Made by a program: the position numbers and the translations under genes
The notes under the pieces: generated by a model
What the model saw: only the letters and a program-made list of their open reading frames with translations
What the model was told of the DNA's origin: nothing
Databases searched by the model: none
Source: Streptomyces sp. SM10
GTDB taxonomy: Bacteria > Actinomycetota > Actinomycetes > Streptomycetales > Streptomycetaceae
DNA length: 64,000 nucleotides
Direction: 5' to 3'
NCBI RefSeq assembly: GCF_002910915.1
Contig: NZ_NEUF01000030.1
Span: forward strand, 31,547-95,546
Shown here: positions 1 to 64,000 of the stretch, in pieces
Numbering within the stretch: the first letter of the stretch is position 1
Layout: the number at the start of each line of letters is the position of its first letter

Positions 1-245
1 GCCTCGTCGTCACCACGGAAGTCCGTACGCCGCCGCACCTCCTCGAGATTCCAGTCGGCGCCCGAGAGCGCCGCCGAACCGCGAGCCCCCCGCAGAGCGG
101 CCTCCGCGGTCACCTCGTTACTGCGGCGCCGCATGACCCGGTGCCCGTAGGCCCTGTCCACAGCCTTGCGTACGGAGTCCACCGCGTCGGCGACGCCCGG
201 CAGGTCACCCAGGGCGGCAAGCGGGTCCGAGGAAGTCGTACTCAT
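1..245 (-). CDS. Fic-family-like protein, N-terminal part (gene runs off the window)
   Basis: Reading leftward from ATG at 245, 81 residues are in the window before the edge. They contain the stretches HRVMRRRSNEVTAEAALRG and GSAALSGADW. The second resembles the inhibitory-helix region before Fic domains (S/A-x-x-x-E/S-G), and I remember actinobacterial homologues carrying a degenerate Fic motif further on; that part is outside the window and cannot be checked here. No Shine-Dalgarno is visible; TAGCCT lies 8 nt before the start, so the mRNA is probably leaderless. The gene is divergent from the P-loop ATPase at 348. The CDS is secure; the family assignment is tentative. Confidence 0.6.
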   Translation of the reverse strand, partial: MSTTSSDPLAALGDLPGVADAVDSVRKAVDRAYGHRVMRRRSNEVTAEAALRGARGSAALSGADWNLEEVRRRTDFRGDDE

Positions 246-253
246 AAGTAGGG

Positions 254-259
254 AGGCTA
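254..259 (-). promoter_or_regulatory. -10 box for leaderless transcript of the 245 gene
   Basis: TAGCCT on the minus strand is followed by 8 nt and then the ATG at 245. The spacing matches a transcription start at the start codon, and there is no ribosome-binding site. No convincing -35 hexamer was found. Confidence 0.4.
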
Positions 260-333
260 CGCGCCCCGCGTGCGGATGCCGTCCAGGAGTGGCCTTCTTC
301 ACGAAGCATGACAGCACTGAGCGATGAGACCGC

Positions 334-339
334 TACCCT
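334..339 (+). promoter_or_regulatory. -10 box for leaderless transcript of the 348 gene
   Basis: TACCCT ends 8 nt before ATG 348 and no Shine-Dalgarno intervenes. The same hexamer precedes the TetR gene at 38848. This favours ATG 348 over the GTG at 342, which lies only 2 nt from the hexamer. Confidence 0.45.
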
Positions 340-347
340 AGGTGAAC

Positions 348-1340
348 ATGAAGATCGCTTTCGTGGGGAAGGGCGGCAGCGGCAAGACAACGCTGTCCTC
401 GCTCTTCATCCGCCACCTCGCAGCCAATGAAGCCCATGTCGTCGCGGTGGACGCCGACATCAACCAACACCTCGGGGCCGCCCTCGGCCTGGACGAGAAC
501 GAATCCGCTGCGCTGCCCGCCATGGGCGCCCAGCTGCCCCTCATCAAGGACTACCTCCGCGGAAGCAACCCCCGGATCGCGTCCTCCTCGACGATGATCA
601 AGACAACACCTCCAGGAGAAGGCTCCCGGCTCCTGCGGGTCCGCGAGGACAACCCGGTCTACGACGCCTGCGCCCGCACGGTCCGTCTGGACGACGGGGA
701 CATCCGACTGATGGCCACCGGCCCCTTCACCGAGTCCGACCTCGGTGTCGCCTGCTACCACTCCAAGGTCGGTGCGGTCGAACTCTGCCTCAACCACCTG
801 GTCGACGGCCCGGACGAGTACGTGGTGGTCGACATGACCGCGGGGTCGGATTCGTTCGCGTCAGGGATGTTCACCCGGTTCGACATGACGTTCCTCGTCG
901 CCGAACCGACCCGGAAGGGCGTCTCCGTCTACCGCCAGTACAAGGACTACGCACGGGACTTCGGCATCGCGCTGAAGGTGGTGGGCAACAAGGTGCAGGG
1001 CGCGGACGATCTCGACTTCCTGCGCGACGAGGTCGGCGACGACCTGCTGGTCGCCGTGGGCCAGTCGGACTGGGTCCGGACGATGGAAAAGGGCCGCCCC
1101 GCCCCCTTCGAGCTGCTGGAGGCGGACAACCGCATGGCTCTTCAGGCCCTGCAGGACGCAGCCGAGGATTCGTACGAGCTGCGTGACTGGGAGCGCTATA
1201 CCCGGCAGATGGTGCACTTCCACCTGAAGAACGCCGAGAGCTGGGGCAACGAGAAGACGGGCGCCGACCTGGCTGCCCAGGTCGACCCCGCCTTCGTCCT
1301 GCATGAGCACCGCGCGGCGGGCGCCGCCCAGCCGGCCTGA
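348..1340 (+). CDS. CooC/MinD-like P-loop ATPase
   Basis: This is a cytoplasmic SIMIBI-class ATPase of 330 residues. The N-terminus MKIAFVGKGGSGKTT is a deviant Walker A (residues 7-15) of the MinD/CooC/ParA type, followed by the VDAD switch typical of CooC-like maturation ATPases. A VVVDMTAGSDSFASG segment fits Walker B and the following switch. In CooC relatives the ATPase inserts nickel or partitions cargo; no client is encoded next to it, so the role is unknown. GTG at 342 is an alternative start, but the -10 position supports 348. It converges on the lipoprotein gene ending at 1367. Confidence 0.8.
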   Translation: MKIAFVGKGGSGKTTLSSLFIRHLAANEAHVVAVDADINQHLGAALGLDENESAALPAMGAQLPLIKDYLRGSNPRIASSSTMIKTTPPGEGSRLLRVREDNPVYDACARTVRLDDGDIRLMATGPFTESDLGVACYHSKVGAVELCLNHLVDGPDEYVVVDMTAGSDSFASGMFTRFDMTFLVAEPTRKGVSVYRQYKDYARDFGIALKVVGNKVQGADDLDFLRDEVGDDLLVAVGQSDWVRTMEKGRPAPFELLEADNRMALQALQDAAEDSYELRDWERYTRQMVHFHLKNAESWGNEKTGADLAAQVDPAFVLHEHRAAGAAQPA

Positions 1341-1366
1341 CCGGACGGAGCAGCGCCGGGGTGGCC

Positions 1367-2686
1367 CTAGTCCGTGCCCCTGTCAGCCCCCTCGCCTGCC
1401 GGCTGATCCGCCGGCCCGGCAGGCACGGGGCTGCCTGTGGGCTTGACCGGCGCCGCTCCCGCGAGGAACGCGGTCCAGCCCCGCTCGGGCTTCTGCCCCA
1501 CCTTCAGAGTGCCGAGCCTGGCGAGCGTCGCGGGGTCCTGCGCGTCCAGCCAGTCGGTGAGCTGCCGGAAGGACACGCATTGCACATCCTTCTGGGTGCA
1601 CACCGTCTTGATCGTCTCCTCGACCGCACGCATGTAGGTGCCGCCGTTCCAGGATTCGAAGTGGTTGCCGATAATCATCGGGGCGCGGTTCCCGTTGTAG
1701 GCGCGGTCGAACGCCTGGAGGAGGCCGTCCCGCATCTGGTTCCCCCAGTAATCGTGCTTGTCGGGGTCGCCCTGAGTCGTCGTACCGGACTGGTTGAACA
1801 TGAAGTTGTAGTCCATCGAGAGAGTCTCGAAGGCGCGGCCCGGCACGGGGACGAGTTGCAGGGGGAGGTCCCAGAGCCCGTCCTTCTTCGCGGGCCAGAC
1901 CTGGTTCCCCACACCACTGGAGTCGTAACGGAATCCCATGGTCCGTGCCGCTGCGACCATGTTCTTCTGGCCCTCCAGGCACGGGGTGCGGGCGCCGATC
2001 AGTTCCTTGTCGTAGTCGAAGGGCAACGGAGCTTCACTCTTGAGGGCAGGAGTGTTGGACTTCCAGCTCTTCACGAACGCCTTCGCCTGGCTGATCTCGC
2101 TCTTCCACTCCTCGACCGACCAGGTGCCCACACCTCCGTCCGGGCCGCAGAAGTGCCCGTTGAAATGGGTTCCGATCTCATTGCCGTCCAGCCAGGCCGC
2201 GCGCAGCTCCGTCAGCGTGTGGCGAATTCCCTCGGTGTCGTTGAACCCGATGTCGGAGCGGCCCGCCGAGTGCTGAGGCGGGTCGTAGAGCGCCCGCTTC
2301 TCCTCCGGCAGGAGGTACACACCACTGAGGAAGTACGTCATCCTGGCGTCGTACTTCTTCGCGACCTCGCGGAAATGCGAGAACAACTTCTGGCTGTCCT
2401 CACCCGCTCCGTCCCAGGAGAACACCACGAACTGCGGAGGCTTCTGACCGGGCTTGAGGCGCTTGACCGCTGGAAGCCGCGGCTGGGCTCCGGTGTAGGC
2501 CGTGGAACCGTCACCGATGAGGTCGACCGCCCCCTTCGGCGCCGCAGCCGGGGAGTTCGCCGGGGCCGACTTCTTCCCGAGGCCGGGGCCCTCGGCCCCC
2601 GTACCCAGGTCCGAACAGCCGGCGAGGCCGGCGACCAGGGCCGTGACCACGGCACCCAGAGCGATCCGCTTCGTGGCGGCCATCAT
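1367..2686 (-). CDS. Secreted lipoprotein with polysaccharide-deacetylase-like fold
   Basis: The 439-residue product has a bacterial lipoprotein signal: two basic residues, a hydrophobic stretch and the lipobox L-A-G-C with the lipidated cysteine at 24. A Pro/Ala/Gly-rich linker follows. The catalytic part carries FVVFSWDGAGED (Asp92) and THFNGHF with His174 and His178. These correspond to the Asp and H-x3-H metal ligands of the NodB/polysaccharide deacetylase superfamily. The protein probably acts on a cell-surface polysaccharide outside the membrane, but the Asp site is only D-G, unlike the canonical D-D, so the activity is uncertain. It is divergent from the SulP fusion across 299 bp of unusually AT-rich spacer. 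Confidence 0.78.
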   Translation of the reverse strand: MMAATKRIALGAVVTALVAGLAGCSDLGTGAEGPGLGKKSAPANSPAAAPKGAVDLIGDGSTAYTGAQPRLPAVKRLKPGQKPPQFVVFSWDGAGEDSQKLFSHFREVAKKYDARMTYFLSGVYLLPEEKRALYDPPQHSAGRSDIGFNDTEGIRHTLTELRAAWLDGNEIGTHFNGHFCGPDGGVGTWSVEEWKSEISQAKAFVKSWKSNTPALKSEAPLPFDYDKELIGARTPCLEGQKNMVAAARTMGFRYDSSGVGNQVWPAKKDGLWDLPLQLVPVPGRAFETLSMDYNFMFNQSGTTTQGDPDKHDYWGNQMRDGLLQAFDRAYNGNRAPMIIGNHFESWNGGTYMRAVEETIKTVCTQKDVQCVSFRQLTDWLDAQDPATLARLGTLKVGQKPERGWTAFLAGAAPVKPTGSPVPAGPADQPAGEGADRGTD

Positions 2687-2985
2687 CCGTCCACCCTCTT
2701 CCTTGCAGGATTCGTGCGGTCAAGTGCCTACACGGCGCGGCCAACCTCACACGCAGCCCGGCCGGAATCAGTACGACAAGCCAGATGAAAAGCTGCTTAT
2801 TCACTGGAATGAGTGACTCAGTGGGCTATTTGCTCGAAAGCATGGACACTCTTCTTTACTCTCCATTACGATTCATTTACGGAGAGTTGAGAAATCCCGC
2901 CGCTTTACCCCACCGCTGCACGCCGTGACCCACGGCCGCCGTCACTCACATACCGCGACCGCGCTGCCCCGGAGGAGACGGGAAC

Positions 2986-5493
2986 ATGTCTGCCTGCGTC
3001 CCTACCCGCAACGACCACTCGTCCCGCAGTTCGCGCCAATCCCTCGCCTCGGGATTCAAGCGCCCGCACAGTCCGCCGCCACCGCCCCGACGCGGACGCT
3101 TCCGCGTCTCGGGCGCGGATCTGTCCGCATCGATCACCGTCTTCCTGATCGCCGTTCCCATGTCGCTCGGTCTCGCCGTCGCCATGGACGCCCCCCTCGC
3201 CGCCGGCCTGGTCTCGGCCGCGATCGGCGGCATCGTCGCCGGCCTGCTGGGCGGCACCCCCCTCCAGGTCAGTGGCCCATCCGCCGGACTGACCGTGGTC
3301 ACAGCCGAGTTGATCCAGATCTACGGCTGGCGCACCACGTGCGCGATCACCGTCGGGGCAGGGCTCCTGCAGATCCTGCTGGGCTCGCTGAAGGCGGCCC
3401 GCAGCGCCCTTGCCGTCAGTCCCGCCATCGTGCACGGCACGCTCGCGGGAATCGGTGTGGCCATCGCTCTCGCCCAGATGCACATCGTGCTCGGCCGGGC
3501 ACCGCAGAGTTCCGCGCTCGACAACGCCCTCTCGCTACCGTCCCACTTGGCCCAGTTCGAACCAGCGGCTCCTCTGATCGGGGCCCTGACCATCGTGCTG
3601 CTCGTCGTGTGGCCGCGCCTGCCCGGACGCGTCGGAGCATCGCTGGGCAGAATTCCTGCCGCGCTCGCCGCCGTGGTCGTCGCGACTGCGGTGGCCGCCG
3701 TGGCAACCCCCGGAATCGCCCGGGTGGACCTTCCTTCATGGCGCTCGCACGCACTGCCCGAGATGCCCCAGGGGCCGGTCGCCGCACTGGCGGCAGCGGT
3801 GTTCACGGTCATGCTCGTGGCGAGTCTCGAATCCCTGCTCGCCGCGGTCTCCGTCGACAAACTGGCCGCGGACCGGTCGGCCGCCGCACCCAAGGACGGA
3901 GCACCTGCGCCGGCGCCGGTCAAGCGATCCGATCTCGACCGTGAGCTGCGGGCCCAGGGGGTCGCCAATGCACTCTCAGGGCTGGCCGGAGGGCTTGCCG
4001 TGTCCGGCGGCGCCGTACGCAGTTCCGCGAATGTGCGGGCGGGTGCCGAGAGCCGCGCCTCCACCGTGCTGCACGGCGTATGGGTGCTGTCGGCGGCCAT
4101 GCTGCTCGTCACCGTCCTCGAGTGGATCCCCCTGGCGGCACTCGCCGCCCTCGTGATGGTGGTGGGCATCCAGATGGTCAGCTTCGCCCATATCCGCAAG
4201 GTCCACAGACACCGTGAGTTCCTGGTCTACGGCGCGACGATCAGCGGTGTGATCCTCGCCGGGGTGCTCGAAGGCGTGGCGATCGGCATCGTCGTGGCGG
4301 TGGCCGTCGCCCTGCACCGGCTGGCCCGGACGCGGATCACCGTGACGGAACAGGACGGCCGCTACCTCGTGGCCGCCCGCGGGCAGTTGACGTTTCTGGC
4401 CGTCCCCCGTCTCAGTCGCCTGCTCGGACGGCTCCCCCACGGGGTCGACGCCGTGGTCGAACTGGACGGCTTCTTCATGGATCATGCCGCGTACGAGACG
4501 ATCCAGGACTGGTACGCCGCACAGACCGCGATGGGCGGTCGGATCGAGTTCACGGGGCGTTCGGGAGGCCGGATCGCCGAGCCCGCGTCGGCGGCCCACT
4601 CCTGCTGCCGCCCCTGGACACCATGGCGCAACCATCACTGTCACGACCGTACGCACAACGCCGCACCGCACGCCGAGGCGCCTGCCTCGCACACCGTCCA
4701 GAAGTCCTCTCCCTCAGATCCGGCGGTCTCCCCTCACCGCAGGCACGGTGCCCACCGGCTGCTCAGCGGACTGAGTTCGTTCCAGCGCACCACCGCTCCC
4801 CTGGTCCGCGAGGAGCTGGCCCGGCTGGCCGCCGAAGGGCAGCGGCCTTCACAGCTGTTCCTCACCTGCGCCGACTCCCGCCTGGTCACCAGCATGATCA
4901 CCGCGAGCGGCCCGGGCGACCTGTTCACCGTGCGGAACGTCGGAAACCTGGTACCCCCGCCGGACACCGGAAGCGAGACGAGCAACGACGACTCGGTGGC
5001 GGCCGCCATCGAATACGCGGTGGACGTGTTGGAAGTCGAGTCCATCACCATCTGCGGCCACTCCGGATGCGGAGCGATGCAGGCACTGTTGGGCGCTGCG
5101 CCGGAGACTCCCCGTACACCTCTATGGCGCTGGTTGCGGCACGGCCTGCCGAGTCTGGAGCGCATGCGCTCCCGTCACCACTCATGGGCACGCATCGCCG
5201 GGCGACTGCCGACCGATGCGGTCGAGCAACTCTGTCTGACCAACGTGGTCCAGCAGTTGGAGCACCTGCGCGCGCACGAGTCGGTGGCCCGCCGGCTCGC
5301 GGCGGGCACCCTGCAACTCCACGGCATGTACTTCCACGTCGGTGAGGCGCAGGCCTACCTGCTGACCGAGGGCGCCAGCTCCGGAACGGGGCCCGACGAG
5401 GTCTTCGCCCGGGTCGCCCCGGGTGCGGAATGGAGTGCGGAACCCGGCGTCGACGCCCTGCTCACCGCCCCCGGCACCACCGTCGGGGCCTGA
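2986..5493 (+). CDS. SulP-type anion transporter fused to beta-carbonic anhydrase
   Basis: The 835-residue protein joins an integral membrane transporter to a soluble enzyme. A proline-rich cytoplasmic N-terminus is followed by SulP membrane segments (from about residue 43; GTPLQVSGPSAG near residue 95 is a family motif). A shortened STAS-like region (about 455-530) and a His/Cys-rich linker containing CCRPW come next. The C-terminal beta-carbonic anhydrase has zinc ligands Cys628, His692 and Cys695 with the Asp630/Arg632 dyad (CADSR and CGHSGCGA). Fused SulP-CA proteins are thought to couple bicarbonate movement to CO2 hydration. A GGAGGAG site 8 nt before ATG 2986 sets the start. The gene is followed by a hairpin and then acsA, so it is probably monocistronic. 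Confidence 0.93.
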   Translation: MSACVPTRNDHSSRSSRQSLASGFKRPHSPPPPPRRGRFRVSGADLSASITVFLIAVPMSLGLAVAMDAPLAAGLVSAAIGGIVAGLLGGTPLQVSGPSAGLTVVTAELIQIYGWRTTCAITVGAGLLQILLGSLKAARSALAVSPAIVHGTLAGIGVAIALAQMHIVLGRAPQSSALDNALSLPSHLAQFEPAAPLIGALTIVLLVVWPRLPGRVGASLGRIPAALAAVVVATAVAAVATPGIARVDLPSWRSHALPEMPQGPVAALAAAVFTVMLVASLESLLAAVSVDKLAADRSAAAPKDGAPAPAPVKRSDLDRELRAQGVANALSGLAGGLAVSGGAVRSSANVRAGAESRASTVLHGVWVLSAAMLLVTVLEWIPLAALAALVMVVGIQMVSFAHIRKVHRHREFLVYGATISGVILAGVLEGVAIGIVVAVAVALHRLARTRITVTEQDGRYLVAARGQLTFLAVPRLSRLLGRLPHGVDAVVELDGFFMDHAAYETIQDWYAAQTAMGGRIEFTGRSGGRIAEPASAAHSCCRPWTPWRNHHCHDRTHNAAPHAEAPASHTVQKSSPSDPAVSPHRRHGAHRLLSGLSSFQRTTAPLVREELARLAAEGQRPSQLFLTCADSRLVTSMITASGPGDLFTVRNVGNLVPPPDTGSETSNDDSVAAAIEYAVDVLEVESITICGHSGCGAMQALLGAAPETPRTPLWRWLRHGLPSLERMRSRHHSWARIAGRLPTDAVEQLCLTNVVQQLEHLRAHESVARRLAAGTLQLHGMYFHVGEAQAYLLTEGASSGTGPDEVFARVAPGAEWSAEPGVDALLTAPGTTVGA

Positions 5494-5525
5494 ACCTCTC
5501 ACCTACCCGGTCCGTGAGACCTTGT

Positions 5526-5570
5526 GGTCCCGCTTTCGCCACGCACGATGTTGCTTGCGGAAGCGGGACC
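5526..5570 (+). terminator. Hairpin downstream of the SulP-CA gene
   Basis: Ten-base arms GGTCCCGCTT (5526-5535) and AAGCGGGACC (5561-5570) flank a 25-nt loop 30 bp after the stop codon. There is no U-tract, as is usual in Streptomyces. Confidence 0.5.
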
Positions 5571-5690
5571 TGTGGCTCCATACACGAGGCACAGGTCTAA
5601 ACCAATTCCCGGCAGACACTTGTCACCTGGCCCTCGGCCTGATGAGCTGTCCTCCGGGACACAACGGACACCCTGGGAATGGGAGATGTC

Positions 5691-7646
5691 GTGAGCAACG
5701 AAAGCCTGGCCAATCTGCTCAAGGAGGAGCGGCGGTTCGCACCGCCTGCCGATCTGGCCGCGAACGCCAACGTGACAGCACAGGCGTACGAGCAGGCCGA
5801 GGCGGACAGGCTGGGCTTCTGGGCCGAGCAGGCCCGCCGCCTGACCTGGGCCACGGAGCCGACCGAGACGCTCGACTGGAGCAACCCGCCCTTCGCGAAG
5901 TGGTTCGCGGACGGCACGCTCAACGTCGCGTACAACTGCGTGGACCGCCACGTCGAAGCGGGCAACGGCGACCGGGTCGCGATCCACTTCGAGGGTGAGC
6001 CCGGCGACAGCCGCGCGATCACCTACGCGGAGCTGAAGGACGAGGTCTCCCGCGCCGCGAACGCCCTCACCGAACTCGGTGTCACCACGGGTGACCGGGT
6101 CGCCGTCTACCTGCCGATGATCCCCGAGGCCGCCATCGCGATGCTGGCCTGCGCCCGCATCGGCGCCGCGCACTCGGTGGTCTTCGGCGGCTTCTCCGCC
6201 GACGCGATCGCCGCCCGCATCCAGGACGCCGACGCCAAGGTCGTCATCACCGCCGACGGCGGCTACCGGCGCGGCAAGCCCTCGGCCCTCAAGCCGGCCG
6301 TGGACGACGCCGTCTCGCGCATCGACAGCGTCGAGCACGTCCTCGTGGTCCGGCGCACCGGGCAGGACACCGCGTGGAACGCGGGCAAGGACGTCTGGTG
6401 GCACGAGATCACCGCACGCCAGTCCACCGAGCACACCCCGGAGGCCTTCGACGCCGAGCAGCCGCTGTTCGTGCTCTACACGTCCGGGACGACGGGCAAG
6501 CCCAAGGGCATCCTGCACACCTCCGGTGGCTACCTCACGCAGGCGGCGTACACGCACCACGCGGTCTTCGACCTCAAGCCCGAGTCCGACGTGTACTGGT
6601 GCACCGCCGACATCGGCTGGGTGACCGGGCACTCCTACATCGTCTACGGGCCGCTGGCCAACGGCGCGACGCAGGTCATGTACGAGGGCACGCCCGACAC
6701 CCCGCACCAGGGGCGTTTCTGGGAGATCGTGCAGAAGTACGGCGTCACGATCCTCTACACCGCGCCGACCGCGATCCGCACGTTCATGAAGTGGGGCGAC
6801 GACATCCCCGCCAAGTTCGACCTGTCCTCGCTGCGGGTGCTGGGTTCGGTCGGTGAGCCGATCAACCCCGAGGCGTGGGTGTGGTACCGCAAGCACATCG
6901 GCGCCGACACCTGCCCCATCGTGGACACCTGGTGGCAGACCGAGACCGGCGCGATGATGATCTCGCCGCTCCCCGGGGTCACCGAGACCAAGCCCGGCTC
7001 CGCCCAGCGCGCCCTGCCCGGCATCGCGGCCACCGTCGTGGACGACGAGGCCCGCGAGGTCCCCGACGGCGGGGGCGGCTACCTCGTCCTCACCGAGCCC
7101 TGGCCCTCGATGCTCCGCACCATCTGGGGCGACGACCAGCGCTTCATCGACACCTACTGGTCGCGCTTCGAAGGCAAGTACTTCGCAGGCGACGGCGCCA
7201 AGAAGGACGAGGACGGCGACATCTGGCTGCTCGGCCGGGTCGACGACGTCATGCTCGTGTCCGGCCACAACATCTCCACCACCGAGGTGGAGTCCGCCCT
7301 CGTATCGCACCCCTCGGTCGCCGAGGCCGCCGTCGTCGGCGCCAACGACGAGACGACCGGCCAGGCCATCGTCGCCTTCGTCATCCTGCGCGGGACGGCC
7401 ACCGCCTCCGAAGAGCTCGTCGCCGAGCTCCGCAACCACGTCGGCACCACCCTCGGACCCATCGCGAAGCCCAAGCGCGTCCTGCCCGTGGCAGAACTAC
7501 CCAAGACCCGCTCCGGCAAGATCATGCGCCGCCTCCTGCGCGACGTCGCCGAGAACCGCGAACTCGGAGACGTCACCACCCTGACGGACTCCTCCGTCAT
7601 GTCCCTCATCCAGACGCAGCTGCCGTCCGCCTCCGCCGAGGACTAG
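5691..7646 (+). CDS. acsA: Acetyl-coenzyme A synthetase
   Basis: This enzyme activates acetate to acetyl-AMP and then acetyl-CoA (651 residues). The adenylation motif [11 protein letters not shown] begins at Tyr263. The C-terminal catalytic lysine, target of regulatory acetylation, is Lys610 in [11 protein letters not shown]. The sequence is collinear with AMP-forming AcsA throughout and has the expected length. The start is GTG 5691, 5 nt after GGGAG; an in-frame ATG at 5679 lies upstream of that ribosome site and is less likely. The gene stands alone, with a strong hairpin 32 bp after the stop. Confidence 0.96.
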
Positions 7647-7677
7647 GAACAGCAGCAGAATCAGGACGGCCGGAGGC

Positions 7678-7725
7678 CAGACCTGTGCCGGGCGGCCACG
7701 AGCACTCCCGCCCGGCACAGGTCTG
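7678..7725 (+). terminator. Terminator of acsA
   Basis: A perfect 18-bp stem (7678-7695 with 7708-7725) and a 12-nt loop lie 32 bp after the acsA stop. It is one of the longest perfect stems in the window. Confidence 0.8.
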
Positions 7726-7799
7726 TTCGCAGGCCCGTTCGCGGGCCCATCAGCAGGTCTGTCAGTAGCTCCGCCAGCAGTCCGTTCGCACGTTGCCGA

Positions 7800-7828
7800 G
7801 GGGCACCCGGAAGCAGTCCGGGTGCCCC
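7800..7828. terminator. Second hairpin between acsA and nhaA
   Basis: A perfect 12-bp stem, GGGGCACCCGGA with its complement at 7817-7828, has a 5-nt loop and is followed by TT. It could back up the acsA terminator or insulate nhaA. Confidence 0.6.
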
Positions 7829-8136
7829 TTCCGGCGCTCGGCAGGCAGGGGCTCGCCGATGCACCCGCCGGGCGGCGCTACCGGTCACACGTCGGCAGGC
7901 GGCAGGCACCGGAGCCGGATAGGTTTTCGATGCCCCAGGTAGAGTGGTGTTTCCGCCAGCACGACACCTCGACCGAACATGCATGCCGGACGAGTGCGTC
8001 CACGCTGGAGCCGGCTGGCCGGCACGGTCACACCGCGACAACTTCACAGGAAATCTCCACAGGGGCGCCGGGAAGTCTGGTCGGCATGTGAATCAGCCAT
8101 GCCACCACTGCCGTCACCCGACCGGAGGTCTTCTTC

Positions 8137-9537
8137 GTGGCTCCACCCCTCCCCCCTTCCGGCCGCCGTACCCTGCTCGGCCGGCTCTCCCTCCCCGAGC
8201 GCAACTACGTCGCCGAGGCCCTGCGCGCCGAGACGGTGGGCGGCATCATCCTGCTGGTCGCGGCCGTCGCCGCACTGGTCTGGGCGAACACCTCCGGCTC
8301 CAGTTACGAATCCGTCAGCTCCTTCCACTTCGGCCCGGAAGCGCTGGGGCTCGATCTCTCGGTGGCCCACTGGGCGGCCGACGGACTGCTCGCCGTGTTC
8401 TTCTTCGTCGCCGGGGTCGAACTCAAGCGCGAGCTCGTAGCAGGCGAACTCCGTGACCCCCGGGCCGCAGCCCTGCCCGTCGCCGCAGCACTCTGCGGCA
8501 TGGCCGTCCCCGCACTCGTCTACACGCTGACCGCTGTACTCGGCGGAGGAGCTCTCGGCGGCTGGGCCGTCCCCACCGCCACCGACATCGCGTTCGCGCT
8601 CGCCGTGCTCGCGGTCATAGGCACCTCACTGCCGGCGGCGCTCCGGGCCTTCCTGCTGACACTCGCCGTCGTCGACGACCTCTTCGCCATCCTGATCATC
8701 GCGGTCTTCTTCACCGAGAGCATCGACTTCCTCGCGCTCGGGGGCGCTGCGGTCGGTCTGGTCGTGTTCTACGTGCTGCTGCGTACGGGGGTGCGCGGGT
8801 GGTACGTCTACGTGCCGCTGGCCCTGGCCATCTGGGGGCTGATGTACAACAGCGGCGTGCACGCCACGATCGCCGGCGTCGCCATGGGTCTCATGCTGCG
8901 CTGCACCCGCCGTGAGGGCGAGGAGCACTCCCCGGGCGAACACATCGAGCATCTGGTCCGCCCTCTGTCGGCGGGCGTCGCGGTGCCGCTCTTCGCCCTG
9001 TTCTCTGCCGGGGTCGCCCTCAAGGGCGATGCCCTGGCCGGCGTCTTCACCCGGCCCGAAACGCTCGGGGTGGTCCTCGGTCTGATCGTCGGCAAGACCG
9101 TCGGCATCTTCGGAGGCACCTGGCTCGTCACCCGTTTCACCAAGGCCGAGCTGAACAAGGACCTGGCCTGGGCGGATGTCTTCGCCGTCGCCACGCTGGC
9201 AGGTATCGGGTTCACCGTTTCCCTGCTCATCGGGGAACTGGCCTTCGCCGGCGACGAGGACATGATCAACGAGGTCAAGGCAGCGGTCCTCACCGGTTCT
9301 CTGATTGCCGCCGTACTCTCCGGTGTACTGCTCAAACTGCGGGTACGCAGATACAGGGCACTGTACGAGGCCGAGGAGCTCGACGCCGACGAGTCGGGGG
9401 TGCCCGACGTCTACGAGCAGGACGACCCGGAGTACCACCTGCGCATGGCAGCGATCTACGAGAGGAAGGCTGCAGAGCACCGGCGCCGTGCCGAACAGGC
9501 GGGGGCAGCGAGCAGCAAGCCGGACAGTCCGGCATGA
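8137..9537 (+). CDS. nhaA: NhaA-type Na+/H+ antiporter
   Basis: An integral membrane antiporter of 466 residues. The hallmark aspartate pair of the ion site is Asp180-Asp181 in TLAVVDDLFAIL. It also has the LLRCTR-type and TDIAFALAVL family segments. Twelve or so hydrophobic helices end near residue 405. A charged cytoplasmic tail of about 60 residues, longer than in the E. coli protein, carries EERKAAEHRRRAEQ-like coiled-coil sequence. The start is GTG 8137, with GGAGG 11 nt upstream. It is followed 39 bp later by the holin-like gene in the same direction. Confidence 0.93.
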   Translation: MAPPLPPSGRRTLLGRLSLPERNYVAEALRAETVGGIILLVAAVAALVWANTSGSSYESVSSFHFGPEALGLDLSVAHWAADGLLAVFFFVAGVELKRELVAGELRDPRAAALPVAAALCGMAVPALVYTLTAVLGGGALGGWAVPTATDIAFALAVLAVIGTSLPAALRAFLLTLAVVDDLFAILIIAVFFTESIDFLALGGAAVGLVVFYVLLRTGVRGWYVYVPLALAIWGLMYNSGVHATIAGVAMGLMLRCTRREGEEHSPGEHIEHLVRPLSAGVAVPLFALFSAGVALKGDALAGVFTRPETLGVVLGLIVGKTVGIFGGTWLVTRFTKAELNKDLAWADVFAVATLAGIGFTVSLLIGELAFAGDEDMINEVKAAVLTGSLIAAVLSGVLLKLRVRRYRALYEAEELDADESGVPDVYEQDDPEYHLRMAAIYERKAAEHRRRAEQAGAASSKPDSPA

Positions 9538-9576
9538 TCTGACATCGGATGTACGGAAGAGAAGAGGGAGTCAGGG

Positions 9577-10107
9577 ATGAGCGACCCCGGCAACTACGCG
9601 GGCAGCACCGACCGTAGTCTCGGACAGCTGTTCGCTTCGGCCACCGCCGAGATGTCCGCGCTGGTGCACGACGAGATCGCCCTGGCGAAGGCCGAGGTGC
9701 GCCAGGACGTCAAGCGCGGCGTGATCGGCAGCCTGGCGTTCATCGTCACGGGTGTGCTGATCCTGTTCGCGATCCCCGTGCTGAGCTTCGCCGCCGCCTA
9801 CGGGATCCACAATCTCGGGCTCGGTCTCGCCTGGTCGTTCCTGATCGTCGGCGGTGCGTTCATCCTTCTGGGCCTCCTGCTCGCCCTCTTCGGGCTCGCC
9901 AAGTTCAAGAAGGTCAAGCCGCCGGAGAAGTCCATCGCTTCGGCCAAGCAGACCGCGGCGGTCCTGCAGGGCGTCAAGCCGCATCCCCGCCCCGTGGTCG
10001 GCGCACGCGCGATCGAGCAGGCGCAGGGCAGCACACTCGCGGACGAGGCCGTCGAGAGCCGGCCTGTCCAGGACAAGGCTCTCCCTGTGACACGCTCGTC
10101 CACATGA
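9577..10107 (+). CDS. Phage-holin-like (Actinobacterial Holin-X / DUF1469) membrane protein
   Basis: The 176-residue protein has an amphipathic N-terminus (SLGQLFASATAEMSALVHDEIALAKAEV), two adjacent membrane helices (about residues 50-110) and a basic, disordered C-tail. This layout is that of the Holin-X family found in many actinobacterial chromosomes; the name reflects topology, not proven lysis. It overlaps the next gene by ATGA, so the two are translationally coupled. In mycobacteria a similar small membrane protein neighbours an epoxide hydrolase near marP (remembered synteny). Confidence 0.75.
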   Translation: MSDPGNYAGSTDRSLGQLFASATAEMSALVHDEIALAKAEVRQDVKRGVIGSLAFIVTGVLILFAIPVLSFAAAYGIHNLGLGLAWSFLIVGGAFILLGLLLALFGLAKFKKVKPPEKSIASAKQTAAVLQGVKPHPRPVVGARAIEQAQGSTLADEAVESRPVQDKALPVTRSST

Positions 10108-11078
10108 CCGACCCCGATTACGGCGCCTCCGGCACGGTGGGCCCGCTGGGGCCGGCCGGCTCCGGCAGTCCCGTCCGCCTCGACGGGCCCTGGACCCACC
10201 GCGACGTGGCGGCCAACGGCGCGCGCTTCCACATCGCCGAGCTCGGTGACGGCCCGCTGGTCCTGCTGCTGCACGGATTCCCGCAGTTCTGGTGGACCTG
10301 GCGCCATCAGCTGACCGCCCTGGCCGACGCCGGGTACCGAGCGGTCGCGATGGACCTGCGCGGGGTCGGCGGCAGCGACCGTACGCCCCGGGGCTACGAC
10401 CCGGCGAACCTGGCGCTCGACGTCACCGGTGTGATCCGCTCGCTCGGCGAGCCGGACGCGGCGCTCGTGGGACACGACATGGGCGGTTATCTCGCCTGGA
10501 CCGCCGCGGTGATGCGCCCCAAGCTGGTGCGACGGCTCGTCGTCTCGTCCATGCCGCATCCGCGCCGCTGGCGTTCCTCGATGCTCTCGGACCTCTCGCA
10601 GTCCCGGGCCGGCTCGCACATCTGGGGCTTCCAACGGCCCTGGGTTCCGGAGCGTCAGCTCGTCGCGGACGACGCGGCGTTGGTGGCACGGCTGATCCGC
10701 GACTGGTCGGGGCCGCGCACCTCCGACTTCCCCGACGACAAGACGGTGGACGTCTACCGGCGCGCGATGTGCATCCCGTCGACGGCGCACTGCTCGATCG
10801 AGCCGTACCGCTGGATGGTGCGCTCCCTGGCCCGTCCGGACGGCGTCCAGTTCAACCGGCGAATGAAGCGACCGGTGCGCGTACCGACGCTGCACCTCCA
10901 CGGCTCCCTCGATCCGGCGATCCGGACCCGTAGTTCCGCGGGGTCGGGCGAGTACGTCGAGGCGCCCTACCGGTGGCGACTTTTCGACGGTCTGGGGCAC
11001 TTCCCCCATGAGGAGGATCCGGCCGGGTTCTCGACCGAACTCATCAACTGGCTCAAGGATCCCGAGCCCGACAGGTAG
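10104..11078 (+). CDS. Alpha/beta hydrolase, epoxide-hydrolase-like (EphE type)
   Basis: A 324-residue soluble alpha/beta-hydrolase. The oxyanion-side motif LLHGFPQFWWTWRHQ, nucleophile elbow VGHDMGGYLAW (Asp125) and catalytic histidine His299 in GLGHFPHEED are the soluble epoxide hydrolase or haloalkane dehalogenase arrangement (Asp rather than Ser nucleophile). Its position next to marP and nth matches the mycobacterial ephE locus as I remember it. It is coupled to the holin-like gene by an ATGA overlap. The substrate is unknown; dehalogenase activity is possible but the HGFPQ form favours epoxide hydrolase. Confidence 0.85.
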   Translation: MTDPDYGASGTVGPLGPAGSGSPVRLDGPWTHRDVAANGARFHIAELGDGPLVLLLHGFPQFWWTWRHQLTALADAGYRAVAMDLRGVGGSDRTPRGYDPANLALDVTGVIRSLGEPDAALVGHDMGGYLAWTAAVMRPKLVRRLVVSSMPHPRRWRSSMLSDLSQSRAGSHIWGFQRPWVPERQLVADDAALVARLIRDWSGPRTSDFPDDKTVDVYRRAMCIPSTAHCSIEPYRWMVRSLARPDGVQFNRRMKRPVRVPTLHLHGSLDPAIRTRSSAGSGEYVEAPYRWRLFDGLGHFPHEEDPAGFSTELINWLKDPEPDR

Positions 11079-11183
11079 TCGACGGGCACGGGTGTCCGAC
11101 GCACAGCCACTTGCCTGCCGCATAAGCCAATTGGCTGACTCGCGCACGATTACCGACCTTGGGTGCCGGGCAGACGTCGGGGT

Positions 11184-11387
11184 ATGGGCTGGACGCGCGA
11201 CTTCAATGACGCAGCACGCAACCGCCGCTCGACCGCTCTTGCCGGTCCGAGCATTCACGAGGGGGACGGCTCGCTGAGCCGGGTGCACGATGTGAGCGAT
11301 TTCCATGATCTGCGGCTGGGCATTCCGCGCATCCTCCACCGCCGGGCCCGTTGGGTTTCGGCGCGGCTGCGCCACCCCCGCGGATGA
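11184..11387 (+). CDS. Possible small basic protein, 67 residues
   Basis: ATG 11184 opens a frame starting MGWTRDFNDAARN and containing VHDVSDFHDLRLGIPRILHRRARWVSARL. The third-position GC is lower than in flanking genes and there is no good ribosome site. The frame ends 20 bp before a strong terminator, which suits a real transcript. I do not recognise the protein. Confidence 0.35.
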   Translation: MGWTRDFNDAARNRRSTALAGPSIHEGDGSLSRVHDVSDFHDLRLGIPRILHRRARWVSARLRHPRG

Positions 11388-11407
11388 CGTAGGACCGAGG
11401 GAACGAC

Positions 11408-11456
11408 GTCATGAGAGAGGCCCCGGACCTTCGAGGTCCGGGGCCTCTCTCATGAC
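11408..11456. terminator. Bidirectional terminator, 22-bp perfect stem
   Basis: Arms 11408-11429 and 11435-11456 are perfect complements around the loop TTCGA. It lies between plus-strand and minus-strand genes and would stop transcription from both sides. Confidence 0.9.
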
Positions 11457-11508
11457 ACCCGACGACAGCGGACGGTAGTCCTCCTCGGCACGGGCCGACC
11501 GCGGTTCC

Positions 11509-12714
11509 TCAGAGGGCGCAGCCCTGGCTGTCGACCTGCTGGACCGCGGACCTGCCGGCCTCGATGTCCTGGCGGATCTCGTCGCCCGTCAGCGCGTATC
11601 CCGTGTCCGGATCGTCGAGCGACTTGGCGAACACCACGCCGTACACCTTGCCGTCCGGAGTGAGCAGCGGGCCGCCGGAGTTGCCCTGGCGCACCGTCGC
11701 GAAGAGCGAGTACACATCGCGCCGCACGGTGCCCCGGTGGTAGATGTCCGGGCCGTTGGCGTCGATACGGCCCCGGATGCGGGCGGAGCGCACGTCGTAC
11801 GCGCCGTTCTCCGGGAACCCGGCGACGATGGCGCTGTCCCCGCTCCCCGCGTCGTCGTCGCTGTCGGTGAAGCGCAGCGGTTCGGCGTCCAGGTCCGGGA
11901 CGTCCAGCACGGCGATGTCCCGCTGCCAGTCGTAGAGGACGACCTTGGCGTCGTACAGCCGGCCCTCCCCACCGATCTGGACGGTCGGTTCGTCGACGCC
12001 GCCGACCACATGGGCGTTGGTCATCACCCGGCGGTCGGAGAAGACGAATCCGGTGCCTTCGAGCACCTTGCCGCAGCCGGGCGCCATGCCGACGACCTTG
12101 ACGATGGACTTCTTGGCCCGGGCGGCGACCGGGCTGCCGACCAGCGCGGGGTCGGGGGGTTCCACCTCGGTGATGGGCTCGTTGGCGAACGGGCTGAAGA
12201 CCTGCGGAAAGCCGTTCTGCGCCAGGACGGAGGAGAAGTCCGTGAACCAGGTGGAGGCCTGATCGGGCATCACCCGGGACACACCGAGCAGGACCGAGGA
12301 GTTGCGGACCTCCTTGCCCAGCGTCGGCAGTGACGTACCTGCCAGGGCGGAGCCGATCAGCCAGGCGACCAGGAGCATGGCCACCACGTTGACCAGGGAG
12401 CCGCCGGTGGCGTCCAGGGCACGCGCCGGCGACCAGGTGATGTACCGGCGGAGCCTGTTGCCGAGGTGCGTGGTGAACGCCTGCCCCACGGACGCGCACA
12501 CGATCACGATCACGACCGCCACGATCGCCGCGGTGGAGGAGACCTCCGATCCGTCGGTCACCTGGTCCCAGATGACCGGCAGCAGGTAGACGGCCACGAG
12601 ACCGCCGCCCAGGAAGCCGATCACGGACAGGATGCCGACGACGAAACCCTGGCGGTAACCGATGACCGCGAACCACACGGCGCCGACGAGCAGCAGGATG
12701 TCCAGCACGTTCAC
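11509..12714 (-). CDS. marP: MarP-like membrane-anchored serine protease (CvpA-like N-terminus)
   Basis: The 401-residue protein has four N-terminal membrane helices of the CvpA/colicin V production type (about residues 1-115) and then an extracytoplasmic trypsin-like domain. The triad is His235 (MTNAHVVGG), Asp266 (RDIAVLD) and Ser346 (GNSGGP). M. tuberculosis MarP has this exact architecture and protects against acid by processing a peptidoglycan hydrolase; a matching role here is inference. The ATG at 12714 is convincing, since the hydrophobic helix begins at residue 4. It is the last gene of a minus-strand unit with Nudix and nth. Confidence 0.9.
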   Translation of the reverse strand: MNVLDILLLVGAVWFAVIGYRQGFVVGILSVIGFLGGGLVAVYLLPVIWDQVTDGSEVSSTAAIVAVVIVIVCASVGQAFTTHLGNRLRRYITWSPARALDATGGSLVNVVAMLLVAWLIGSALAGTSLPTLGKEVRNSSVLLGVSRVMPDQASTWFTDFSSVLAQNGFPQVFSPFANEPITEVEPPDPALVGSPVAARAKKSIVKVVGMAPGCGKVLEGTGFVFSDRRVMTNAHVVGGVDEPTVQIGGEGRLYDAKVVLYDWQRDIAVLDVPDLDAEPLRFTDSDDDAGSGDSAIVAGFPENGAYDVRSARIRGRIDANGPDIYHRGTVRRDVYSLFATVRQGNSGGPLLTPDGKVYGVVFAKSLDDPDTGYALTGDEIRQDIEAGRSAVQQVDSQGCAL

Positions 12715-12805
12715 CGTCTATAGCCTCGCAGATTCGTCGCCTGGCCCGTCCGGTTCGACGGGGTCCGGGCCGGCCCCGGAACAGCGCAGCACGGGAGTCA
12801 GCCTG

Positions 12806-13543
12806 TCATGCGCGCCAGTCGAGCGGCACCTGCTTGGTCCTGTCCCAGGGGCGTTCCCACCCCGCGTAGTGCACAATCCTGTCGATCACACCGGCTGTGA
12901 ATCCCCAGACCAGTGCGGATTCGACCAGAAATGCCGGGCCCCGGTGGCCGCTCGGGTGGACCGCCGTCACGCGGTTGGCCGGATCCGTGAGATCCGCCAC
13001 GGGGGCGGTGAAGACCCGCGCGGTCTCGGCCGTATCGACGACGCGCACCGGGCTGGGGGTCCGCCACCACCCGAGGACGGGTGTGACGACGAAGCTGCTC
13101 ACGGGGATGTAGAGCCTGGGCAGCACGCCGAAGAGCTGGACCCCGCTCGGATCGAGTCCGGTCTCCTCCTCGGCCTCCCGCAGCGCGGCCCTGAGCGGGC
13201 CGGTGGTCGTGTGGTCGCCGTCCTCGGGGTCGAGGGAGCCGCCGGGGAACGACGGCTGCCCCGCGTGGGAGCGCAGGGTCCCGGAACGCTCCATGAGCAG
13301 CAGCTCCGGACCGCGCTCCCCCTCGCCGAAGAGAATCAGGACGGCGGACTGACGCCCGGCGCCGCTCTCCGGCGGGAGGAAGCGGCTGAGCTGCTGGGCC
13401 TGCACGGTCCGGGCCGCCCGGGCCACGGGCTGGAGCCAGGCGGGCAGCCCGTCGGTGGAGACGGTGAGCGCACTGTCGTGGTGCGCACCCTTCCCCGTGC
13501 CGGCCGCGTCGGCCGCGGCCCGTGTGCTCTGTGCGTGCGTCAT
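12806..13543 (-). CDS. Nudix hydrolase, probable CoA pyrophosphohydrolase
   Basis: A 245-residue Nudix enzyme. The Nudix box runs from GGSLDPED (residue 101) to REAEEETGL (122-130), and LLLMERS before it plus SHAGQPSFPGG fit the CoA-diphosphatase subgroup (NUDT7/YeaB-like). Such enzymes cleave CoA to 4'-phosphopantetheine and 3',5'-ADP. ATG 13543 is chosen because a GGGGG-rich site precedes it; the longer open frame to 13927 runs into the nth gene. It lies between nth and marP in the same direction, the order also seen in mycobacteria. Confidence 0.85.
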   Translation of the reverse strand: MTHAQSTRAAADAAGTGKGAHHDSALTVSTDGLPAWLQPVARAARTVQAQQLSRFLPPESGAGRQSAVLILFGEGERGPELLLMERSGTLRSHAGQPSFPGGSLDPEDGDHTTTGPLRAALREAEEETGLDPSGVQLFGVLPRLYIPVSSFVVTPVLGWWRTPSPVRVVDTAETARVFTAPVADLTDPANRVTAVHPSGHRGPAFLVESALVWGFTAGVIDRIVHYAGWERPWDRTKQVPLDWRA

Positions 13544-13623
13544 GGGCACCCCCGTCGTTCCAACGCCTGTCGTCGGCCATTTCGTTCCGCGCGGACCCGC
13601 CCCGGGGCCGGAAGGAACACCGC

Positions 13624-14616
13624 TCACCCGGCCCCCAGCGGAGGGGCGGGGCTGCCCGGATAGTCCGGGGGCGGGCTGAGCCGCTGGCCCGGATGACCGC
13701 CCATCTCGTACTTCAGGAGCTTCTTCGCCTTCTCGGGGTCCGTCTCGCCCTCGCCGTACGCCGGGCAGAGCGCGGCGATCGGGCAGGCGCCGCAGGCGGG
13801 CTTGCGGGAGTGGCAGATGCGGCGGCCGTGGAAGACGACACGGTGCGAGAGCATCGTCCACTCGCTCTTCGGGAAGATCGCCGCGATCTCCGCCTCGACC
13901 TTCTCCGGGTCCTCCTGCTCGGTCCACTTCCAGCGGCGGACCAGCCGGCCGAAGTGCGTGTCCACTGTGATGCCGGGCACCCCGAAGGCGTTGCCGAGGA
14001 CGACGTTGGCCGTCTTGCGCCCGACGCCGGGCAGCTTCACGAGATCCTTCAGCCGCCCGGGGACCTCTCCCCCGAAGTCGTCCCTCAGGGCGGCCGACAG
14101 CCCCATGAGCGACCGCGCCTTCGCCCGGAAGAAGCCGGTCGGCCGGATGATCGCCTCCAGCTCCTCGGGCACGGCGGCGGCCATGTCCTCCGGCGTCGGA
14201 TACGCGGCGAAGAGCGCGGGAGTCGTCTGGTTGACCCTCAGGTCGGTGGTCTGGGCGGAGAGGACCGTGGCCACCAGGAGCTCGAAGGGATTACGGAAGT
14301 CCAGCTCGGGGTGGGCGTACGGGTAGACCTCGGCGAGCTCGCGGTTGATCCGGCGGGCGCGGCGGACCATCGCGAGGTGCGACTCCGGCTTCGCGGGCCG
14401 CGCCGACGGTCCATTCGCGGGCCGCGCCGACGGTTCGAGAGACCCGCCCGGCGGTTTCAGGGGCGCTCCCGACGACTTGGCGGACCTCGCCGCCCCCGAC
14501 GAGCGTTTTGCGGCTTTTTCTCCACTCCGTACACCCTGTTCGCCCACAGCGGAATTCTTGTCTCCCGACACCCCATCAGCCCCCTTGGCCTGCGCTCTCA
14601 CCGGCGATCCGGACAC
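13624..14616 (-). CDS. nth: Endonuclease III (DNA glycosylase/AP lyase)
   Basis: This enzyme removes oxidised pyrimidines and cleaves abasic sites. The helix-hairpin-helix [12 protein letters not shown] supplies catalytic Lys201, and VDTHFGR supplies Asp219. Four cysteines with C-x6-C-x2-C-x5-C spacing (268, 275, 278, 284) bind the [4Fe-4S] cluster. With the GTG 14616 start there is an extra, Ala/Pro/Lys-rich N-terminus of about 80 residues, including an 8-residue duplicated unit; homologues usually begin near [11 protein letters not shown] (residue 83), so the true start may be downstream. It is divergent from crp. Confidence 0.92.
14390..14434 (-). repeat. Duplicated 21-bp unit inside the nth 5' part
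   Basis: The copies at 14390-14410 and 14414-14434 are identical with a 24-bp period. They encode the repeated SARPA(N/K) element of the disordered N-terminus of Nth. Confidence 0.8.
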
Positions 14617-14722
14617 CCGGCCAGCCTAGAGCCAGGGACTGACATCCGCCCCGGTCACCGCGTATCCACGCCCAATCGGCCCCCTGCCGTAGGGTCCGGC
14701 ACGCCCGTGCGTCAAACTGGTT

Positions 14723-14738
14723 TGTGATCGATCGCACG
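14723..14738 (+). promoter_or_regulatory. Candidate Crp operator in front of crp
   Basis: TGTGA-N6-GCACG with the palindromic centre ATCGAT lies 63 bp before the crp start, in the nth-crp divergent region. It keeps the GTG-N8-CAC core of actinobacterial Crp sites and matches the E. coli form with two changes in the right half. Autoregulation is inferred. Confidence 0.55.
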
Positions 14739-14800
14739 GTTTTACCGTCCGGCATCATGGAAACCACGCTTCCCTGAACAGGCCGACAAGGAGAGAACTC

Positions 14801-15475
14801 GTGGACGACGTTCTGCGGCGCGCCCCGCTTTTCGCGGCGCTCGATGACGAGCAGGCCGCGGAGCTCCGCGCCTCGATGAGTGAGGTGACCCTCGCGCGCG
14901 GCGACGCGCTGTTCCACGAGGGCGACCCCGGGGACCGCCTGTACGTGGTCACCGAGGGCAAGGTGAAGCTCCACCGCACCTCGCCCGACGGGCGGGAGAA
15001 CATGCTGGCCGTCCTCGGCCCCGGCGAGCTGATCGGGGAGCTGTCGCTCTTCGACCCGGGCCCGCGCACCGCGACGGCGTCCGCGCTCACCGAGGTCAAG
15101 CTCCTCGGCCTCGGTCACGGAGACCTCCAGCCCTGGCTGAACGCCCGCCCCGAGGTGGCCACCGCGCTGCTGCGCGCCGTCGCCCGCCGACTGCGCAAGA
15201 CCAACGACCAGATGTCCGACCTGGTCTTCTCCGATGTGCCGGGCCGTGTCGCCCGCGCGCTCCTCGACCTGTCGCGCCGCTTCGGTGTGCAGTCGGAGGA
15301 GGGGATCCACGTCGTGCACGACCTGACGCAGGAAGAGCTGGCCCAGCTGGTCGGCGCCTCCCGCGAGACGGTCAACAAGGCGCTCGCGGACTTCGCGGGC
15401 CGCGGCTGGCTCCGGCTCGAGGCACGCGCCGTGATCCTGCTGGACGTGGAGCGGCTGGCGAAGCGCTCCCGCTGA
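14801..15475 (+). CDS. crp: Crp/Fnr family transcriptional regulator
   Basis: The 224-residue protein has a cyclic-nucleotide-binding fold (residues 5-120) with the phosphate-binding cassette GELIGELSLFDPGPRTATA (75-93, Glu80 and Arg89). A dimer helix follows, then a helix-turn-helix at 177-195 (QEELAQLVGASRETVNKAL). It corresponds to the Crp that controls germination, growth and antibiotic production in S. coelicolor. The start is GTG 14801 after AAGGAGAG. A candidate Crp site lies upstream and a hairpin follows the stop. Confidence 0.94.
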   Translation: MDDVLRRAPLFAALDDEQAAELRASMSEVTLARGDALFHEGDPGDRLYVVTEGKVKLHRTSPDGRENMLAVLGPGELIGELSLFDPGPRTATASALTEVKLLGLGHGDLQPWLNARPEVATALLRAVARRLRKTNDQMSDLVFSDVPGRVARALLDLSRRFGVQSEEGIHVVHDLTQEELAQLVGASRETVNKALADFAGRGWLRLEARAVILLDVERLAKRSR

Positions 15476-15530
15476 CGCCCCTGCCCGCAGGCGGTGACCG
15501 GACGGCGACCGCGGCAGGACACCTGTGACC

Positions 15531-15561
15531 GAAAGGCCCCACCTCACCGGTGGGGCCTTTC
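15531..15561. terminator. Bidirectional terminator between crp and the MBL gene
   Basis: A perfect 13-bp stem GAAAGGCCCCACC/GGTGGGGCCTTTC with a 5-nt loop lies between convergent stops at 15475 and 15581. The arm ends give a short U-rich tail on each strand. Confidence 0.85.
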
Positions 15562-15580
15562 GCGTGCGCGGCCGGACCTG

Positions 15581-16411
15581 TCAGATCAGGCCGTGCTCCG
15601 TCAGGTACTCCATCTGGGCACGCACCGACAGCTCCGCCGCCGGCCAGAGGGACCGGTCGACGTCCGCGTAGACCGCCGCCATCACCTCCGAGGGCGTCCG
15701 GTGGCCGGCCTCGACGGCCGTCTCGACCTGCGCCAGGCGGTTCGCCCGGTGGGTGAGGTAGAACTCCACGGCGCCCTGTGCGTCCTCCAGGACCGGTCCG
15801 TGTCCCGGGAGCACCGTGTGCACCCCGTCGTCGACCGTCAGCGAGCGCAGCCGCCGCAGGGTGTCCAGGTAGTCGCCGAGCCGGCCGTCGGGGTGGGCGA
15901 CGACCGTGGTCCCGCGCCCGAGGATCGTGTCGCCCGTCAGCACCGCACGGTCGGCGGGCAGATGGAACGAGAGCGAGTCCGCGGTGTGCCCGGGGGTGGG
16001 GACGACACGGAGTTCGAGCCCTCCCGTGGTGATCACGTCGCCTGCCGAGAGCCCTTCGTCGCCCAGCCGCAGCGCCACGTCCAGAGCCCGCACCTTCGTG
16101 CCCGTGAGCGCGGCGAAGCGGGCGGCACCCTCCGCGTGGTCGGGATGGCCGTGCGTGAGCAGGGTGAGCCCGACACGCCTGCCCGCCTTCTCCGCGGTGT
16201 CGACGACGGCCCGCAGATGTGCGTCGTCGAGCGGACCGGGATCGATCACGACCGCGAGGTCCGAGTCGGGTTCCGCGACGATCCAGGTGTTCGTCCCGTC
16301 GAGGGTCATCGCCGAGGGGTTGGGCGCCAGGACGTTGACCGTCCGGGTGGTGGCGGGTCCGGAGAGGACGCCGCCGCGGGGTTGTCCGGGCAGTGCGGCC
16401 GCGTCGCTCAT
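15581..16411 (-). CDS. Metallo-beta-lactamase-fold hydrolase
   Basis: A 276-residue cytoplasmic MBL-fold enzyme. The dinuclear metal motif is THGHPDH (His87, His89, Asp91, His92), with later ligands in PTPGHTADS, TGDTILG and PGHGP. The extended fold and C-terminal helical part (QVETAVEAG) resemble the LACTB2/RNase-like and glyoxalase II-like groups; the substrate is unknown. ATG 16411 overlaps the upstream Nudix stop by ATGA, so the two genes are coupled. In mycobacteria an orthologue also lies next to crp (remembered). Confidence 0.85.
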   Translation of the reverse strand: MSDAAALPGQPRGGVLSGPATTRTVNVLAPNPSAMTLDGTNTWIVAEPDSDLAVVIDPGPLDDAHLRAVVDTAEKAGRRVGLTLLTHGHPDHAEGAARFAALTGTKVRALDVALRLGDEGLSAGDVITTGGLELRVVPTPGHTADSLSFHLPADRAVLTGDTILGRGTTVVAHPDGRLGDYLDTLRRLRSLTVDDGVHTVLPGHGPVLEDAQGAVEFYLTHRANRLAQVETAVEAGHRTPSEVMAAVYADVDRSLWPAAELSVRAQMEYLTEHGLI

Positions 16412-17379
16412 GAGGGATTCCCGTCCGTTCCGTCGGCCACCGAATCCCGTCCGTCGCCCACAGAATCCGTTCCGTCGGCCGGGGAGGGGGAAGCGGGTCC
16501 GTCCGCGGTCGGGATGTGCTTGGTGAACTCGTCGTGGCCCGGCCAACTGAGCACCAGCTCGTCACCCTCCATACGGGCCTCTGCCAGCACCGGAGCGAGG
16601 TTCTGGGAATCCGCTGCCTTCAGCGCCTCCGCGGCCGTCCCGTACGGCCTGAGCGCCCGCAGGGTGGCCACGGTGGGCGGCATCATCAGCAGTTCGCCCT
16701 TGTCGTAGCCGTCAATGGCGTCCCCGGGGCGGATCCACACCGTCCGGTCGGCCTCGGTGGAGGCGTTCCGGGTGCGCTGACCCTCGGGGAGCGCGGCCAC
16801 GAAGAACCAGGTGTCGTAGCGGCGCGGTTCGAAGGCCGGCGTGATCCAGCGCGCCCACGCGGCCAGCAGATCGGAGCGCAGCACCAGGCCCCGGCGGTCC
16901 AGGAAGCCCGCGAAGGACAGCTCCCGGTCGACGAGGGCCTGGCGGTCGGCCTCCCAGTCCTCGCCCGTGGTGTCGCTCACGACGGTGTCGGCGGTCGGCC
17001 CGGCCAGCAGGACGCCCGCCTCCTCGTACGTCTCGCGGACCGCGGCACAGACCACAGCCTGGGCCTCGGCCGCCGTGGCGACGCCCAGCCGGACGGCCCA
17101 GGTCTCCAGGGACGGTCCCGCCCAGCCGACGAGGTGGTCGTCGTCGCGCGGGTCGACCCCGCCACCCGGATAGGCGTACGCGCCTCCGGCAAAGGCCATG
17201 GTGGTGCGCCGGCGCAGCATGTGGACCGACGGACCGGCGGCGGCGCCCGGGGCCGGTGTGCCGTCCCGGAGCAGCATCACCGTGGCCGCACGCCTGGGCG
17301 TCACGGCCGTCAGCTCGCCGCTGGCGAGGGCCCTGATCCGGGCGGGCCATTCCGGTGGGTACCACTGACCGTTGGACAT
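16408..17379 (-). CDS. Nudix hydrolase, NUDT19-like
   Basis: The 323-residue protein begins with PRRAATVMLLRDG and MLRRRTTMAFAGGAYAYPGGG. A long insert precedes the Nudix core CAAVRETYEEAGVLL, which is the NUDT19/RP2 subgroup pattern; that group hydrolyses CoA species. The last 25 residues are a low-complexity ADGTDSVGDG-like repeat that is probably disordered. It is the first gene of a two-gene unit with the MBL hydrolase. The nearby CoA-type Nudix at 12806 belongs to a different unit. Confidence 0.8.
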   Translation of the reverse strand: MSNGQWYPPEWPARIRALASGELTAVTPRRAATVMLLRDGTPAPGAAAGPSVHMLRRRTTMAFAGGAYAYPGGGVDPRDDDHLVGWAGPSLETWAVRLGVATAAEAQAVVCAAVRETYEEAGVLLAGPTADTVVSDTTGEDWEADRQALVDRELSFAGFLDRRGLVLRSDLLAAWARWITPAFEPRRYDTWFFVAALPEGQRTRNASTEADRTVWIRPGDAIDGYDKGELLMMPPTVATLRALRPYGTAAEALKAADSQNLAPVLAEARMEGDELVLSWPGHDEFTKHIPTADGPASPSPADGTDSVGDGRDSVADGTDGNPS

Positions 17380-17567
17380 GGCCGGAGGCTATCCGGAACC
17401 GCGCCGATGTTCGAGGGGCCCGGAGACTGACGGCCGGGCCTCAACGCGCACGGTCCCGGCAGGTCGGGGGGGCACACATGCCCGCACCGGGCCGTGACGC
17501 ACGCGATCCCGCCCGGCCACGGACGGCCGGACGGGATCGGAGAGGACGGAATCGGAGAGGCGCGGGA

Positions 17568-18038
17568 TCAGGCGTCGACGAGCTCGACCTGGACCTCGAC
17601 CTCCACCGGTGCGTCCAGCGGGAGCACGGCGACACCCACCGCGCTGCGGGCGTGCACACCCTTGTCGCCCAGGACGGCGCCCAGCAGCTCGCTCGCGCCG
17701 TTGATCACACCCGGCTGCCCGGTGAAGTCGGAGGCCGAGGCGACGAAGCCCACGACCTTCACGACCCGTGCGATCCGGTCGAGGTCACCGGCGACCGACT
17801 TCACGGCCGCCAAGGCGTTCAGCGCGCAGGTCTTCGCGAGCTCCTTGGCCTCGTCCGCCGTCACCTCGGCGCCGACCTTGCCGGTCACGGCGAGCTTGCC
17901 GTCCACCATCGGCAGCTGGCCGGAGGTGTAGACGTACACCCCGGACCGCACGGCCGGCTGGTAGGAGGCCAGCGGCGGTACGACGTCCGGAAGCGTCAGG
18001 CCGAGTTCGGCGAGCTTCGCCTCGACGGCGCCCGCCAC
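17568..18038 (-). CDS. RidA/YjgF family protein
   Basis: A 156-residue RidA-type protein (family length is usually about 130-155). The hallmark segments are PAVRSGVYVYTSGQLPMVDGK and the C-terminal VEVEVQVEL. RidA proteins deaminate reactive enamine/imine intermediates such as 2-aminoacrylate. GTG 18038 shares a base with the TAG stop of the DUF4177 gene, so translation is coupled. The catalytic arginine of RidA (in the S-x-R-x-T region) is not obvious, so it may be a non-deaminating member. Confidence 0.8.
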   Translation of the reverse strand: MAGAVEAKLAELGLTLPDVVPPLASYQPAVRSGVYVYTSGQLPMVDGKLAVTGKVGAEVTADEAKELAKTCALNALAAVKSVAGDLDRIARVVKVVGFVASASDFTGQPGVINGASELLGAVLGDKGVHARSAVGVAVLPLDAPVEVEVQVELVDA

Positions 18039-18196
18039 TACGGCTTCTCCCGCTTCAGGTAGGCCACGAGCTGCTCGGGGTTGTTCGGGCCGGGAACGAC
18101 CTGGACCAGCTCCCAGCCGTCCTCGCCCCAGGTGTCCAGAATCTGCTTGGTCGCGTGCACGAGAAGGGGCACGGTCGCGTATTCCCACTTGGTCAT
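18038..18196 (-). CDS. DUF4177-like small protein, 52 residues
   Basis: ATG 18196 opens a short frame with MTKWEYATVPLLVHATKQIL and DTWGEDGWELVQVVPG. The W-E-Y start and the DGWELVQV core are typical of DUF4177, a small beta-rich cytoplasmic family without a known activity. Its stop overlaps the RidA start by one base, indicating a two-gene operon. It is divergent from the first ArsA-like gene. Confidence 0.8.
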   Translation of the reverse strand: MTKWEYATVPLLVHATKQILDTWGEDGWELVQVVPGPNNPEQLVAYLKREKP

Positions 18197-18254
18197 GAGC
18201 CGACTGTAATGCCTGGCACACGCGGCCTCGTGCGTAGCCTGCCTGCCGACTGGT

Positions 18255-18260
18255 TAGGCT
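18255..18260 (+). promoter_or_regulatory. -10 box for leaderless transcript of the ArsA-like operon
   Basis: TAGGCT ends 7 nt before GTG 18268, with no ribosome-binding site between. The same hexamer precedes the penicillin-binding protein gene at 21550. Confidence 0.5.
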
Positions 18261-18267
18261 CGAAGAC

Positions 18268-19302
18268 GTGAGCAGGTTCCAGGTCGTCAGCGGCAAGGGC
18301 GGGACCGGTAAGACCACGGTCGCCGCCGCACTCGCGCTCGCCCTCGCGACCGAGGGCAGGCGCACTCTCCTCGTCGAGGTCGAGGGCAGGCAGGGCATCG
18401 CCCAGCTCTTCGAGTCCGATGCCCTCCCCTACGAAGAACGCAGGCTCGCCGTGGCGCCCGGCGGCGGCGAGGTCCACGCCCTCGCGATCGACGCCGAGCG
18501 CGCGCTCCTCGACTACCTCCAGATGTTCTACAAGCTGGGCAGCGCCGGCCGGGCGCTGAAGAAGCTCGGCGCGATCGACTTCGCCACCACCATCGCGCCG
18601 GGGGTCCGGGACGTCCTGCTGACCGGCAAGGCCTGCGAGGCCGTGCGCCGCAAGGACAAGCAGGGCCGGTTCGTCTACGACCACGTGATCATGGACGCTC
18701 CGCCCACCGGCCGCATCACCCGCTTCCTGAACGTGAACGACGAGGTTGCGGGGCTGGCGCGGATCGGCCCGATACACAATCAGGCGCAAGCCGTGATGCG
18801 GGTCCTGAAGTCCCCCGAGACGGCGGTCCATCTGGTGACGCTCCTGGAGGAGATGCCGGTCCAGGAGACCGCGGACGGCATCGACGAGCTACGGGCCGCC
18901 GAACTGCCCGTTGGCCGGGTCGTGGTCAACATGGTGCGGCCCCACCTGCTGGACGAGGAGACACTGCGCACCGCGTCGGGGGGCCGCCGCAAGGAGATCG
19001 CGAAGGCGCTCACCCGGGCCGGGGTGACGGGCTCCGCCGGGCTGGTCAGGCCTCTGGTCGAGCAGGCGGCCGAGCACGCCCAGCGGGTCGGCCTGGAGCG
19101 TGAGCAGCGCACGGTGCTGGCCGGGCTCGGGCTGCCCATGGCGGAGCTTCCGCTGATGGGCGAGGGAGTGAGTCTGTCGGCGCTGTACGAGCTGGCGGAG
19201 GAGTTCCGTAAACAGGGGGTCGGCGACGAGACCGCGGACGCGGCGGGGCAGACGCCCCGGGGCGGGAAGCGGCGCGGCTCCGGACGAGGGGTGGCGTCAT
19301 GA
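18268..19302 (+). CDS. ArsA/GET3-like ATPase, first subunit (BagA-type)
   Basis: A 344-residue deviant-Walker ATPase: SGKGGTGKTT (residues 8-17) includes the signature Lys10 used for dimeric activation, and VIMDAPPTGRITRFL is the switch/Walker B region. M. tuberculosis encodes a matching adjacent pair next to whiB4, from which redox-linked roles were described; the partner and cargo in Streptomyces are unknown. The gene overlaps its paralogue by ATGA, so a heteromer is likely. The C-terminus ends in a basic Gly-rich tail. Confidence 0.85.
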   Translation: MSRFQVVSGKGGTGKTTVAAALALALATEGRRTLLVEVEGRQGIAQLFESDALPYEERRLAVAPGGGEVHALAIDAERALLDYLQMFYKLGSAGRALKKLGAIDFATTIAPGVRDVLLTGKACEAVRRKDKQGRFVYDHVIMDAPPTGRITRFLNVNDEVAGLARIGPIHNQAQAVMRVLKSPETAVHLVTLLEEMPVQETADGIDELRAAELPVGRVVVNMVRPHLLDEETLRTASGGRRKEIAKALTRAGVTGSAGLVRPLVEQAAEHAQRVGLEREQRTVLAGLGLPMAELPLMGEGVSLSALYELAEEFRKQGVGDETADAAGQTPRGGKRRGSGRGVAS

Positions 19303-20747
19303 CGCTGGGCACGGACATCGCGGGGCTGGACACCGACGCGCTGCTGGACGACCCGGAGATCCGCATCGTCGTGTGCTGCGGCTCCGGCGGCGTGGGCAAG
19401 ACCACGACCGCCGCGGCGCTCGGGGTACGGGCGGCCGAGCGCGGCCGCAAGGTCGTCGTCCTCACGATCGACCCGGCCCGCCGGCTCGCCCAGTCGATGG
19501 GCATCGACCAGCTGGACAACATCCCGCGCCGGGTCGAGGACATCGAGGGCCAGGGCGAGCTGCACGCCATGATGCTCGACATGAAGCGCACCTTCGACGA
19601 GACCGTCGAGGCGCACACGGACGCCGAACGGGCCCGCGCGATCCTGGACAACCCCTTCTACCAGTCCCTGTCGGCCGGGTTCGCGGGCACGCAGGAGTAC
19701 ATGGCGATGGAGAAGCTGGGGCAGCTGAGGGCACGCGACGAGTGGGACCTGATCATCGTCGACACCCCGCCGTCCCGTTCCGCGCTGGACTTCCTGGACG
19801 CGCCGAAACGTCTCGGCTCCTTCCTGGACGGGAAGTTCATCCGGCTGCTGATCGCCCCGGCGAAGATCGGCGGGCGGGCGGGGATGAAGTTCCTCAACGT
19901 CGGCATGTCGATGATGACGGGCACGCTCGGCAAACTGCTCGGCGGACAGTTCCTGCGCGACGTACAGACGTTCGTCGCGGCGATGGACTCCATGTTCGGC
20001 GGATTCCGTACCCGGGCCGACGCGACGTACAAACTGCTCCAGGCGCCCGGTACGGCGTTCCTCGTCGTGGCGACGCCGGAGCGGGACGCCCTGCGCGAGG
20101 CCGCCTACTTCGTGGAACGGCTGGCCGCGGAGGAGATGCCGCTGGCCGGCCTCGTCCTCAACCGGGTGCACGGCAGCGAGGCCTCCAGGCTCTCCGCGGA
20201 GCGGGCGGTGGCCGCCGCAGAAAATCTTGAGGACGCCGGCATTGTGGATCAGACGGCCGGGAAGGCTGGCTTTGGCGACCCGACGGACCCGGTGGCCCCC
20301 ACCTCTCCCGACGCCGCGGAGTCGCCTCTCTCCCCCGAGCACGACGACGAGCCCTCCCCGCACGAGCCGCCACAGCAGGAGCCGCCCCCGCACGACCGGA
20401 CGTCACAGACCTCCGAGCCGCACAGCCGTGGCCGGAAGTCGCCTGACCCGTCCGGGCCACCCACGGACACGGAAGCAGACACGCACGACACACCCGTCAC
20501 GGACGCCGTGTCCGTCGAGGTATCCGTCGATCAGCTGGCCGCGGGACTACTGCGCCTGCACGCCGAGCGGATGCAGGTCGTCGCACGCGAACAGCACACA
20601 CGCGAGCGCTTCACCACGCTCCACCCCGAGGTCCCGGTGACCGAGGTGGCCGCGCTGCCGGGTGACGTGCACGACCTCTCAGGCCTCAGGGCCATCGGGG
20701 AACGGCTCGCGACCGGTTCCGCTTCTGCCCCGGCCGGAGCTGCGTAG
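19299..20747 (+). CDS. ArsA/GET3-like ATPase, second subunit (BagB-type) with long acidic insert
   Basis: The 482-residue protein has CCGSGGVGKTTTAAALG (26-42). The signature lysine of the deviant Walker A is replaced by Ser29, so it may rely on its partner for catalysis. It also has the conserved switch VDTPPSRSALDFLDAPKRLGS. Between about residues 315 and 405 lies a Pro/Ser/His/Glu-rich disordered stretch (PHEPPQQEPPPHD) absent from the shorter mycobacterial protein as I remember it. The C-terminal LAAGLLRLHAERMQVV region resumes the family fold. It converges on wblA. Confidence 0.85.
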   Translation: MTLGTDIAGLDTDALLDDPEIRIVVCCGSGGVGKTTTAAALGVRAAERGRKVVVLTIDPARRLAQSMGIDQLDNIPRRVEDIEGQGELHAMMLDMKRTFDETVEAHTDAERARAILDNPFYQSLSAGFAGTQEYMAMEKLGQLRARDEWDLIIVDTPPSRSALDFLDAPKRLGSFLDGKFIRLLIAPAKIGGRAGMKFLNVGMSMMTGTLGKLLGGQFLRDVQTFVAAMDSMFGGFRTRADATYKLLQAPGTAFLVVATPERDALREAAYFVERLAAEEMPLAGLVLNRVHGSEASRLSAERAVAAAENLEDAGIVDQTAGKAGFGDPTDPVAPTSPDAAESPLSPEHDDEPSPHEPPQQEPPPHDRTSQTSEPHSRGRKSPDPSGPPTDTEADTHDTPVTDAVSVEVSVDQLAAGLLRLHAERMQVVAREQHTRERFTTLHPEVPVTEVAALPGDVHDLSGLRAIGERLATGSASAPAGAA

Positions 20748-20790
20748 GAACACCACCAGGGCCTCCGCCACTCCGGGCCGCCCCGTGGCA

Positions 20791-21150
20791 CTACCCCACG
20801 GCGGCGAACGTCTCGTGCAGGTCGTCGTGCAGGTCGTCCTCCAGGCCCACTGCTGCGGGCAGCATGCCCGTGGACCGCTCGTACTCACTGCGCGCGGTCT
20901 CCAGCAGGCGCCGCCAGGACGTCACTGTGGGCCGTCGCCGCAGCAGTGCGCGGCGCTCCCGCTCCGTCATTCCGCCCCACACGCCGAACTCGACGCGATT
21001 GTCCAGCGCGTCGGCCAGGCACTCGGTCCGCACCGGGCATCCGGTGCACACCGCCTTGGCCCTGTTCTGCGCTGCCCCTTGTACGAACAATTCATCCGGA
21101 TCGGTAGTGCGGCAGGCTGCCTGCGCACTCCAGTCGGTTACCCAGCCCAT
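20791..21150 (-). CDS. wblA: WhiB-family iron-sulfur regulator WblA
   Basis: A 119-residue Wbl protein. Cys13, Cys35, Cys38 and Cys44 coordinate a [4Fe-4S] cluster, and GVWGG (56-60) is the WhiB turn, followed by a basic RRALLRRRPT. The sequence around MGWVTDWSAQAACR matches WblA, which represses antibiotic production and promotes sporulation in Streptomyces and corresponds to mycobacterial WhiB4. ATG 21150 is chosen on family grounds; an in-frame ATG at 21207 would add 19 residues. The adjacent ArsA-like pair and PBP are the same neighbours as in mycobacteria. Confidence 0.93.
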   Translation of the reverse strand: MGWVTDWSAQAACRTTDPDELFVQGAAQNRAKAVCTGCPVRTECLADALDNRVEFGVWGGMTERERRALLRRRPTVTSWRRLLETARSEYERSTGMLPAAVGLEDDLHDDLHETFAAVG

Positions 21151-21549
21151 GCCGGCGCCGTCCTCTCCCGAATCGAGGCTCCCCCACGGCGGCAGCGGCA
21201 TATTCACCGCTGCCAGTTGAGGACGTTACGGAAGGTGGCGACAGCACAACACCCCCTTCGGGCCCAATCTTGAATGGCCCGAACGGACTATGCGTACGCG
21301 GTAGATCACCCAGGGGAGTGACGAGAGGACATGAGCGACCATCCCGATGGAATCGGGACAGGACCCCCTAAGTCGCAACGGACATTCACTGACACATGGG
21401 GCGATTTCGGGAGCGCCTCGACAGGTGGCTGAATTCCGCAGAAGGCCATGCAGGGGGGTTGATACAAAAACGGACTGCTGTGACAGTTGAGAGCAGCTTA
21501 GGCCAAGGCCTATACGCGTGTCCGGCGAATGAGAACGTAGGCTGCCCCC
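21151..21549. other. Divergent intergenic region wblA / PBP
   Basis: This is 399 bp without a gene I can support. TAGGCT (21538-21543) ends 6 nt before ATG 21550 and implies a leaderless PBP transcript. The segment 21310-21540 is less GC-rich than its surroundings and contains the approximate palindrome TTAGGCCAAGGCCTA at 21499-21513. The wblA side probably carries a long leader. Confidence 0.5.
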
Positions 21550-23781
21550 ATGCCAAAGAAGCGCTCAGGCGGGGGTCTGACGACGACCCAGCAGGCCGCC
21601 AAGTTCCTCGGTGTCGCCGCACTCTCCGGAGCTGTGCTGGCCGGCATCGCACTGCCGGCCGCCGGCGCACTCGGGCTCGCCGCCAAGGGGACGGTCGAGG
21701 GATTCGACGAGATCCCTTCCAACCTCAAGACCCCGCCGCTGAGCCAGCGGATCACGATCCTGGACAACGAGGGCGGGCTCATCGCGACGGACTACTCGCG
21801 CGACCGCACCGTCGTCCCGCTCAAGAACATCTCTCCGTACATGCAGGACGCGATCATCGCGATCGAGGACTCGCGCTTCTACGAGCACGGCGCGGTGGAC
21901 CTCAAGGGCATCCTGCGCGCGATGAACCGCAACGTGCAGGAGGGAGGCACCGCGCAAGGTGCCTCGACCCTCACCCAGCAGTACGTGAAGAACGTGTTCG
22001 TCGAAGAGGCGGGCGACGACCCGGAGAAGGTCGCCGAGGCCACGCAGCAGACCCTGGGGCGCAAGGTCCGGGAGCTGAAGTACGCGATCCAGGTCGAGGA
22101 AGAGCTCGGCAAGAAGAAGATCCTGGAGAACTACCTCAACATCACGTTCTTCGGGCAGCAGGCCTACGGCATCGAGGCGGCTTCCCAGCGCTACTTCTCC
22201 AAGCACGCCAAGGACCTGAAGCTCGAGGAGGCGGCGATGCTGGCCGGCCTCGTCCAGTCGCCGACCCGCTACGACCCGGTCAACGACGCGGAGGAGGCGA
22301 CCAAGCGCCGCAACACCGTGCTGCAGCGCATGGCCGCCGTCGGCGACATCTCCCAGGACGAGGCGGCCAAGGCCGCCGCCACCCCGATCAAGCTCAAGGT
22401 CAGCAAGCCGAACAGTGGCTGCATCACGGCCGTCAGCGGCGCCGGGTTCTTCTGCGACTACGTGCGCAAGACCGTCCTGACCGACCCGATCTTCGGGAAG
22501 ACCAAGGAGGAGCGCACCAAGCTGTGGAACCTGGGCGGCCTGACCGTCAGGACCACGCTCTCGCCGCGTGCGCAGCAGGCGGCCGACGAGGCGGCCACCT
22601 CGAAGGTCAACAAGGACGACAAGGTCGCCGCCTCGGTGGTGCAGGTCGAGCCCGGCACCGGCAAGATCCTCTCGATGGCCCAGTCCAGGCCGTACGGCCT
22701 GGACCAGAAGAAGAACGAGACAGTACTCAACCTCGCCGTCAGCAACAGGATGGGCGGCAGCACCTACGGCTTCCAGGTCGGTTCCACCTTCAAGCCGATC
22801 ACGGCCGCCGCGGCCCTGGAGAAGGGGATCAGCCCGGCGCAGAGCTACACCTCGGACTGGAAGATCTCCGTGCCGATGAAGTCCTACCGGAACTGCGCGG
22901 GATCGCCGGTCGGCAGCGGGAACTGGGACCTCCAGAACGAGCTGGAGTCCGAGAAGGGCGCCTTCGACATGACGAGCGCGCTCGGCAAGTCGATCAACAC
23001 CTACTTCGCCAAGCTGGAGCAGCAGGCCGGACTGTGCGAGACGGTCACCATGGCGAAGAAGCTCGGCTACGAGCGCGGTGACGGCAAGCCCCTCTCCGAC
23101 AGCCACCCGTCGATCACGCTGGGCGGCACGGAGAGCACCCCGCTCGGCATGGCCGCCACGTACGCGGCGTTCGCCAACCGTGGCACGTTCTGCACGCCGG
23201 TCGCCATCGACGCCATCACGGACTCGAACGGCAAGAAGATCGACGTACCCAAGTCCTCGTGCTCGCAGGCGATGAGCGAGAAGACGGCCGACACCATCAA
23301 CCACATGCTCAAGGGCGTCGTCGAGGACGGCACCGGCACCCATGCGGGGCTGACGGACCGCGACAACGCGGGCAAGACCGGTACCACCAACGACCGCGTG
23401 GACGCCTGGTTCGTCGGTTACACGCCGAACCTCTCCACCGCGGTGTGGGTGGGCGCGGACGTCGGCAAGAAGGTGCCGATGTACAACATCACCATCGGCG
23501 GCCAGTACTACGACAAGGTCTGCGGCGGCTGCCTTCCCGGCCCCATCTGGAAGACCGCGATGACCGGTGCCCTGAACGCCTCGGAGACCCCGGCCTTCAA
23601 TCCGGTCTCGGTGCCGCGTGCCAAGGAGAAGGAGAAGGACAAGGGGAGGGACAAGGGCCGCGGCGACGACGACGGCGGCAAGCCCGGCACGAACGACCCC
23701 ATCGGCGGGATCACCCTGCCGCCCGGCATCATCGGCGGCAACGACGGCGGGCGCGGCGGGCGCGGCGGCAACGGCCCCTGA
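21550..23781 (+). CDS. Class A penicillin-binding protein (PonA2-like)
   Basis: A bifunctional peptidoglycan synthase of 743 residues. One membrane helix (about residues 17-45) anchors it. The glycosyltransferase domain has EDSRFYEHGAVD (Glu106) and GASTLTQQYVKN (137-148). The transpeptidase has Ser412-x-x-Lys415 (GSTFKPIT), Ser481-Ile-Asn483 and Lys609-Thr-Gly. The tail is a low-complexity Lys/Asp/Gly-rich stretch; no PASTA domain is present, unlike mycobacterial PonA2. The mRNA looks leaderless. The conserved position beside wblA suggests control of envelope synthesis under redox stress, which is inference. Confidence 0.92.
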   Translation: MPKKRSGGGLTTTQQAAKFLGVAALSGAVLAGIALPAAGALGLAAKGTVEGFDEIPSNLKTPPLSQRITILDNEGGLIATDYSRDRTVVPLKNISPYMQDAIIAIEDSRFYEHGAVDLKGILRAMNRNVQEGGTAQGASTLTQQYVKNVFVEEAGDDPEKVAEATQQTLGRKVRELKYAIQVEEELGKKKILENYLNITFFGQQAYGIEAASQRYFSKHAKDLKLEEAAMLAGLVQSPTRYDPVNDAEEATKRRNTVLQRMAAVGDISQDEAAKAAATPIKLKVSKPNSGCITAVSGAGFFCDYVRKTVLTDPIFGKTKEERTKLWNLGGLTVRTTLSPRAQQAADEAATSKVNKDDKVAASVVQVEPGTGKILSMAQSRPYGLDQKKNETVLNLAVSNRMGGSTYGFQVGSTFKPITAAAALEKGISPAQSYTSDWKISVPMKSYRNCAGSPVGSGNWDLQNELESEKGAFDMTSALGKSINTYFAKLEQQAGLCETVTMAKKLGYERGDGKPLSDSHPSITLGGTESTPLGMAATYAAFANRGTFCTPVAIDAITDSNGKKIDVPKSSCSQAMSEKTADTINHMLKGVVEDGTGTHAGLTDRDNAGKTGTTNDRVDAWFVGYTPNLSTAVWVGADVGKKVPMYNITIGGQYYDKVCGGCLPGPIWKTAMTGALNASETPAFNPVSVPRAKEKEKDKGRDKGRGDDDGGKPGTNDPIGGITLPPGIIGGNDGGRGGRGGNGP

Positions 23782-23812
23782 CCGGCCGGGGCACGTGACG
23801 GCATCATGAAGG

Positions 23813-23844
23813 AGGAGGGGCACCCCGGGCGGGGTGCCCCTCCT
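23813..23844. terminator. Bidirectional terminator after the PBP gene
   Basis: A perfect 14-bp stem (23813-23826 with 23831-23844) has loop GGGC. It lies between convergent stops at 23781 and 23893. Confidence 0.85.
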
Positions 23845-23892
23845 GCTTTCGTCCGTCGGGCCTCCCGGCCGTCGCGGGTGCGTCCGGGCCGG

Positions 23893-24357
23893 TCAGCCCG
23901 CGAGCAGCTTCTTCACCGTGGCGGCGACCCGGCCGCCCTCGGCCAGCCCCGCCACCTTGGGGTTGACGATCTTCATGACGGCGCCCATCGCCCGCGGCCC
24001 CTCGGCGCCGCCCGCCTTCGCCTCCTCGACGGCCTGCGCCACGATCCCCTGCAGCTCGTCGTCGGAGAGCTGCCTGGGCAGGTACGCGTCGAGCAGCTCA
24101 CCCTCGGCCTTCTCGCGCTCGGCCTGCTCCGTCCGGCCGCCCTGTGCGAAGGCCTCGGCCGCCTCGCGGCGCTTCTTCGCCTCCTTGGCGATCACCTTCT
24201 GCACCTCGTCGTCGGAGAGCTCGCGCGACGTCTTGCCGCTGACCTCTTCCTTGGTGATCGCGGTGAGGGTGAGCCGGAGGGTGGACGAGGTGAGCTCGTC
24301 ACGCGCCTTCATGGCCGTGGTGAGGTCTTCCTTGAGCTTGGACTTGAGCGTGGTCAT
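23893..24357 (-). CDS. GatB/YqeY domain protein
   Basis: A 154-residue soluble protein starting MTTLKSKLKEDLTTAMKARDE. The whole chain is a YqeY domain (helical, related to the GatB tail that contacts tRNA), including LLDAYLPRQLSDDEL and AMGAVMKIVNP. The biochemical role of free-standing YqeY is not settled. ATG 24357 follows family starts; the upstream in-frame ATG lacks support. It is divergent from the metallophosphoesterase, as at the homologous locus in other Streptomyces. Confidence 0.9.
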   Translation of the reverse strand: MTTLKSKLKEDLTTAMKARDELTSSTLRLTLTAITKEEVSGKTSRELSDDEVQKVIAKEAKKRREAAEAFAQGGRTEQAEREKAEGELLDAYLPRQLSDDELQGIVAQAVEEAKAGGAEGPRAMGAVMKIVNPKVAGLAEGGRVAATVKKLLAG

Positions 24358-24436
24358 GCGGCGATTGTGACAGGTACGGGGCACCTACCGCCCTCCTGTT
24401 TTCGTCGCACCGCACCGTTTCTGCGACGATGGCCCC

Positions 24437-25375
24437 ATGCGCGCACGCTACGGAGTACCCCTGAAAGTCACGGCAGTCGGCGCAGCGGTCGGTGCCGCCG
24501 GCCTCGTGTACGCGGCCGGGTTCGAGGCCCGGTCGTTCCGTCTCCGCCGCATCACGATTCCCGTACTCCCGCACGGGGCACGCCCGTTGCGCGTACTCCA
24601 GGTCTCCGACATCCACATGGTGAGCGGCCAGCGCAAGAAGCGCGCCTGGCTGCAGTCGCTGGCGGGCCTGCGGCCGGACTTCGTGGTGAACACCGGCGAC
24701 AACCTCTCCGACCCGGAGGCCGTACCGGAGCTGCTCGACGCCCTCGGCCCGCTGATGGAGTTCCCGGGGGTCTACGTCTTCGGCTCCAACGACTACTACG
24801 GGCCGAAGCTCCGCAACCCGGTGCGCTACCTCATGGAGAAGGCGCAGGGCAGGACCGGGCTGAACGGAAACGCGCCGGCCGTCAACGTCGTCCACAACCC
24901 GTGGGAACCGATGCGGGACGCCTTCGACGTGGCCGGCTGGCAGAACCTCTCGAACACCCGGGGCATGATCAAGGCCGACGGGCTCGAGATCGCCTTCACC
25001 GGGCTGGACGACCCCCACATCAAGCGGGACCGTTACGCCGAGGTCGCCGGCGGCCCCGAAACGGGCGCGGACCTCTCGATCGGCGTCGTCCACGCCCCGT
25101 ACCTGCGCTCGCTGGACGCCTTCACCGCGGACGGCTACCCCCTGATCCTGGCGGGCCACACCCACGGTGGGCAGCTCTGCATCCCCTTCTACGGCGCCCT
25201 CGTCACCAACTGCGACCTGGACACGGACCGGGTGAAGGGCCTCTCCGGCCACACGGTCGGCGATCAGCGGTCCTACCTCCACGTCTCGGCGGGCTGCGGC
25301 ACGAACCGCTACACCCCGGTCCGCTTCGCCTGCCCGCCGGAGGCGACCCTGCTGACGCTGACGCCCCGCGACTGA
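24437..25375 (+). CDS. Membrane-anchored metallophosphoesterase
   Basis: A 312-residue protein with an N-terminal hydrophobic anchor (about residues 9-28). It has the calcineurin-like metal motifs DIH (Asp58-His60), GDN (Asp88-Asn89), GSND (116-119) and GHTHGGQ (His241, His243). The GSND variant replaces the usual GNH/E and is common in this YkuE-like subgroup, which acts on phospholipid head groups or lipid-linked phosphates; the substrate is not predictable here. The active site should face the periplasmic side. It ends 100 bp before tRNA-Pro. Confidence 0.88.
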   Translation: MRARYGVPLKVTAVGAAVGAAGLVYAAGFEARSFRLRRITIPVLPHGARPLRVLQVSDIHMVSGQRKKRAWLQSLAGLRPDFVVNTGDNLSDPEAVPELLDALGPLMEFPGVYVFGSNDYYGPKLRNPVRYLMEKAQGRTGLNGNAPAVNVVHNPWEPMRDAFDVAGWQNLSNTRGMIKADGLEIAFTGLDDPHIKRDRYAEVAGGPETGADLSIGVVHAPYLRSLDAFTADGYPLILAGHTHGGQLCIPFYGALVTNCDLDTDRVKGLSGHTVGDQRSYLHVSAGCGTNRYTPVRFACPPEATLLTLTPRD

Positions 25376-25391
25376 GGCCCTGTGCCTCGCA

Positions 25392-25430
25392 CGCGCCCCG
25401 GCGGGAAACCGGATTTCGCCTCGGGGCGCG
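25392..25430 (+). terminator. Hairpin between metallophosphoesterase and tRNA-Pro
   Basis: Arms CGCGCCCCG and CGGGGCGCG (25392-25400, 25422-25430) form a perfect 9-bp stem. An inner GGCG/CGCC pairing can extend it. Confidence 0.55.
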
Positions 25431-25474
25431 GGTGGGCTAAGGTTATCGATGTCGCCGGGACAACCGGTGGACAT

Positions 25475-25548
25475 CGGGGTGTAGCGCAGCTTGGCAGCGC
25501 GCTTCGTTCGGGACGAAGAGGTCGTGGGTTCAAATCCCGCCACCCCGA
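25475..25548 (+). tRNA. tRNA-Pro (anticodon CGG)
   Basis: Acceptor CGGGGTG pairs with CACCCCG, discriminator A, CCA not encoded. The anticodon arm CTTCG-TTCGGGA-CGAAG gives CGG. The T-arm GTGGG-TTCAAAT-CCCGC is standard. It reads CCG proline codons, frequent in this genome. Its 3' half, from the anticodon loop on, forms the left junction repeat of the island. Confidence 0.97.
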
Positions 25549-25580
25549 CAGCTGAAACACCAGGTCAGGGGCCTGATCCA
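25507..25580 (+). repeat. attL: 3' part of tRNA-Pro plus trailer
   Basis: This 74-bp segment recurs in direct orientation at 37527-37600 with three mismatches (25521, 25560, 25568). The longest identical run is 38 bp, 25522-25559, covering the T-arm, the acceptor end and the first bases of the trailer. This is the usual site for tyrosine-recombinase elements. Confidence 0.88.
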
Positions 25581-25602
25581 CTTAGTGGATCAGGCCCCTG
25601 AC
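25564..25602 (+). terminator. Terminator of tRNA-Pro, left copy
   Basis: A perfect 18-bp stem (25564-25581 with 25585-25602) with loop TTA follows the tRNA by 15 bp. A related but shorter hairpin follows the right repeat; the left one is probably supplied by the element. Confidence 0.85.
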
Positions 25603-25621
25603 TCGTTCCCGGAGATCGTTT

Positions 25622-25661
25622 GGGAGAAATCTGGGAGAAGATCTTGGTCGGCTTCTCCCAG
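25622..25661 (+). repeat. Left subterminal GGGAGAA repeat and inverted repeat
   Basis: The 24-bp GGGAGAAATCTGGGAGAAGA(TCTT) segment at 25622-25645 matches 37404-37427 at 21 of 24 positions in the same orientation. The inner CTGGGAGAAG (25631-25640) also pairs with CTTCTCCCAG (25652-25661). It could be a set of recombinase arm-type sites. Confidence 0.5.
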
Positions 25662-25758
25662 CGGCCGATCGCCCGACAAGGGAGGCACGCCTCCCACGCG
25701 TCCGCTCGCACCTGCGCGGTCGCGAACTTCAGTCGACCACTCGACCTGAGGACAGCCT

Positions 25759-26295
25759 GTGGACTACGGCTTCAGCAGCACCGACGACGCCGACAACAGC
25801 GCCTCTGAACGAGCGGGTCGCCCGTGCTCGGTCTGCGGCACGGTGATGGAGTATTGGCGCCCGCGCAGCCAGAAGTACTGCTCCGATCCTTGCCGTGCCT
25901 CGGCTGCCAAGAGGCAGCGGGTCGAACGCCCGAAGGACGCGCCGAAGGTGCGGCGCCCGATGCAGACGCTCACACCGGGGACGCCTCCGGTGCCCGACCC
26001 CGCCAGGAGCCGCAAGGTTCCTGGCGATCCTTACTGGAACCCCATCCTCACGGCTGCGGAACGTGCCACGGGCGGCGAACCTTGCCGGATCTGCGGAGTG
26101 CCCGTGCCAAAGAGCGCGCACTGGGAGCACCGCGATCGGCACGTCTGCTCGGGTCGGTGCAACACCACTCTCAAGCGGCGCACGAGGACGCGGATCGCGA
26201 AGGGTGAGATCGACTTGGCCGCCATACCTGATCGAGGTGCGGTCCCCGGTTTCCGATGCCGGGATCATCCGGAGTATTTGCGCCTCAACCCCTAG
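25759..26295 (+). CDS. Double zinc-finger protein of the island
   Basis: A 178-residue basic soluble protein with two similar Cys clusters. CSVCG...KYCSDPC lies in the first 50 residues and CRICG...HVCSGRC near residue 110. Each has a C-x2-C then C-x3-C arrangement that fits a treble-clef-like zinc ribbon. A proline-rich linker separates them, and WEHRDRH supplies extra His residues. I do not recognise the family; nucleic acid binding is inferred. GTG 25759 follows GAGGAC by a few bases. It lies next to the left island end, where many elements carry excision or regulatory genes. Confidence 0.65.
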   Translation: MDYGFSSTDDADNSASERAGRPCSVCGTVMEYWRPRSQKYCSDPCRASAAKRQRVERPKDAPKVRRPMQTLTPGTPPVPDPARSRKVPGDPYWNPILTAAERATGGEPCRICGVPVPKSAHWEHRDRHVCSGRCNTTLKRRTRTRIAKGEIDLAAIPDRGAVPGFRCRDHPEYLRLNP

Positions 26296-26366
26296 CTCCG
26301 GACGAAACCCACGTATGGCTTAGATCCAAGTCGGCTGGGTGTTTCGTGGTCGAGGAGACATCGTGG

Positions 26367-27161
26367 TCAAGCGGCTGGCTGCAGGACGGCTTGGTCGGCG
26401 GCGAGCGCCCGGAGGCGGGCAGCCATGGCGTCCGGCCCGAGCGCGGCGAGGGCCCACAGGGCACTGATGCGGCGGCCGGAGGCCCAGATATTGCAGGCCG
26501 GGGGCCGGAACGGTGTCACGTCGATGCCCTGGACAGCGAAGGAGGTCTGGTCGAGATATCCCATGCCGCCGGTCCCGCACAGATACGAGCGGGCTCCGGT
26601 TGCGGCTGCGAGGTCCGCGAGCCGCTGGGACCGGCCCGGCCGGGAGGGCAGTCGGCTGCTGGTGAGGATCTTGCCCTTCCAGCCGAGCAGGTCCAGCAGT
26701 ACGCGGGTGGAGGTCTCGGCGGCGGCAGCGGTCCGGCCGGTGGTGAAGGCATCCAGCACCGGGTCCAGAGCCTGGGCGAGGGCGGGCCAGTGCGGGCTGG
26801 CGCCATAGTGCTGCCGGAGCATCCCCGCGGTCCGGCGGCGGGTCCGCTCCGGCTCGGCGATCACCGCGTCCCTGATGAGGGTCGAACGTCCCTGGGGCAG
26901 GTGAGTGGGGAGAGTGAGCCACTGGTGGCGGGCCGGGTCGCCGAGGTCGGCGAGGCGGGCTCGATGCTGGTAGTCGCGGCGGGTGAACTGCACGTCGTCC
27001 AGGACGATCCAGTAGTCCGCCGCGAACAGCTTGGCCAGCGTGGTCAGCCGGGGCAGGAAATTCGGCTGGTGAACGGCACACAGCCCGCCCGGCTGGGGCA
27101 GATCACGAGGTGATGAGGCGGCTGGTGAAGCCGTCGTGGATGAGAAACTCGTACGCGGCAT
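26367..27161 (-). CDS. WbqC-like family protein
   Basis: A 264-residue protein with the WbqC signature near its N-terminus: HQPNFLPRLTTLAKL, WIVLDDVQFTRRDYQHRARL, then WLTLP. WbqC proteins occur in O-antigen and sugar biosynthesis clusters; no reaction is proven. The C-terminal part, GTGGMGYLDQTSFAVQGIDVTPF, also fits the family. ATG 27161 has GGAGG six bases upstream and overlaps the ydcF-like gene by 59 bp; no closer start is in frame, which suggests tight coupling or a later non-ATG start. It is the last gene of a three-gene operon. Confidence 0.75.
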   Translation of the reverse strand: MPRTSFSSTTASPAASSPRDLPQPGGLCAVHQPNFLPRLTTLAKLFAADYWIVLDDVQFTRRDYQHRARLADLGDPARHQWLTLPTHLPQGRSTLIRDAVIAEPERTRRRTAGMLRQHYGASPHWPALAQALDPVLDAFTTGRTAAAAETSTRVLLDLLGWKGKILTSSRLPSRPGRSQRLADLAAATGARSYLCGTGGMGYLDQTSFAVQGIDVTPFRPPACNIWASGRRISALWALAALGPDAMAARLRALAADQAVLQPAA

Positions 27162-27771
27162 GCACGTCCTCCGGGACCTCCTGCTCGATGGCGAAACCGA
27201 GCTTCGGATACTCGATCACCCGCTGGAGGTCACCGACGAGCATGTCCAGGACGAGCTTCTCGTCGCCGATGGACTTCACGTAATCGTCGAACTCCAGCGG
27301 CTCCGACGCGCAGAGGATCTCAACGTCGGGCCAAAGCTTGCGGGCGGTCGCGAACGACCGCCGTTCCATGTAGGGCTTGGAGACCAGCAGCACCGTCGTC
27401 GGGGTGATGCCGGCGCCGGCGAGGACCTCCCGGGAGAAGGTGATGTTCTGTCCCGTGTTACCGGCGTTCGGTTCCAGCAGGATCGCCTCGGCGGGGACGC
27501 CCAGGTCGATGGCGTGCTCGCGGAAGTGGACGGCCTCGCCGCGCGGGAAGACCTGGGCGGTGGTCGGGCTGTTGCCGCCGGTGAACACCAGGGTCGGAAA
27601 GAGCCCGGCCTGATACAGCTCGGCGGAGTGGGCAGCGACACCGAGGTCGTGGCTGCCCAGCCCGATCGCCACATTGACGGGCCGCAGCTCGTGCTGCATC
27701 TGGTGGTAGTCCCAGATCAGCTTGGCCTGGCGCCACTGGTCCTCGGTGATGCTCTGCTGGCTGTCGCTCAC
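27103..27771 (-). CDS. YdcF/ElyC-type DUF218 protein
   Basis: The 222-residue protein has the DUF218 core: VAIGLGSHDLGVAAHSAELYQ, LVFTGGNSP, AILLEPNAGNTGQNITFS and VLLVSKPYMERRSFATA. The E-P-x-A-x-N-T-x-x-N motif and S-K-x-x-x-x-R are the conserved sites of the family, which in E. coli includes SAM-binding YdcF. It lacks a membrane anchor, so it is cytoplasmic. GTG 27771 is preferred because AGGGAG lies 6 nt upstream; GTG 27789 would overlap the regulator stop as GTGA. It shares an operon with the XRE regulator and WbqC. Confidence 0.75.
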   Translation of the reverse strand: MSDSQQSITEDQWRQAKLIWDYHQMQHELRPVNVAIGLGSHDLGVAAHSAELYQAGLFPTLVFTGGNSPTTAQVFPRGEAVHFREHAIDLGVPAEAILLEPNAGNTGQNITFSREVLAGAGITPTTVLLVSKPYMERRSFATARKLWPDVEILCASEPLEFDDYVKSIGDEKLVLDMLVGDLQRVIEYPKLGFAIEQEVPEDVHAAYEFLIHDGFTSRLITS

Positions 27772-27785
27772 GCGCTTCTCCCTGG

Positions 27786-28886
27786 TCACCGTTGCCGGGG
27801 GCCGGTCGGCCCCTCGCTCATGGCCTTGATGCCCTCGATACTGCGCAGTTGGTGCACGAGTCCGTACTGCGCGGCCACCTTGGCGGCCTGGCCGAGGACG
27901 AGGTGTCCATCATCCCGGGTCGCCGTGTCGGAGAGCAGGATGTGGCCAAGAGCGGTGTCCAGTCGCACGCGTTGCATCGGTGATTCGGTGGTCCCGCAGT
28001 GGCGGGCGATGTCGATGAAATGTAGGGCCTGGGGGAGGTCGCCGGCGCCGCGGGCGGCGAGGGCAAGCTTTTGGTGGGCCACCGACCAGTCGTCGGGTTC
28101 CTGGAGGTCTTCGAAGTCGCGGGTCGCGGCCTGCATGACGCGGCTCGCATATTCGTGGTTGCCGTCCTTGCTAAGCGCGGTACCCACCCACAGCCTCGCG
28201 CGGGCCCGGTCACGCCGCGATAGCCGGTCGTCGACGGCGAGGGTTTCGTAGTTGCGGGCGGCGCTCTCCAGCTCCCCGGACATCTCGGTGACCACCGCGA
28301 GGGACAGGTCGAGCTGGGCGACCCGGCGGGGGATGTCGAGCTGGGTGAAGACGGATCGGGCGCCTGCGTAGGAGTACTGGGCCGACAGCGGGCCCAGGAC
28401 GACGCCCTGGTCGCGCTTGAGGTCGCCGAGCAAGGCGGTCGAACGGGCGAACAGATACAGGCCCTTCTCGTCCAGCTCGGGGGCCTTGAACCGGCCCAGC
28501 CACCGCGCAAGGAGGCTGTCGGCGAAGGTGAAGTTCTGCCGGGACAGGGCGACCACGACCCGGTCGAGGTCGTCGGCCCACGACTCGTACTCCCAGGCCC
28601 GGGGCCCGGAGGGGGCAATACGTCGCCGAGCGGAGGTCAAGGGGCTGGTCATCTCGGACAAGAGCGTCTCGAAGCGCAGGTGGACGGCGGCGTCCGCGCG
28701 GCTGAGCGCGGTGTCGAGGATGGCCTGGGTGTCGGGTCTGGGTTCGGTGCCGGCGAGTTTGGACTCCCACTTGGAGACCGTCGCGACGGCCAGGCCGAGC
28801 TGCTGGGCGAAGGCACGCACGCTCAGTCGCAGGGCGAGACGCAGGGCCTTGGCCTCCAGGCCGGTCCACTGGTGCACGGTCGCCAC
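27786..28886 (-). CDS. XRE-type regulator with TPR-like C-terminus
   Basis: The 366-residue protein starts with a helix-turn-helix (about residues 10-55: ALRLSVRAFAQQLGLAVATVSKWE). A long all-helical region follows whose repeated helices, such as RAWEYESWADDLDRVVVALS and ARARLWVGTALSKDG, resemble TPR ligand-sensing parts of Streptomyces regulators. GTG 28886, six bases after AAGGGAG, is favoured over ATG 28910. Three 11-bp iterons lie 50-82 bp upstream and may be its operator. It leads the operon with YdcF and WbqC and is divergent from the resolvase-like gene. Confidence 0.75.
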   Translation of the reverse strand: MATVHQWTGLEAKALRLALRLSVRAFAQQLGLAVATVSKWESKLAGTEPRPDTQAILDTALSRADAAVHLRFETLLSEMTSPLTSARRRIAPSGPRAWEYESWADDLDRVVVALSRQNFTFADSLLARWLGRFKAPELDEKGLYLFARSTALLGDLKRDQGVVLGPLSAQYSYAGARSVFTQLDIPRRVAQLDLSLAVVTEMSGELESAARNYETLAVDDRLSRRDRARARLWVGTALSKDGNHEYASRVMQAATRDFEDLQEPDDWSVAHQKLALAARGAGDLPQALHFIDIARHCGTTESPMQRVRLDTALGHILLSDTATRDDGHLVLGQAAKVAAQYGLVHQLRSIEGIKAMSEGPTGPRQR

Positions 28887-28935
28887 ACGTCGCTCCCTTC
28901 CGCCAGCCATCGAAGCACGCTCCGTGCAGTCGGCG

Positions 28936-28968
28936 GGACGGAAGTGGAACGGAAGTAGAACGGGCGGT
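28936..28968 (-). promoter_or_regulatory. Three 11-bp iterons in the XRE / resolvase-like divergent region
   Basis: GGACGGAAGTG, GAACGGAAGTA and GAACGGGCGGT follow each other with an exact 11-bp period, about one helical turn. This lies between two divergent start codons (28886 and 29042) and suits cooperative binding by the XRE regulator. Confidence 0.5.
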
Positions 28969-29041
28969 GATTGGCCCGGGGTTGGCGGGCAGCCACGCTG
29001 AAGGGGTCATCAGTTGTCGAGCCCTCTGGACGGTCCTCAGC

Positions 29042-29470
29042 ATGGAACCCCTCACGGAGCATCGCCAGATCAACGGTCCGGTCGTCTACGGCCTCCTGCG
29101 GCTGGTGAAGGTGCCCGCGGCCCGGCATGCGGCGTTGGCCGCGTCGCTCGCCGAGTACTGCCGCAGCCACGAGCTGCAACTTTCCGGCGTCTTCACCGAC
29201 CGCGACGTGAGTTCTGGGCCCGACTCGGCGGCGTTCACCGGGCTGCTGGACCTGCTGGCCCTGCCGGACGTCTATGGCGTGATCGCCCCGGCCATGTCGC
29301 ACCTGGGGCCGAAGGCCATAGCCGCCCAGCGCAGACACCGGATCGAGACGGCCGGCTCCCGATTGCTGCTGGTCCGCCGCCCCCGCACCGCACACCTGCC
29401 GGTCTCCCACCACGGTCCCGTTCGCCGACGCAGCGCAGGGAATGCCCGCGTTCTGGACGCCGAGTCATGA
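29042..29470 (+). CDS. Resolvase-like protein without visible catalytic serine
   Basis: A 142-residue protein. VVYGLLRLVKVPAARHAALAASL, LSGVFTDRDVSS and FTGLLDLLALPDVYGVIAP run like the serine-recombinase catalytic fold (strand, helix, F-x-D, then VVxP). However, the nucleophilic serine in the first strand (Y-x-R-x-S) is absent and there is no DNA-binding or long C-terminal domain. It is therefore probably not a recombinase but a co-opted regulator. The N-terminal sequence has no good ribosome site. It overlaps the following GHKL ATPase region, so the two are probably coupled. Confidence 0.55.
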   Translation: MEPLTEHRQINGPVVYGLLRLVKVPAARHAALAASLAEYCRSHELQLSGVFTDRDVSSGPDSAAFTGLLDLLALPDVYGVIAPAMSHLGPKAIAAQRRHRIETAGSRLLLVRRPRTAHLPVSHHGPVRRRSAGNARVLDAES

Positions 29471-29478
29471 GGACGGCA

Positions 29479-29880
29479 ATGACCGAGACGACCCGGCGGT
29501 TCTTCACGGCCCGGCCCGAATCGATCGGCCAGGCCAGAAAGTTCGTTACGGATGCCCTGGCCGGATGGGGCCTGCACGACCGCGCCGAGGACATCCGGCT
29601 CTGCGTCTCCGAGCTCGCCACGAACGCCCTGGTTCACGGCACCGTCGCCGACCACGGCTTCCTGGTCAAGCTGGTCGCCGACGAGGGAGAAGTACGGCTG
29701 GAAGTGCACGACAGCCGCCGCCGGCTCCCCGCGGTCCGCCAGGCCGCCGACACGGACCTGTCCGGACGCGGCCTGACGCTGGTGAGCGTGCTCGCCGACG
29801 ACTGGGGCGTTCTGGACCGCACCCCGGTCGGGAAAGTCGTCTGGTCCTGTTTCAAAGCTGAGGGAGGGACGACGTCATGA
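29479..29880 (+). CDS. GHKL ATPase of the anti-sigma/RsbW type
   Basis: The 133-residue protein is a single HATPase_c domain of the short anti-sigma kind. The N box is CVSELATNALVHG, the G box region is DLSGRGLTLVSVLADDWGV, and it ends VVWSCFK. Such proteins in Streptomyces bind sigma or anti-anti-sigma factors and often accompany regulatory trios. ATG 29479 follows GAGGA by 5 bases; ATG 29467 (overlapping the preceding stop as ATGA) is an alternative. No cognate sigma factor is in the island. It overlaps the next gene by ATGA. Confidence 0.8.
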   Translation: MTETTRRFFTARPESIGQARKFVTDALAGWGLHDRAEDIRLCVSELATNALVHGTVADHGFLVKLVADEGEVRLEVHDSRRRLPAVRQAADTDLSGRGLTLVSVLADDWGVLDRTPVGKVVWSCFKAEGGTTS

Positions 29881-30347
29881 CCGTCATCCTCACCCCATCC
29901 GGTCCGGAACTACGGCTGTTGGTCTCGCTCGCTTCCTGGACCTGGCCGGGCACCAGTCCGGACGGCCGCGAGGTCGCGCACATCCTGATCACCCACAACC
30001 CGGCCTTCACAGGCCCCGACGCTGCCGAGGCGGTCGAGGCCCGGATGCGTCGGCTCTCCGACAGCCTCGGCGGCCTGGCCAGCTCCCGGGCGCCCGTTCG
30101 CGAGCTCGCCCGATGCCTGCAGGTCGTCGGCGGGCAAGTGCTGATGAGCTTTCCCGGCACCGCCCGCAAGCTGCGGCTGCCCACCCGCCGGCCCTGGACC
30201 GAACTGGTCGCCAGCAACAGCGGGGCCGTCCTCCTGCTCGGACTGGACCCACTGCCGCAGACCGCTGACGCCGCCCGCCTCGACACCTACTTGGACGACG
30301 CGCTCGCCGCCGACCGGCTGCTGTTCGGACTCGCCCGCATCCGCTGA
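29877..30347 (+). CDS. Unknown island protein, 156 residues
   Basis: A soluble protein starting MTVILTPSGPELRLLVSLASW. It has no membrane segment, signal or recognised motif. A conserved-looking VREL-to-FPGTARKL stretch and a leucine-rich C-terminus suggest a helical fold. It is coupled to the GHKL ATPase by an ATGA overlap, so the two likely act together. I do not recognise the family. Confidence 0.6.
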   Translation: MTVILTPSGPELRLLVSLASWTWPGTSPDGREVAHILITHNPAFTGPDAAEAVEARMRRLSDSLGGLASSRAPVRELARCLQVVGGQVLMSFPGTARKLRLPTRRPWTELVASNSGAVLLLGLDPLPQTADAARLDTYLDDALAADRLLFGLARIR

Positions 30348-30708
30348 CCACCTGGACTTCCCGCACGGCCCCCGGACGCGACAGATGAGAGTGAACTGTC
30401 ATGGGAGCCGAACGACGGGACTGTGGACGCGGCCCTCGCTTCAACCGATCTGCGAGCGCTGGCGGGGATCACTGTTCGGGTCGACGTCCTTTTGCTTGCC
30501 GAGAGTGATCTGAATCATCGCGCCTCCCTGCGGGGTTGCCTCGTGGCCGTAATGACTGAGGCAGCCCGGTCAGGGCTACCACTAGTCCCCGTTATAACGG
30601 GGTATCAAAGCCTGTCTCCCAGAGCGCAGTCGGCATCCTGGATGCGGAACGGACGGGCCCCGGAATCTGCGAGCATCTGGGGGTGTCATACCGGACGAGG
30701 GAGATCAG
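30348..30708. other. Intergenic region before the first ABC operon
   Basis: This is 361 bp with no supportable gene. It contains a 16-bp perfect palindrome at 30587-30602, about 105 bp before the ABC start, and otherwise nothing I can name. Confidence 0.5.
30587..30602 (+). promoter_or_regulatory. Perfect palindrome, probable operator
   Basis: CCCCGTTATAACGGGG is a perfect 16-bp dyad with an AT-rich centre, in an otherwise GC-rich spacer. It stands 106 bp before the TTG start of the ABC ATPase. It looks like a dimeric repressor site; the protein that reads it is unknown. Confidence 0.5.
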
Positions 30709-31599
30709 TTGTTACGTCTTCAATCAGTGAGCAAGCGCTATGGCCGTGGCGATTGGATCCTGAGAGACGTGGACGTGGAGGCCCCGGCCGGCGAGATCGT
30801 GGCATTCGCCGGCGGGAACGGATCAGGGAAGTCGACACTGCTGCGGATCGCGGTGGGCTTGTCCCGGCCGACCCGCGGCACAGTGGCCGCCCGGCCGCCC
30901 GTCGTCGGGTACGTCCCGGACCGGTTCTCACCCAACGAACGCATGTCGGCCGCGGCGTACCTGACACACATGGGCCGCGTCCGCGGGCTGACCACCTCGG
31001 CCGCCTCGGCGCGGGCCGGCCAGCTGCTGGACCGCCTCGCCCTGGTGGGCGGCAAGCACGCCCCCCTACGGAGCCTGTCAAAGGGCAACGCGCAGAAGGT
31101 CGCGCTGGCCCAGGCCCTCCTGGTGGAACCCGGACTTCTCGTCCTGGACGAGCCGTGGTCCGGGCTGGACGCCGACGCCCACGGCGTGCTCGCCGAGATC
31201 ATGACCGGGGTCGCGGCCTCCGGGAGCACCGTCGTGTTCACCGACCACCGCGAGTCGGTCACCCGGGCCCGCGCCACCCGGACCTACACGGTCAGCAGGG
31301 GCCGCGTGTGCCTGGAGGGACCCGAGCCGCAGGCCACCGAGCAGCGGCCGGTGTCCGACGTCGTCCTGACCGCGGGCCGCGACGGCCGCGTACCGCAGGA
31401 CCTCGCCTGGGAGCAACTGGACGGCGTCACCGCGGTGCGCCGGGACGTCTCTGGCGTCAGGCTGCGCGTGGGACGCGAGTCCACCGACGCCCTGCTGTTC
31501 ACCGCGCTCCAGCACGGCTGGTCCGTCGAGACCGTCACCGGGACCACCACGGACCACCACCGGACGCCGAACTCCGCGACGAACGGAGACATGCGGTGA
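30709..31599 (+). CDS. ABC transporter ATP-binding protein (island, first system)
   Basis: The 296-residue ATPase has Walker A GGNGSGKST (Lys41), a signature LSKGNAQKVALAQALL and Walker B LLVLDEPWSGLD, followed by a degraded-looking FTDHRES switch. The variant signature (LSKGN) and C-terminal extension suggest an exporter of the CcmA/BcrA type. Start is TTG 30709 after GAGGGAG. GTG of the next gene overlaps its stop as GTGA, so the two form one transporter. Confidence 0.88.
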   Translation: MLRLQSVSKRYGRGDWILRDVDVEAPAGEIVAFAGGNGSGKSTLLRIAVGLSRPTRGTVAARPPVVGYVPDRFSPNERMSAAAYLTHMGRVRGLTTSAASARAGQLLDRLALVGGKHAPLRSLSKGNAQKVALAQALLVEPGLLVLDEPWSGLDADAHGVLAEIMTGVAASGSTVVFTDHRESVTRARATRTYTVSRGRVCLEGPEPQATEQRPVSDVVLTAGRDGRVPQDLAWEQLDGVTAVRRDVSGVRLRVGRESTDALLFTALQHGWSVETVTGTTTDHHRTPNSATNGDMR

Positions 31600-32255
31600 T
31601 CGCACTCATGCGCTACACCTTCGCCACCGTGCTGCACACGCAGCGCTACCTCGCCCCGCTGCTCTTGTTCATGGGCCTGATGAGCGTGCTGACCGTCAAC
31701 GGCAGCGGCCCGCTGCCTCCGGCCTACGCCTCCTCCGCCGGCGCCCTGTTCATCTGCTCGACCTGGCTGACGATCGCGCTGATGAGCCTGGACGACCCGC
31801 CGCAGCGGGCGATCGTCGTCGTCACCGCGGGCGGCCGGTCGCTCACGGTGCTGCTCGCGGCGATCGGCACGGCCCTGCTGAGCTGTCTCGTGCTGATGAC
31901 CTTCGGGCTGTTCTTCCCGCTGTGGATGGGCGACTACGTGGTGACCACGACCGATCTCCTGCTGGGCCTGGAGGCGCAGCTCACCTGCGCCCTCGTCGGC
32001 ATCGCCATCGGCGTGCTGTGTTCACGGCTGGTCTTCAAACGGCAGGGCTACGCGCTGATCGCTGCCCTCGCGCTGGTGATGGGAGCTCTCTTCGCCAAGG
32101 GCATGCCTCCGGTCAACCGCCTGTTCACCCTGATGGCCACCACCCCCGACGCGGCGGAACTGCTCGCCCCCACCGGCGTCATGCTGGCGATCTCCGCGAT
32201 GATCCTTGCCGTGTTCACCGCCGCCACGCAGTTCGTCGCCGGGCGCAGGGAATAG
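31596..32255 (+). CDS. ABC transporter membrane protein (first system)
   Basis: A 219-residue hydrophobic protein with about six helices; it has no recognised permease signature but is translationally coupled to the ATPase. The loop GDYVVTTTDLLLGLEAQ sits between helices three and four. It is the likely permease. Substrate unknown; a peptide or antibiotic exporter is only a guess from the gene layout. Confidence 0.7.
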   Translation: MIALMRYTFATVLHTQRYLAPLLLFMGLMSVLTVNGSGPLPPAYASSAGALFICSTWLTIALMSLDDPPQRAIVVVTAGGRSLTVLLAAIGTALLSCLVLMTFGLFFPLWMGDYVVTTTDLLLGLEAQLTCALVGIAIGVLCSRLVFKRQGYALIAALALVMGALFAKGMPPVNRLFTLMATTPDAAELLAPTGVMLAISAMILAVFTAATQFVAGRRE

Positions 32256-32614
32256 ACCGCCGGCCCTCATCCGCCCCTGGGCCTGCCGGGCGCTTCCTGA
32301 TCCACTCAGCCCGACGCGTACGACCCGAAACTCGACGTCGACTTCACCCCGCTGCGCGAGCAGGACCTCACTGCTGCTGGACTCAGCCAGCTTGCTTGAC
32401 CGACCGCGTCCTCCTGGCGTGAGCACGGGCCCGTACTGTCGAAGCGGGCGCCCAAATCACCTCTCATGGCTTCGGGCTCTCATTGGTGCTGTGTCAGGCG
32501 CGGGTGGAAGCGGTAGCGCCAGGTGGCAGCCGTGGGCAGAAGCCCCGGCAAGCGCGAAACGGACATCGGTTCGCGTGCTGCCTTCCGAGACGGCGCGGAG
32601 GTTCAGTCGTCAGG
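32256..32614. other. Intergenic region with a possible coding remnant
   Basis: This is 359 bp between the permease stop and the LspA-like stop. A 31-codon frame ending at 32399 reads DPKLDVDFTPLREQDL in good codon style but has no start; it may be the tail of a lost gene. No terminator hairpin stands out. Confidence 0.35.
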
Positions 32615-33157
32615 CTATGTCGAGTCAGACGTTGCCGTAGACACGTCAGGGGAGGGCTCTTCGCCTGGTGTCTTGGCGAGCGGCACACCACGTAGGCAGA
32701 GCAGCGCCAGCGCAGCGCATCCGCAGACGAGTGCAATGTCGGCGACGTTCCCTACGAAAGGACCGTAGTCGATGAAGTCCACGACATGCCCGCGGGCGAA
32801 GCCGGGCGCGCGGAAGAGCCTGTCGCCCAAGTGGGACATCGTGCCGCCGAGTAGCGTGCCCAGCACAAGCGCCCACCGACGAGAGGTCAGTCGGCGTGCG
32901 GCATAGAGGATGCCGACCACTGCGCCCGCCGTCGCCAGGGCGAACACCCATGTCGCGCCGGAGCCGATGGAGAACGCGGCGCCGGCGTTGTACAACAGCC
33001 GGAAATGGATCAGAGTCGGGATCGCGGTGACGCTCTCGCCGGTGGACAGCGCGGAGACCGCCCAGAACTTGGTGAGTTGGTCCACGAGCAGGACCACTGC
33101 CGCCAGCGTGAGCATCACGCTGTACAACCGTCCCGATCCCCGATTCAGCCGCGTCAT
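32615..33157 (-). CDS. LspA-like signal peptidase II paralogue
   Basis: A 180-residue membrane protein with four helices. The LspA motifs DQLTK, NAGAAF and VVDFID are present, and both catalytic aspartates, Asp112 (GDR) and Asp140 (NVAD), are kept. The usual GN before L/I-x-D-R is replaced by S-H, so activity may be altered. LspA cleaves prolipoprotein signal peptides. A house-keeping copy should exist elsewhere; island copies are sometimes tied to antibiotic (globomycin-like) resistance, which is inference. ATG 33157 follows AAGGAGG. Confidence 0.82.
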   Translation of the reverse strand: MTRLNRGSGRLYSVMLTLAAVVLLVDQLTKFWAVSALSTGESVTAIPTLIHFRLLYNAGAAFSIGSGATWVFALATAGAVVGILYAARRLTSRRWALVLGTLLGGTMSHLGDRLFRAPGFARGHVVDFIDYGPFVGNVADIALVCGCAALALLCLRGVPLAKTPGEEPSPDVSTATSDST

Positions 33158-33226
33158 TCGCTGCCTCCTTCTCATGTGGTTGTTACCTGCATTCGTGGTG
33201 GTCAGCCGTCCGCCCGACGGCGACTC

Positions 33227-33934
33227 TCAGCCACCGATCGGCGGGGCTGCCGCCGTCACCAGGCCGCTCTCGTACGCGGCAATCACCAGCTGGGCGCGAT
33301 CGCGCGCGGCGAGCTTGCCGAGCAGGTGGTTGACGTGGGTCTTGACGGTGGCAACGCCGAGAAAGAGCCGTCCGGCGATTTCGGTGTTGGACAGGCCGCG
33401 GGCGATGAGGGTGAGGACCTCGCGTTCGCGCGCGGTGACGCCGTCCAGGGTGGGACTCAGCGGTCGCGAGGGCTCCGGGCGACGGGCGAACTCCGCGATC
33501 AGGCGCCGCGTCACCGCCGGCGCCAAAAGAGCATCGCCGGCGGCGAGGAGCCGGATCGCCGCGAGCAGCTCGCCTGGTGGCGTGTCCTTGAGCAGGAAGC
33601 CACTGGCGCCGGCTCGTAGGGCGGCGTAGACGTACTCGTCCAGGTCGAACATCGTCAGGATCAGCACCTTGACGTTCGCGGTCTCGGGGGAGCCGCAGAT
33701 CAGCCGGGTCGCCTCGATGCCGTCCATCTCGGGCATGCGCACGTCCATCAGGACCACATCCGGGGGATCCCGCCGGGCAAGCCGCACGGCCTCGGCCCCG
33801 GTGGCAGCCTCCGACGTGGTCGTCAGGCCGGGCTCGGTGTCGACGAGCACCCGCAGGCTGCCGCGCAACAGCGCCTGGTCGTCGGCGATCAGCACGCGTA
33901 TCGCGTTGTCGGCTAGATCGCCGGGCCGGGTCAA
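33227..33934 (-). CDS. NarL/LuxR-type response regulator
   Basis: The 235-residue regulator has a receiver domain with the phosphoacceptor Asp in VVLMDVRMPEMDG and the LLKD lysine, and a LuxR helix-turn-helix (LTAREREVL, LSNTEIAGRLFLGVATVKTHV). Start is TTG 33934, overlapping the kinase stop as TTGA, with GAGGAG five bases upstream; the longer upstream open frame belongs to the kinase gene. It should control the flanking ABC system. Confidence 0.9.
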   Translation of the reverse strand: MTRPGDLADNAIRVLIADDQALLRGSLRVLVDTEPGLTTTSEAATGAEAVRLARRDPPDVVLMDVRMPEMDGIEATRLICGSPETANVKVLILTMFDLDEYVYAALRAGASGFLLKDTPPGELLAAIRLLAAGDALLAPAVTRRLIAEFARRPEPSRPLSPTLDGVTAREREVLTLIARGLSNTEIAGRLFLGVATVKTHVNHLLGKLAARDRAQLVIAAYESGLVTAAAPPIGG

Positions 33935-35130
33935 GCGTTCTCCTCGTACGGCAGTATCGCCCGGACCGCGAAGCCGCCCGTCGGGCACGGTCCGGCGGTA
34001 AGGGTCCCGCCATGGACGGCGACGCGTTCGCGCATGCCCACGATGCCGTGTCCGCCCGGTGTCATCGCGAGGTTCGCCCGGCCGGCGCCGTCGTCGACGA
34101 TATCGAGCCGGACCTCGCGGCCGTTCGCGTCGACCACCACTCGGCAACGGGTCGCGGGGGCGGTGTGCTTGGCGACGTTGGTCAGTGCCTCCTGCACGAT
34201 CCGATAGACGGCCAGCGCGATGGCGTCTGGAAGGTTGTCGACACCGCGCATGGCCAACCGCGCGCCGGCCTGCCGGACCAGCTCGGCAAGAGCATCGGTT
34301 CCGGGCGCCGGGCCAAGGGCCGCGACCTGCCGTTCACCTTCGGACGCGCGAAGCACGCCGAGCATCTGGCGCATGTCGTTCAGCGCGGTGCGGCTCGTGC
34401 GCTCGATGACCTGCAGTGCGTCGTACGCCTCCTGCGGCCGGACGTGGAGCACGTGGTTGGCGACGCCGGCCTTGACCGCGATCAGGCCCATGCTGTGGGT
34501 GACGACGTCGTGCAACTCGCGGGCGATTCGCAGGCGTTCCTCGGTGACGGCGCGCTGCGCGAGCTGCTCGGCCGCCCGCACGGCGAAGGCACGTCTTTGC
34601 CGCGCGGCGCGTCCCAGCTCCCAGGCGCCGAGCAGCGCGACGAAGCCGAGCAGCAGCAGACCCGGGCCGTTGTGCCACCGGTCCGTTCCGCCGGCCCGCG
34701 CGGCCGCGACCATGCCGGCGACCGACAACACGGCGATCGCCAGGCCGGGCAGCCATCGCCGCCACCAACGGCGCGGCCTCGCCATGACGGCGACGGTGTA
34801 GAGGGCGAACGCCCCCGACAGGAATGGGTCCCACGCCTGGTCCCGCGCGACCGCCACGGCCGTGACCGCCAGCACGACCACGAACACGGGCACCGGCCAG
34901 ATCCACCGGACGGCGACAGGCACCGTGGCCGCGGCGACGAGCACGAGCCGCTCCCACGGCACCGGTGTCGAGGACGGCTGTGCGGCCGACGAGTCCCCCG
35001 CCGGCCCGGTCAACAACAGCGCGGCCGCATAGCCGAGCACGAGCACGCAGTCCATGGTTGTGCGTTGGCGCCGGCTCAGCCGCCGAGCCAGGAGGGGAGG
35101 GTCGTCGTCCACAGCCGTACCTGCTTGCAC
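33931..35130 (-). CDS. Sensor histidine kinase (HisKA_3 type)
   Basis: About 399 residues, membrane-bound. Five or six hydrophobic helices (residues about 30-170) form the sensor; then the dimerisation motif RIARELHDVVTHSMG carries the phospho-His and an HATPase_c ends with GGHGIVGMRERVAVHGG. It lacks a large extracellular loop, so it may sense within the membrane as LiaS/BceS-type kinases do. GTG 35130 is a weakly supported start; GTG 35112 is possible. It is divergent from the second ABC operon and coupled to its response regulator. Confidence 0.82.
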   Translation of the reverse strand: MQAGTAVDDDPPLLARRLSRRQRTTMDCVLVLGYAAALLLTGPAGDSSAAQPSSTPVPWERLVLVAAATVPVAVRWIWPVPVFVVVLAVTAVAVARDQAWDPFLSGAFALYTVAVMARPRRWWRRWLPGLAIAVLSVAGMVAAARAGGTDRWHNGPGLLLLGFVALLGAWELGRAARQRRAFAVRAAEQLAQRAVTEERLRIARELHDVVTHSMGLIAVKAGVANHVLHVRPQEAYDALQVIERTSRTALNDMRQMLGVLRASEGERQVAALGPAPGTDALAELVRQAGARLAMRGVDNLPDAIALAVYRIVQEALTNVAKHTAPATRCRVVVDANGREVRLDIVDDGAGRANLAMTPGGHGIVGMRERVAVHGGTLTAGPCPTGGFAVRAILPYEENA

Positions 35131-35308
35131 CGCTCGACCATACCGAGGGGATACACCGCGGCACCTCCATCCTGCGGCCGACACCACCGCTCCACCCACA
35201 GTGGGGTGCCGCCGGCAGCCGGCGGCCGTACTCCACCCAGGGGTGGACGGAGGGCGTCCACCCCGAGCCGGACGCGGCCGCACCCTGTTGTGCCCGACCA
35301 TCACCTCC

Positions 35309-36226
35309 ATGATCGACGTCACCGACCTGACCAAGCGCTACGGGAAAGCCACCGTCGTGGAGGGGCTGACCTTTCGAGTAGAGCCCGGCCGGGTAACCGG
35401 ATTCCTGGGCCCCAACGGCGCCGGGAAGTCCACCACGATGCGCATGATGCTGGGCCTGGACCGCCCGACAGGCGGCGAGGTACGCATCCACGGCGCCCAC
35501 TACCGGCAGCTGCGCGACCCGCTGCGCACGGTGGGCGCGCTACTCGACGCCAAGGCCGTGCACCCCGGCCGCACCGCGCTCGACCACCTGCGCTGTCTGG
35601 CCCGCAGCAACCGGATCCCGTCACGCCGCGTGCGTGAGGTGATCGAGCTGACCGGCCTGGAGAGCGCCGCGCACCGTCGGGCCGGGAGGCTTTCGCTGGG
35701 CATGAGTCAGCGACTGGGGGTCGCAGCAGCACTGCTCGGCGACCCCGCCGTCCTGATCCTGGACGAGCCGATCAACGGGCTCGACCCGGAGGGCATCCTG
35801 TTGATCCGCGGACTCATGCGAGAGCTGGCGCTCCTGGGGCGCACCGTCCTCGTGTCCAGCCACCTGATGAGCGAGGCGGCGCTCACCGTGGACCACCTCG
35901 TGGTCATCGGCCGCGGCCGGCTACTCGCCGACACCGACATGACCGCGTTCATCGACCGGCACACGAACGCCGGGGTGCGGGTACGCACACCCGAACCGCA
36001 ACGGTTGCGCGCAGTGCTGGTCGGTGCAGGGATCACGGCCACCGACCACGCGGACGGCAGCCTCGAAGTGGCCACCACGGCAGAGCGGTTCGGCGAACTG
36101 GTCGCAGCACACGCGGTGACGGTGCACGAGGTGACGCGCAAGGGCGTGTCCCTGGAAGAGGCATTCATACGGCTGACGGCCGACGCGGTCGAATACCGGG
36201 CTGAGCCGGCGGGAGAACACCGATGA
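35309..36226 (+). CDS. ABC transporter ATP-binding protein (second system)
   Basis: A 305-residue BcrA/CcmA-type ATPase. Walker A GPNGAGKST (Lys40), signature LSLGMSQRLG, Walker B LILDEPINGLDP and switch SSHLMSEAA are complete. The C-terminal extension (about 215-300) is as in drug or lantibiotic exporters. ATG 35309 follows the intergenic region shared with the kinase; the next gene overlaps by ATGA. Likely regulated by the adjacent two-component system. Confidence 0.92.
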   Translation: MIDVTDLTKRYGKATVVEGLTFRVEPGRVTGFLGPNGAGKSTTMRMMLGLDRPTGGEVRIHGAHYRQLRDPLRTVGALLDAKAVHPGRTALDHLRCLARSNRIPSRRVREVIELTGLESAAHRRAGRLSLGMSQRLGVAAALLGDPAVLILDEPINGLDPEGILLIRGLMRELALLGRTVLVSSHLMSEAALTVDHLVVIGRGRLLADTDMTAFIDRHTNAGVRVRTPEPQRLRAVLVGAGITATDHADGSLEVATTAERFGELVAAHAVTVHEVTRKGVSLEEAFIRLTADAVEYRAEPAGEHR

Positions 36227-36996
36227 CCGGAAATTCGCCCCGCGCGGTACTGGCCGCCGAATGGATCAAGGTGTGGACCGTTCGGTCGACCCGTCTCGCA
36301 CTGCTGCTGACCTTCGTGATCAGCACCGGCATCGGCACACTCGTCGCCTTCAACTGGCGTGGCGACATCGAGCACGTCGTCAACTTCAGCCCATTGGCAG
36401 CCGGCTTGTACAGCGTGACCATCGGTCAACTCGCCCTCGTCGCGTTCGGCGTCCTACTCGTCGGCTCCGAGTATTCGTCCGGGTCGATGCGGGCATCGCT
36501 GACCGCCGTGCCCCAACGCGGGCTGCTCTACGGCGGCAAACTACTCGCCGGCACGCTAGCCGCCCTCGCCGGCTCGACCGTCACCGTCATCGTCACCTTC
36601 GCCGGAGCACAGGCAATCCTGGGCCCCTACGGCACCACACTCACGTCGGACGGGATTCTGACGGCACTCGCCGGCGCCATCACCTACCTGACTCTGATCT
36701 GCGCCCTGTCCATGGGAGTCACGGCCATCGTGCGCAGTTCGGTTGTCGCGTTGAGTCTCCTGCTGCCGCTGCTGTTCCTCGGTTCGCAGGGACTCGGCAA
36801 CGTCCCCACCCTCAAACCCGTCCTGCAGTACCTGCCCGACCAGGCCGGCCTGCAACTGATGCGCATCGCCCGACCACCCGACGACGACCGCTTCGGCCCC
36901 GACTACACCTCCGGCACGGCGCTCGCCATCCTGCTCGCTTGGACCGCCGCCGCTGTGCTCGGCGGCTACGTAGTTTTGCGCCACCGCGACGCCTGA
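36223..36996 (+). CDS. ABC-2 type permease (second system)
   Basis: A 257-residue membrane protein with about six helices. EYSSGSMRASLTAVPQR between helices two and three is the typical ABC-2 cytoplasmic motif (E-x-x-x-G-T/S). It pairs with the ATPase upstream through the ATGA overlap. Export of a toxic compound, giving self-protection, is inferred from the two-component system next to it. Confidence 0.88.
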   Translation: MTGNSPRAVLAAEWIKVWTVRSTRLALLLTFVISTGIGTLVAFNWRGDIEHVVNFSPLAAGLYSVTIGQLALVAFGVLLVGSEYSSGSMRASLTAVPQRGLLYGGKLLAGTLAALAGSTVTVIVTFAGAQAILGPYGTTLTSDGILTALAGAITYLTLICALSMGVTAIVRSSVVALSLLLPLLFLGSQGLGNVPTLKPVLQYLPDQAGLQLMRIARPPDDDRFGPDYTSGTALAILLAWTAAAVLGGYVVLRHRDA

Positions 36997-37010
36997 CGCC
37001 CGGCGGACCC

Positions 37011-37232
37011 GTGAGTGGTCGTTGGTTGTGGGGTGGTGTGGTGTGGTGTGGCGGTGAATCGCTCCGGCACGACCGGCGGCGGCTCGCGGACGCCGTGGAC
37101 ACGACCCTGAAAGTCCACGGTGGTCGGGTCACGGTCGAGGCGACGCCGCTCGCCGACCGTCCGTCGACCACCCGAGTCGTCCGCATCGACGTCGATCTGG
37201 GGACGACGCGGCCGGCCCGCCGGCCTGGGTGA
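37011..37232 (+). pseudogene. Possible C-terminal remnant of an unknown gene
   Basis: The frame contains RRRLADAVDTTLKVHGGRVTV and then STTRVVRIDVDLG, in codon style typical of real genes. The first 20 codons are a TGTGG simple repeat that looks non-coding, and there is no ribosome site. It is most likely the tail of a truncated gene; identity unknown. Confidence 0.35.
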
Positions 37233-37403
37233 GCCTTGGCGATCAGAAGCCCTCGACACCCTGTTCGACAAATGCGTGATCAGGTACACGGGAGACCCCC
37301 TTGTCTCCCATGGTGGCAGAGAGACCTGCCCGGCAAACTTGCTTCCGCAATGCCGCTCGCCGCTCAGGCTCAGAGGCGAACCCTCAGCCCTGGACCGGCC
37401 ACT

Positions 37404-37427
37404 GGGAGAATTCTGAGAGATGATCTT
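37404..37427 (+). repeat. Right subterminal GGGAGAA repeat
   Basis: It matches 25622-25645 at 21 of 24 positions in direct orientation, about 100 bp inside attR. Its partner lies at a similar distance inside attL. See the left copy. Confidence 0.5.
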
Positions 37428-37526
37428 CGCCCGGATGCCGACCAAGACCCTTCGGCACCACCTCAGCCCAGTCTCCTGAACTGCACGTTTATGAGATCTG
37501 CAGGTACCGATCTTGCTCGAACCTCA

Positions 37527-37600
37527 TTCGGGACGAAGAGCTCGTGGGTTCAAATCCCGCCACCCCGACAGCTGAAACAGCAGGTCAAGGGCCTGATCCA
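37527..37600 (+). repeat. attR: tRNA-Pro 3' fragment
   Basis: A direct copy of 25507-25580 with three mismatches, starting in the anticodon loop. It is a tRNA fragment, not a functional gene, because the D arm and 5' acceptor strand are missing. Confidence 0.88.
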
Positions 37601-37620
37601 TGAAAGTGGATCAGGCCCTT
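37587..37620 (+). terminator. Hairpin after attR (original tRNA-Pro terminator)
   Basis: A perfect 14-bp stem (37587-37600 with 37607-37620) with loop TGAAAG. It has the same upper stem as the left hairpin but a different loop, so it is probably the ancestral chromosomal terminator now separated from its tRNA by the island. Confidence 0.8.
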
Positions 37621-38172
37621 CCTGTATGTCGACGGCCGTTCGGCTCCGCAGGGAGGATCAGCCCGCGGCGGGGACGGCCGGTCGGGCGTGTCGCTGTCCT
37701 CGGGTCCCTTCACGGGCGGCGGACCGGTCAGGCCGATGAGGATCAGCGAGAGGGCACCCGCCGCCGCGAACACGGTGGACCCCGTGGTGGTCGAGCCTGT
37801 GGCGAGGAGCTGACCACCGGGCCAGGGACCGACCCTCCTTGCCGGACGGGGCATCCACCCACCAGCGCGGCGGGCCTGCGCGCCGTACGTCGATCAGGCG
37901 CCGCGCGTCACCCGCGCCACTCCCCGGTCGCGCTCGCCAGGTGGGAGCGGACGGGCGACTCGGCCTCCCGCGGTTCCCTGGCCCTGATCGCGTCGCTCAG
38001 GACCAGGCACAGGTGCACACTCAGGGACTGCTGGGGGCGTCCGGGCCTCAGCGCAGCTGGAACCGGTGGCGCACCAGCCGCTCAACCGCTCAGCCTCTCC
38101 AGGAGCGATACGGCCGCCTGCCGGCCGGAGAACTCCCTGACCAGGGTGCCCGGCACACCGCTGTCAGGTGGA
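37621..38172. other. Degenerate region right of the island
   Basis: This is 552 bp without a solid gene. On the minus strand, 37621-37854 encodes a hydrophobic stretch, STVFAAAGALSLILIGLTG, with a charged tail, which looks like the C-terminus of a lost membrane transporter. A stretch at 37890-38100 shows short broken frames. It is probably decayed sequence. Confidence 0.4.
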
Positions 38173-38730
38173 TCAGACAGTCGCCGCGGTGCCCTCGGCG
38201 ACCTGGCGGAGCACCTCGGTCAGCGAGGTGACGACCTCGGCGTCGTCCGCCGGGTGGAGCTCGGCGAAGCGGGTCACGGAGCCGGGGATGGAGAGCTTGA
38301 CGTCCGCCAGGACCGCTCCGCCCGCGAGGCCGGCCGCCTTGCGGGCCTCGTCCTGGGCCCACACGCCGCCGAACTGGCCGAAGGCGGTACCGACCACGGC
38401 GACCGGCTTGGCGGTCAGGGCGCCGGCACCGTAGGGGCGGGACAGCCAGTCGATGGCGTTCTTCAGGACGGCCGGCATGGTGCCGTTGTACTCGGGCGAG
38501 AACAGCAGGAACGCGTCGGACCGGCCCGCCGCCTCACGCAGCTGGGCGGCGGCGGCCGGGACGCCGCCCTCGACGTCGAGGTCCTCGTTGTAGAAGGGGA
38601 CGTCGACGAGGCCCTCGTACAGCTCGACCTCGACGCCCTCGGGCGCGTGCTTGACGGCCGCCTCGGCGAGCTGGCGGTTGTGGGAGCCGGCGCGGAGGCT
38701 GCCGACGAGAGCGAGGATGCGTACAGACAT
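38173..38730 (-). CDS. NADPH-dependent FMN reductase
   Basis: A 185-residue flavodoxin-like reductase. The phosphate loop is GSLRAGSHNRQLAEA (residues 10-24) and the flavin motif is SPEYNGTMPAVLKNAIDW. These quinone/azo-type reductases use NADPH to reduce FMN or quinones and take part in stress defence. ATG 38730 is family-typical. It is divergent from a TetR gene, with two operators between, so it is probably repressed by that regulator and induced by an electrophile. Confidence 0.92.
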   Translation of the reverse strand: MSVRILALVGSLRAGSHNRQLAEAAVKHAPEGVEVELYEGLVDVPFYNEDLDVEGGVPAAAAQLREAAGRSDAFLLFSPEYNGTMPAVLKNAIDWLSRPYGAGALTAKPVAVVGTAFGQFGGVWAQDEARKAAGLAGGAVLADVKLSIPGSVTRFAELHPADDAEVVTSLTEVLRQVAEGTAATV

Positions 38731-38765
38731 GGGGGAAGCTCCCGGGAGACGGAGGGTGCAGAGGT

Positions 38766-38820
38766 AAGCGGACCACGGTCCGTTTAAAGTTGTACCACCT
38801 AAACGGACCGTGGTCCACTT
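38766..38820. promoter_or_regulatory. Doubled TetR operator between FMN reductase and TetR
   Basis: Two 21-bp arms (38766-38786 and 38800-38820) are inverted copies with 20 of 21 matches and 13 bp between them. Each arm is itself a near-palindrome built on GGACC-N2-GGTCC. Two dimers could therefore bind. The right arm ends 15 bp before the TACCCT -10 box of tetR and covers its -35 region. Confidence 0.85.
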
Positions 38821-38835
38821 ACCGCCGTCCGGGGC

Positions 38836-38841
38836 TACCCT
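38836..38841 (+). promoter_or_regulatory. -10 box of the TetR gene
   Basis: TACCCT ends 6 nt before ATG 38848, giving a leaderless transcript. The right TetR operator arm overlaps the expected -35 position, so the gene should be autorepressed. Confidence 0.5.
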
Positions 38842-38847
38842 GAAGCC

Positions 38848-39501
38848 ATGACCGCTCCCCTCTCCCCGCCGCCCGGGCCGCCCGACCCCGGCGAAGCGCG
38901 GACGAGCCTCACCCTCGCCGCCACCGGCGAACCGGAGCCGCTGCGGGCGGACGCGGCACGTAATCGCGCGCTCCTGCTGGACGCAGCCTCCCGCCTCCTG
39001 GCGCACTGCGGAGCGGCGAACCTCACGATGGAGTCGGTCGCCGCAGCCGCCGGGGTCGGCAAGGGCACCGTCTTCCGGCGCTTCAAGGACCGCACCGGCC
39101 TGCTCATCGCGCTCCTCGACCACCGCGAGTCCCTGCTCCAGGCCGCTTTCCTCTCCGGCCCGCCGCCCATGGGCCCGGACGCCCCCGCGGCCGGACGGCT
39201 GCACGCCTTCGGTCCCGCCGTGATGCGCCACGAACGCGATCACCATGAACTGATCCTGGCCTCCCGCACCGACCCGCTGCGCACCTTCACCGTGCCCGCA
39301 CAGCGGCTGAGGCTCAGCCATGTCGCCCTGCTCCTGCGCCAGGCGGACGCGGCGGGCGAACCGGATCTCCTCGCGCACACGCTGCTCGGGTCGATCGACA
39401 CACCCCTCGTCCACCATCTGGCGTGCGAACGGGGCATGGCCCTGGACCGGCTGGAGCAGGGCTGGCACGACCTCCTCAACCGGTACGGGGTGGCGGGCTG
39501 A
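38848..39501 (+). CDS. TetR family repressor
   Basis: A 217-residue TetR protein. After a 30-residue Pro-rich leader, the helix-turn-helix is LTMESVAAAAGVGKGTVFRRF (about 59-79). The C-terminal ligand domain is of the TetR_C_33-like kind with ERDHHELILASR. It is autoregulated and controls the FMN reductase across the doubled operator (inference from the operator geometry). Its 3' end overlaps the converging ARMT1-like gene by 26 bp. Confidence 0.9.
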   Translation: MTAPLSPPPGPPDPGEARTSLTLAATGEPEPLRADAARNRALLLDAASRLLAHCGAANLTMESVAAAAGVGKGTVFRRFKDRTGLLIALLDHRESLLQAAFLSGPPPMGPDAPAAGRLHAFGPAVMRHERDHHELILASRTDPLRTFTVPAQRLRLSHVALLLRQADAAGEPDLLAHTLLGSIDTPLVHHLACERGMALDRLEQGWHDLLNRYGVAG

Positions 39502-40705
39502 GCCGCTCCCGCACCTGGACCAGGGCGTGTGTGCCGCTGGTGCGCCACGCCTTGCCGGACCGCTCCAGCCGGTCCAGGGACGGTCGGTCCAGCCCGACCA
39601 CGACGTCGGACTTCAGGGTGCGCAGCGCGGCGACAGCGCCCGGGAAGTGAGCTGTGACCTCGGCGAACGGTGTGGTCGCGGGCCACAGCCGGTCGCCCAC
39701 CAGGCGGCGGTAGTTGAGGTCGCCCTTGAGGATGGTCACGGTGGCACGGGCGAGCTCCGCCCGGAGGTCCCCCGGCATCCGTTCGTACGGGAACGGGGCG
39801 CAGAAGAACGCGTGGGCCCGCACGTCGAGCCGGCCCGCGCCCATCGCAGCCCAGATCCGCCGGCCGGCCGCACCCGCCTCGCCAGGGGCCCGGCACAGTC
39901 GGCGGAGACAGTCGACGACGTCGGACGTCATCGCGTCGGAGACGTAGTACGGGGTGGGCTTGACGTGGAGCACCACCCGGTCGGCGTGACCCTGTTCGAG
40001 CAGGTGGTCCACGAGGACGAGGTCAGGGATGAGTTCGCGCCCGGTGTTGTCCGCGATGACGGCGACGGTGGCCGGGGGTCCGGGCGGCAGGAGGGACCAG
40101 AGCGCCGCGCTGTCGTCGGCGACCAGACCGGGGTCCGCCTCTCCCGGAGCGGATTCACCCGACGGGCCCCGGAAGCCGAGATCTGCACGGTTTCCCCAGA
40201 GCGAGGCCTGGAGGAGTGCGGTGGCCCGCTCGCCCGCGGGGACGCCGGCGAGATCGTCCAGGGAGCGGAGTTCCTCCTCGACCGTATCGCCGCGGAGTTC
40301 GGCGCGCTTGAAGGGTGCGAAGGGGTCGACGCCCTGCCACGACCCCTCGTCGAAGTAGCCGACCGCGCCCAGGAGCCTGCGGTAGAAGTAGCTCTCGGAC
40401 CAGAGGAACGGGGCGTCGAACCAGGGGCGTCCGACGTACTCCTCTCCCCACTCCAGCCAGAGCGCGCGGTCCGGGCTGCCGGGGCCGAGCGGTTCGACGA
40501 CGCCGTTAAGGATCTCGCCCAGCAGGGCGTCCAGGGCGCGGTGCTGCCGGGGACCGTACGGGAAGGCGTCACGCACCTGCTCGATCAGCGCGGGATGGCG
40601 CTCGGCCATGACACCTCGGGCGAAGCTCCCCTGCTCCGCGCATGTGATCACCGGCGGGAGGCCGGGGTCGTGCACGGCCCCGGAAGTCGTTCGCGTATCG
40701 CCCAT
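39476..40705 (-). CDS. DUF89/ARMT1-like damage-control phosphatase
   Basis: A 409-residue protein of the DUF89 family. The metal-site motifs are ADNTGRELIPDLVLVD (Asp-Asn and later Asp), SLWGNRADLG and VTILKGDLNYRRLVGD. Characterised members remove phosphate from damaged metabolites such as fructose phosphates, with Mn or Co; some were annotated as glutamate methyltransferases. The start ATG 40705 gives a full-length protein. It overlaps the TetR gene tail-to-tail and is divergent from htpG. Confidence 0.88.
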   Translation of the reverse strand: MGDTRTTSGAVHDPGLPPVITCAEQGSFARGVMAERHPALIEQVRDAFPYGPRQHRALDALLGEILNGVVEPLGPGSPDRALWLEWGEEYVGRPWFDAPFLWSESYFYRRLLGAVGYFDEGSWQGVDPFAPFKRAELRGDTVEEELRSLDDLAGVPAGERATALLQASLWGNRADLGFRGPSGESAPGEADPGLVADDSAALWSLLPPGPPATVAVIADNTGRELIPDLVLVDHLLEQGHADRVVLHVKPTPYYVSDAMTSDVVDCLRRLCRAPGEAGAAGRRIWAAMGAGRLDVRAHAFFCAPFPYERMPGDLRAELARATVTILKGDLNYRRLVGDRLWPATTPFAEVTAHFPGAVAALRTLKSDVVVGLDRPSLDRLERSGKAWRTSGTHALVQVRERLSPPPRTG

Positions 40706-40881
40706 GCGCCCAGTCTGCCTGGTGGGAAGGTCCCGGATGCCCGGCCCAGGGTGGCCGCGCCGGCAGCCCGCACGGTGCGGGTGGTCAACAGCCGTGGGCG
40801 AACGGGCACATGGGCGGCCCGGGGCCTGGTTACGATATGTGGCGGCTCAGAAGACATACCCCAGGAAAGGGACCCGCACCC

Positions 40882-42795
40882 ATGCCGGCCGAGACGTTCG
40901 AGTTTCAGGTAGAAGCGCGCCAGCTCCTGCAGATGATGATCCATTCGATTTACTCGAACAAGGATGTATTCCTGCGTGAGCTCATTTCCAATTCTTCGGA
41001 CGCGCTGGACAAGCTGCGACTGGAAACTCTCCGCGATGACAAGATCCAGGCGGACACGTCCGACCTGCACATCGCCATCGAGGCCGATCAGGATAAGCGC
41101 ACACTGACAGTGCGCGACAACGGAATCGGAATGTCGCACGACGAGGTCGTGCAGCTGATCGGGACAATCGCCAATTCCGGTACCGCGAAATTCCTCCAGG
41201 AACTGAAGGAAGCCAAGGACTCCGCCGCGTCCGAGGAACTCATCGGACAGTTCGGCGTCGGGTTCTATTCGAGTTTCATGGTGGCCGACGAGGTCACTCT
41301 GCTCACCCGGCGCGCGGGCGAGGACACGGGCACCCGCTGGCAGTCCAGCGGTGAGGGGACGTACACCGTCGAGTCCGTCGACGACGCCCCCCAAGGCACC
41401 TCCGTCACACTGCGCCTCAAGCCCGAGGACGCCGAGGACAAGCTCTTCGACTACGCGTCGCCCTGGAAGCTCAGGGAGATCGTCAAGCGGTACTCGGACT
41501 TCATCACCTGGCCCATCCGCATGGCGGCGGTGGCGGGCGAGGAGGGCGCCGAGCCCGAGACCGAGACCGTCAACTCCATGAAGGCCCTGTGGGCCCGCTC
41601 GAAGGACTCCGTGACCGATGAGGAGTACAGCGAGCTGTACAAGCACATCAGTCACGACTGGACCGAGCCGCTCGAGACCATCCGCATGCAGGCGGAGGGA
41701 ACCTTCGAATACCAGGCCCTGCTCTTCCTGCCGTCCCACGCGCCGCAGGACCTGTTCATGCAGGACCACAAGCGCGGAGTACAGCTCTATGTGAAGCGCG
41801 TGTTCATCATGGATGACTGCGAAGCGCTCATGCCGACCTATCTCCGCTTCGTCAAGGGTGTGGTCGACGCACAGGACCTCTCGCTGAACGTGTCGCGCGA
41901 GATCCTCCAGCAGGACCGCCAGATCGAGATGATGCGGCGCCGGCTGGTCAAGAAGGTGCTCTCGACGGTGAAGGACATGAGGTCCGGCAGTCCCGAGAAG
42001 TACGGAACCTTCTGGAAGGAATTCGGCCGGGTCCTCAAGGAAGGGCTGTTCCAGGACTTCGAGAACCGCGACGCGATCCTGGAGATCTGCTCGTTCACCT
42101 CGACCCGGGACCAGGAGGAGCCGACCACCCTGCGCTCGTACGTGGAGCGGATGAAGGAGGGTCAGGAGCAGATCTACTACATGACGGGCGAGTCGCGCGC
42201 GGCCATGGAGAGCTCGCCCCACATGGAGGCCTTCCGCGCCAAGGGGTACGAGGTCCTCCTGCTGACCGACCCCGTCGACGAGGTCTGGGTCCAGTCCGTT
42301 CCCGAGTTCGACGGCAAGCCCCTCCAGTCCATCTCCAAGGGCGAGGTCGACCTCGACACCGACGAGGAGAAGAAGGAGGTCGAGGCCGAGCGCGAACAGC
42401 AGCAGCAGGAGTACGCCGGCCTGCTGACCTGGATGACGGAGCAGCTCGGTGACACCGTGAAGGAGGTACGTCTCTCCTCACGCCTCACCGTCTCGCCGGC
42501 CTGCATCGTCTCGGACACGCACGACGTCACCCCGGCGCTGGAGAACATGTACCGCGCCATGGGCCAGGAGGTGCCGCAGATCAAGCGCATCCTGGAGCTC
42601 AACCCCTCGCACGCGCTGATCAGCGGGCTGAAGAAGGTCCATGCCGAGCAGAGCGGCAAGGACTCCTCCTCCACCGAACTCGCCGAGACGGCCGAGCTCG
42701 TCCACGGCCTGGCGCTGCTCTCGGACGGCGGAGAGCTGAGTGATCCGTCGCGCTTCAGCAGGCTGATGGCGGACCGCCTGGAGCGCACGCTGTAG
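40882..42795 (+). CDS. htpG: Chaperone HtpG (Hsp90)
   Basis: A 637-residue Hsp90. The GHKL ATP site has RELISNSSDALDK, DNGIGM and GQFGVGFYS; the middle domain has the catalytic Arg in LNVSREIL; and the C-terminal dimerisation domain ends DRLERTL. Start ATG 40882 follows AGGAAAGGGA. The first 350 bases use more A/T-ending codons than the rest, which may reflect leader structure or ancestry. No HspR (HAIR) or CIRCE element is visible upstream. A hairpin follows the stop. Confidence 0.95.
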   Translation: MPAETFEFQVEARQLLQMMIHSIYSNKDVFLRELISNSSDALDKLRLETLRDDKIQADTSDLHIAIEADQDKRTLTVRDNGIGMSHDEVVQLIGTIANSGTAKFLQELKEAKDSAASEELIGQFGVGFYSSFMVADEVTLLTRRAGEDTGTRWQSSGEGTYTVESVDDAPQGTSVTLRLKPEDAEDKLFDYASPWKLREIVKRYSDFITWPIRMAAVAGEEGAEPETETVNSMKALWARSKDSVTDEEYSELYKHISHDWTEPLETIRMQAEGTFEYQALLFLPSHAPQDLFMQDHKRGVQLYVKRVFIMDDCEALMPTYLRFVKGVVDAQDLSLNVSREILQQDRQIEMMRRRLVKKVLSTVKDMRSGSPEKYGTFWKEFGRVLKEGLFQDFENRDAILEICSFTSTRDQEEPTTLRSYVERMKEGQEQIYYMTGESRAAMESSPHMEAFRAKGYEVLLLTDPVDEVWVQSVPEFDGKPLQSISKGEVDLDTDEEKKEVEAEREQQQQEYAGLLTWMTEQLGDTVKEVRLSSRLTVSPACIVSDTHDVTPALENMYRAMGQEVPQIKRILELNPSHALISGLKKVHAEQSGKDSSSTELAETAELVHGLALLSDGGELSDPSRFSRLMADRLERTL

Positions 42796-42813
42796 ACCCG
42801 AACACCCTCACGC

Positions 42814-42846
42814 ACCGCGGCCGCCAGGATTCCTGGCGGCCGCGGT
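42814..42846 (+). terminator. Terminator of htpG
   Basis: Arms of about 14 bp, ACCGCGGCCGCCAG (42814-42827) and its complement at 42833-42846, lie 19 bp after the htpG stop. Confidence 0.8.
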
Positions 42847-42919
42847 CGTGTGCGGTGCGCCGGTTCGTGCGGGGCGCGCCGGTTCGTGTGCGGTGCGCAG
42901 GTTCGTGTGCGGTGCGACC
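42846..42919 (+). repeat. Tandem repeat, 19-bp unit, about four copies
   Basis: The unit is close to TCGTGTGCGGTGCGCCGGT. Copies start at 42846, 42865, 42884 and 42903; the last is truncated. It is a locally variable minisatellite. Confidence 0.75.
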
Positions 42920-43210
42920 CACCTGTGAAGGCGGGGCGCCGACGGGAAGCGGCGGCCGATCGAACAGGTGGCAGTCCCCACGAGGTGACGCAGAGGAGCC
43001 GGAAGAGCCGCCGAAGAGATCCCCAACTTCACCCTTTAGAGGCCTCGTTGAGGGTTTATCTACGCGCGGAGCATTGCCTGCCGAACGATCCTTCGGACAT
43101 ATCAGACGACTTTCCCCGAGCCCATTACCGCCGAGTACCGGGAGCTGCTACAAACGTGCACGCCCCACGAACTCCCCACTCGTCCCCCACACTTCGAAGG
43201 GCTGGCAGCC

Positions 43211-44005
43211 ATGTCAGTACGAACCTTCCGGGCGTCCGTCTTCACTCTCGCGATCGCCGCCGCGGCCGCACTCGGCGTCGCACAACCAGCATCCGCCGCC
43301 GGAGAGAACTACGTCGCTCTCGGTGACTCCTACTCCTCCGGCGTCGGCGCCGGGAGCTACACCTCCGAGAGCGGCGACTGCAAGCGCAGCACCAACGCCT
43401 ACCCGTACCTCTGGAGGAACGCGAACAGCCCGTCGTCCTTCAGTTTCGTCGCCTGCTCGGGCGCGACGACATCATCCGTCTCCAGCGGTCAGCTGGGGGC
43501 GCTCAGCTCGTCGACCACGCTCGTCAGCCTCACCGCCGGCGGCAACGACGTCGGGTTCGCGGACGTCATGCAGACCTGCGTCCTGCAGAGCGAGGCCACG
43601 TGTGTGAGCCGGGTGAACACGGCGGTCTCCCAGATGCAGAACACCCTGCCGGGCCGGCTCGACTCCCTCTACGCCGGCATCAGTTCGCGTGCTCCGCAGG
43701 CCCACGTGGTGGTTCTGGGGTATCCGCGCTTCTACAAGCTGTCGGGCACCTGCATCGTCGGGCTCACGGAGACCGAGCGCGGGGCGATCAACAACGCGTC
43801 GGACGTGCTGAACGGGGTGCTCGCCAAACGCGCCGCCGACGCGGGATTCACCTTCTCCGGCGTGGCGGACGAGTTCACGGGGCACGAGCTCTGCTCCGGT
43901 GACGCGTGGATCCACAGCGTGTCCATCCCGATCGACAACTCGTACCACCCGAAGGCCGTGGGGCAGTCGAGCGGCTACCTGCCCGCCTTCAGATCTGCGG
44001 CGTAA
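43211..44005 (+). CDS. Secreted SGNH/GDSL lipase
   Basis: A 264-residue secreted esterase. The signal peptide (about 1-29, with basic N-region and PASA-A cleavage site) precedes block I ALGDSYSSG (Ser40). The oxyanion asparagine is in TAGGNDVGF and the catalytic histidine is His246 in YHPKAVGQ. Six cysteines allow three disulfides, as in the S. coelicolor and S. rimosus lipases of known structure. ATG 43211 is family-typical. Confidence 0.93.
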   Translation: MSVRTFRASVFTLAIAAAAALGVAQPASAAGENYVALGDSYSSGVGAGSYTSESGDCKRSTNAYPYLWRNANSPSSFSFVACSGATTSSVSSGQLGALSSSTTLVSLTAGGNDVGFADVMQTCVLQSEATCVSRVNTAVSQMQNTLPGRLDSLYAGISSRAPQAHVVVLGYPRFYKLSGTCIVGLTETERGAINNASDVLNGVLAKRAADAGFTFSGVADEFTGHELCSGDAWIHSVSIPIDNSYHPKAVGQSSGYLPAFRSAA

Positions 44006-44178
44006 CGCGCGTAGAACCGCCCGCCCGGGCTCACGCGGCGGCGCCACCGACCCTGCCGGAGGCGTCGCCGCCGACGCCGGGCAGGCCCCGGAGGGGGCTT
44101 CGGTCCCCGGTCTCCGGTCTCCGGGCGGGACCCGCGGGGGTCTTCGGTCTCCGGGCAGGCCCCTGGCGAGCCGCGGGA

Positions 44179-44598
44179 TCAGTACCGCTCGACCAGATGC
44201 TCCCGGCCTGCCGGCGGCTCGTACGGCTCCGGCCAGAAGTCCGTCACCCCGGCGATCCTGCCGTCCTCGTCGAAGGTGAAGAAGTGGACGGCGTGCATCT
44301 CCTCCTCCCCTACGGTGACCACCGTCCGGGCGGCTGCCTGACGGCCCTCCCCGTCGGCCACGATCCGCTCGATCCGCACGCGCCAGTCCCCGGGGTACTC
44401 CCGGTTGAACCGGACGTAGCGCTCCCTGCCGAAGATGCGCTCACGGCTCTGCGGCAGGTCGTACACCAGGTCGTCGGCGAGGGTGGCGGCGAACGCGTCC
44501 CAGTCGCGGGCGTCCGCCGCGGCCCAGTACGCCTCCACCGCGGCACGCACCTCGGCCGCCTCGCACGTAACGCCGGCTCCGCCGGCCATCTCGGTCAT
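44179..44598 (-). CDS. SnoaL/NTF2-like protein
   Basis: A 139-residue soluble NTF2-like protein. VEAYWAAADARDWDAFAATLADDLVYDL and VRFNREYPGDWRVRIERIVADG are typical of the SnoaL_2 group; members include small isomerases, hydrolases and non-catalytic proteins. There is no signal or anchor. ATG 44598 or 44589 are both plausible starts. It is divergent from the S9 peptidase. No specific substrate can be read. Confidence 0.8.
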   Translation of the reverse strand: MTEMAGGAGVTCEAAEVRAAVEAYWAAADARDWDAFAATLADDLVYDLPQSRERIFGRERYVRFNREYPGDWRVRIERIVADGEGRQAAARTVVTVGEEEMHAVHFFTFDEDGRIAGVTDFWPEPYEPPAGREHLVERY

Positions 44599-44837
44599 GC
44601 TCCCGAGTGTGGCGCCCGCCACTGACAATCGGCCGGAATGCGGCGACGAGGGGGTCCTGACCGTCCCGGTGTGCCCGGTCGGGAACGTGCCGGTACATCC
44701 GGTCGGCCTCGTGCTCGCTCGGGGCGGCCCTCGGGTCGCGCGCGGCCTGCCGGAGAAGTCGCCCACAGACTGGGGAGCAGACGAACAGTTATCCACAGGC
44801 CGCCCGGCAGTGTGGCCACATCGGGTTGGATGGGGTC

Positions 44838-46706
44838 ATGAGCGACACACAGAACACCCCGTCCGTGCCGGAGCGGGAGCCGGAGCCGCCGCAGTGGGAG
44901 CAGCGCTTCCGCGCCGCGCGGGTGTCCCTGCCCGACTGGGCCGAGGACGCCCCCGACCGTGCGCTCTTCGTCTCCAACGCCACCGGCACGTACGAGCTGT
45001 ACGCCTGGGACCGCGCGACCGGGAAGCAGCGCCAGGTCACGGACCGGCCCAACGGGACGACCGACGGCGTGCTGACGCCGGACGGCCGGGCCGTCTGGTG
45101 GTTCGCCGACACCGACGGCGACGAGTTCGGTGTGTGGATGCGGCAGCCCTTCGACGGCGGTGCCGACGAGCCCGCCACGCCCGGCCTGGAAGCCTCCTAC
45201 CCGGCCGGGCTCGCGATCGGCCGCGACGGCACAGCGGTGGTCGGCCGCTCGACGGACGAGGAGGGCACGACCGTTCACCTGGTGCGCCCCGGGGCGGTGC
45301 CGGTCGAGATCTACCGGCACCGGGAGTCCGCCGGGGTGGGCGACCTCTCCCATGACGGGTCGCTGATCGCCCTGGAGCACACGGAGCACGGCGACGCGAT
45401 GCACTCCGCGCTGCGGGTGGTGCGCCCCGACGGTTCGACGGTCGCCGAGCTCGACGACACCGAGGGCGGCACGAAGGAGCTGGGCCTGTCGGTGCTGGGG
45501 TTCGCCCCGGTGGCCGGAGACACACGGCTGCTGGTCGGGCATCAGCGGCGCGGGCGGTGGGAGCCGATGATCTGGGACCCGGTGGCGGGTACGCAGACGG
45601 ACCTGCACGTCGACCTGCCCGGGGACGCCGGAGCCGAGTGGTATCCGGACGGATCCGCTCTGCTGATCGAGCACGACTTCGAGGCCCGCAGCGAGCTGTG
45701 GCGGTACGAGCCGGGTGCCGCGGAGCCGATTCGGGTGGAGACTCCGGCCGGGACGGTCTCGGGCGCCACGGCCCGTCCGGACGGCACCGTGGAGTATCTC
45801 TGGTCGTCGGCCGCGCAGCCGCCCGTCGTGCGGTCCACGACGGGTTCCGTCGTCCTCGACCCGCCGGGTGCCAAGGCACCGGCCTCGGTGCCGGTGCGGG
45901 ACGCCTGGGTGGAGGGTCCCGGAGGCCGTGTCCACGCCCTGGTGCAGACGCCGACCACCGGCGACGGCCCGTTCCCCACGGTCTTCGAGATACACGGCGG
46001 GCCCACCTGGCACGACAGCGACGCCTTCGCGTCGGGTCCGGCCGCGTGGGTGGACCACGGCTTCGCCGTCGTACGGGTCAACTACCGCGGGTCGACGGGG
46101 TACGGCCGCGCCTGGACGGACGCGCTCAAGCACCGGGTCGGGCTGATTGAGCTGGAGGACGTCGCGGCCGTCCGGGACTGGGCGGTGACGTCGGGGCTGG
46201 CGGACCCGGAGCGGCTGGTGCTGGCCGGCGGCTCGTGGGGCGGCTACCTCACCCTGCTCGGGCTCGGTACGCAGCCCGACGCCTGGGCCCTCGGGCTGGC
46301 GGCGGTCCCGGTCGCCGACTACGTCACCGCCTACCACGACGAGATGGAAGCGCTGAAGGCGATGGACCGCACGTTGCTCGGCGGGACTCCGGAGGAGGTT
46401 CCCGAGCGCTTCGAGGCCTCGTCCCCGCTGACCTACGTGGACGCCGTGCGCGCCCCGGTCTACATCTCCGCCGGCGTCAACGACCCCCGCTGCCCGATCC
46501 GTCAGGTGGAGAACTACGTGGACCGCCTCGCGGGCCGTGGCGCGGTCCACGAGGTGTACCGCTACGACGCGGGGCACGGCTCGCTCGTGGTGGAGGAGCG
46601 GATCAAACAGGTGCGGCTGGAGCTGGAGTTCACGCTGCGCCACCTCGGGCCGGCACGGGCCGGGAGCCCTGGGGAGGCCCGGGAGGAGCGGAGGCCGACG
46701 GCATAA
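44838..46706 (+). CDS. S9 family peptidase (prolyl oligopeptidase type)
   Basis: A 622-residue cytoplasmic peptidase. An N-terminal beta-propeller (about 60-360) precedes the alpha/beta-hydrolase domain with triad Ser466 (GGSWGGY), Asp549 (VNDPRCP) and His580 (GHGSLV). The acylaminoacyl-peptidase-like DPxRL-x-LAGGSWGG context fits oligopeptide or N-acylated peptide cleavage. ATG 44838 is preferred over ATG 44826. It is followed 12 bp later by the SURF1 gene in the same direction. Confidence 0.92.
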   Translation: MSDTQNTPSVPEREPEPPQWEQRFRAARVSLPDWAEDAPDRALFVSNATGTYELYAWDRATGKQRQVTDRPNGTTDGVLTPDGRAVWWFADTDGDEFGVWMRQPFDGGADEPATPGLEASYPAGLAIGRDGTAVVGRSTDEEGTTVHLVRPGAVPVEIYRHRESAGVGDLSHDGSLIALEHTEHGDAMHSALRVVRPDGSTVAELDDTEGGTKELGLSVLGFAPVAGDTRLLVGHQRRGRWEPMIWDPVAGTQTDLHVDLPGDAGAEWYPDGSALLIEHDFEARSELWRYEPGAAEPIRVETPAGTVSGATARPDGTVEYLWSSAAQPPVVRSTTGSVVLDPPGAKAPASVPVRDAWVEGPGGRVHALVQTPTTGDGPFPTVFEIHGGPTWHDSDAFASGPAAWVDHGFAVVRVNYRGSTGYGRAWTDALKHRVGLIELEDVAAVRDWAVTSGLADPERLVLAGGSWGGYLTLLGLGTQPDAWALGLAAVPVADYVTAYHDEMEALKAMDRTLLGGTPEEVPERFEASSPLTYVDAVRAPVYISAGVNDPRCPIRQVENYVDRLAGRGAVHEVYRYDAGHGSLVVEERIKQVRLELEFTLRHLGPARAGSPGEAREERRPTA

Positions 46707-46717
46707 GGTCCGGATAA

Positions 46718-47548
46718 ATGGCGCACCCCGCTCCGGGGGCCCGGAGCGGGGAACCGTACCGTGGAGGGGTGTATCGGTTCCTGCTGACCCCGCGGTGGTG
46801 GGGGATCAACCTCTTCGTCGTGCTGGCCATCCCCTTCTGCGTGTTCATGGGCACGTGGCAGCTCGGCCGTTTCGAGGACCGCGTGCAGACGCACGAGCAG
46901 GCCGAGGAGCGCCCCGACCCGGGCACCCGCTCCCCCGAGCCGCTCGAGGAACTGCTGCCCGTGAGCACGGAGACCTCCGGCCGCCCCGCCGTGGCTACGG
47001 GGACGTACGCCGATCAGTTCCTGGTGCCCGGCCGGACGCTGGACGACCGTGACGGCTTCTACGTGCTGGATCTGCTGCGCACCGACAGCGGCAAGGCGCT
47101 GCCCGTCGTACGCGGCTGGCTGGCGGGCACGCCGGGCAGGGCCGAGGTACCCGCGGCGCCGGCGGGCGAGGTCACCGTGACCGGTGACCTCCAGGCTTCC
47201 GAGAACAGCGGGACGAACGGCGTCGACACCGACGGCGGGCTTCCCGAGGGCCAGCTCGGCATGATCAGTGCGGCGTCCCTGGTCAACCTCGTCCCGTACG
47301 ACGTCTACGACGCCTGGGTGACCCTGCCCTCTGCGGGGTCGGGCGCCGGCACGGACGGGCTCGAGCCCGTGCCCGCGGAGGCGGCGCAGGGCAGCGGGCT
47401 CGATCTGAAGGCCTTCCAGAACCTCGGCTACACCGGCGAGTGGTTCGTCTTCGGCGGCTTCGTGCTCTTCATGTGGTTCCGGCTGGTGCGCCGCGAGGCC
47501 GAGGCCGCGCGCGATGTACGCCTGGGGCTCGCGGCCGACGCCGACTGA
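46718..47548 (+). CDS. SURF1 family protein
   Basis: A 276-residue membrane protein with one N-terminal and one C-terminal helix (about 30-50 and 243-260) and an extracytoplasmic domain. The N-terminal motif PRWWGINLFVVLAIPFCVFMGTWQLGRF and the PVVRGWLAG core identify SURF1, an assembly factor of haem-copper cytochrome oxidase. Homologues often start at the V-Y-R-F-L-L position (GTG 46769), but that GTG has its ribosome site too close, so ATG 46718 after AAGG is kept. The 100-residue acidic loop is longer than in mitochondrial SURF1. Confidence 0.88.
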   Translation: MAHPAPGARSGEPYRGGVYRFLLTPRWWGINLFVVLAIPFCVFMGTWQLGRFEDRVQTHEQAEERPDPGTRSPEPLEELLPVSTETSGRPAVATGTYADQFLVPGRTLDDRDGFYVLDLLRTDSGKALPVVRGWLAGTPGRAEVPAAPAGEVTVTGDLQASENSGTNGVDTDGGLPEGQLGMISAASLVNLVPYDVYDAWVTLPSAGSGAGTDGLEPVPAEAAQGSGLDLKAFQNLGYTGEWFVFGGFVLFMWFRLVRREAEAARDVRLGLAADAD

Positions 47549-47590
47549 CGCGGGCGGCACCCGCCCCGGAGACGACGCGGGCACAACCAG

Positions 47591-47650
47591 CGCGGGCACG
47601 ACGACCGCGGGCACACTCGGCGCGGGCACGACGACCGCGGGCACACTCGG
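47591..47650 (+). repeat. 30-bp tandem duplication downstream of SURF1
   Basis: Two exact 30-bp copies (47591-47620, 47621-47650) are flanked by partial copies on both sides. The unit contains repeated GCGGGCAC. The neighbouring 15-bp hairpin GGAACC-ATA-GGTTCC (47663-47677) is too short to be a strong terminator. Confidence 0.85.
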
Positions 47651-47836
47651 CGCGGGCCCGCCGGAACCATAGGTTCCTGTCGGTCCCCGCCCGTATCCGT
47701 ACCTGGGTCCACACCGGCACCCGCCCCCGGGCCGACGCCCGCGTTCCGAGCCCTCGTGCCCCGCGCGAGGGCGGGGCGCACCCGGCCGTCGCACGCAGGC
47801 GGGGGCCGGCTGCGAGGGCCGGGAGGCCTGCGCGGC

Positions 47837-49117
47837 CTACGAGGCGTCGAGTACGCCCGTGCGGTAGATCGTGCCGGCGCAGGCGTTGCCGATGGTGGTC
47901 TCCGCGGTCGGGGCCCCCATCTCCGGGGTGTGCGTGACCGCGATGCTGCCGTCCGCCGGGCCCTCGTCCGCGCTGCCCAGCTGCGCCACGGTGTTCGTCG
48001 TGTCCGCTGCGGTCCCGGTGCCTTCGCCGACACCACCGCCACCGTCGCCGTCCGTGGGCGTGGGGCTGGGCGAACCGCCGGTGGTCGGACAGGTGTCCGA
48101 GGGCACCCACGCGAAGCGCACCTCGTACGCCATCGCCGGCTTCAGGAGCACCGTCCCCGGCTCCGTCGAGGGATCGGGCAGCCCGGCCGCGGGATCGCCG
48201 GCGGTGTGCTGCACCACCGTGATCTTCATCGGGTCGGCGGCACCCGCCGCCTGGAAGCCGACCGTGCCGTTGCTGGTCACCGAGCAGGCGTCCCCGGACG
48301 CGTTGGCGATCCTGAAGGTTCCGTACACCGTGCCGTCCGCACCGGCCGCGCCCGAGTCGGCGGAAGCCACCTTGAGCTGGCCGGGGTCGCAGGACGCGGT
48401 GGCTGCCGCCACGGAGCCCTCCGGGTCGCCCAGGCCGTCGGTCCCGCTGCCGTCGGCACCCGGCTCCGAGCCCTGTGACGGGGACGCGGAGTTGCCGCTC
48501 TCCCCCTGGGCGCCCTCGCTCCGGCGTTCCTCGGGGCCCGCCGTCTTCCCGCCGTCCGCTTCGGCACCCGCGTCGTCGCCGCTGCCGCCCTGCGCCTGCT
48601 GGCCGTGACCGGCTATGGCCGGGTTGGCGGTGGCCGAACCCTCCGAATTGGCCACATGGACGAAGGCGGGAACCGCGGCGCCGATCAGCAGCACCGCCGC
48701 CGCGGCCCCCACGACGCCCTGACGCCGACGGGCGCGCCGGGCAGGCACCGCGCGGTGCAGATGGTCGAGGGTGCCGTCGGAGGGCTCGAGACCCTGGACA
48801 GCGCCCTGCAGCATCCGGCGCAGCGCGATCTCGTCCATGACGTCGTCGCCACCGGTGCCCCTGCCGGAGTCACCCGTGCCCCTCCCGGAGCCGCCGGGAA
48901 CACCACCGCCGGAGGCGCCACCGCCCCGGCCGCCGAAGAGCTCGGTCAGCGTGCCACCGGTCCCGCCGAAGGAACCGCCCGCGCCGTCGAGTCCGCTCCG
49001 GTCCTGCCTCCCTGCACCGTCCTGCTCCGGATCGGTGTTCGGGGTGTTCTCCGGCCCGTGGTTCACAATTCCGTTTCCAGTCCGGTCATCGTCGTGCCTG
49101 TGCTCGGGCCTGCTCAT
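47837..49117 (-). CDS. Membrane protein with disordered linker, coupled to a SigE-family sigma factor
   Basis: A 426-residue protein. The cytoplasmic N-terminal 150 residues include a Gly-rich stretch and a helical segment (EIALRRMLQGAVQGLEPSDGTLDHLHRAV), followed by one membrane helix (GVVGAAAAVLLIGAAVPAFV). An extracytoplasmic Ser/Gly-rich linker and a DUF4232-like beta domain with conserved Cys and ASGDAC lie beyond. The arrangement suits a regulator of the upstream sigma factor, whose stop it overlaps by ATGA, but no zinc anti-sigma (ZAS) motif is present. Function is inferred from context only. Confidence 0.7.
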   Translation of the reverse strand: MSRPEHRHDDDRTGNGIVNHGPENTPNTDPEQDGAGRQDRSGLDGAGGSFGGTGGTLTELFGGRGGGASGGGVPGGSGRGTGDSGRGTGGDDVMDEIALRRMLQGAVQGLEPSDGTLDHLHRAVPARRARRRQGVVGAAAAVLLIGAAVPAFVHVANSEGSATANPAIAGHGQQAQGGSGDDAGAEADGGKTAGPEERRSEGAQGESGNSASPSQGSEPGADGSGTDGLGDPEGSVAAATASCDPGQLKVASADSGAAGADGTVYGTFRIANASGDACSVTSNGTVGFQAAGAADPMKITVVQHTAGDPAAGLPDPSTEPGTVLLKPAMAYEVRFAWVPSDTCPTTGGSPSPTPTDGDGGGGVGEGTGTAADTTNTVAQLGSADEGPADGSIAVTHTPEMGAPTAETTIGNACAGTIYRTGVLDAS

Positions 49118-49776
49118 GCCTGCGCCTCCATCACCACGCGCAGTGCCGCAATGCCCCGGGAGCCGTACGCCTTCACCGAGCCGAGCGATATCCCCAGCGT
49201 CTCCGCGACCTGGGCCTCCGTCATGTCCGAGAAGTAGCGCAGCACCAGCACTTCGCGCTGGCGGCGCTGCAGCCCCTTCATCGCCTTGATCAGCGCGTCC
49301 CGCTCCAGCTGGTCGTACGCGCCCTCCTCCGCGCTCGCCATGTCGGGCATCGGCTTCGAGAGGAGCTTCAGCCCGAGGATGCGCCGTCGCAGCGCCGAGC
49401 GGGACAGGTTGACCACGGTCTGACGGAGGTACGCGAGCGTCTTCTCCGGATCGCGCACCCGGTTCCGCGCCGAGTGCACCCTGATGAACGCCTCCTGCAC
49501 CACGTCCTCGCAGGACGCGGTGTCGTCCAGAAGGAGCGCGGCGAGACCCAGCAGCGACCGGTAGTGAGCGCGGTACGTCTCGGTGAGATGGTCGACCGTC
49601 GTTCCCGCCGCCACCGTCCCCTCAGCGCCCTCGCGCTGCGACGGCAGCCGGGTGGATCGCGCAGCGGGCATGGGCGCGATCACCGGCATACCGCCGGGTG
49701 CGCGGGGCCTCCGGAGCGGACGCACCGAAGCGCCTCGCAACGGGCCCACCACTGTGATGTCGAGAACCTCTGCCAC
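49114..49776 (-). CDS. SigE-family ECF-type sigma factor
   Basis: A 220-residue sigma-70 group 4-like factor. Region 2 is YRAHYRSLLGLAALLLDD...CEDVVQEAFIRVHSA, and region 4 is LQRRQREVLVLRYFSDMTEAQVAETLGISLGSVKAYGSRGIAALR. An N-terminal Pro-rich extension of about 50 residues is unusual for ECF factors. GTG 49776 is the given start, though internal starts near MPVIAPMP are possible. It heads an operon with the membrane protein at 47837. Confidence 0.88.
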   Translation of the reverse strand: MAEVLDITVVGPLRGASVRPLRRPRAPGGMPVIAPMPAARSTRLPSQREGAEGTVAAGTTVDHLTETYRAHYRSLLGLAALLLDDTASCEDVVQEAFIRVHSARNRVRDPEKTLAYLRQTVVNLSRSALRRRILGLKLLSKPMPDMASAEEGAYDQLERDALIKAMKGLQRRQREVLVLRYFSDMTEAQVAETLGISLGSVKAYGSRGIAALRVVMEAQA

Positions 49777-50048
49777 GCCAGTTGGACACGCTTCCCCCCG
49801 TCAGGGTTGTACGCGTACGGCACCGCGTTCGATGCTGTGCGACATACCCTCATTCGTACCTGCTCTTCCCCAAATGCCCTGAAAACACATCCAGCCACGC
49901 AAGAAGTGACGACGTAGACGCGTCGCACCCGCTCAGCGGTTGCGGAGGGCCAGGAGATCATCGTCGGACATGACAACGCCCCAGCTCAAGAGGTTCAGAC
50001 CAGCAAGTTACCCACAGGGCGCACACAGATCCTACAAAACAGGTTCGA

Positions 50049-51113
50049 TCAGGAGCGAGGAAATTCTCCGGCCACCGACTCGGCGATCTGGGCCACGTTG
50101 AGGGCCGCACCCTTCCGGAGGTTGTCGCCGCAGACGAACATGTCGACGGCGTGCGGATCGTCCATCGACTGCCTCACCCGGCCCACCCAGGTCGGATCGG
50201 TGCCCACGACGTCGGACGGGGTGGGGAAGTCACCGGCGCCCGGACTGTCGAAGAGCACCACCCCGGGCGCGGTCGCGAGGACCTCGTGGGCCCGGTCCAC
50301 GGCGACCTCGTTCTCGAAGCGCGCGTGCACGGACATGGAGTGCGTCGCCACGACGGGGACGTACACACAGGTCGCCGTCACCTTCAGGCCCGGCAGTCCG
50401 AGGACCTTCCGGCACTCCGCGCGGATCGCCATTTCCTCGGAGGACCATCCGCCCCCGGCATCGGTCCCGGCCCACGGCACCACGTTCAGGGCGACCGGGG
50501 CGGCGAAGGGGCTCTTCTCCCCGTCGCCCAGGGCCCGCCGGACGTCCCCGGGGCGGGTACCGAGCTCCGTCCCCGCCACCAGGGCCAGCTGCTCCCGGAG
50601 CGCGGCGACACCGTCGCGGCCCGCACCGCTCACGGCCTGGTAGGACGAGACGATCAGCTCCCGCAGGCCGAACTCGGCGTGCAGCGCACCGACCGCGACG
50701 ATGAGCGAGAGCGTCGAGCAGTTCGGCGACGCGACGATGCCGCGGGGCCTCAGCCGCGCGGCATGGGGGTTGATCTCAGGGACGACCAGGGGCACGTCGT
50801 CGTCCGTCCGGAAGGCGGCCGAGCCGTCCACGACCACGGCGCCCCGGGCGGCGGCCACCGGCGCCCACTGCGCGGACACCTCGTCCGGCACCAGGAACAG
50901 GGCGACGTCCACCCCGTCGAACACGTCCTCGGCGATCGCGAGGACCTCGGTCTCCTCGCCGCGGACGACCAGCTTGCTGCCGGCCGCACGCGGCGAGGCG
51001 ACCAGTCTGACCTCGCCCCAGACGTCCGCGTGCTGCGAAAGGATCTGGAGCATGACGCCGCCGATCACCCCGGTCGCGCCGACGACCGCGAGTGAAGGGC
51101 GGCGTCCGGTCAT
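50049..51113 (-). CDS. asd: Aspartate-semialdehyde dehydrogenase
   Basis: Second enzyme of the aspartate pathway (354 residues), reducing aspartyl phosphate to the semialdehyde for lysine, threonine and methionine. The NADP fold is [13 protein letters not shown], the catalytic thiol is Cys132 in SPNCSTL, and [11 protein letters not shown] with [11 protein letters not shown] form the rest of the site. Its start overlaps the lysC stop by ATGA, giving a typical lysC-asd operon. Confidence 0.95.
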
Positions 51114-51631
51114 CGGCCGGTGCCTCCGTAGACGACGGCCTCGTCGGCGTCGCTGTCGAGACCGAAGGCGGTGTGCACGGCGCGCACGGCCTCGTTGACG
51201 TCGTCGGCGCGGGTGACGACCGAGATGCGGATCTCCGACGTGGAGATCAGCTCGATGTTCACGCCGACGTCGGACAGCGCCTCGAAGAAGCCCGCCGTGA
51301 CACCGGGGTTGGTCTTCATGCCCGCGCCGACGAGAGAGATCTTCGCGATCTGGTCGTCGTAGCGCAGGGAGTCGAACCCTATGCCGGCGCGGGCGCGCTC
51401 CAGGGCGTCGATGGCCTTGCGGCCCTCCGTCTTGGGCAGCGTGAACGTGATGTCCGTCAGGCCGGTCGACGCGGCGGAGACGTTCTGCACCACCATGTCC
51501 ATGTTGATCTCGGCGTCCGCGACGGCGCGGAAGATCGCCGCGGCCTCGCCCGGCTTGTCGGGAACGCCGACGACCGTGACCTTGGCTTCGGAGACGTCGT
51601 GGGCGACTCCGGAGATGATGGCGTGCTCCAC
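51110..51631 (-). CDS. lysC: Aspartokinase beta chain from an internal in-frame start (predicted)
   Basis: GTG 51631 lies seven bases after AAGGGGA, a better ribosome site than that of most genes here. It would yield 173 residues beginning at VEHAIISGV, the ACT-domain half. This is the exact region where corynebacterial lysC beta starts (remembered as MEEAVLTGV). The product would form the alpha2-beta2 enzyme. Experimental proof is absent. Confidence 0.65.
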
Positions 51632-52381
51632 CTGCTGGTCCCCTTGCGGCTCGTTGCTGACCCAGGTGCCGCGCAGTCCGGAGAAGGACGAGCGGACGTG
51701 GATCGGGATGTTGTAACGGCGTGCGTACTCCACGCAGCGGTGCAGCAGCACCTTGGAGCCGGACGCCGCCAGCTCCAGCATGTCCTCGAAGGAGATCCAG
51801 TCGATCTTCCGTGCCTTCTTCACGACCCGGGGGTCGGCGGTGAAGACACCGTCCACATCGGTGTAGATCTCACAGACCTCCGCGTCCAGGGCGGCGGCCA
51901 GCGCGACAGCGGTCGTGTCCGACCCACCGCGACCGAGGGTCGTGATGTTCTTGCCCTCCTGGCTCACGCCCTGGAACCCGGCGACGATGGCGATGTTGCC
52001 CTCGTCGATCGAGGTCCGGATGCGGCCGGGCGTGACATCGATGATGCGCGCTTTGTTGTGGACCGAGTCGGTGATGACACCGGCCTGGCTGCCCGTGAAC
52101 GACTGGGCCTCGTGGCCCAGGTTTTTGATCGCCATGGCCAGCAGGGCCATGGAGATCCGCTCTCCGGCGGTCAGCAGCATGTCGAACTCTCGCCCGGCAG
52201 GCATCGGGGATACCTGCTCGGCGAGATCGATCAACTCGTCCGTCGTGTCGCCCATCGCTGACACCACGACAACCACCTGGTTGCCGTTCTTCTTGGCGTC
52301 CACGACTCGCTTGGCGACACGCTTGATGCCTTCGGCATCGGCTACGGAGGAGCCTCCGTACTTCTGCACGACAAGGCCCAC
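51110..52381 (-). CDS. lysC: Aspartokinase (alpha chain)
   Basis: The 423-residue kinase phosphorylates aspartate, the first step of the lysine/threonine pathway. [13 protein letters not shown] and [16 protein letters not shown] are the kinase motifs; two ACT domains from about residue 265 mediate feedback inhibition. In Corynebacterium the same reading frame also makes a beta chain from an internal start, and a good internal start is visible here (see 51110-51631). Confidence 0.95.
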
Positions 52382-52633
52382 GTGCGCTCCTCGCTCAATA
52401 ATGGTGCGGTCGGCTCAGTTTAACGAGCAGTCCGGAATCGACCCGTCGGTACCGGATGGTGAGATGTCCCGCCCACCACCTGGGACGGCGTGTCGCCCCG
52501 AACTGCTCGTACCGGGCTGCTGCCCGCTTCCCCCCGTTGCACGCCTGTTTGTGTCCCAGACCACAGCAGACAAGAGCGGTCGCAGCGGCCCCGGGCGCCA
52601 CACCGGACGCCGCGCAGGCCCGTAGGCCGGGGT

Positions 52634-53293
52634 CTAGAGGACCGGCCGCAGGCCCAGCGGCCCGGCGATCTCCTCGGCCATCACGCGCCCCGCCTCCTCC
52701 GCCAGGTCCCCGTCGCCCGGGTCCTGGTCGGTGTCCAGGCCGTCGAGCTCCTGGAGCGGCTGGTTCAGCCGGATGTGGGCGATCAGCGACTGGAGGGCGC
52801 GCAGGGCGGCCGAGGCGGTGGAGCCCCAGTTGGAGAAGTACGAGAACTGCCACCACCACATGGCCTCCGCCGTGCGGTCCGCCTCGTAGTGCGCGAGACC
52901 GTGGCCGAGGTCCGTGACCAGGTCGGCCAGGTCGTCGGAGATGCGGTGCGGCACAGGGGGCTTGCGAGGCTCGTACGGGTCGAAGACCTCGGAGTAGACG
53001 TCGATGGGCTCCAGGAGCTCGGCGAAGCGCTCGCGCAGCCCGTCGGCGTCCGGCTCGGGCCCCAGGTCCGGCTCGTAGCGCTCGTCCGGGAGGATGTCCT
53101 CGTACGCTCCGAGCCGGCCACCGGCCAGAAGGAGCTGGGAGACCTGGAGGAGCAGGACCGGGACGGCCTCCTCGGGCTCCTCGGCCTTGGACACCTCGCC
53201 GACCGCGACGATGAACGTCTTGATCTGGTCCGCGATCTGGACGGCGAAGTCGTCCGGGTCCTGCGTGACGGAGTTCAGCGTGGCGTCAGACAT
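52634..53293 (-). CDS. DUF5063 domain protein
   Basis: A 219-residue acidic soluble protein starting MSDATLNSVTQDPDDFAVQIADQ. Conserved segments include VYSEVFDPYEPR and WWWQFSYFSNWGSTASAALRAL. The family is widespread in Streptomyces between lysC and recR, but has no known activity. A GGGAGG site supports ATG 53293. Confidence 0.85.
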   Translation of the reverse strand: MSDATLNSVTQDPDDFAVQIADQIKTFIVAVGEVSKAEEPEEAVPVLLLQVSQLLLAGGRLGAYEDILPDERYEPDLGPEPDADGLRERFAELLEPIDVYSEVFDPYEPRKPPVPHRISDDLADLVTDLGHGLAHYEADRTAEAMWWWQFSYFSNWGSTASAALRALQSLIAHIRLNQPLQELDGLDTDQDPGDGDLAEEAGRVMAEEIAGPLGLRPVL

Positions 53294-53376
53294 CGAGGGG
53301 ACCTCCCGTGGGCACGGTCGCGAACGGTGGGTAGAACATAGCGCCGCCGGACGTAAGGCCGCCGTCAGATGCCGGA

Positions 53377-53976
53377 TCACACATCGAGCAGCCGCCTCCC
53401 CTCGAAGGCGCGGCCGAGGGTGACCTCGTCCGCGTACTCCAGGTCGCCGCCCACCGGCAGCCCGCTGGCCAGCCGGGTGACCCGCAGGCCCATCGGCTTG
53501 ACCATCCGGGCGAGGTACGTCGCGGTGGCCTCGCCCTCCAGGTTGGGGTCCGTCGCGAGGATCAGCTCCGTGATGGAACCGTCGGCGAGACGGGCCAGCA
53601 GCTCTCTGATGCGCAGGTCGTCGGGTCCGACGCCCTCGATCGGGCTGATCGCGCCGCCGAGCACGTGGTAGCGCCCCCGGAATTCGCGGGTCCGCTCGAT
53701 CGCGACGACGTCCTTGGGCTCCTCGACCACACAGATGACCGTGCGGTCGCGGCGGGCGTCACGGCAGATGCCGCACTGCTCCTGCTGGGCGACGTTGCCG
53801 CAGATCTCGCAGAAGCGGACCTTGTCCTTGACCTCGAGGAGGGCATGGGCCAGACGGCGTACGTCGGTGGGCTCCGCCTGGAGAATGTGGAAGGCGATCC
53901 TCTGCGCGCTCTTGGGACCGACGCCGGGCAGCCTGCCCAGTTCGTCGATCAGCTCCTGAACCACGCCTTCGTACAA
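53377..53976 (-). CDS. recR: Recombination protein RecR
   Basis: A 199-residue RecR, acting with RecF and RecO to load RecA at gaps. It has an N-terminal helix-hairpin-helix ([18 protein letters not shown]), a C4 zinc motif [16 protein letters not shown] and a Toprim domain ([22 protein letters not shown]). Start is TTG 53976 with GGAAAGG about 7 nt upstream; the encoded length equals the usual 199. It follows ybaB in the same direction, a conserved pair. Confidence 0.96.
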
Positions 53977-54037
53977 CGGAACGCCTTTCCTTTTTCCTGC
54001 TCGTACCGTATCCGGTACGCCCGGGTAGCTACAGGGG

Positions 54038-54373
54038 TCAGAACGGGAGACCCGGCATGCCGCCCAGGCCCTGGGCGAGCGGGCCGAGCTTCTCCTGCTG
54101 GAGCTGCTGCGCGTTCTCGTTGGCCGCCTGGACGGCGGCGACCACGAGGTCGGCCAGCGTCTCGGTGTCCTCCGGGTCCACGGCACCCGGGTCGATGACC
54201 AGACCGCGCAGGTCGCCGGACCCGGTCACGGTGGCCTTCACGAGACCGCCGCCCGCCTGTCCCTCGACCTCGGTCCTGGCCAGTTCCTCCTGGGCCGCGG
54301 CAAGGTCCTGCTGCATCTTCTGGGCCTGCTGGAGCAACTGCTGCATGTTGGGCTGGCCACCACCGGGAATCAC
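54038..54373 (-). CDS. YbaB/EbfC nucleoid-associated protein
   Basis: An 111-residue DNA-binding protein. [24 protein letters not shown] and [24 protein letters not shown] are the YbaB core. GTG 54373, five bases after AGGAG, gives the N-terminus [10 protein letters not shown] that homologues share; ATG 54388 would add five residues and places the ribosome site inside the gene. It precedes recR, the standard pairing. Confidence 0.93.
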
Positions 54374-54732
54374 GGTCACTCCTGGCATTTCGACAACGGA
54401 TTGTTTCGGTACGCCGAGCCTACGTGCTCACCCGACACCGCGCCCCACCCGCAGGGGACCAACTCTTTCGAGTGAGTTCCGAAAACTGTCTGCCGCGCTC
54501 CTATACCTGACCAGAGGCCGTGCACACCCGGGAATCCCGCGATTTCGACCCCGCGGCCCACCATTCGGCGGTAGGAAGAGCATGCGTCGCCGCACCCGTA
54601 CGCACATCGAAGGTAACGCAGAGTTACGCGGATGAGGGCCCCGGTCATATGCCGGTACCGCCCCCTCCGTGACCGAGAACCATGCCGATCCGCGTCAGCG
54701 CGCGCCGGACGCAGAGTGCAGAGGAGCCCCCG
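54374..54732. other. Divergent intergenic region ybaB / SLATT-like gene
   Basis: This is 359 bp. It includes a small inverted repeat GTAAC-GCAGA-GTTAC (54613-54627) and a less GC-rich stretch near 54460-54490; no gene or RNA is supportable. The promoter of the plus-strand gene probably lies in the right half. Confidence 0.45.
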
Positions 54733-55521
54733 GTGAGTCAGCCGGAGATGCAGCCCGAAGGGCCGCCCCGCAAGGAGTCCGGCGCGGGATCCGGTGCAGG
54801 TACCGGAACCGAACGGTCCGGATCGCGCTACGGTTCAGGCCCCCGGGACCTGACCGGCCGCGCCTTCCCCCTCGGCGACTGGGGCGAGCCCGCCGAGCGG
54901 CTCGACGAGCTCTACCGCTGGGTCGAGGCCGGCGCCCTGGAGACCGCCGAATGGTATCTGCGCGACCGGGTACGCAAGCGGCGCACGGCCAGAGCGCTCC
55001 GTCTCGGGACGGCGGCGGGGGTGGTCGCCGGCGCGGCCCTTCCGCTGCTCGACCTGACCGGGGAGCTGCACGGATCGGCCGGCTGGGGCTATCTCTCGCT
55101 GCTGCTGGGTGCCGCCTGCATGGCGTGCGACCGGTACTTCGGACTGACCTCCGGCTGGATAAGGAATCTCGCGACGGCACAGGCCGTGCAGAGGCGCTTG
55201 CAGGTGCTGCAGTTCGACTGGTCCTCCGAGTGCGTGCGGGAGGTGCTGGGGCCGACGGAGGGCACCGCCAGCGAGGCCGCGGAGCGGTGTCTGGGCGTGC
55301 TGCGCCGGTTCTCGGAGGACATCACCGAGCTCGTCCGCATGGAGACGGCCGACTGGATGGTGGAGTTCCGGGCCGGGCCCGCGCCCATGGGGATGCAGTC
55401 GCTGGTCTCGGGCGGGCTCGGCGGGCGCCCCGAGCAGGGGGCCCCGCCCGGCCGGCTCACCATGCCCTCGGTGGCCCGGCCCAACATGCCGCGCCAGCGG
55501 CCCCCGGAGCCGCCCCGGTGA
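54733..55521 (+). CDS. SLATT-like two-TM membrane protein
   Basis: The 262-residue product has a disordered Gly/Pro-rich N-terminus, a long helix (DLTGRAFPLGDWGEPAERLDELYRWVEAGALETAEWYLR) and two membrane helices (GTAAGVVAGAALPLL and YLSLLLGAACMACD), then a further helical domain and a Pro-rich tail. This long-helix/two-TM layout is that of the SLATT family, known from SMODS-SLOG nucleotide-signalling conflict systems, but here it stands with core genes, not a nucleotidyltransferase. GTG 54733 follows GAGGAG by six bases. Confidence 0.7.
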   Translation: MSQPEMQPEGPPRKESGAGSGAGTGTERSGSRYGSGPRDLTGRAFPLGDWGEPAERLDELYRWVEAGALETAEWYLRDRVRKRRTARALRLGTAAGVVAGAALPLLDLTGELHGSAGWGYLSLLLGAACMACDRYFGLTSGWIRNLATAQAVQRRLQVLQFDWSSECVREVLGPTEGTASEAAERCLGVLRRFSEDITELVRMETADWMVEFRAGPAPMGMQSLVSGGLGGRPEQGAPPGRLTMPSVARPNMPRQRPPEPPR

Positions 55522-55542
55522 GACCGGGGCGGCCGTGGCCGG

Positions 55543-56193
55543 TCAGCTGAAGATGATCATCGAGCCCTGCGCGAGGCTGCGCGTGGCCGCCGCGTGCAGT
55601 CCCAGCCAGACGTGGCGCTCCCGGGCGAAGGGATTGTCGTCGTACGGGACCGCGGCGGCCGGCTCCTCCAGGGAGGTCGGGCCGGCGGGCGGCTGCGGCG
55701 CGGCCGGCGGGTTGGCCGGATCGATGCCGATGGACGGGGCGACGAACTCCAGCTCCCTCAGCAGCCCGTGGGAGGAGCCGAGTGGGCCGCCGCCCTCCAG
55801 GAGCTGGTCGTCGGAGAGCGGACGGGGGAAGTCCAGCGGGACGTACGCCCCGGCGTGGTCGTAGTGCCAGACCAGGTGCGACTCCTGCGCGCTCTGCTCG
55901 AACATCTCCAGCAGCTGCTCGTAGTCCCCGCCCAGTTCGTCGACCGGGGTGACGGCGAGGCCGCTCAGCTGGAGCAGGTAGGCACGGCGCAGGAAGTGCA
56001 GGGCGTCGTAGTCGAACCCGGCGACCGGGGCGACGTCCCCGGTGAGCCCCGGCATGTAGGCGTAGACGGGCACGGGCGGCAGCCCCGCCTCGGTCAACGC
56101 CTTGTCGTAGACGGCGATCTCTTCGGCGAACGGGTTGTCGGGGCTGTGGCACAGCACATCGACGAGGGGAACCAGCCACAGGTCACAGGCCAC
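55543..56193 (-). CDS. Conserved Streptomyces protein of unknown function
   Basis: A 216-residue soluble protein starting with ACDLWLVPLVDVLCHSPDNP. The motif DYEQLLEMFEQSAQESHLVWHYDH and many aromatics are notable. I recall close homologues next to the SLATT-like gene in other Streptomyces but no function. GTG 56193 follows GGAGAG. No signal or membrane segment is present. Confidence 0.7.
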   Translation of the reverse strand: MACDLWLVPLVDVLCHSPDNPFAEEIAVYDKALTEAGLPPVPVYAYMPGLTGDVAPVAGFDYDALHFLRRAYLLQLSGLAVTPVDELGGDYEQLLEMFEQSAQESHLVWHYDHAGAYVPLDFPRPLSDDQLLEGGGPLGSSHGLLRELEFVAPSIGIDPANPPAAPQPPAGPTSLEEPAAAVPYDDNPFARERHVWLGLHAAATRSLAQGSMIIFS

Positions 56194-56340
56194 GAAGTCT
56201 CGCTCTCCAACGGGTTCGTGCGATGGTCGGGACAGCGTAATGCGGCCGGGACCCCGCGCACAGGGTGCGGGCGGGTACGCGCTCGGCCGCGGGCCCCAGG
56301 ACACGTCGGGCCGCGGCCCTGGACGTGGCCGGCCGGGCGC

Positions 56341-57057
56341 TCAGCCGTGGCCCGGGTGCGGGGGGTCGCCGGCGGCCAGCCGGTCCGCCCACTTCAGCCC
56401 GTGCGCGTAGTAGGCGTCCAGCACCGCCCGCACGGCCGGCCCGTCGGCGGCCGTGATGGCCTCCACCAGCTCCTGGTGGCCGTTCCAGAGCCAGTCGCGC
56501 ACCTCGTCGCCGTCCCCGCGCAGATACGGGACGGCGAAGGCCCAGGCCTGCATCCGCAGCCGTTGCAGGAAGTCGTTGATGTAGGTGTTGCCGATGACCG
56601 TGCCGAGCTCCCGCCAGAACCTCAGGTCGTAGCCGATGAGGATGTCGAGGTCGCCGCCACGCGCCGCGCGCGCCGCCTCCTCGGCCCTCCGGCGTACGGA
56701 GACGAGGGCCGCCCGGTGGGCGCCGATCACGGCGGGCGCGGACCCGGTCCCGTCGAAGATGCCCCGGAACACCCCGTCTATGACCAGCGCGCGCGCCTCC
56801 ACCATCGACCGGTAGTCCGCGACGGTGAACTCACGGACCCGGAAACCGCGGTGCTGGTCGGATTCGAGCAGCCCCTGCGCGGACAGGTCGAAGAGCGCTT
56901 CGCGGACGGGCGTCGCGGACACGCCGTACTGCTCGGCGATCTGCTTGACGGTGAACTCCACCCGCGGCTGCAGGCGCCCCGCGAGCACCTCGTCACGCAG
57001 GGCGTCGGCGATCTGCTGCCGCAGCGTACTGCGGGTCACGCCTCCGCTCGCGCCCAT
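56341..57057 (-). CDS. GntR (FadR/FCD) family regulator
   Basis: A 238-residue regulator. The winged helix-turn-helix is LRQQIADALRDEVLAGRL to ATPVREALFDLSAQGLL, and the FCD ligand domain has the metal-type DLRFWRELGTVIGN and HQELVEAI motifs. The ligand is probably a small carboxylate. It lies 90 bp downstream of the aminotransferase gene on the same strand and may control it. Confidence 0.88.
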   Translation of the reverse strand: MGASGGVTRSTLRQQIADALRDEVLAGRLQPRVEFTVKQIAEQYGVSATPVREALFDLSAQGLLESDQHRGFRVREFTVADYRSMVEARALVIDGVFRGIFDGTGSAPAVIGAHRAALVSVRRRAEEAARAARGGDLDILIGYDLRFWRELGTVIGNTYINDFLQRLRMQAWAFAVPYLRGDGDEVRDWLWNGHQELVEAITAADGPAVRAVLDAYYAHGLKWADRLAAGDPPHPGHG

Positions 57058-57147
57058 GACGCCCCCTCCCGTTCTCGGCTCGGGTCACTTTAAGCCAGAG
57101 GTATGCCCGGTTCCGGGCACGGGGGAGGGCGTCATGTCCGGTGCCCT

Positions 57148-58521
57148 CTACACGGTGTGTTCGTCGGCGACCGCGAGGGCCGAGTCGAGGGCCGCGAGAC
57201 CCTCCTTCGCCTCGGCCTCGGTGATGTTGCAGGCGGGGACGACGTGGGTGCGGTTCATGTTGATGAAGGGCCAGAGGCCGTTCCGCTTGCACGCCGCGCC
57301 GAAGGCCGCCATCGGGGCGTTGGCCTCACCGGTCGCGTTGTACGGGACCAGGGGCTCGCGGGTCTCCCTGTCCCGGACCAGCTCCAGCGCCCAGAAGGCG
57401 CCGAGGCCGCGCACCTCGCCGACGGAGGGGTGGCGCTCGGCGAGCTCGCGCAGCCCGGGGCCGAGCACGTGCTCCCCGAGGTGTGCGGCGCTCTCGACGA
57501 TCCGCTCCTCCTCCATGACCTTGATCGTCGCGACGGCGGCGGCACAGGCCAGCGGGTGACCGGAGTAGGTGAGCCCGCCCGGGTAGGGCCGGGTCTCGAA
57601 GGTCGCGGCGATCTCGGCGCTGATGGCGACGCCACCGAGCGGCACGTAGCCGGAGTTGACGCCCTTCGCGAAGGTCATGAGGTCCGGGACGATGCCGTCG
57701 TGGTCGGCGGCGAACCACTTCCCGGTGCGCCCGAAGCCCGCCATCACCTCGTCCAGCACGAGGACGATGCCGTACCTGTCGCAGATCTCGCGGACGCCCG
57801 CGAGATAGCCGGGCGGCGGCGTCATGATGCCCGCGGTGCCCGGGACGGTCTCCAGGATCACGGCGGCGACGGTCGCCGGGCCCTCGAAGGCGAGCGTGTC
57901 CTCGAGGTGCTGGAGCGCGCGGGCGCACTCCTCGGCCTCGGTCTGCGCGTAGAACGGGGAACGGTAGAGGAACGGCGCCCAGAAGCGGACGACTCCCGCC
58001 GAGCCGGTGTCGGACGCCCAGCGGCGCGGGTCGCCGGTGAGGTTGATCGCGGTGGCGGTGGCCCCGTGGTACGAGCGGTAGGCGGAGAGCACCTTGGGGC
58101 GCCCGGTGTGCAACCGGGCCATGCGGACGGCGTTCTCGACGGCCTCGGCACCGCCGCTGGTGAAGAAGATCTTGTCGAGGTCACCGGGGGTCCGCTCGGC
58201 GATGAGGCGCGCCGCCTCCGAGCGCGCCTCGACGGCGAAGGCGGGGGCGAACGTGGTGAGCCTGCCCGCCTGCTCCTGGATCGCGGCGACGACGGCGGGG
58301 TGCTGGTAGCCGATGTTGGTGAAGACGAGGCCGCTGGTGAAGTCCAGGTAGCGGTTGCCGTCGTAGTCCCAGAAGTGCGCCCCCTCGGCGCCCGCGACGG
58401 CGAGCGGGTCGATCAGGCCCTGGGCGGACCAGGAGTGGAACACGTGCGCGCGGTCGGCGGCCTTCACGGCCGCGCCCGCTGCGGGGTCGACGTACGGGGC
58501 GCGGGAGGCATCGGAGTTCAT
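57148..58521 (-). CDS. Class III PLP-dependent aminotransferase
   Basis: A 457-residue cytoplasmic enzyme. The phosphate motif is FFTSGGAEAVENAVRMAR, the ring aspartate is Asp257 (LVLDEVMAGFGRTG) and Schiff-base lysine is Lys286 (TFAKGVNSGYVPLGG). This subgroup uses omega-amino substrates such as beta-alanine, taurine or polyamines; exact specificity is not clear. It is divergent from the DJ-1 gene and clustered with a GntR regulator. Confidence 0.9.
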   Translation of the reverse strand: MNSDASRAPYVDPAAGAAVKAADRAHVFHSWSAQGLIDPLAVAGAEGAHFWDYDGNRYLDFTSGLVFTNIGYQHPAVVAAIQEQAGRLTTFAPAFAVEARSEAARLIAERTPGDLDKIFFTSGGAEAVENAVRMARLHTGRPKVLSAYRSYHGATATAINLTGDPRRWASDTGSAGVVRFWAPFLYRSPFYAQTEAEECARALQHLEDTLAFEGPATVAAVILETVPGTAGIMTPPPGYLAGVREICDRYGIVLVLDEVMAGFGRTGKWFAADHDGIVPDLMTFAKGVNSGYVPLGGVAISAEIAATFETRPYPGGLTYSGHPLACAAAVATIKVMEEERIVESAAHLGEHVLGPGLRELAERHPSVGEVRGLGAFWALELVRDRETREPLVPYNATGEANAPMAAFGAACKRNGLWPFINMNRTHVVPACNITEAEAKEGLAALDSALAVADEHTV

Positions 58522-58627
58522 GCGGCGAGCGTATGCGGCGTGACCGCCGTCCTCCATGGCCACTCTGTACGGCATGGGCCGCCCGGCTCGGCATGCTGTC
58601 GGGTCCCCGTCCGGAAACGGCTCCATT

Positions 58628-58660
58628 GACAGAATGCTGTCATCATGACAGCATTCTGTC
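58628..58660. promoter_or_regulatory. 33-bp perfect palindrome upstream of DJ-1/MarR
   Basis: The arms 58628-58643 and 58645-58660 are exact 16-bp complements around one base. Each arm has a nested TGACAG/CTGTCA motif, so two repressor dimers may bind. A TAAGGT -10 box begins two bases after it (58662-58667), which places the dyad over the -35 position. It is the probable MarR operator and also lies in front of the aminotransferase gene. Confidence 0.85.
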
Positions 58661-58693
58661 GTAAGGTTCCGTGCTTCGCCACCGGAGGTCATC

Positions 58694-59305
58694 ATGACCG
58701 GCACGACCGTCCACCTGGCCGTCTACGACACCTTCGCCGACTGGGAGCCGGGCTTCGCCACGGCTCAGCTCACCCGGCACGGTCACACCGTGCGCACCGT
58801 CGGCCTCACCACCGAACCCGTCACCACCATGGGCGGGCTGCGCGTCCATCCCGACCTGGCGCTCGACGAGCTGGGGCCGGACGGCAGCGCGCTGCTCGTC
58901 CTCGCCGGCGCCTCCCTCTGGGACACCGGCGACACCCTCGCCCCCTTCGCCCGGGCGGCGCGGACCTTCCTGGACGCGGGCGTGCCGGTGGCCGCCATCT
59001 GCGGGGCGACCGCGGGGCTGGCCCGCGAAGGCCTGCTCGACGACCGCACCCACACGAGCGCCGTCTCCTTCTACCTCGCCGCCACGGGATACGCGGGCGG
59101 CGCGCACTACGTCGACGCCGACGCGGTGACGGACTCCGGCGGGGAGTCCCGGGGCGCTCTCGTGACGGCGGGTCCGACCGAGCCGGTCGCCTTCGCCCGC
59201 GAGATCTTCTCGCTGCTCGACGTGTTCGAACCGAAGAAACTGGACGCCTGGTACCGGCTCTTCCACGACTCGGACGCGAGCGCCTACGAGGTGCTCGAAG
59301 GATGA
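58694..59305 (+). CDS. DJ-1/PfpI family protein
   Basis: A 203-residue protein of the DJ-1/type 1 glutamine amidotransferase-like group. Cys103 in AAICGATAGLA is the reactive nucleophile at the elbow; the upstream acidic partner Glu18 is present in ADWEPGFA. Such proteins are often glyoxalase- or stress-related. ATG 58694 follows GGAGG. It is coupled by ATGA to the MarR gene that probably represses both. Confidence 0.88.
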   Translation: MTGTTVHLAVYDTFADWEPGFATAQLTRHGHTVRTVGLTTEPVTTMGGLRVHPDLALDELGPDGSALLVLAGASLWDTGDTLAPFARAARTFLDAGVPVAAICGATAGLAREGLLDDRTHTSAVSFYLAATGYAGGAHYVDADAVTDSGGESRGALVTAGPTEPVAFAREIFSLLDVFEPKKLDAWYRLFHDSDASAYEVLEG

Positions 59306-59841
59306 GCGGGAAGAACACCGGGGGGGCCCGGCACCCGGAGGACGCCGACCGGCTCAGCCGCACCGCGATCGGGGTGTTCCGGCTCAACGGCCGCTTCCTG
59401 TCCGTCGCCGAGGAACTGGCCGGCCCCGCCGGGCTCACCGCCGCCCGGTGGCAGGTCCTCGGAGCGGTCCTGACCGAGCCGCTTCCGGTGTCGGGGATCG
59501 CCCGCTCGATGGGGATCACCCGGCAGAGCGTGCAGCGGATCGCCGATCTGCTGGTGGGACAGGGCCTCGCCGAGTACGCCGCGAACCCGGCCCACCGGCG
59601 GGCCAAGCTGCTCCGGCCCACCGACGAGGGCCGGGCCGCGGTGAACAGGATCGGTCCCGCCCACGCGGAGTTCGCGGCGCGGCTTGCGGGGGAGCTGGGC
59701 GAGGAGCAGTTCGCGCGCACCGTCCAGGTGCTGGAGCGGCTCTCGGCCGCCATGGACACCCTGGCGCTCCCGGCCTCCCCGGCCTCCCCGGCCTCCCCGG
59801 CCTCCCCGGCCGGGCGGCCACCGGAATCCGCCGGGGGATGA
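59302..59841 (+). CDS. MarR family transcriptional regulator
   Basis: A 179-residue regulator with the MarR winged helix (LTEPLPVSGIARSMGITRQSVQRIADLLVGQGLAEY and ANPAHRRAKLLRPT wing). It is probably autoregulatory via the 33-bp palindrome and senses an oxidant or phenolic ligand. The C-tail contains ASPASPASPASPA, encoded by a CCTCCCCGG nonanucleotide repeated about five times. It is followed by an unrelated kinase gene. Confidence 0.9.
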   Translation: MSGKNTGGARHPEDADRLSRTAIGVFRLNGRFLSVAEELAGPAGLTAARWQVLGAVLTEPLPVSGIARSMGITRQSVQRIADLLVGQGLAEYAANPAHRRAKLLRPTDEGRAAVNRIGPAHAEFAARLAGELGEEQFARTVQVLERLSAAMDTLALPASPASPASPASPAGRPPESAGG

Positions 59842-59915
59842 GGGCGCCGTGCGGGATCCGCCCGCCGCTATCCTCGACCACGGTCCGCCACGGCCGTACG
59901 GGGAGGAAGCGCACC

Positions 59916-61622
59916 ATGGAGAAGCTGGTCTCCGGCGATCCGCAACGCATCGGCAGCTACCGCCTGCTGGGGCGGCTCGGCGCCGGCGGGATGGGACGGG
60001 TGTTCCTGGCCCGTTCGGACCGGGGCCGCACCGTCGCCATCAAGCTGGTGCGGCCCGAGCTCGCCGCACAACAGCAATTCCGCGACCGGTTCCGGGCCGA
60101 GGTGCAGGCCGCCCGGCGGGTCGGAGGCTCCTGGACCGCCCCCGTGCTGGACTCCGGGGTGGACGCCACGGTGCCGTGGGTGGCCACCGGTTACGTCGCC
60201 GGCCCCTCGCTCCACCGCATCGTCTCGGGTCACCGGGGCGCACCGGCGGCCGAATCGGGGGCGTACGGTCCGCTCCCCGAGCGCTCCGTACGCATCCTGG
60301 GCGCCGGTCTCGCGGGGGCCCTCCAGGACATCCACGGTGCCGGGCTGGTCCACCGCGACCTGAAGCCCTCCAACGTCCTGATGACGATCGACGGGCCCCG
60401 GGTCATCGACTTCGGTATCGCCCGGGCCCTGGACACCGTCACCGAGGGCGGCCTCACCCGTACCGGCGCGATGATCGGCACCCCCGAGTTCATGTCGCCC
60501 GAGCAGGTGCGGGGCGAGCGCGTGGCTCCCGCGTGCGACGTGTTCTGCCTCGGTTCCGTGCTGGCCTACGCGGCGACCGGCCGCGTGCCGTTCGGCGCGG
60601 CGGGAAGCGGAGCCCACGCCCTGATGTTCCGTATCGCGCAGGAGGAGCCGGACCTCACCGGTGTCCCCGTCGACCTGGTCGAGCTGATCCGGGACTGCCT
60701 GGCGAAGGACCCGGCCGCGCGCCCCTCCACGGACACCGTCCTGGAGCGGCTGGGCGACACGGAGTCGGCGGAACCGTGGCTGCCGGGCGCCCTGATCGCC
60801 CAACTCGGGCGCCACGCGGTGGAGCTGCTGGACTCCGAGGACCCCGAGGAGGAGCGGAGCGGAGCGACGGGCCCGCAGCGGGTGCGGCCCACTCCCCCGG
60901 CACCCGCCCCGACACCCGCACCCGCCACGCCCGTACGGCCTCCCGATGTCACACGCGGACTCCCCGCGCCGGCCGGGCCGCCCGCACAGCTCCCGCCCGC
61001 CTACGGCTATCCGCACCGGCCCGCGGCCGCCCACGGATACGCGCCCACTCCCGCGGGCCACCCCGGCGCGCCCGCGCCCCGGCGCCGTGGGGCGGGCTCG
61101 ACGCTCCTGCTGGCCACCGTCGCGCTGCTCGTCGCGGTGGGGGCGGGCTGGGGGGTCCACGCCCTCACCCGCGACGGTGGGGGTGACACCGCGGTGTCAC
61201 CCACGCTCTCCCCGTCCGGCACCTCCCAGGACGGAACGCACGCCGAGGCCAAGGGCTCCGACGGCACCGTGCCCTCCGGCTTCCTGGGCACCTGGTCCGG
61301 GACCGTCGAGGGCGGCGGGGGAGCCTCCACCCGTCAACTCGTCGTCCGGCAGGGCGAGGTGGGTGACACCGTGCTGTCCCTCACCGCCGAGGGGCCCCTC
61401 GGCGCGGGCGGCTCCTACCGCTGCGTGTTCCGGGCCGATCTGCAGAGCGAACCGTCCTCGGGCGGGCCCGTCCGTATCGGTCCCTCGCGGGTCGCGGAAG
61501 GCGAACCGATGTCGTCGTGCACCCCGGGGGAGGCCACCGTGCTGACCCTCCTCCCCGACGGGAGCCTGCACCGCGAGATCACGGCCACCGGCACGAGCCT
61601 GACGTACACGAGGACCGGCTGA
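59916..61622 (+). CDS. Receptor-like Ser/Thr protein kinase
   Basis: A 568-residue PknB-type kinase. The N-terminal kinase domain has the glycine loop GAGGMG, Lys43, HRDLK (His146-Lys150) and DFG (165-167), APE replaced by SPEQ. A Pro/Ala-rich juxtamembrane stretch precedes one membrane helix (about 394-416), and an extracytoplasmic beta-rich domain of about 130 residues follows with VPSGFLGTWSGTVEG. The sensor is not PASTA. The start is ATG 59916 after GGGAGGAAG; TATCCT at 59869-59874 may be its -10. Confidence 0.92.
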   Translation: MEKLVSGDPQRIGSYRLLGRLGAGGMGRVFLARSDRGRTVAIKLVRPELAAQQQFRDRFRAEVQAARRVGGSWTAPVLDSGVDATVPWVATGYVAGPSLHRIVSGHRGAPAAESGAYGPLPERSVRILGAGLAGALQDIHGAGLVHRDLKPSNVLMTIDGPRVIDFGIARALDTVTEGGLTRTGAMIGTPEFMSPEQVRGERVAPACDVFCLGSVLAYAATGRVPFGAAGSGAHALMFRIAQEEPDLTGVPVDLVELIRDCLAKDPAARPSTDTVLERLGDTESAEPWLPGALIAQLGRHAVELLDSEDPEEERSGATGPQRVRPTPPAPAPTPAPATPVRPPDVTRGLPAPAGPPAQLPPAYGYPHRPAAAHGYAPTPAGHPGAPAPRRRGAGSTLLLATVALLVAVGAGWGVHALTRDGGGDTAVSPTLSPSGTSQDGTHAEAKGSDGTVPSGFLGTWSGTVEGGGGASTRQLVVRQGEVGDTVLSLTAEGPLGAGGSYRCVFRADLQSEPSSGGPVRIGPSRVAEGEPMSSCTPGEATVLTLLPDGSLHREITATGTSLTYTRTG

Positions 61623-61627
61623 GCGGC

Positions 61628-63121
61628 TCACGCCGTGAGGTCCGCCGCCCGGAAGGCGAGCCACAGGTCGTACCGTGCGCTCGGGGTCCTGAGCAGCGAC
61701 CGGCTCAGCAGCGCCTCGAGCCGGGTGAGCCGCTTGCGGGCGCCCGGTACGGAGATGCCCAGTGCGGCTGCCGCCGGGCTCAGCTGGGCCTCGCAGCTCA
61801 GCCATGTCCGCAGGGTCTCCTCGCCCGTGGGGCCGGCCTCGGCGAGGAGCCTGAGCTGCTGGACGGCCCAGTCCTGGACGCCGGGGGTGCGCAGGACCGT
61901 GTCGAGGTCCTCGGCCACCGCGCCGCTCCCGGGGCGGGAGCGGTGCAGCGCCGGGGTGGCCCTGATCCTGAGGGCCAGGTCGACGGCCGCCTGGTCCGCG
62001 ACCAGGTTCAGGTCCAGGCCGAGGAGTTCGCCGACGAGCTTCAGCCGGGCGGCCAGGGTGTTGCGGTGGATCTTCAGGTGCTGGGTGGCGTGGGAGGAGA
62101 ACGCCAGCCAGGACGCGACCGTCGCCGAGAGCTCCTGGCTCCCCGGATCCTGCGAGCGGCGCGGCAGATGGGCGAGGAGCGGCGCGAGGAGAGCGTCGGC
62201 CCACCGCGCTCCGGCGGCCCCCACGACCAGTGCGGGTTCCGGGGCGGCGCCGAACCTCGCGTGGCGCCCGGGGAGTGCACGGGCGACGGCGAGTGCGTGG
62301 AACGCCTGCCGGTAGGCGGTGGCCGTGTCGGGCAGCCGCACCTCCTCGCTGACGCCCACGACGCAGTCGTCCACGAGCCCGGCGACGGCCAGGCCCAGGG
62401 TGGAGCCCTCCTCGGGCGCCCGCTCCTCCGCCTCCTCCTCAGCCGGCACGATCAGGATGAGATGGCGGGCGTAGACGGGGCAGCGCACGATCCACGTCCG
62501 GCCGCCGGAGGTGTCCGCGCAGACCCGGGCCACCTCGTCGCGCTGTCCGCCGGAGCATTCGACGACGCAGACCCGCACGGGGTCGGGGAGCTTCGGCCGC
62601 AGGGCGCCCGCCACCTGGTGGGCGATGGAGAGCTGACCGGTCATCAGCAGGTGCAGGACGGCCTCGCGGCCCCGGGACTCCGCGAGGTCCACGCGCCTCC
62701 GCTTGCGCTCGACGCTCTCCGACGCCCAGGACAGGGCGAGGGGCATCACCGCGTCGGCCATCAGCGTGGCGAGCCCGGCGGGCAGCGGCTTGGGCGCGAC
62801 GAGGACGGCGACCGGGCCACGGGGCTCCGGCGTACGGTCGAGCGGGAGCAGCAGTGCGGTGCACATGTCGGTGTCGAGGGAGTACGAGGCGGCTCCACGG
62901 GTCGTCATCTCCCGTGCTGCCCGGGCCGCGAGACCCGCCGCCTCGTGGGCCGGCCACCGGACGCTCCCGGCCACGGCCCGCAGGACCGTACCGTCCCGGT
63001 CCACGATCCCGGCCCAGCCCTCCGCCCGCCGGGCCAGTCCGCGCAGCAGCTCGGGCGATCCACCGGTCCGCGCCAGCCGGTACATCAGCAGTACGTCGTC
63101 CGCCCGTTCGCGCGCCGACAC
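61628..63121 (-). CDS. PucR-type regulator
   Basis: A 497-residue cytoplasmic protein. An N-terminal ligand domain of GAF-like character precedes a GGDEF-like middle region and a C-terminal PucR helix-turn-helix (HATQHLKIHRNTLAARLKLVGELLGLDLN). A further helix-turn-helix-like stretch, LSPAAAALGISVPGARKRLTRLEALL, lies at the very end. Such regulators control amino-acid or purine catabolism. No obvious target gene lies beside it. Confidence 0.8.
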   Translation of the reverse strand: MSARERADDVLLMYRLARTGGSPELLRGLARRAEGWAGIVDRDGTVLRAVAGSVRWPAHEAAGLAARAAREMTTRGAASYSLDTDMCTALLLPLDRTPEPRGPVAVLVAPKPLPAGLATLMADAVMPLALSWASESVERKRRRVDLAESRGREAVLHLLMTGQLSIAHQVAGALRPKLPDPVRVCVVECSGGQRDEVARVCADTSGGRTWIVRCPVYARHLILIVPAEEEAEERAPEEGSTLGLAVAGLVDDCVVGVSEEVRLPDTATAYRQAFHALAVARALPGRHARFGAAPEPALVVGAAGARWADALLAPLLAHLPRRSQDPGSQELSATVASWLAFSSHATQHLKIHRNTLAARLKLVGELLGLDLNLVADQAAVDLALRIRATPALHRSRPGSGAVAEDLDTVLRTPGVQDWAVQQLRLLAEAGPTGEETLRTWLSCEAQLSPAAAALGISVPGARKRLTRLEALLSRSLLRTPSARYDLWLAFRAADLTA

Positions 63122-63454
63122 GTGTCTCCCTCCCCCGGCCTCCCCGAAACCGGAGTGCAGGGTACCGGTCCGGTTGTGCGGTTTGATACCCGTCGGTTGC
63201 CACGCGGTGCGAATTGAATCTCCCGGCCCGACGCCCCGTCCCCCTAGAGTCCCCAGGGTGTTCCGGGATGTCCGGGAGACGTCGGGGGGCGTCGGGACGT
63301 CCTGGTTCCGGGGGCCCGAGGACGTCGGGGGACGTCCGGACGGCGCGGCGGCAGCGGCTCACGGGGGTGGTCACTGTCGTCGGCCCGCGGCGGGTGTCAG
63401 TGGCGCCGCCCAGCATGGTTCTCGACCGTGCGCCCCTCCGGCCCGGGCCCGTGC
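63122..63454. other. Intergenic region with clustered GACGTC motifs
   Basis: This is 333 bp. Between about 63265 and 63340 there are four GACGTC hexamers, two of them in GGACGTCC form, plus a near copy GGATGTCC. No gene is supportable. It may contain regulatory sites for the PucR gene. Confidence 0.5.
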
Positions 63455-63944
63455 TCAGCCCGGCAGCGTCGCTGCCTCCCCGACGGCGGTGAGCAGCCAG
63501 ATGGGGAATTCCGGGTCCGCCTGCCCCACGGCCAGACCGAGCCAGCGCGTACTCCCCGGCGGGCGCCAGACCTGCATGCTGCCCGCAAGGTTGCAGAGCT
63601 GCCCCATCGGCTCCGGGGCGGGGCCGGCGTCCTCCTCCCGCTCCAGGTAGGGCCAGAGGTCCACGGTCTCCGGCTCGCCCCACCGCTCGCTCAACGCGGT
63701 CGCCAGGACGCTGAATTCGTCCTCGATCTCCTGCTCCGCGGGCTCGACGAGTTCCGGTGACCGGTCGTCCCAGAAGTCCTGACTGGCGCGCAGGATCATC
63801 AGGTGATGGCCGGGTCCACTGCTCCGCCCGCTGCCGTCCTCGCTCTCCTCCCCCGCGGGGAAGGGCCGGGCGAGGAGGCCCTCGATCAGGGCGAGGCGGG
63901 ACTCGGTGGTCTCGGGCGGTGTGCTGTCGCTGTCCGTGCTCATG
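63455..63944 (-). CDS. Conserved acidic protein of unknown function
   Basis: A 162-residue soluble acidic protein starting MSTDSDSTPPETTESRLALIEG. WDDRSPELVEPAEQEIEDEF and PEFPIWLLTAVGEAATLPG are conserved-looking segments. No signal, anchor or motif is present. I think it is a Streptomyces conserved hypothetical but cannot name its function. ATG 63944 is preferred over the ATG 35 bp upstream. Confidence 0.7.
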
Positions 63945-64000
63945 AGGCGCGATCCTGTCAACCACCCGTACGGGAACACGAATCGGGGGCGCGTCCGGCA

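Follow-up and report, generated by a model that had tools for sequence, protein, structure and literature searches.

An island at tRNA-Pro(CGG) in Streptomyces sp. SM10, the probable remnant of an integrative element that lost its integrase block

The AICE pSAM2 integrates at a tRNA-Pro gene. Beside it in S. ambofaciens ATCC 23877 lies XSAM1, a 42-kb island that PMC4891641 classes as a cis-mobilizable element (CIME) and PMC11195616 terms a putative prophage. Three further sources describe, in S. scabiei, the CIME TR1 and the ICE TR2 on which it depends (PMC8369830), integrative mobilizable elements (IMEs), which have a relaxase without a mating channel (PMC5704250), and a Streptomyces population in which AICEs and defective AICEs are stacked at a tRNA-Arg gene (PMC9513070).

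Here we analysed a stretch of 64,000 nucleotides of Streptomyces sp. SM10 (the window), in which a repeat derived from tRNA-Pro(CGG) forms both limits of a 12-kb island. We consider it highly probable that this island is a stranded mobile element whose 8.7-kb block of integrase, MobC and predicted relaxase genes was lost, most likely by deletion in this lineage. By what it keeps and what it lacks, the island qualifies as a CIME, a further case of a kind already known from XSAM1 and TR1: attL and attR are kept, and integration and transfer genes, none of which was found in it, are present (the relaxase by motif) in the closest element that we found, at the same tRNA in S. anulatus JCM 4721 (genome G115). 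An ancestry of the ICE/IME type is indicated by the left half of the island, which is 97-98% identical to that element with its integrase, MobC and predicted relaxase.

As described in PMC4891641, XSAM1 is likewise a Streptomyces island at the site of an integrative element and classed as cis-mobilizable, but it adjoins a live AICE, whereas the window island stands alone; no integrase-bearing neighbour is stacked by it in the window, and a comparable tandem is found in genome G088. TR1, as presented in PMC8369830, shares the att-bounded cargo and the dependence on a neighbour. Its site is aviX1 rather than a tRNA gene, its ICE neighbour is present and its excision and transfer were shown experimentally. 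The tRNA-Arg stack resembles it in having decayed elements at a tRNA hotspot; in PMC9513070 the AICE families are defined by traB, and the tRNA is a different one. A candidate for the IME type of PMC5704250 is the S. anulatus element, in which att, arms and cargo cassette are the same as in the island; it has an integrase, MobC and a predicted relaxase, whereas the window copy is without these and its right-hand cargo is different.

Limits and content of the island

The target and the two ends are made up as follows.

25475-25549, + strand: tRNA-Pro(CGG), intact, the integration target (ARAGORN; Rfam RF00005, 64.1 bits)
25504-25580, + strand: attL repeat, with the identical 38-bp core at 25522-25559
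25564-25602, strand not given: attL trailer hairpin, an inverted repeat, element-borne as in the G115 attL
25620-25645, + strand: left arm repeat TTGGGAGAAATCTGGGAGAAGATCTT, predicted integrase arm-type sites, with an inverted CTCCCAG at 25655
37386-37523, + strand: right arm of the element, with the arm repeat CTGGGAGAATTCTGAGAGATGATCTT at 37402-37427
37524-37600, + strand: attR repeat, with the 38-bp core at 37542-37579, followed by the host trailer hairpin

A repeat search of the window gave 77 bp at 95% identity and a spacing of 12,020 for attL and attR, with no third copy within the island. The first-pass annotation had given 74 bp; its perfect 38-bp core, the longest identical stretch, and its 12-kb extent were borne out. 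The likeness of the two copies runs on into both trailer hairpins. Queried against its own genome, the attL region gave, besides itself and the attR copy, four weaker matches on other contigs and two reverse hairpin matches. The earlier claim that the ends carry distinct trailers, one of them brought by the element, held in part. The attL trailer was brought by the element, since it agrees with that of the G115 attL at 69 of 70 bases, and at attR the trailers differ between the two hosts. The two trailers of the window are nonetheless related, having the stem GGGCCTGATCC in common and differing in the loop and outer part. The G+C content (0.693 in the island, 0.707 in the remaining window) was of no help as an island marker.

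An empty site in related Streptomyces, which the first-pass annotation proposed to look for, is present in genome G072, where left flank, tRNA and right flank lie in one piece; the absence of the repeat from empty sites, named as a possible objection, did not arise. Nor is the 12 kb common to all close relatives: among the matches listed for 294 other genomes of the genus, with one or two candidates scored per genome, the best covers 4.2 kb only. A real att-bounded island, and not a chance repeat, is confirmed.

The genes of the island are listed below; the first six after the HNH stump form a cargo cassette.

25759-26295, + strand: stump of an HNH-nuclease gene (5' part to 26239), then unrelated codons after the junction (G115 and G247 homologues)
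26367-27161, - strand: WbqC-family protein, first gene of the six-gene cassette (PF08889, 1.7e-32)
27103-27789, - strand: YdcF/DUF218 protein (PF02698, 6.1e-17)
27786-28910, - strand: HTH protein, 374 aa (weak HTH matches, below Pfam cut-offs)
28967-29470, + strand: hypothetical protein, 167 aa (no Pfam match; conserved in the cassette)
29467-29880, + strand: ATP-binding protein, HATPase_c_2 (PF13581, 1.1e-16)
29877-30347, + strand: hypothetical protein, 156 aa (cassette homology stops at 30404)
30709-31599, + strand: ABC transporter ATPase (PF00005, 1.8e-22)
31596-32255, + strand: possible partner permease, 219 aa (proposed because it overlaps the ATPase gene; unsupported by Pfam)
32615-33175, - strand: signal peptidase II (LspA), a second copy, the genome having two (PF01252, 9.9e-28)
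33227-33988, - strand: response regulator, NarL type (PF00072, PF00196)
33931-35334, - strand: sensor histidine kinase (PF07730, 5.2e-18)
35054-36226, + strand: ABC transporter ATPase, probably starting downstream of the ORF start (PF00005, 1.7e-26)
36223-36996, + strand: ABC-2 type permease (PF12679, 1.5e-12)

PADLOC, run on 10 proteins to look for defence systems in the cargo, matched only the ABC ATPase, to the ATPase models of several systems, and we regarded this as generic. As the first-pass annotation had noted, no integrase or transfer gene is visible: the island ORFs scanned gave no Pfam match to integrase, relaxase or transfer families, and tblastn found none in the island, whether queried with three G115 proteins (integrase, MobC, relaxase) or with a panel of other integrases. 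No excision gene was recognised, and the AICE features of the pSAM2/SLP1 type (TraB/FtsK-type translocase, Rep and integrase) were not matched in the island.

The element of S. anulatus and the missing block

The G115 element matches the left half of the island at 97% (859 bp) and 98% (4,166 bp), while the left host flanks of the two genomes are 88% identical (1,205 bp), the flank comparison being confined to this side because G115 has no match to the window right of attR. This difference points to a probable horizontal transfer into the window lineage. Comparison of the two copies placed a single junction in the left part of the island.

26239/26240, strand not given: junction, where 8,672 bp present in the G115 element (L100 2939-11610) are lacking; the break has no bases in common

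A 22-bp microhomology suggested by overlapping BLAST ends was rejected on reading the bases, and the break is blunt. The extra 8,672 bp of G115 hold most of the HNH gene, a tyrosine integrase, an XRE regulator, DUF3631, DUF2637, MobC and a predicted relaxase, and from this region the window retains only the 5' stump of the HNH gene. Among the ORFs scanned in the 26-kb G115 element, integrase and MobC/NikA were matched; the relaxase, which had no Pfam match, is predicted from an HUH-like motif read by eye and from its position after MobC. The order HNH, integrase, XRE, DUF3631, MobC is the same in G247 and in locus L150. Of 17 cassette loci in other genomes, compared over about 1.5 kb of flank, 6 have a relative of the relaxase directly upstream of WbqC, as do all five WbqC-carrying loci among 80 integrase loci; G115 is included in both counts. 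This adjacency is not universal, because two plasmids that we inspected have the cassette without an adjoining relaxase. To the right of 30404 the two elements carry different cargo (7 kb in the window, about 12.8 kb in G115), so the window is not simply G115 minus the block and at least one further exchange is required.

The first-pass annotation had left a choice between decay and movement by a helper. Decay is supported, as the block with integrase and mobilisation genes is retained in the near-identical G115 element. The ancestor would have been placed by an integrase of the LacI-insert family described below, through recombination within the 38-bp core, and the tRNA 3' end and trailer of the host would have given way to the copy that the element carried. 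The element presumably entered the window lineage horizontally. A later deletion, beginning inside the HNH gene and ending 26 bp beyond that for the relaxase, would have taken the integration, regulation and mobilisation genes at once, and the cargo right of 30404 may have been exchanged at some other time. With att, arms and cassette the same, with and without the integrase block, the two copies likely record the birth of a CIME at base resolution.

The LacI-insert integrases and their arm sites

The missing integrase is a member of a large Streptomyces family in which a LacI helix-turn-helix is inserted in the catalytic domain. R211, K248, H420, R423, H446 and Y455, which we take to be the catalytic residues of tyrosine recombinases (R, K, HxxR, H, Y), are invariant in all 25 sequences chosen from 80 loci. 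The G115 integrase scores 20 bits against a PF00589 cut-off of 27.1 and has no row at its own site in our tRNA-site survey. Among 120 relatives listed, 25 have a precomputed PF00589 match and about 82 are named 'LacI regulator' in the public record. Such a family is easily overlooked, and surveys of Streptomyces mobile elements that trust these labels would likely miss many members. An AlphaFold2 fold from 25 close sequences (mean pLDDT 43.5, confident only in the LacI helix-turn-helix region) was discarded as evidence. Searches of full-text open-licence literature, as far as its text was returned, gave no description of the family or of the WbqC-YdcF cassette; a figure legend in PMC3218068 marks a LacI regulator in Frankia AICEs.

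The 26-bp arm repeat occurs in both ends of the island with 4 mismatches between left and right (random minimum, 10), and the right arm is 90% identical to the right end of the G115 element, 80% to that of G035 and 79% to that of G088. A de novo count gave TTGGGAG as the arm motif; GGGAGAA, at only 27 of 75 sites, was rejected. The 75-site count took some genomes twice; without the survey sites, TTGGGAG stands beside the tRNA at 66/66 loci that have a LacI-type integrase and a usable site. It was present at 12/12 survey sites with such an integrase (partly the same genomes as the 66) and at 0/7 with other integrases. An att copy lies near the integrase at 68 of 80 loci. The motif is limited to the close integrase family, because the phage-like plasmid pSITFR-21c, whose integrase is 58% identical, is without it and carries a different repeat to either side of its core. 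Both att sites and both arms, predicted to bind integrase, are still present in the window, and the arm signature next to a tRNA offers a means of finding remnants that have no integrase gene.

Alternatives to loss and prospects of movement

The retained arms and att sites would also suit a satellite that depends on helpers by design, stable and transmissible without an integrase, moved in trans or in cis by elements with LacI-type integrases and acquired already without the block. Such att-bounded cassettes recur at tRNA-Pro(CGG): 6 of 64 surveyed sites have extra att copies with no full integrase by panel tblastn or PF00589, among the 21 survey sites that show the arm signature 7 have no panel integrase within about 58 kb, and G088 carries an integrase-less att-bounded cassette behind a full element. 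We nevertheless think this unlikely: the junction is spanned, among the matches listed (one or two candidates scored per genome), by that of the window itself only, a broken HNH gene is the expected trace of an accident, and the island has no recognisable excision gene. The reverse direction, in which the ancestor was without the block and an insertion brought integrase and mobilisation genes into the S. anulatus lineage, is very improbable. Just two states are directly compared at the junction, and the direction of change is read from one very near and two further relatives; but the junction cuts an HNH gene that is full length in G115 (402 aa, with an HNH domain) and, over the same 1.2 kb at 89%, in G247, and integrase, XRE and DUF3631 stand together at 25 of 80 loci. 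A chance tRNA-like repeat or assembly artefact with no element, for which the draft state of the genome and nothing further speaks, has next to no probability given 77 bp at 95%, the empty site, the conserved arms and the att-paired elements of other genomes.

If the island is a stranded element, a relative would have to supply the integrase for any new movement. Renewed excision is predicted only if a cognate integrase arrives, in trans or in cis from a new element stacked at the same site, an arrangement that the tandem in G088 suggests. Our wider proposal is tentative and somewhat less probable than its opposite: tRNA-Pro(CGG) would be run by undescribed LacI-insert tyrosine integrases with TTGGGAG arms, and the island would belong to a genus-wide pool of re-mobilizable integrase-less cassettes. 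Integrase deletion would then be a recurrent, reversible step in the spread of cargo.

A tyrosine recombinase cognate to the site, for which the first-pass annotation proposed to search the genome, was not found in the draft, whose 195 contigs could hide one. The genome has 22 PF00589 matches, none of them on the contig of the window. One integrase, on contig C108, shares 57% identity with the tRNA-Pro integrase that the AICE-like element of G088 carries. Because a tRNA-Arg gene adjoins it, its target is likely tRNA-Arg; action on the tRNA-Pro(CGG) site is also conceivable.

Bounds and content of the island

A repeat search showed that the 3' end of the tRNA-Pro(CGG) gene recurs about 12 kb on. 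The two copies are 95% identical over 77 bp with an identical core of 38 bp, in agreement with the first-pass annotation, which had described a tRNA-derived direct repeat with a core of this length. The likeness runs on into the trailer hairpins, and a repeat search of the island revealed no third att copy between attL and attR.

25475-25549, tRNA-Pro(CGG)
25522-25559, identical core in attL
37524-37600, recurring tRNA 3' end (attR)
37542-37579, identical core in attR
50082-50170, tRNA-Arg(CCG), the second tRNA gene in the window

The same annotation had proposed looking for an empty site in relatives. Search and alignment of 150 genomes of the genus revealed one in G072 (stretch L089), where left flank, tRNA and right flank are contiguous. 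The distance from the tRNA to the right flank is ≈ 0.9 kb in G052, ≈ 1.4 kb in G053 and ≈ 70 kb in G029. Sharing of the same 12 kb by all close relatives, which had been named as evidence against an island, was not seen: among the matches listed for 295 genomes (own genome included), none covered the whole block. The best foreign match was 4.2 kb, and the remainder were pieces from different genomes (e.g. 26240-30404, 30654-32246, 33234-37012 and 25760-26261). Because the 12 kb is not common as one block and its parts are matched in different genomes, the island is, judged by these matches, accessory and mosaic.

The cargo begins with a six-gene cassette (26240-30404) in the order WbqC, YdcF, HTH, 167-aa protein, ATP-binding protein and 156-aa protein. 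It is found at numerous Streptomyces loci and also on plasmids (at least 80% of its length in 9 of 72,556 plasmid records); we found no description of a WbqC-YdcF cassette in the open-licence full-text literature. The LspA (signal peptidase II) gene at 32615-33175, the genome's second, adjoins a two-component system and an ABC transporter, and might have a role in resistance to an LspA inhibitor.

A larger relative and the block missing from the window

Streptomyces anulatus JCM 4721 (G115) carries a 26-kb element at the same tRNA-Pro. It matches the window at 97% over 25405-26239 and at 98% over 26240-30404, compared with 88% for the left host flank; right of attR, G115 is without a match to the window. 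The element is thus closer to G115 than the left host flank is, as expected after horizontal transfer. Between its two matching parts, G115 has 8,672 bp (2939-11610 of its stretch L100) that are absent from the window, and the break is blunt. The block contains:

the greater part of an HNH gene (402 aa)
tyrosine integrase, L100 3777-5576 (599 aa with the first start codon)
XRE regulator
DUF3631 protein
DUF2637 protein
MobC/NikA
566-aa protein

The 566-aa protein, which has no Pfam match, contains the sequence HADDHIH, by eye an HUH-like motif, and is taken for a putative relaxase. In the window, the 5' part of the HNH gene is kept, fused to unrelated codons, and matching restarts 26 bp beyond the putative relaxase stop codon.

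Was the block lost or gained? The HNH gene is intact in G115 and also full length in G247 (at 89%); there it precedes integrase, XRE, DUF3631 and MobC, ordered as in G115. Of the 17 cassette loci found in other genomes, at least 6 (that of G115 among them) have a relative of the putative relaxase directly upstream of WbqC, a lower bound given flanks of only ≈ 1.5 kb. WbqC is present at 5 of 80 integrase loci (G115 among them), all five also with a relaxase relative. In the two plasmids examined, the cassette is not adjacent to a relaxase. Loss in the window is a simpler reading than gain; the cargo right of 30404, wholly unlike that of G115, counts against a pure deletion.

A cis-mobilizable element (CIME) is defined, in an extract of PMC5704250, as having lost integration and transfer genes while keeping attL and attR; Streptomyces examples are XSAM1 beside pSAM2 (extract of PMC4891641) and TR1 of S. 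scabiei (extract of PMC8369830). By this definition, the window island is a predicted CIME, and it gives an unusually clear record of the likely origin of one.

Because the attL trailers of window and G115 share 69 of 70 bases and the attR trailers differ, attL holds the element's trailer and attR that of the host, bearing out the earlier suggestion that the element brought its own. Both ends also carry a 26-bp repeat (25620-25645 and 37402-37427, four mismatches between copies), a predicted integrase-binding arm. It recurs in the right ends of the elements in G115, G035 and G088 with three, three and five mismatches; the best match among up to 2,000 random window stretches had 10.

The LacI-insert integrase family

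Scanning the genome_contigs collection (84,980 species) for relatives of the G115 integrase yielded 209 coding stretches, of which 80 were analysed. An att or tRNA-end copy lay on the expected side at 68 loci, with the whole tRNA at 58; at five of the other 12, the contig ends less than 10 kb past the gene. A relaxase relative was found at 69 loci and MobC at 57. Most open frames (48 of 70) were 500-511 aa. R211, K248, H420, R423, H446 and Y455 were invariant in all of 25 integrases hand-chosen from the 80, and a LacI helix-turn-helix (≈ 301-347) lies between the catalytic lysine (K248) and HxxR (H420). PDB profile matches (42 distinct sequences) were mostly to LacI-type regulators at ≈ 298-353, and also to integrase N-terminal domain (66-156) and C-terminal parts (408-471).

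The family is poorly labelled. The G115 integrase and a plasmid relative score under the PF00589 cut-off, and PF00589 was assigned in 25 of the 120 relatives listed. By name (read by eye), these 120 comprise 82 LacI regulators, 6 recombinases or integrases (NCBI), 11 integrases (JGI), 2 hypothetical proteins and 19 nameless entries.

Circular plasmid pSITFR-21c (L217, NZ_CP134608) has phage-type recombination genes and an amidase. Its att core lies ≈ 100 bp from a LacI-type integrase (58% identical) and is flanked by the plasmid's own repeat, ACACCCAGTTGACACCCAGA, at 10441 and 10734.

Occupancy of tRNA-Pro and integrases of the own genome

We surveyed 65 tRNA-Pro sites (60 on large contigs from 150 genomes, plus 5); one was without the tRNA, leaving 64. 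A LacI-type integrase match lay within 20 kb at 12 sites, two of them with partial matches only (326 and 53 aa); seven sites had some other integrase, whole or fragmentary. The motif TTGGGAG, at 25620 in the window, occurred at 12/12, 0/7 and, where no integrase was detected, 9/45 survey sites. It was present 50-260 bp past the core at all 66 LacI-type integrase loci with a usable site, whose genomes partly overlap those of the 12, and in 0.3% of 5,000 random window stretches.

Among the nine arm-bearing sites lacking a nearby integrase, two have one further out; an integrase panel, used as tblastn queries, detected none within ≈ 58 kb of the other seven, at one of which (G105) another att copy follows after 33 kb. 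Extra att copies without a full integrase were present at six of the 64 sites (G082, with a remaining PF00589 fragment, G015, G142, G034, G067 and G052). Behind an element with integrase and FtsK, G088 has an att copy and, beyond it, a cassette whose arms and cargo are the same; LacI-type query, panel and PF00589 found no integrase in this cassette. Such a tandem is the layout that cis-mobilisation would need. In G142 (L245), where neither panel nor PF00589 found an integrase, the 8 kb next to tRNA-Pro contain four att copies; these may represent three small remnants stacked together.

Against the own genome, a 195-contig draft, the G115 integrase gave only eight partial matches, none cognate: the best was 29% over residues 100-355, and the other seven were around the LacI domain. 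None of the draft's 22 PF00589 matches is on C20, the contig of the window. One of these 22, the integrase on contig C108 (L127), shares 57% identity with the integrase found at tRNA-Pro in G088 and adjoins tRNA-Arg(ACG) and tRNA-Ser(GCT); its target is likely tRNA-Arg(ACG). On contig C150, three tyrosine recombinase matches lie side by side, all on the same strand and within 2.7 kb; we take them to be, perhaps, a recombinase-in-trio element.
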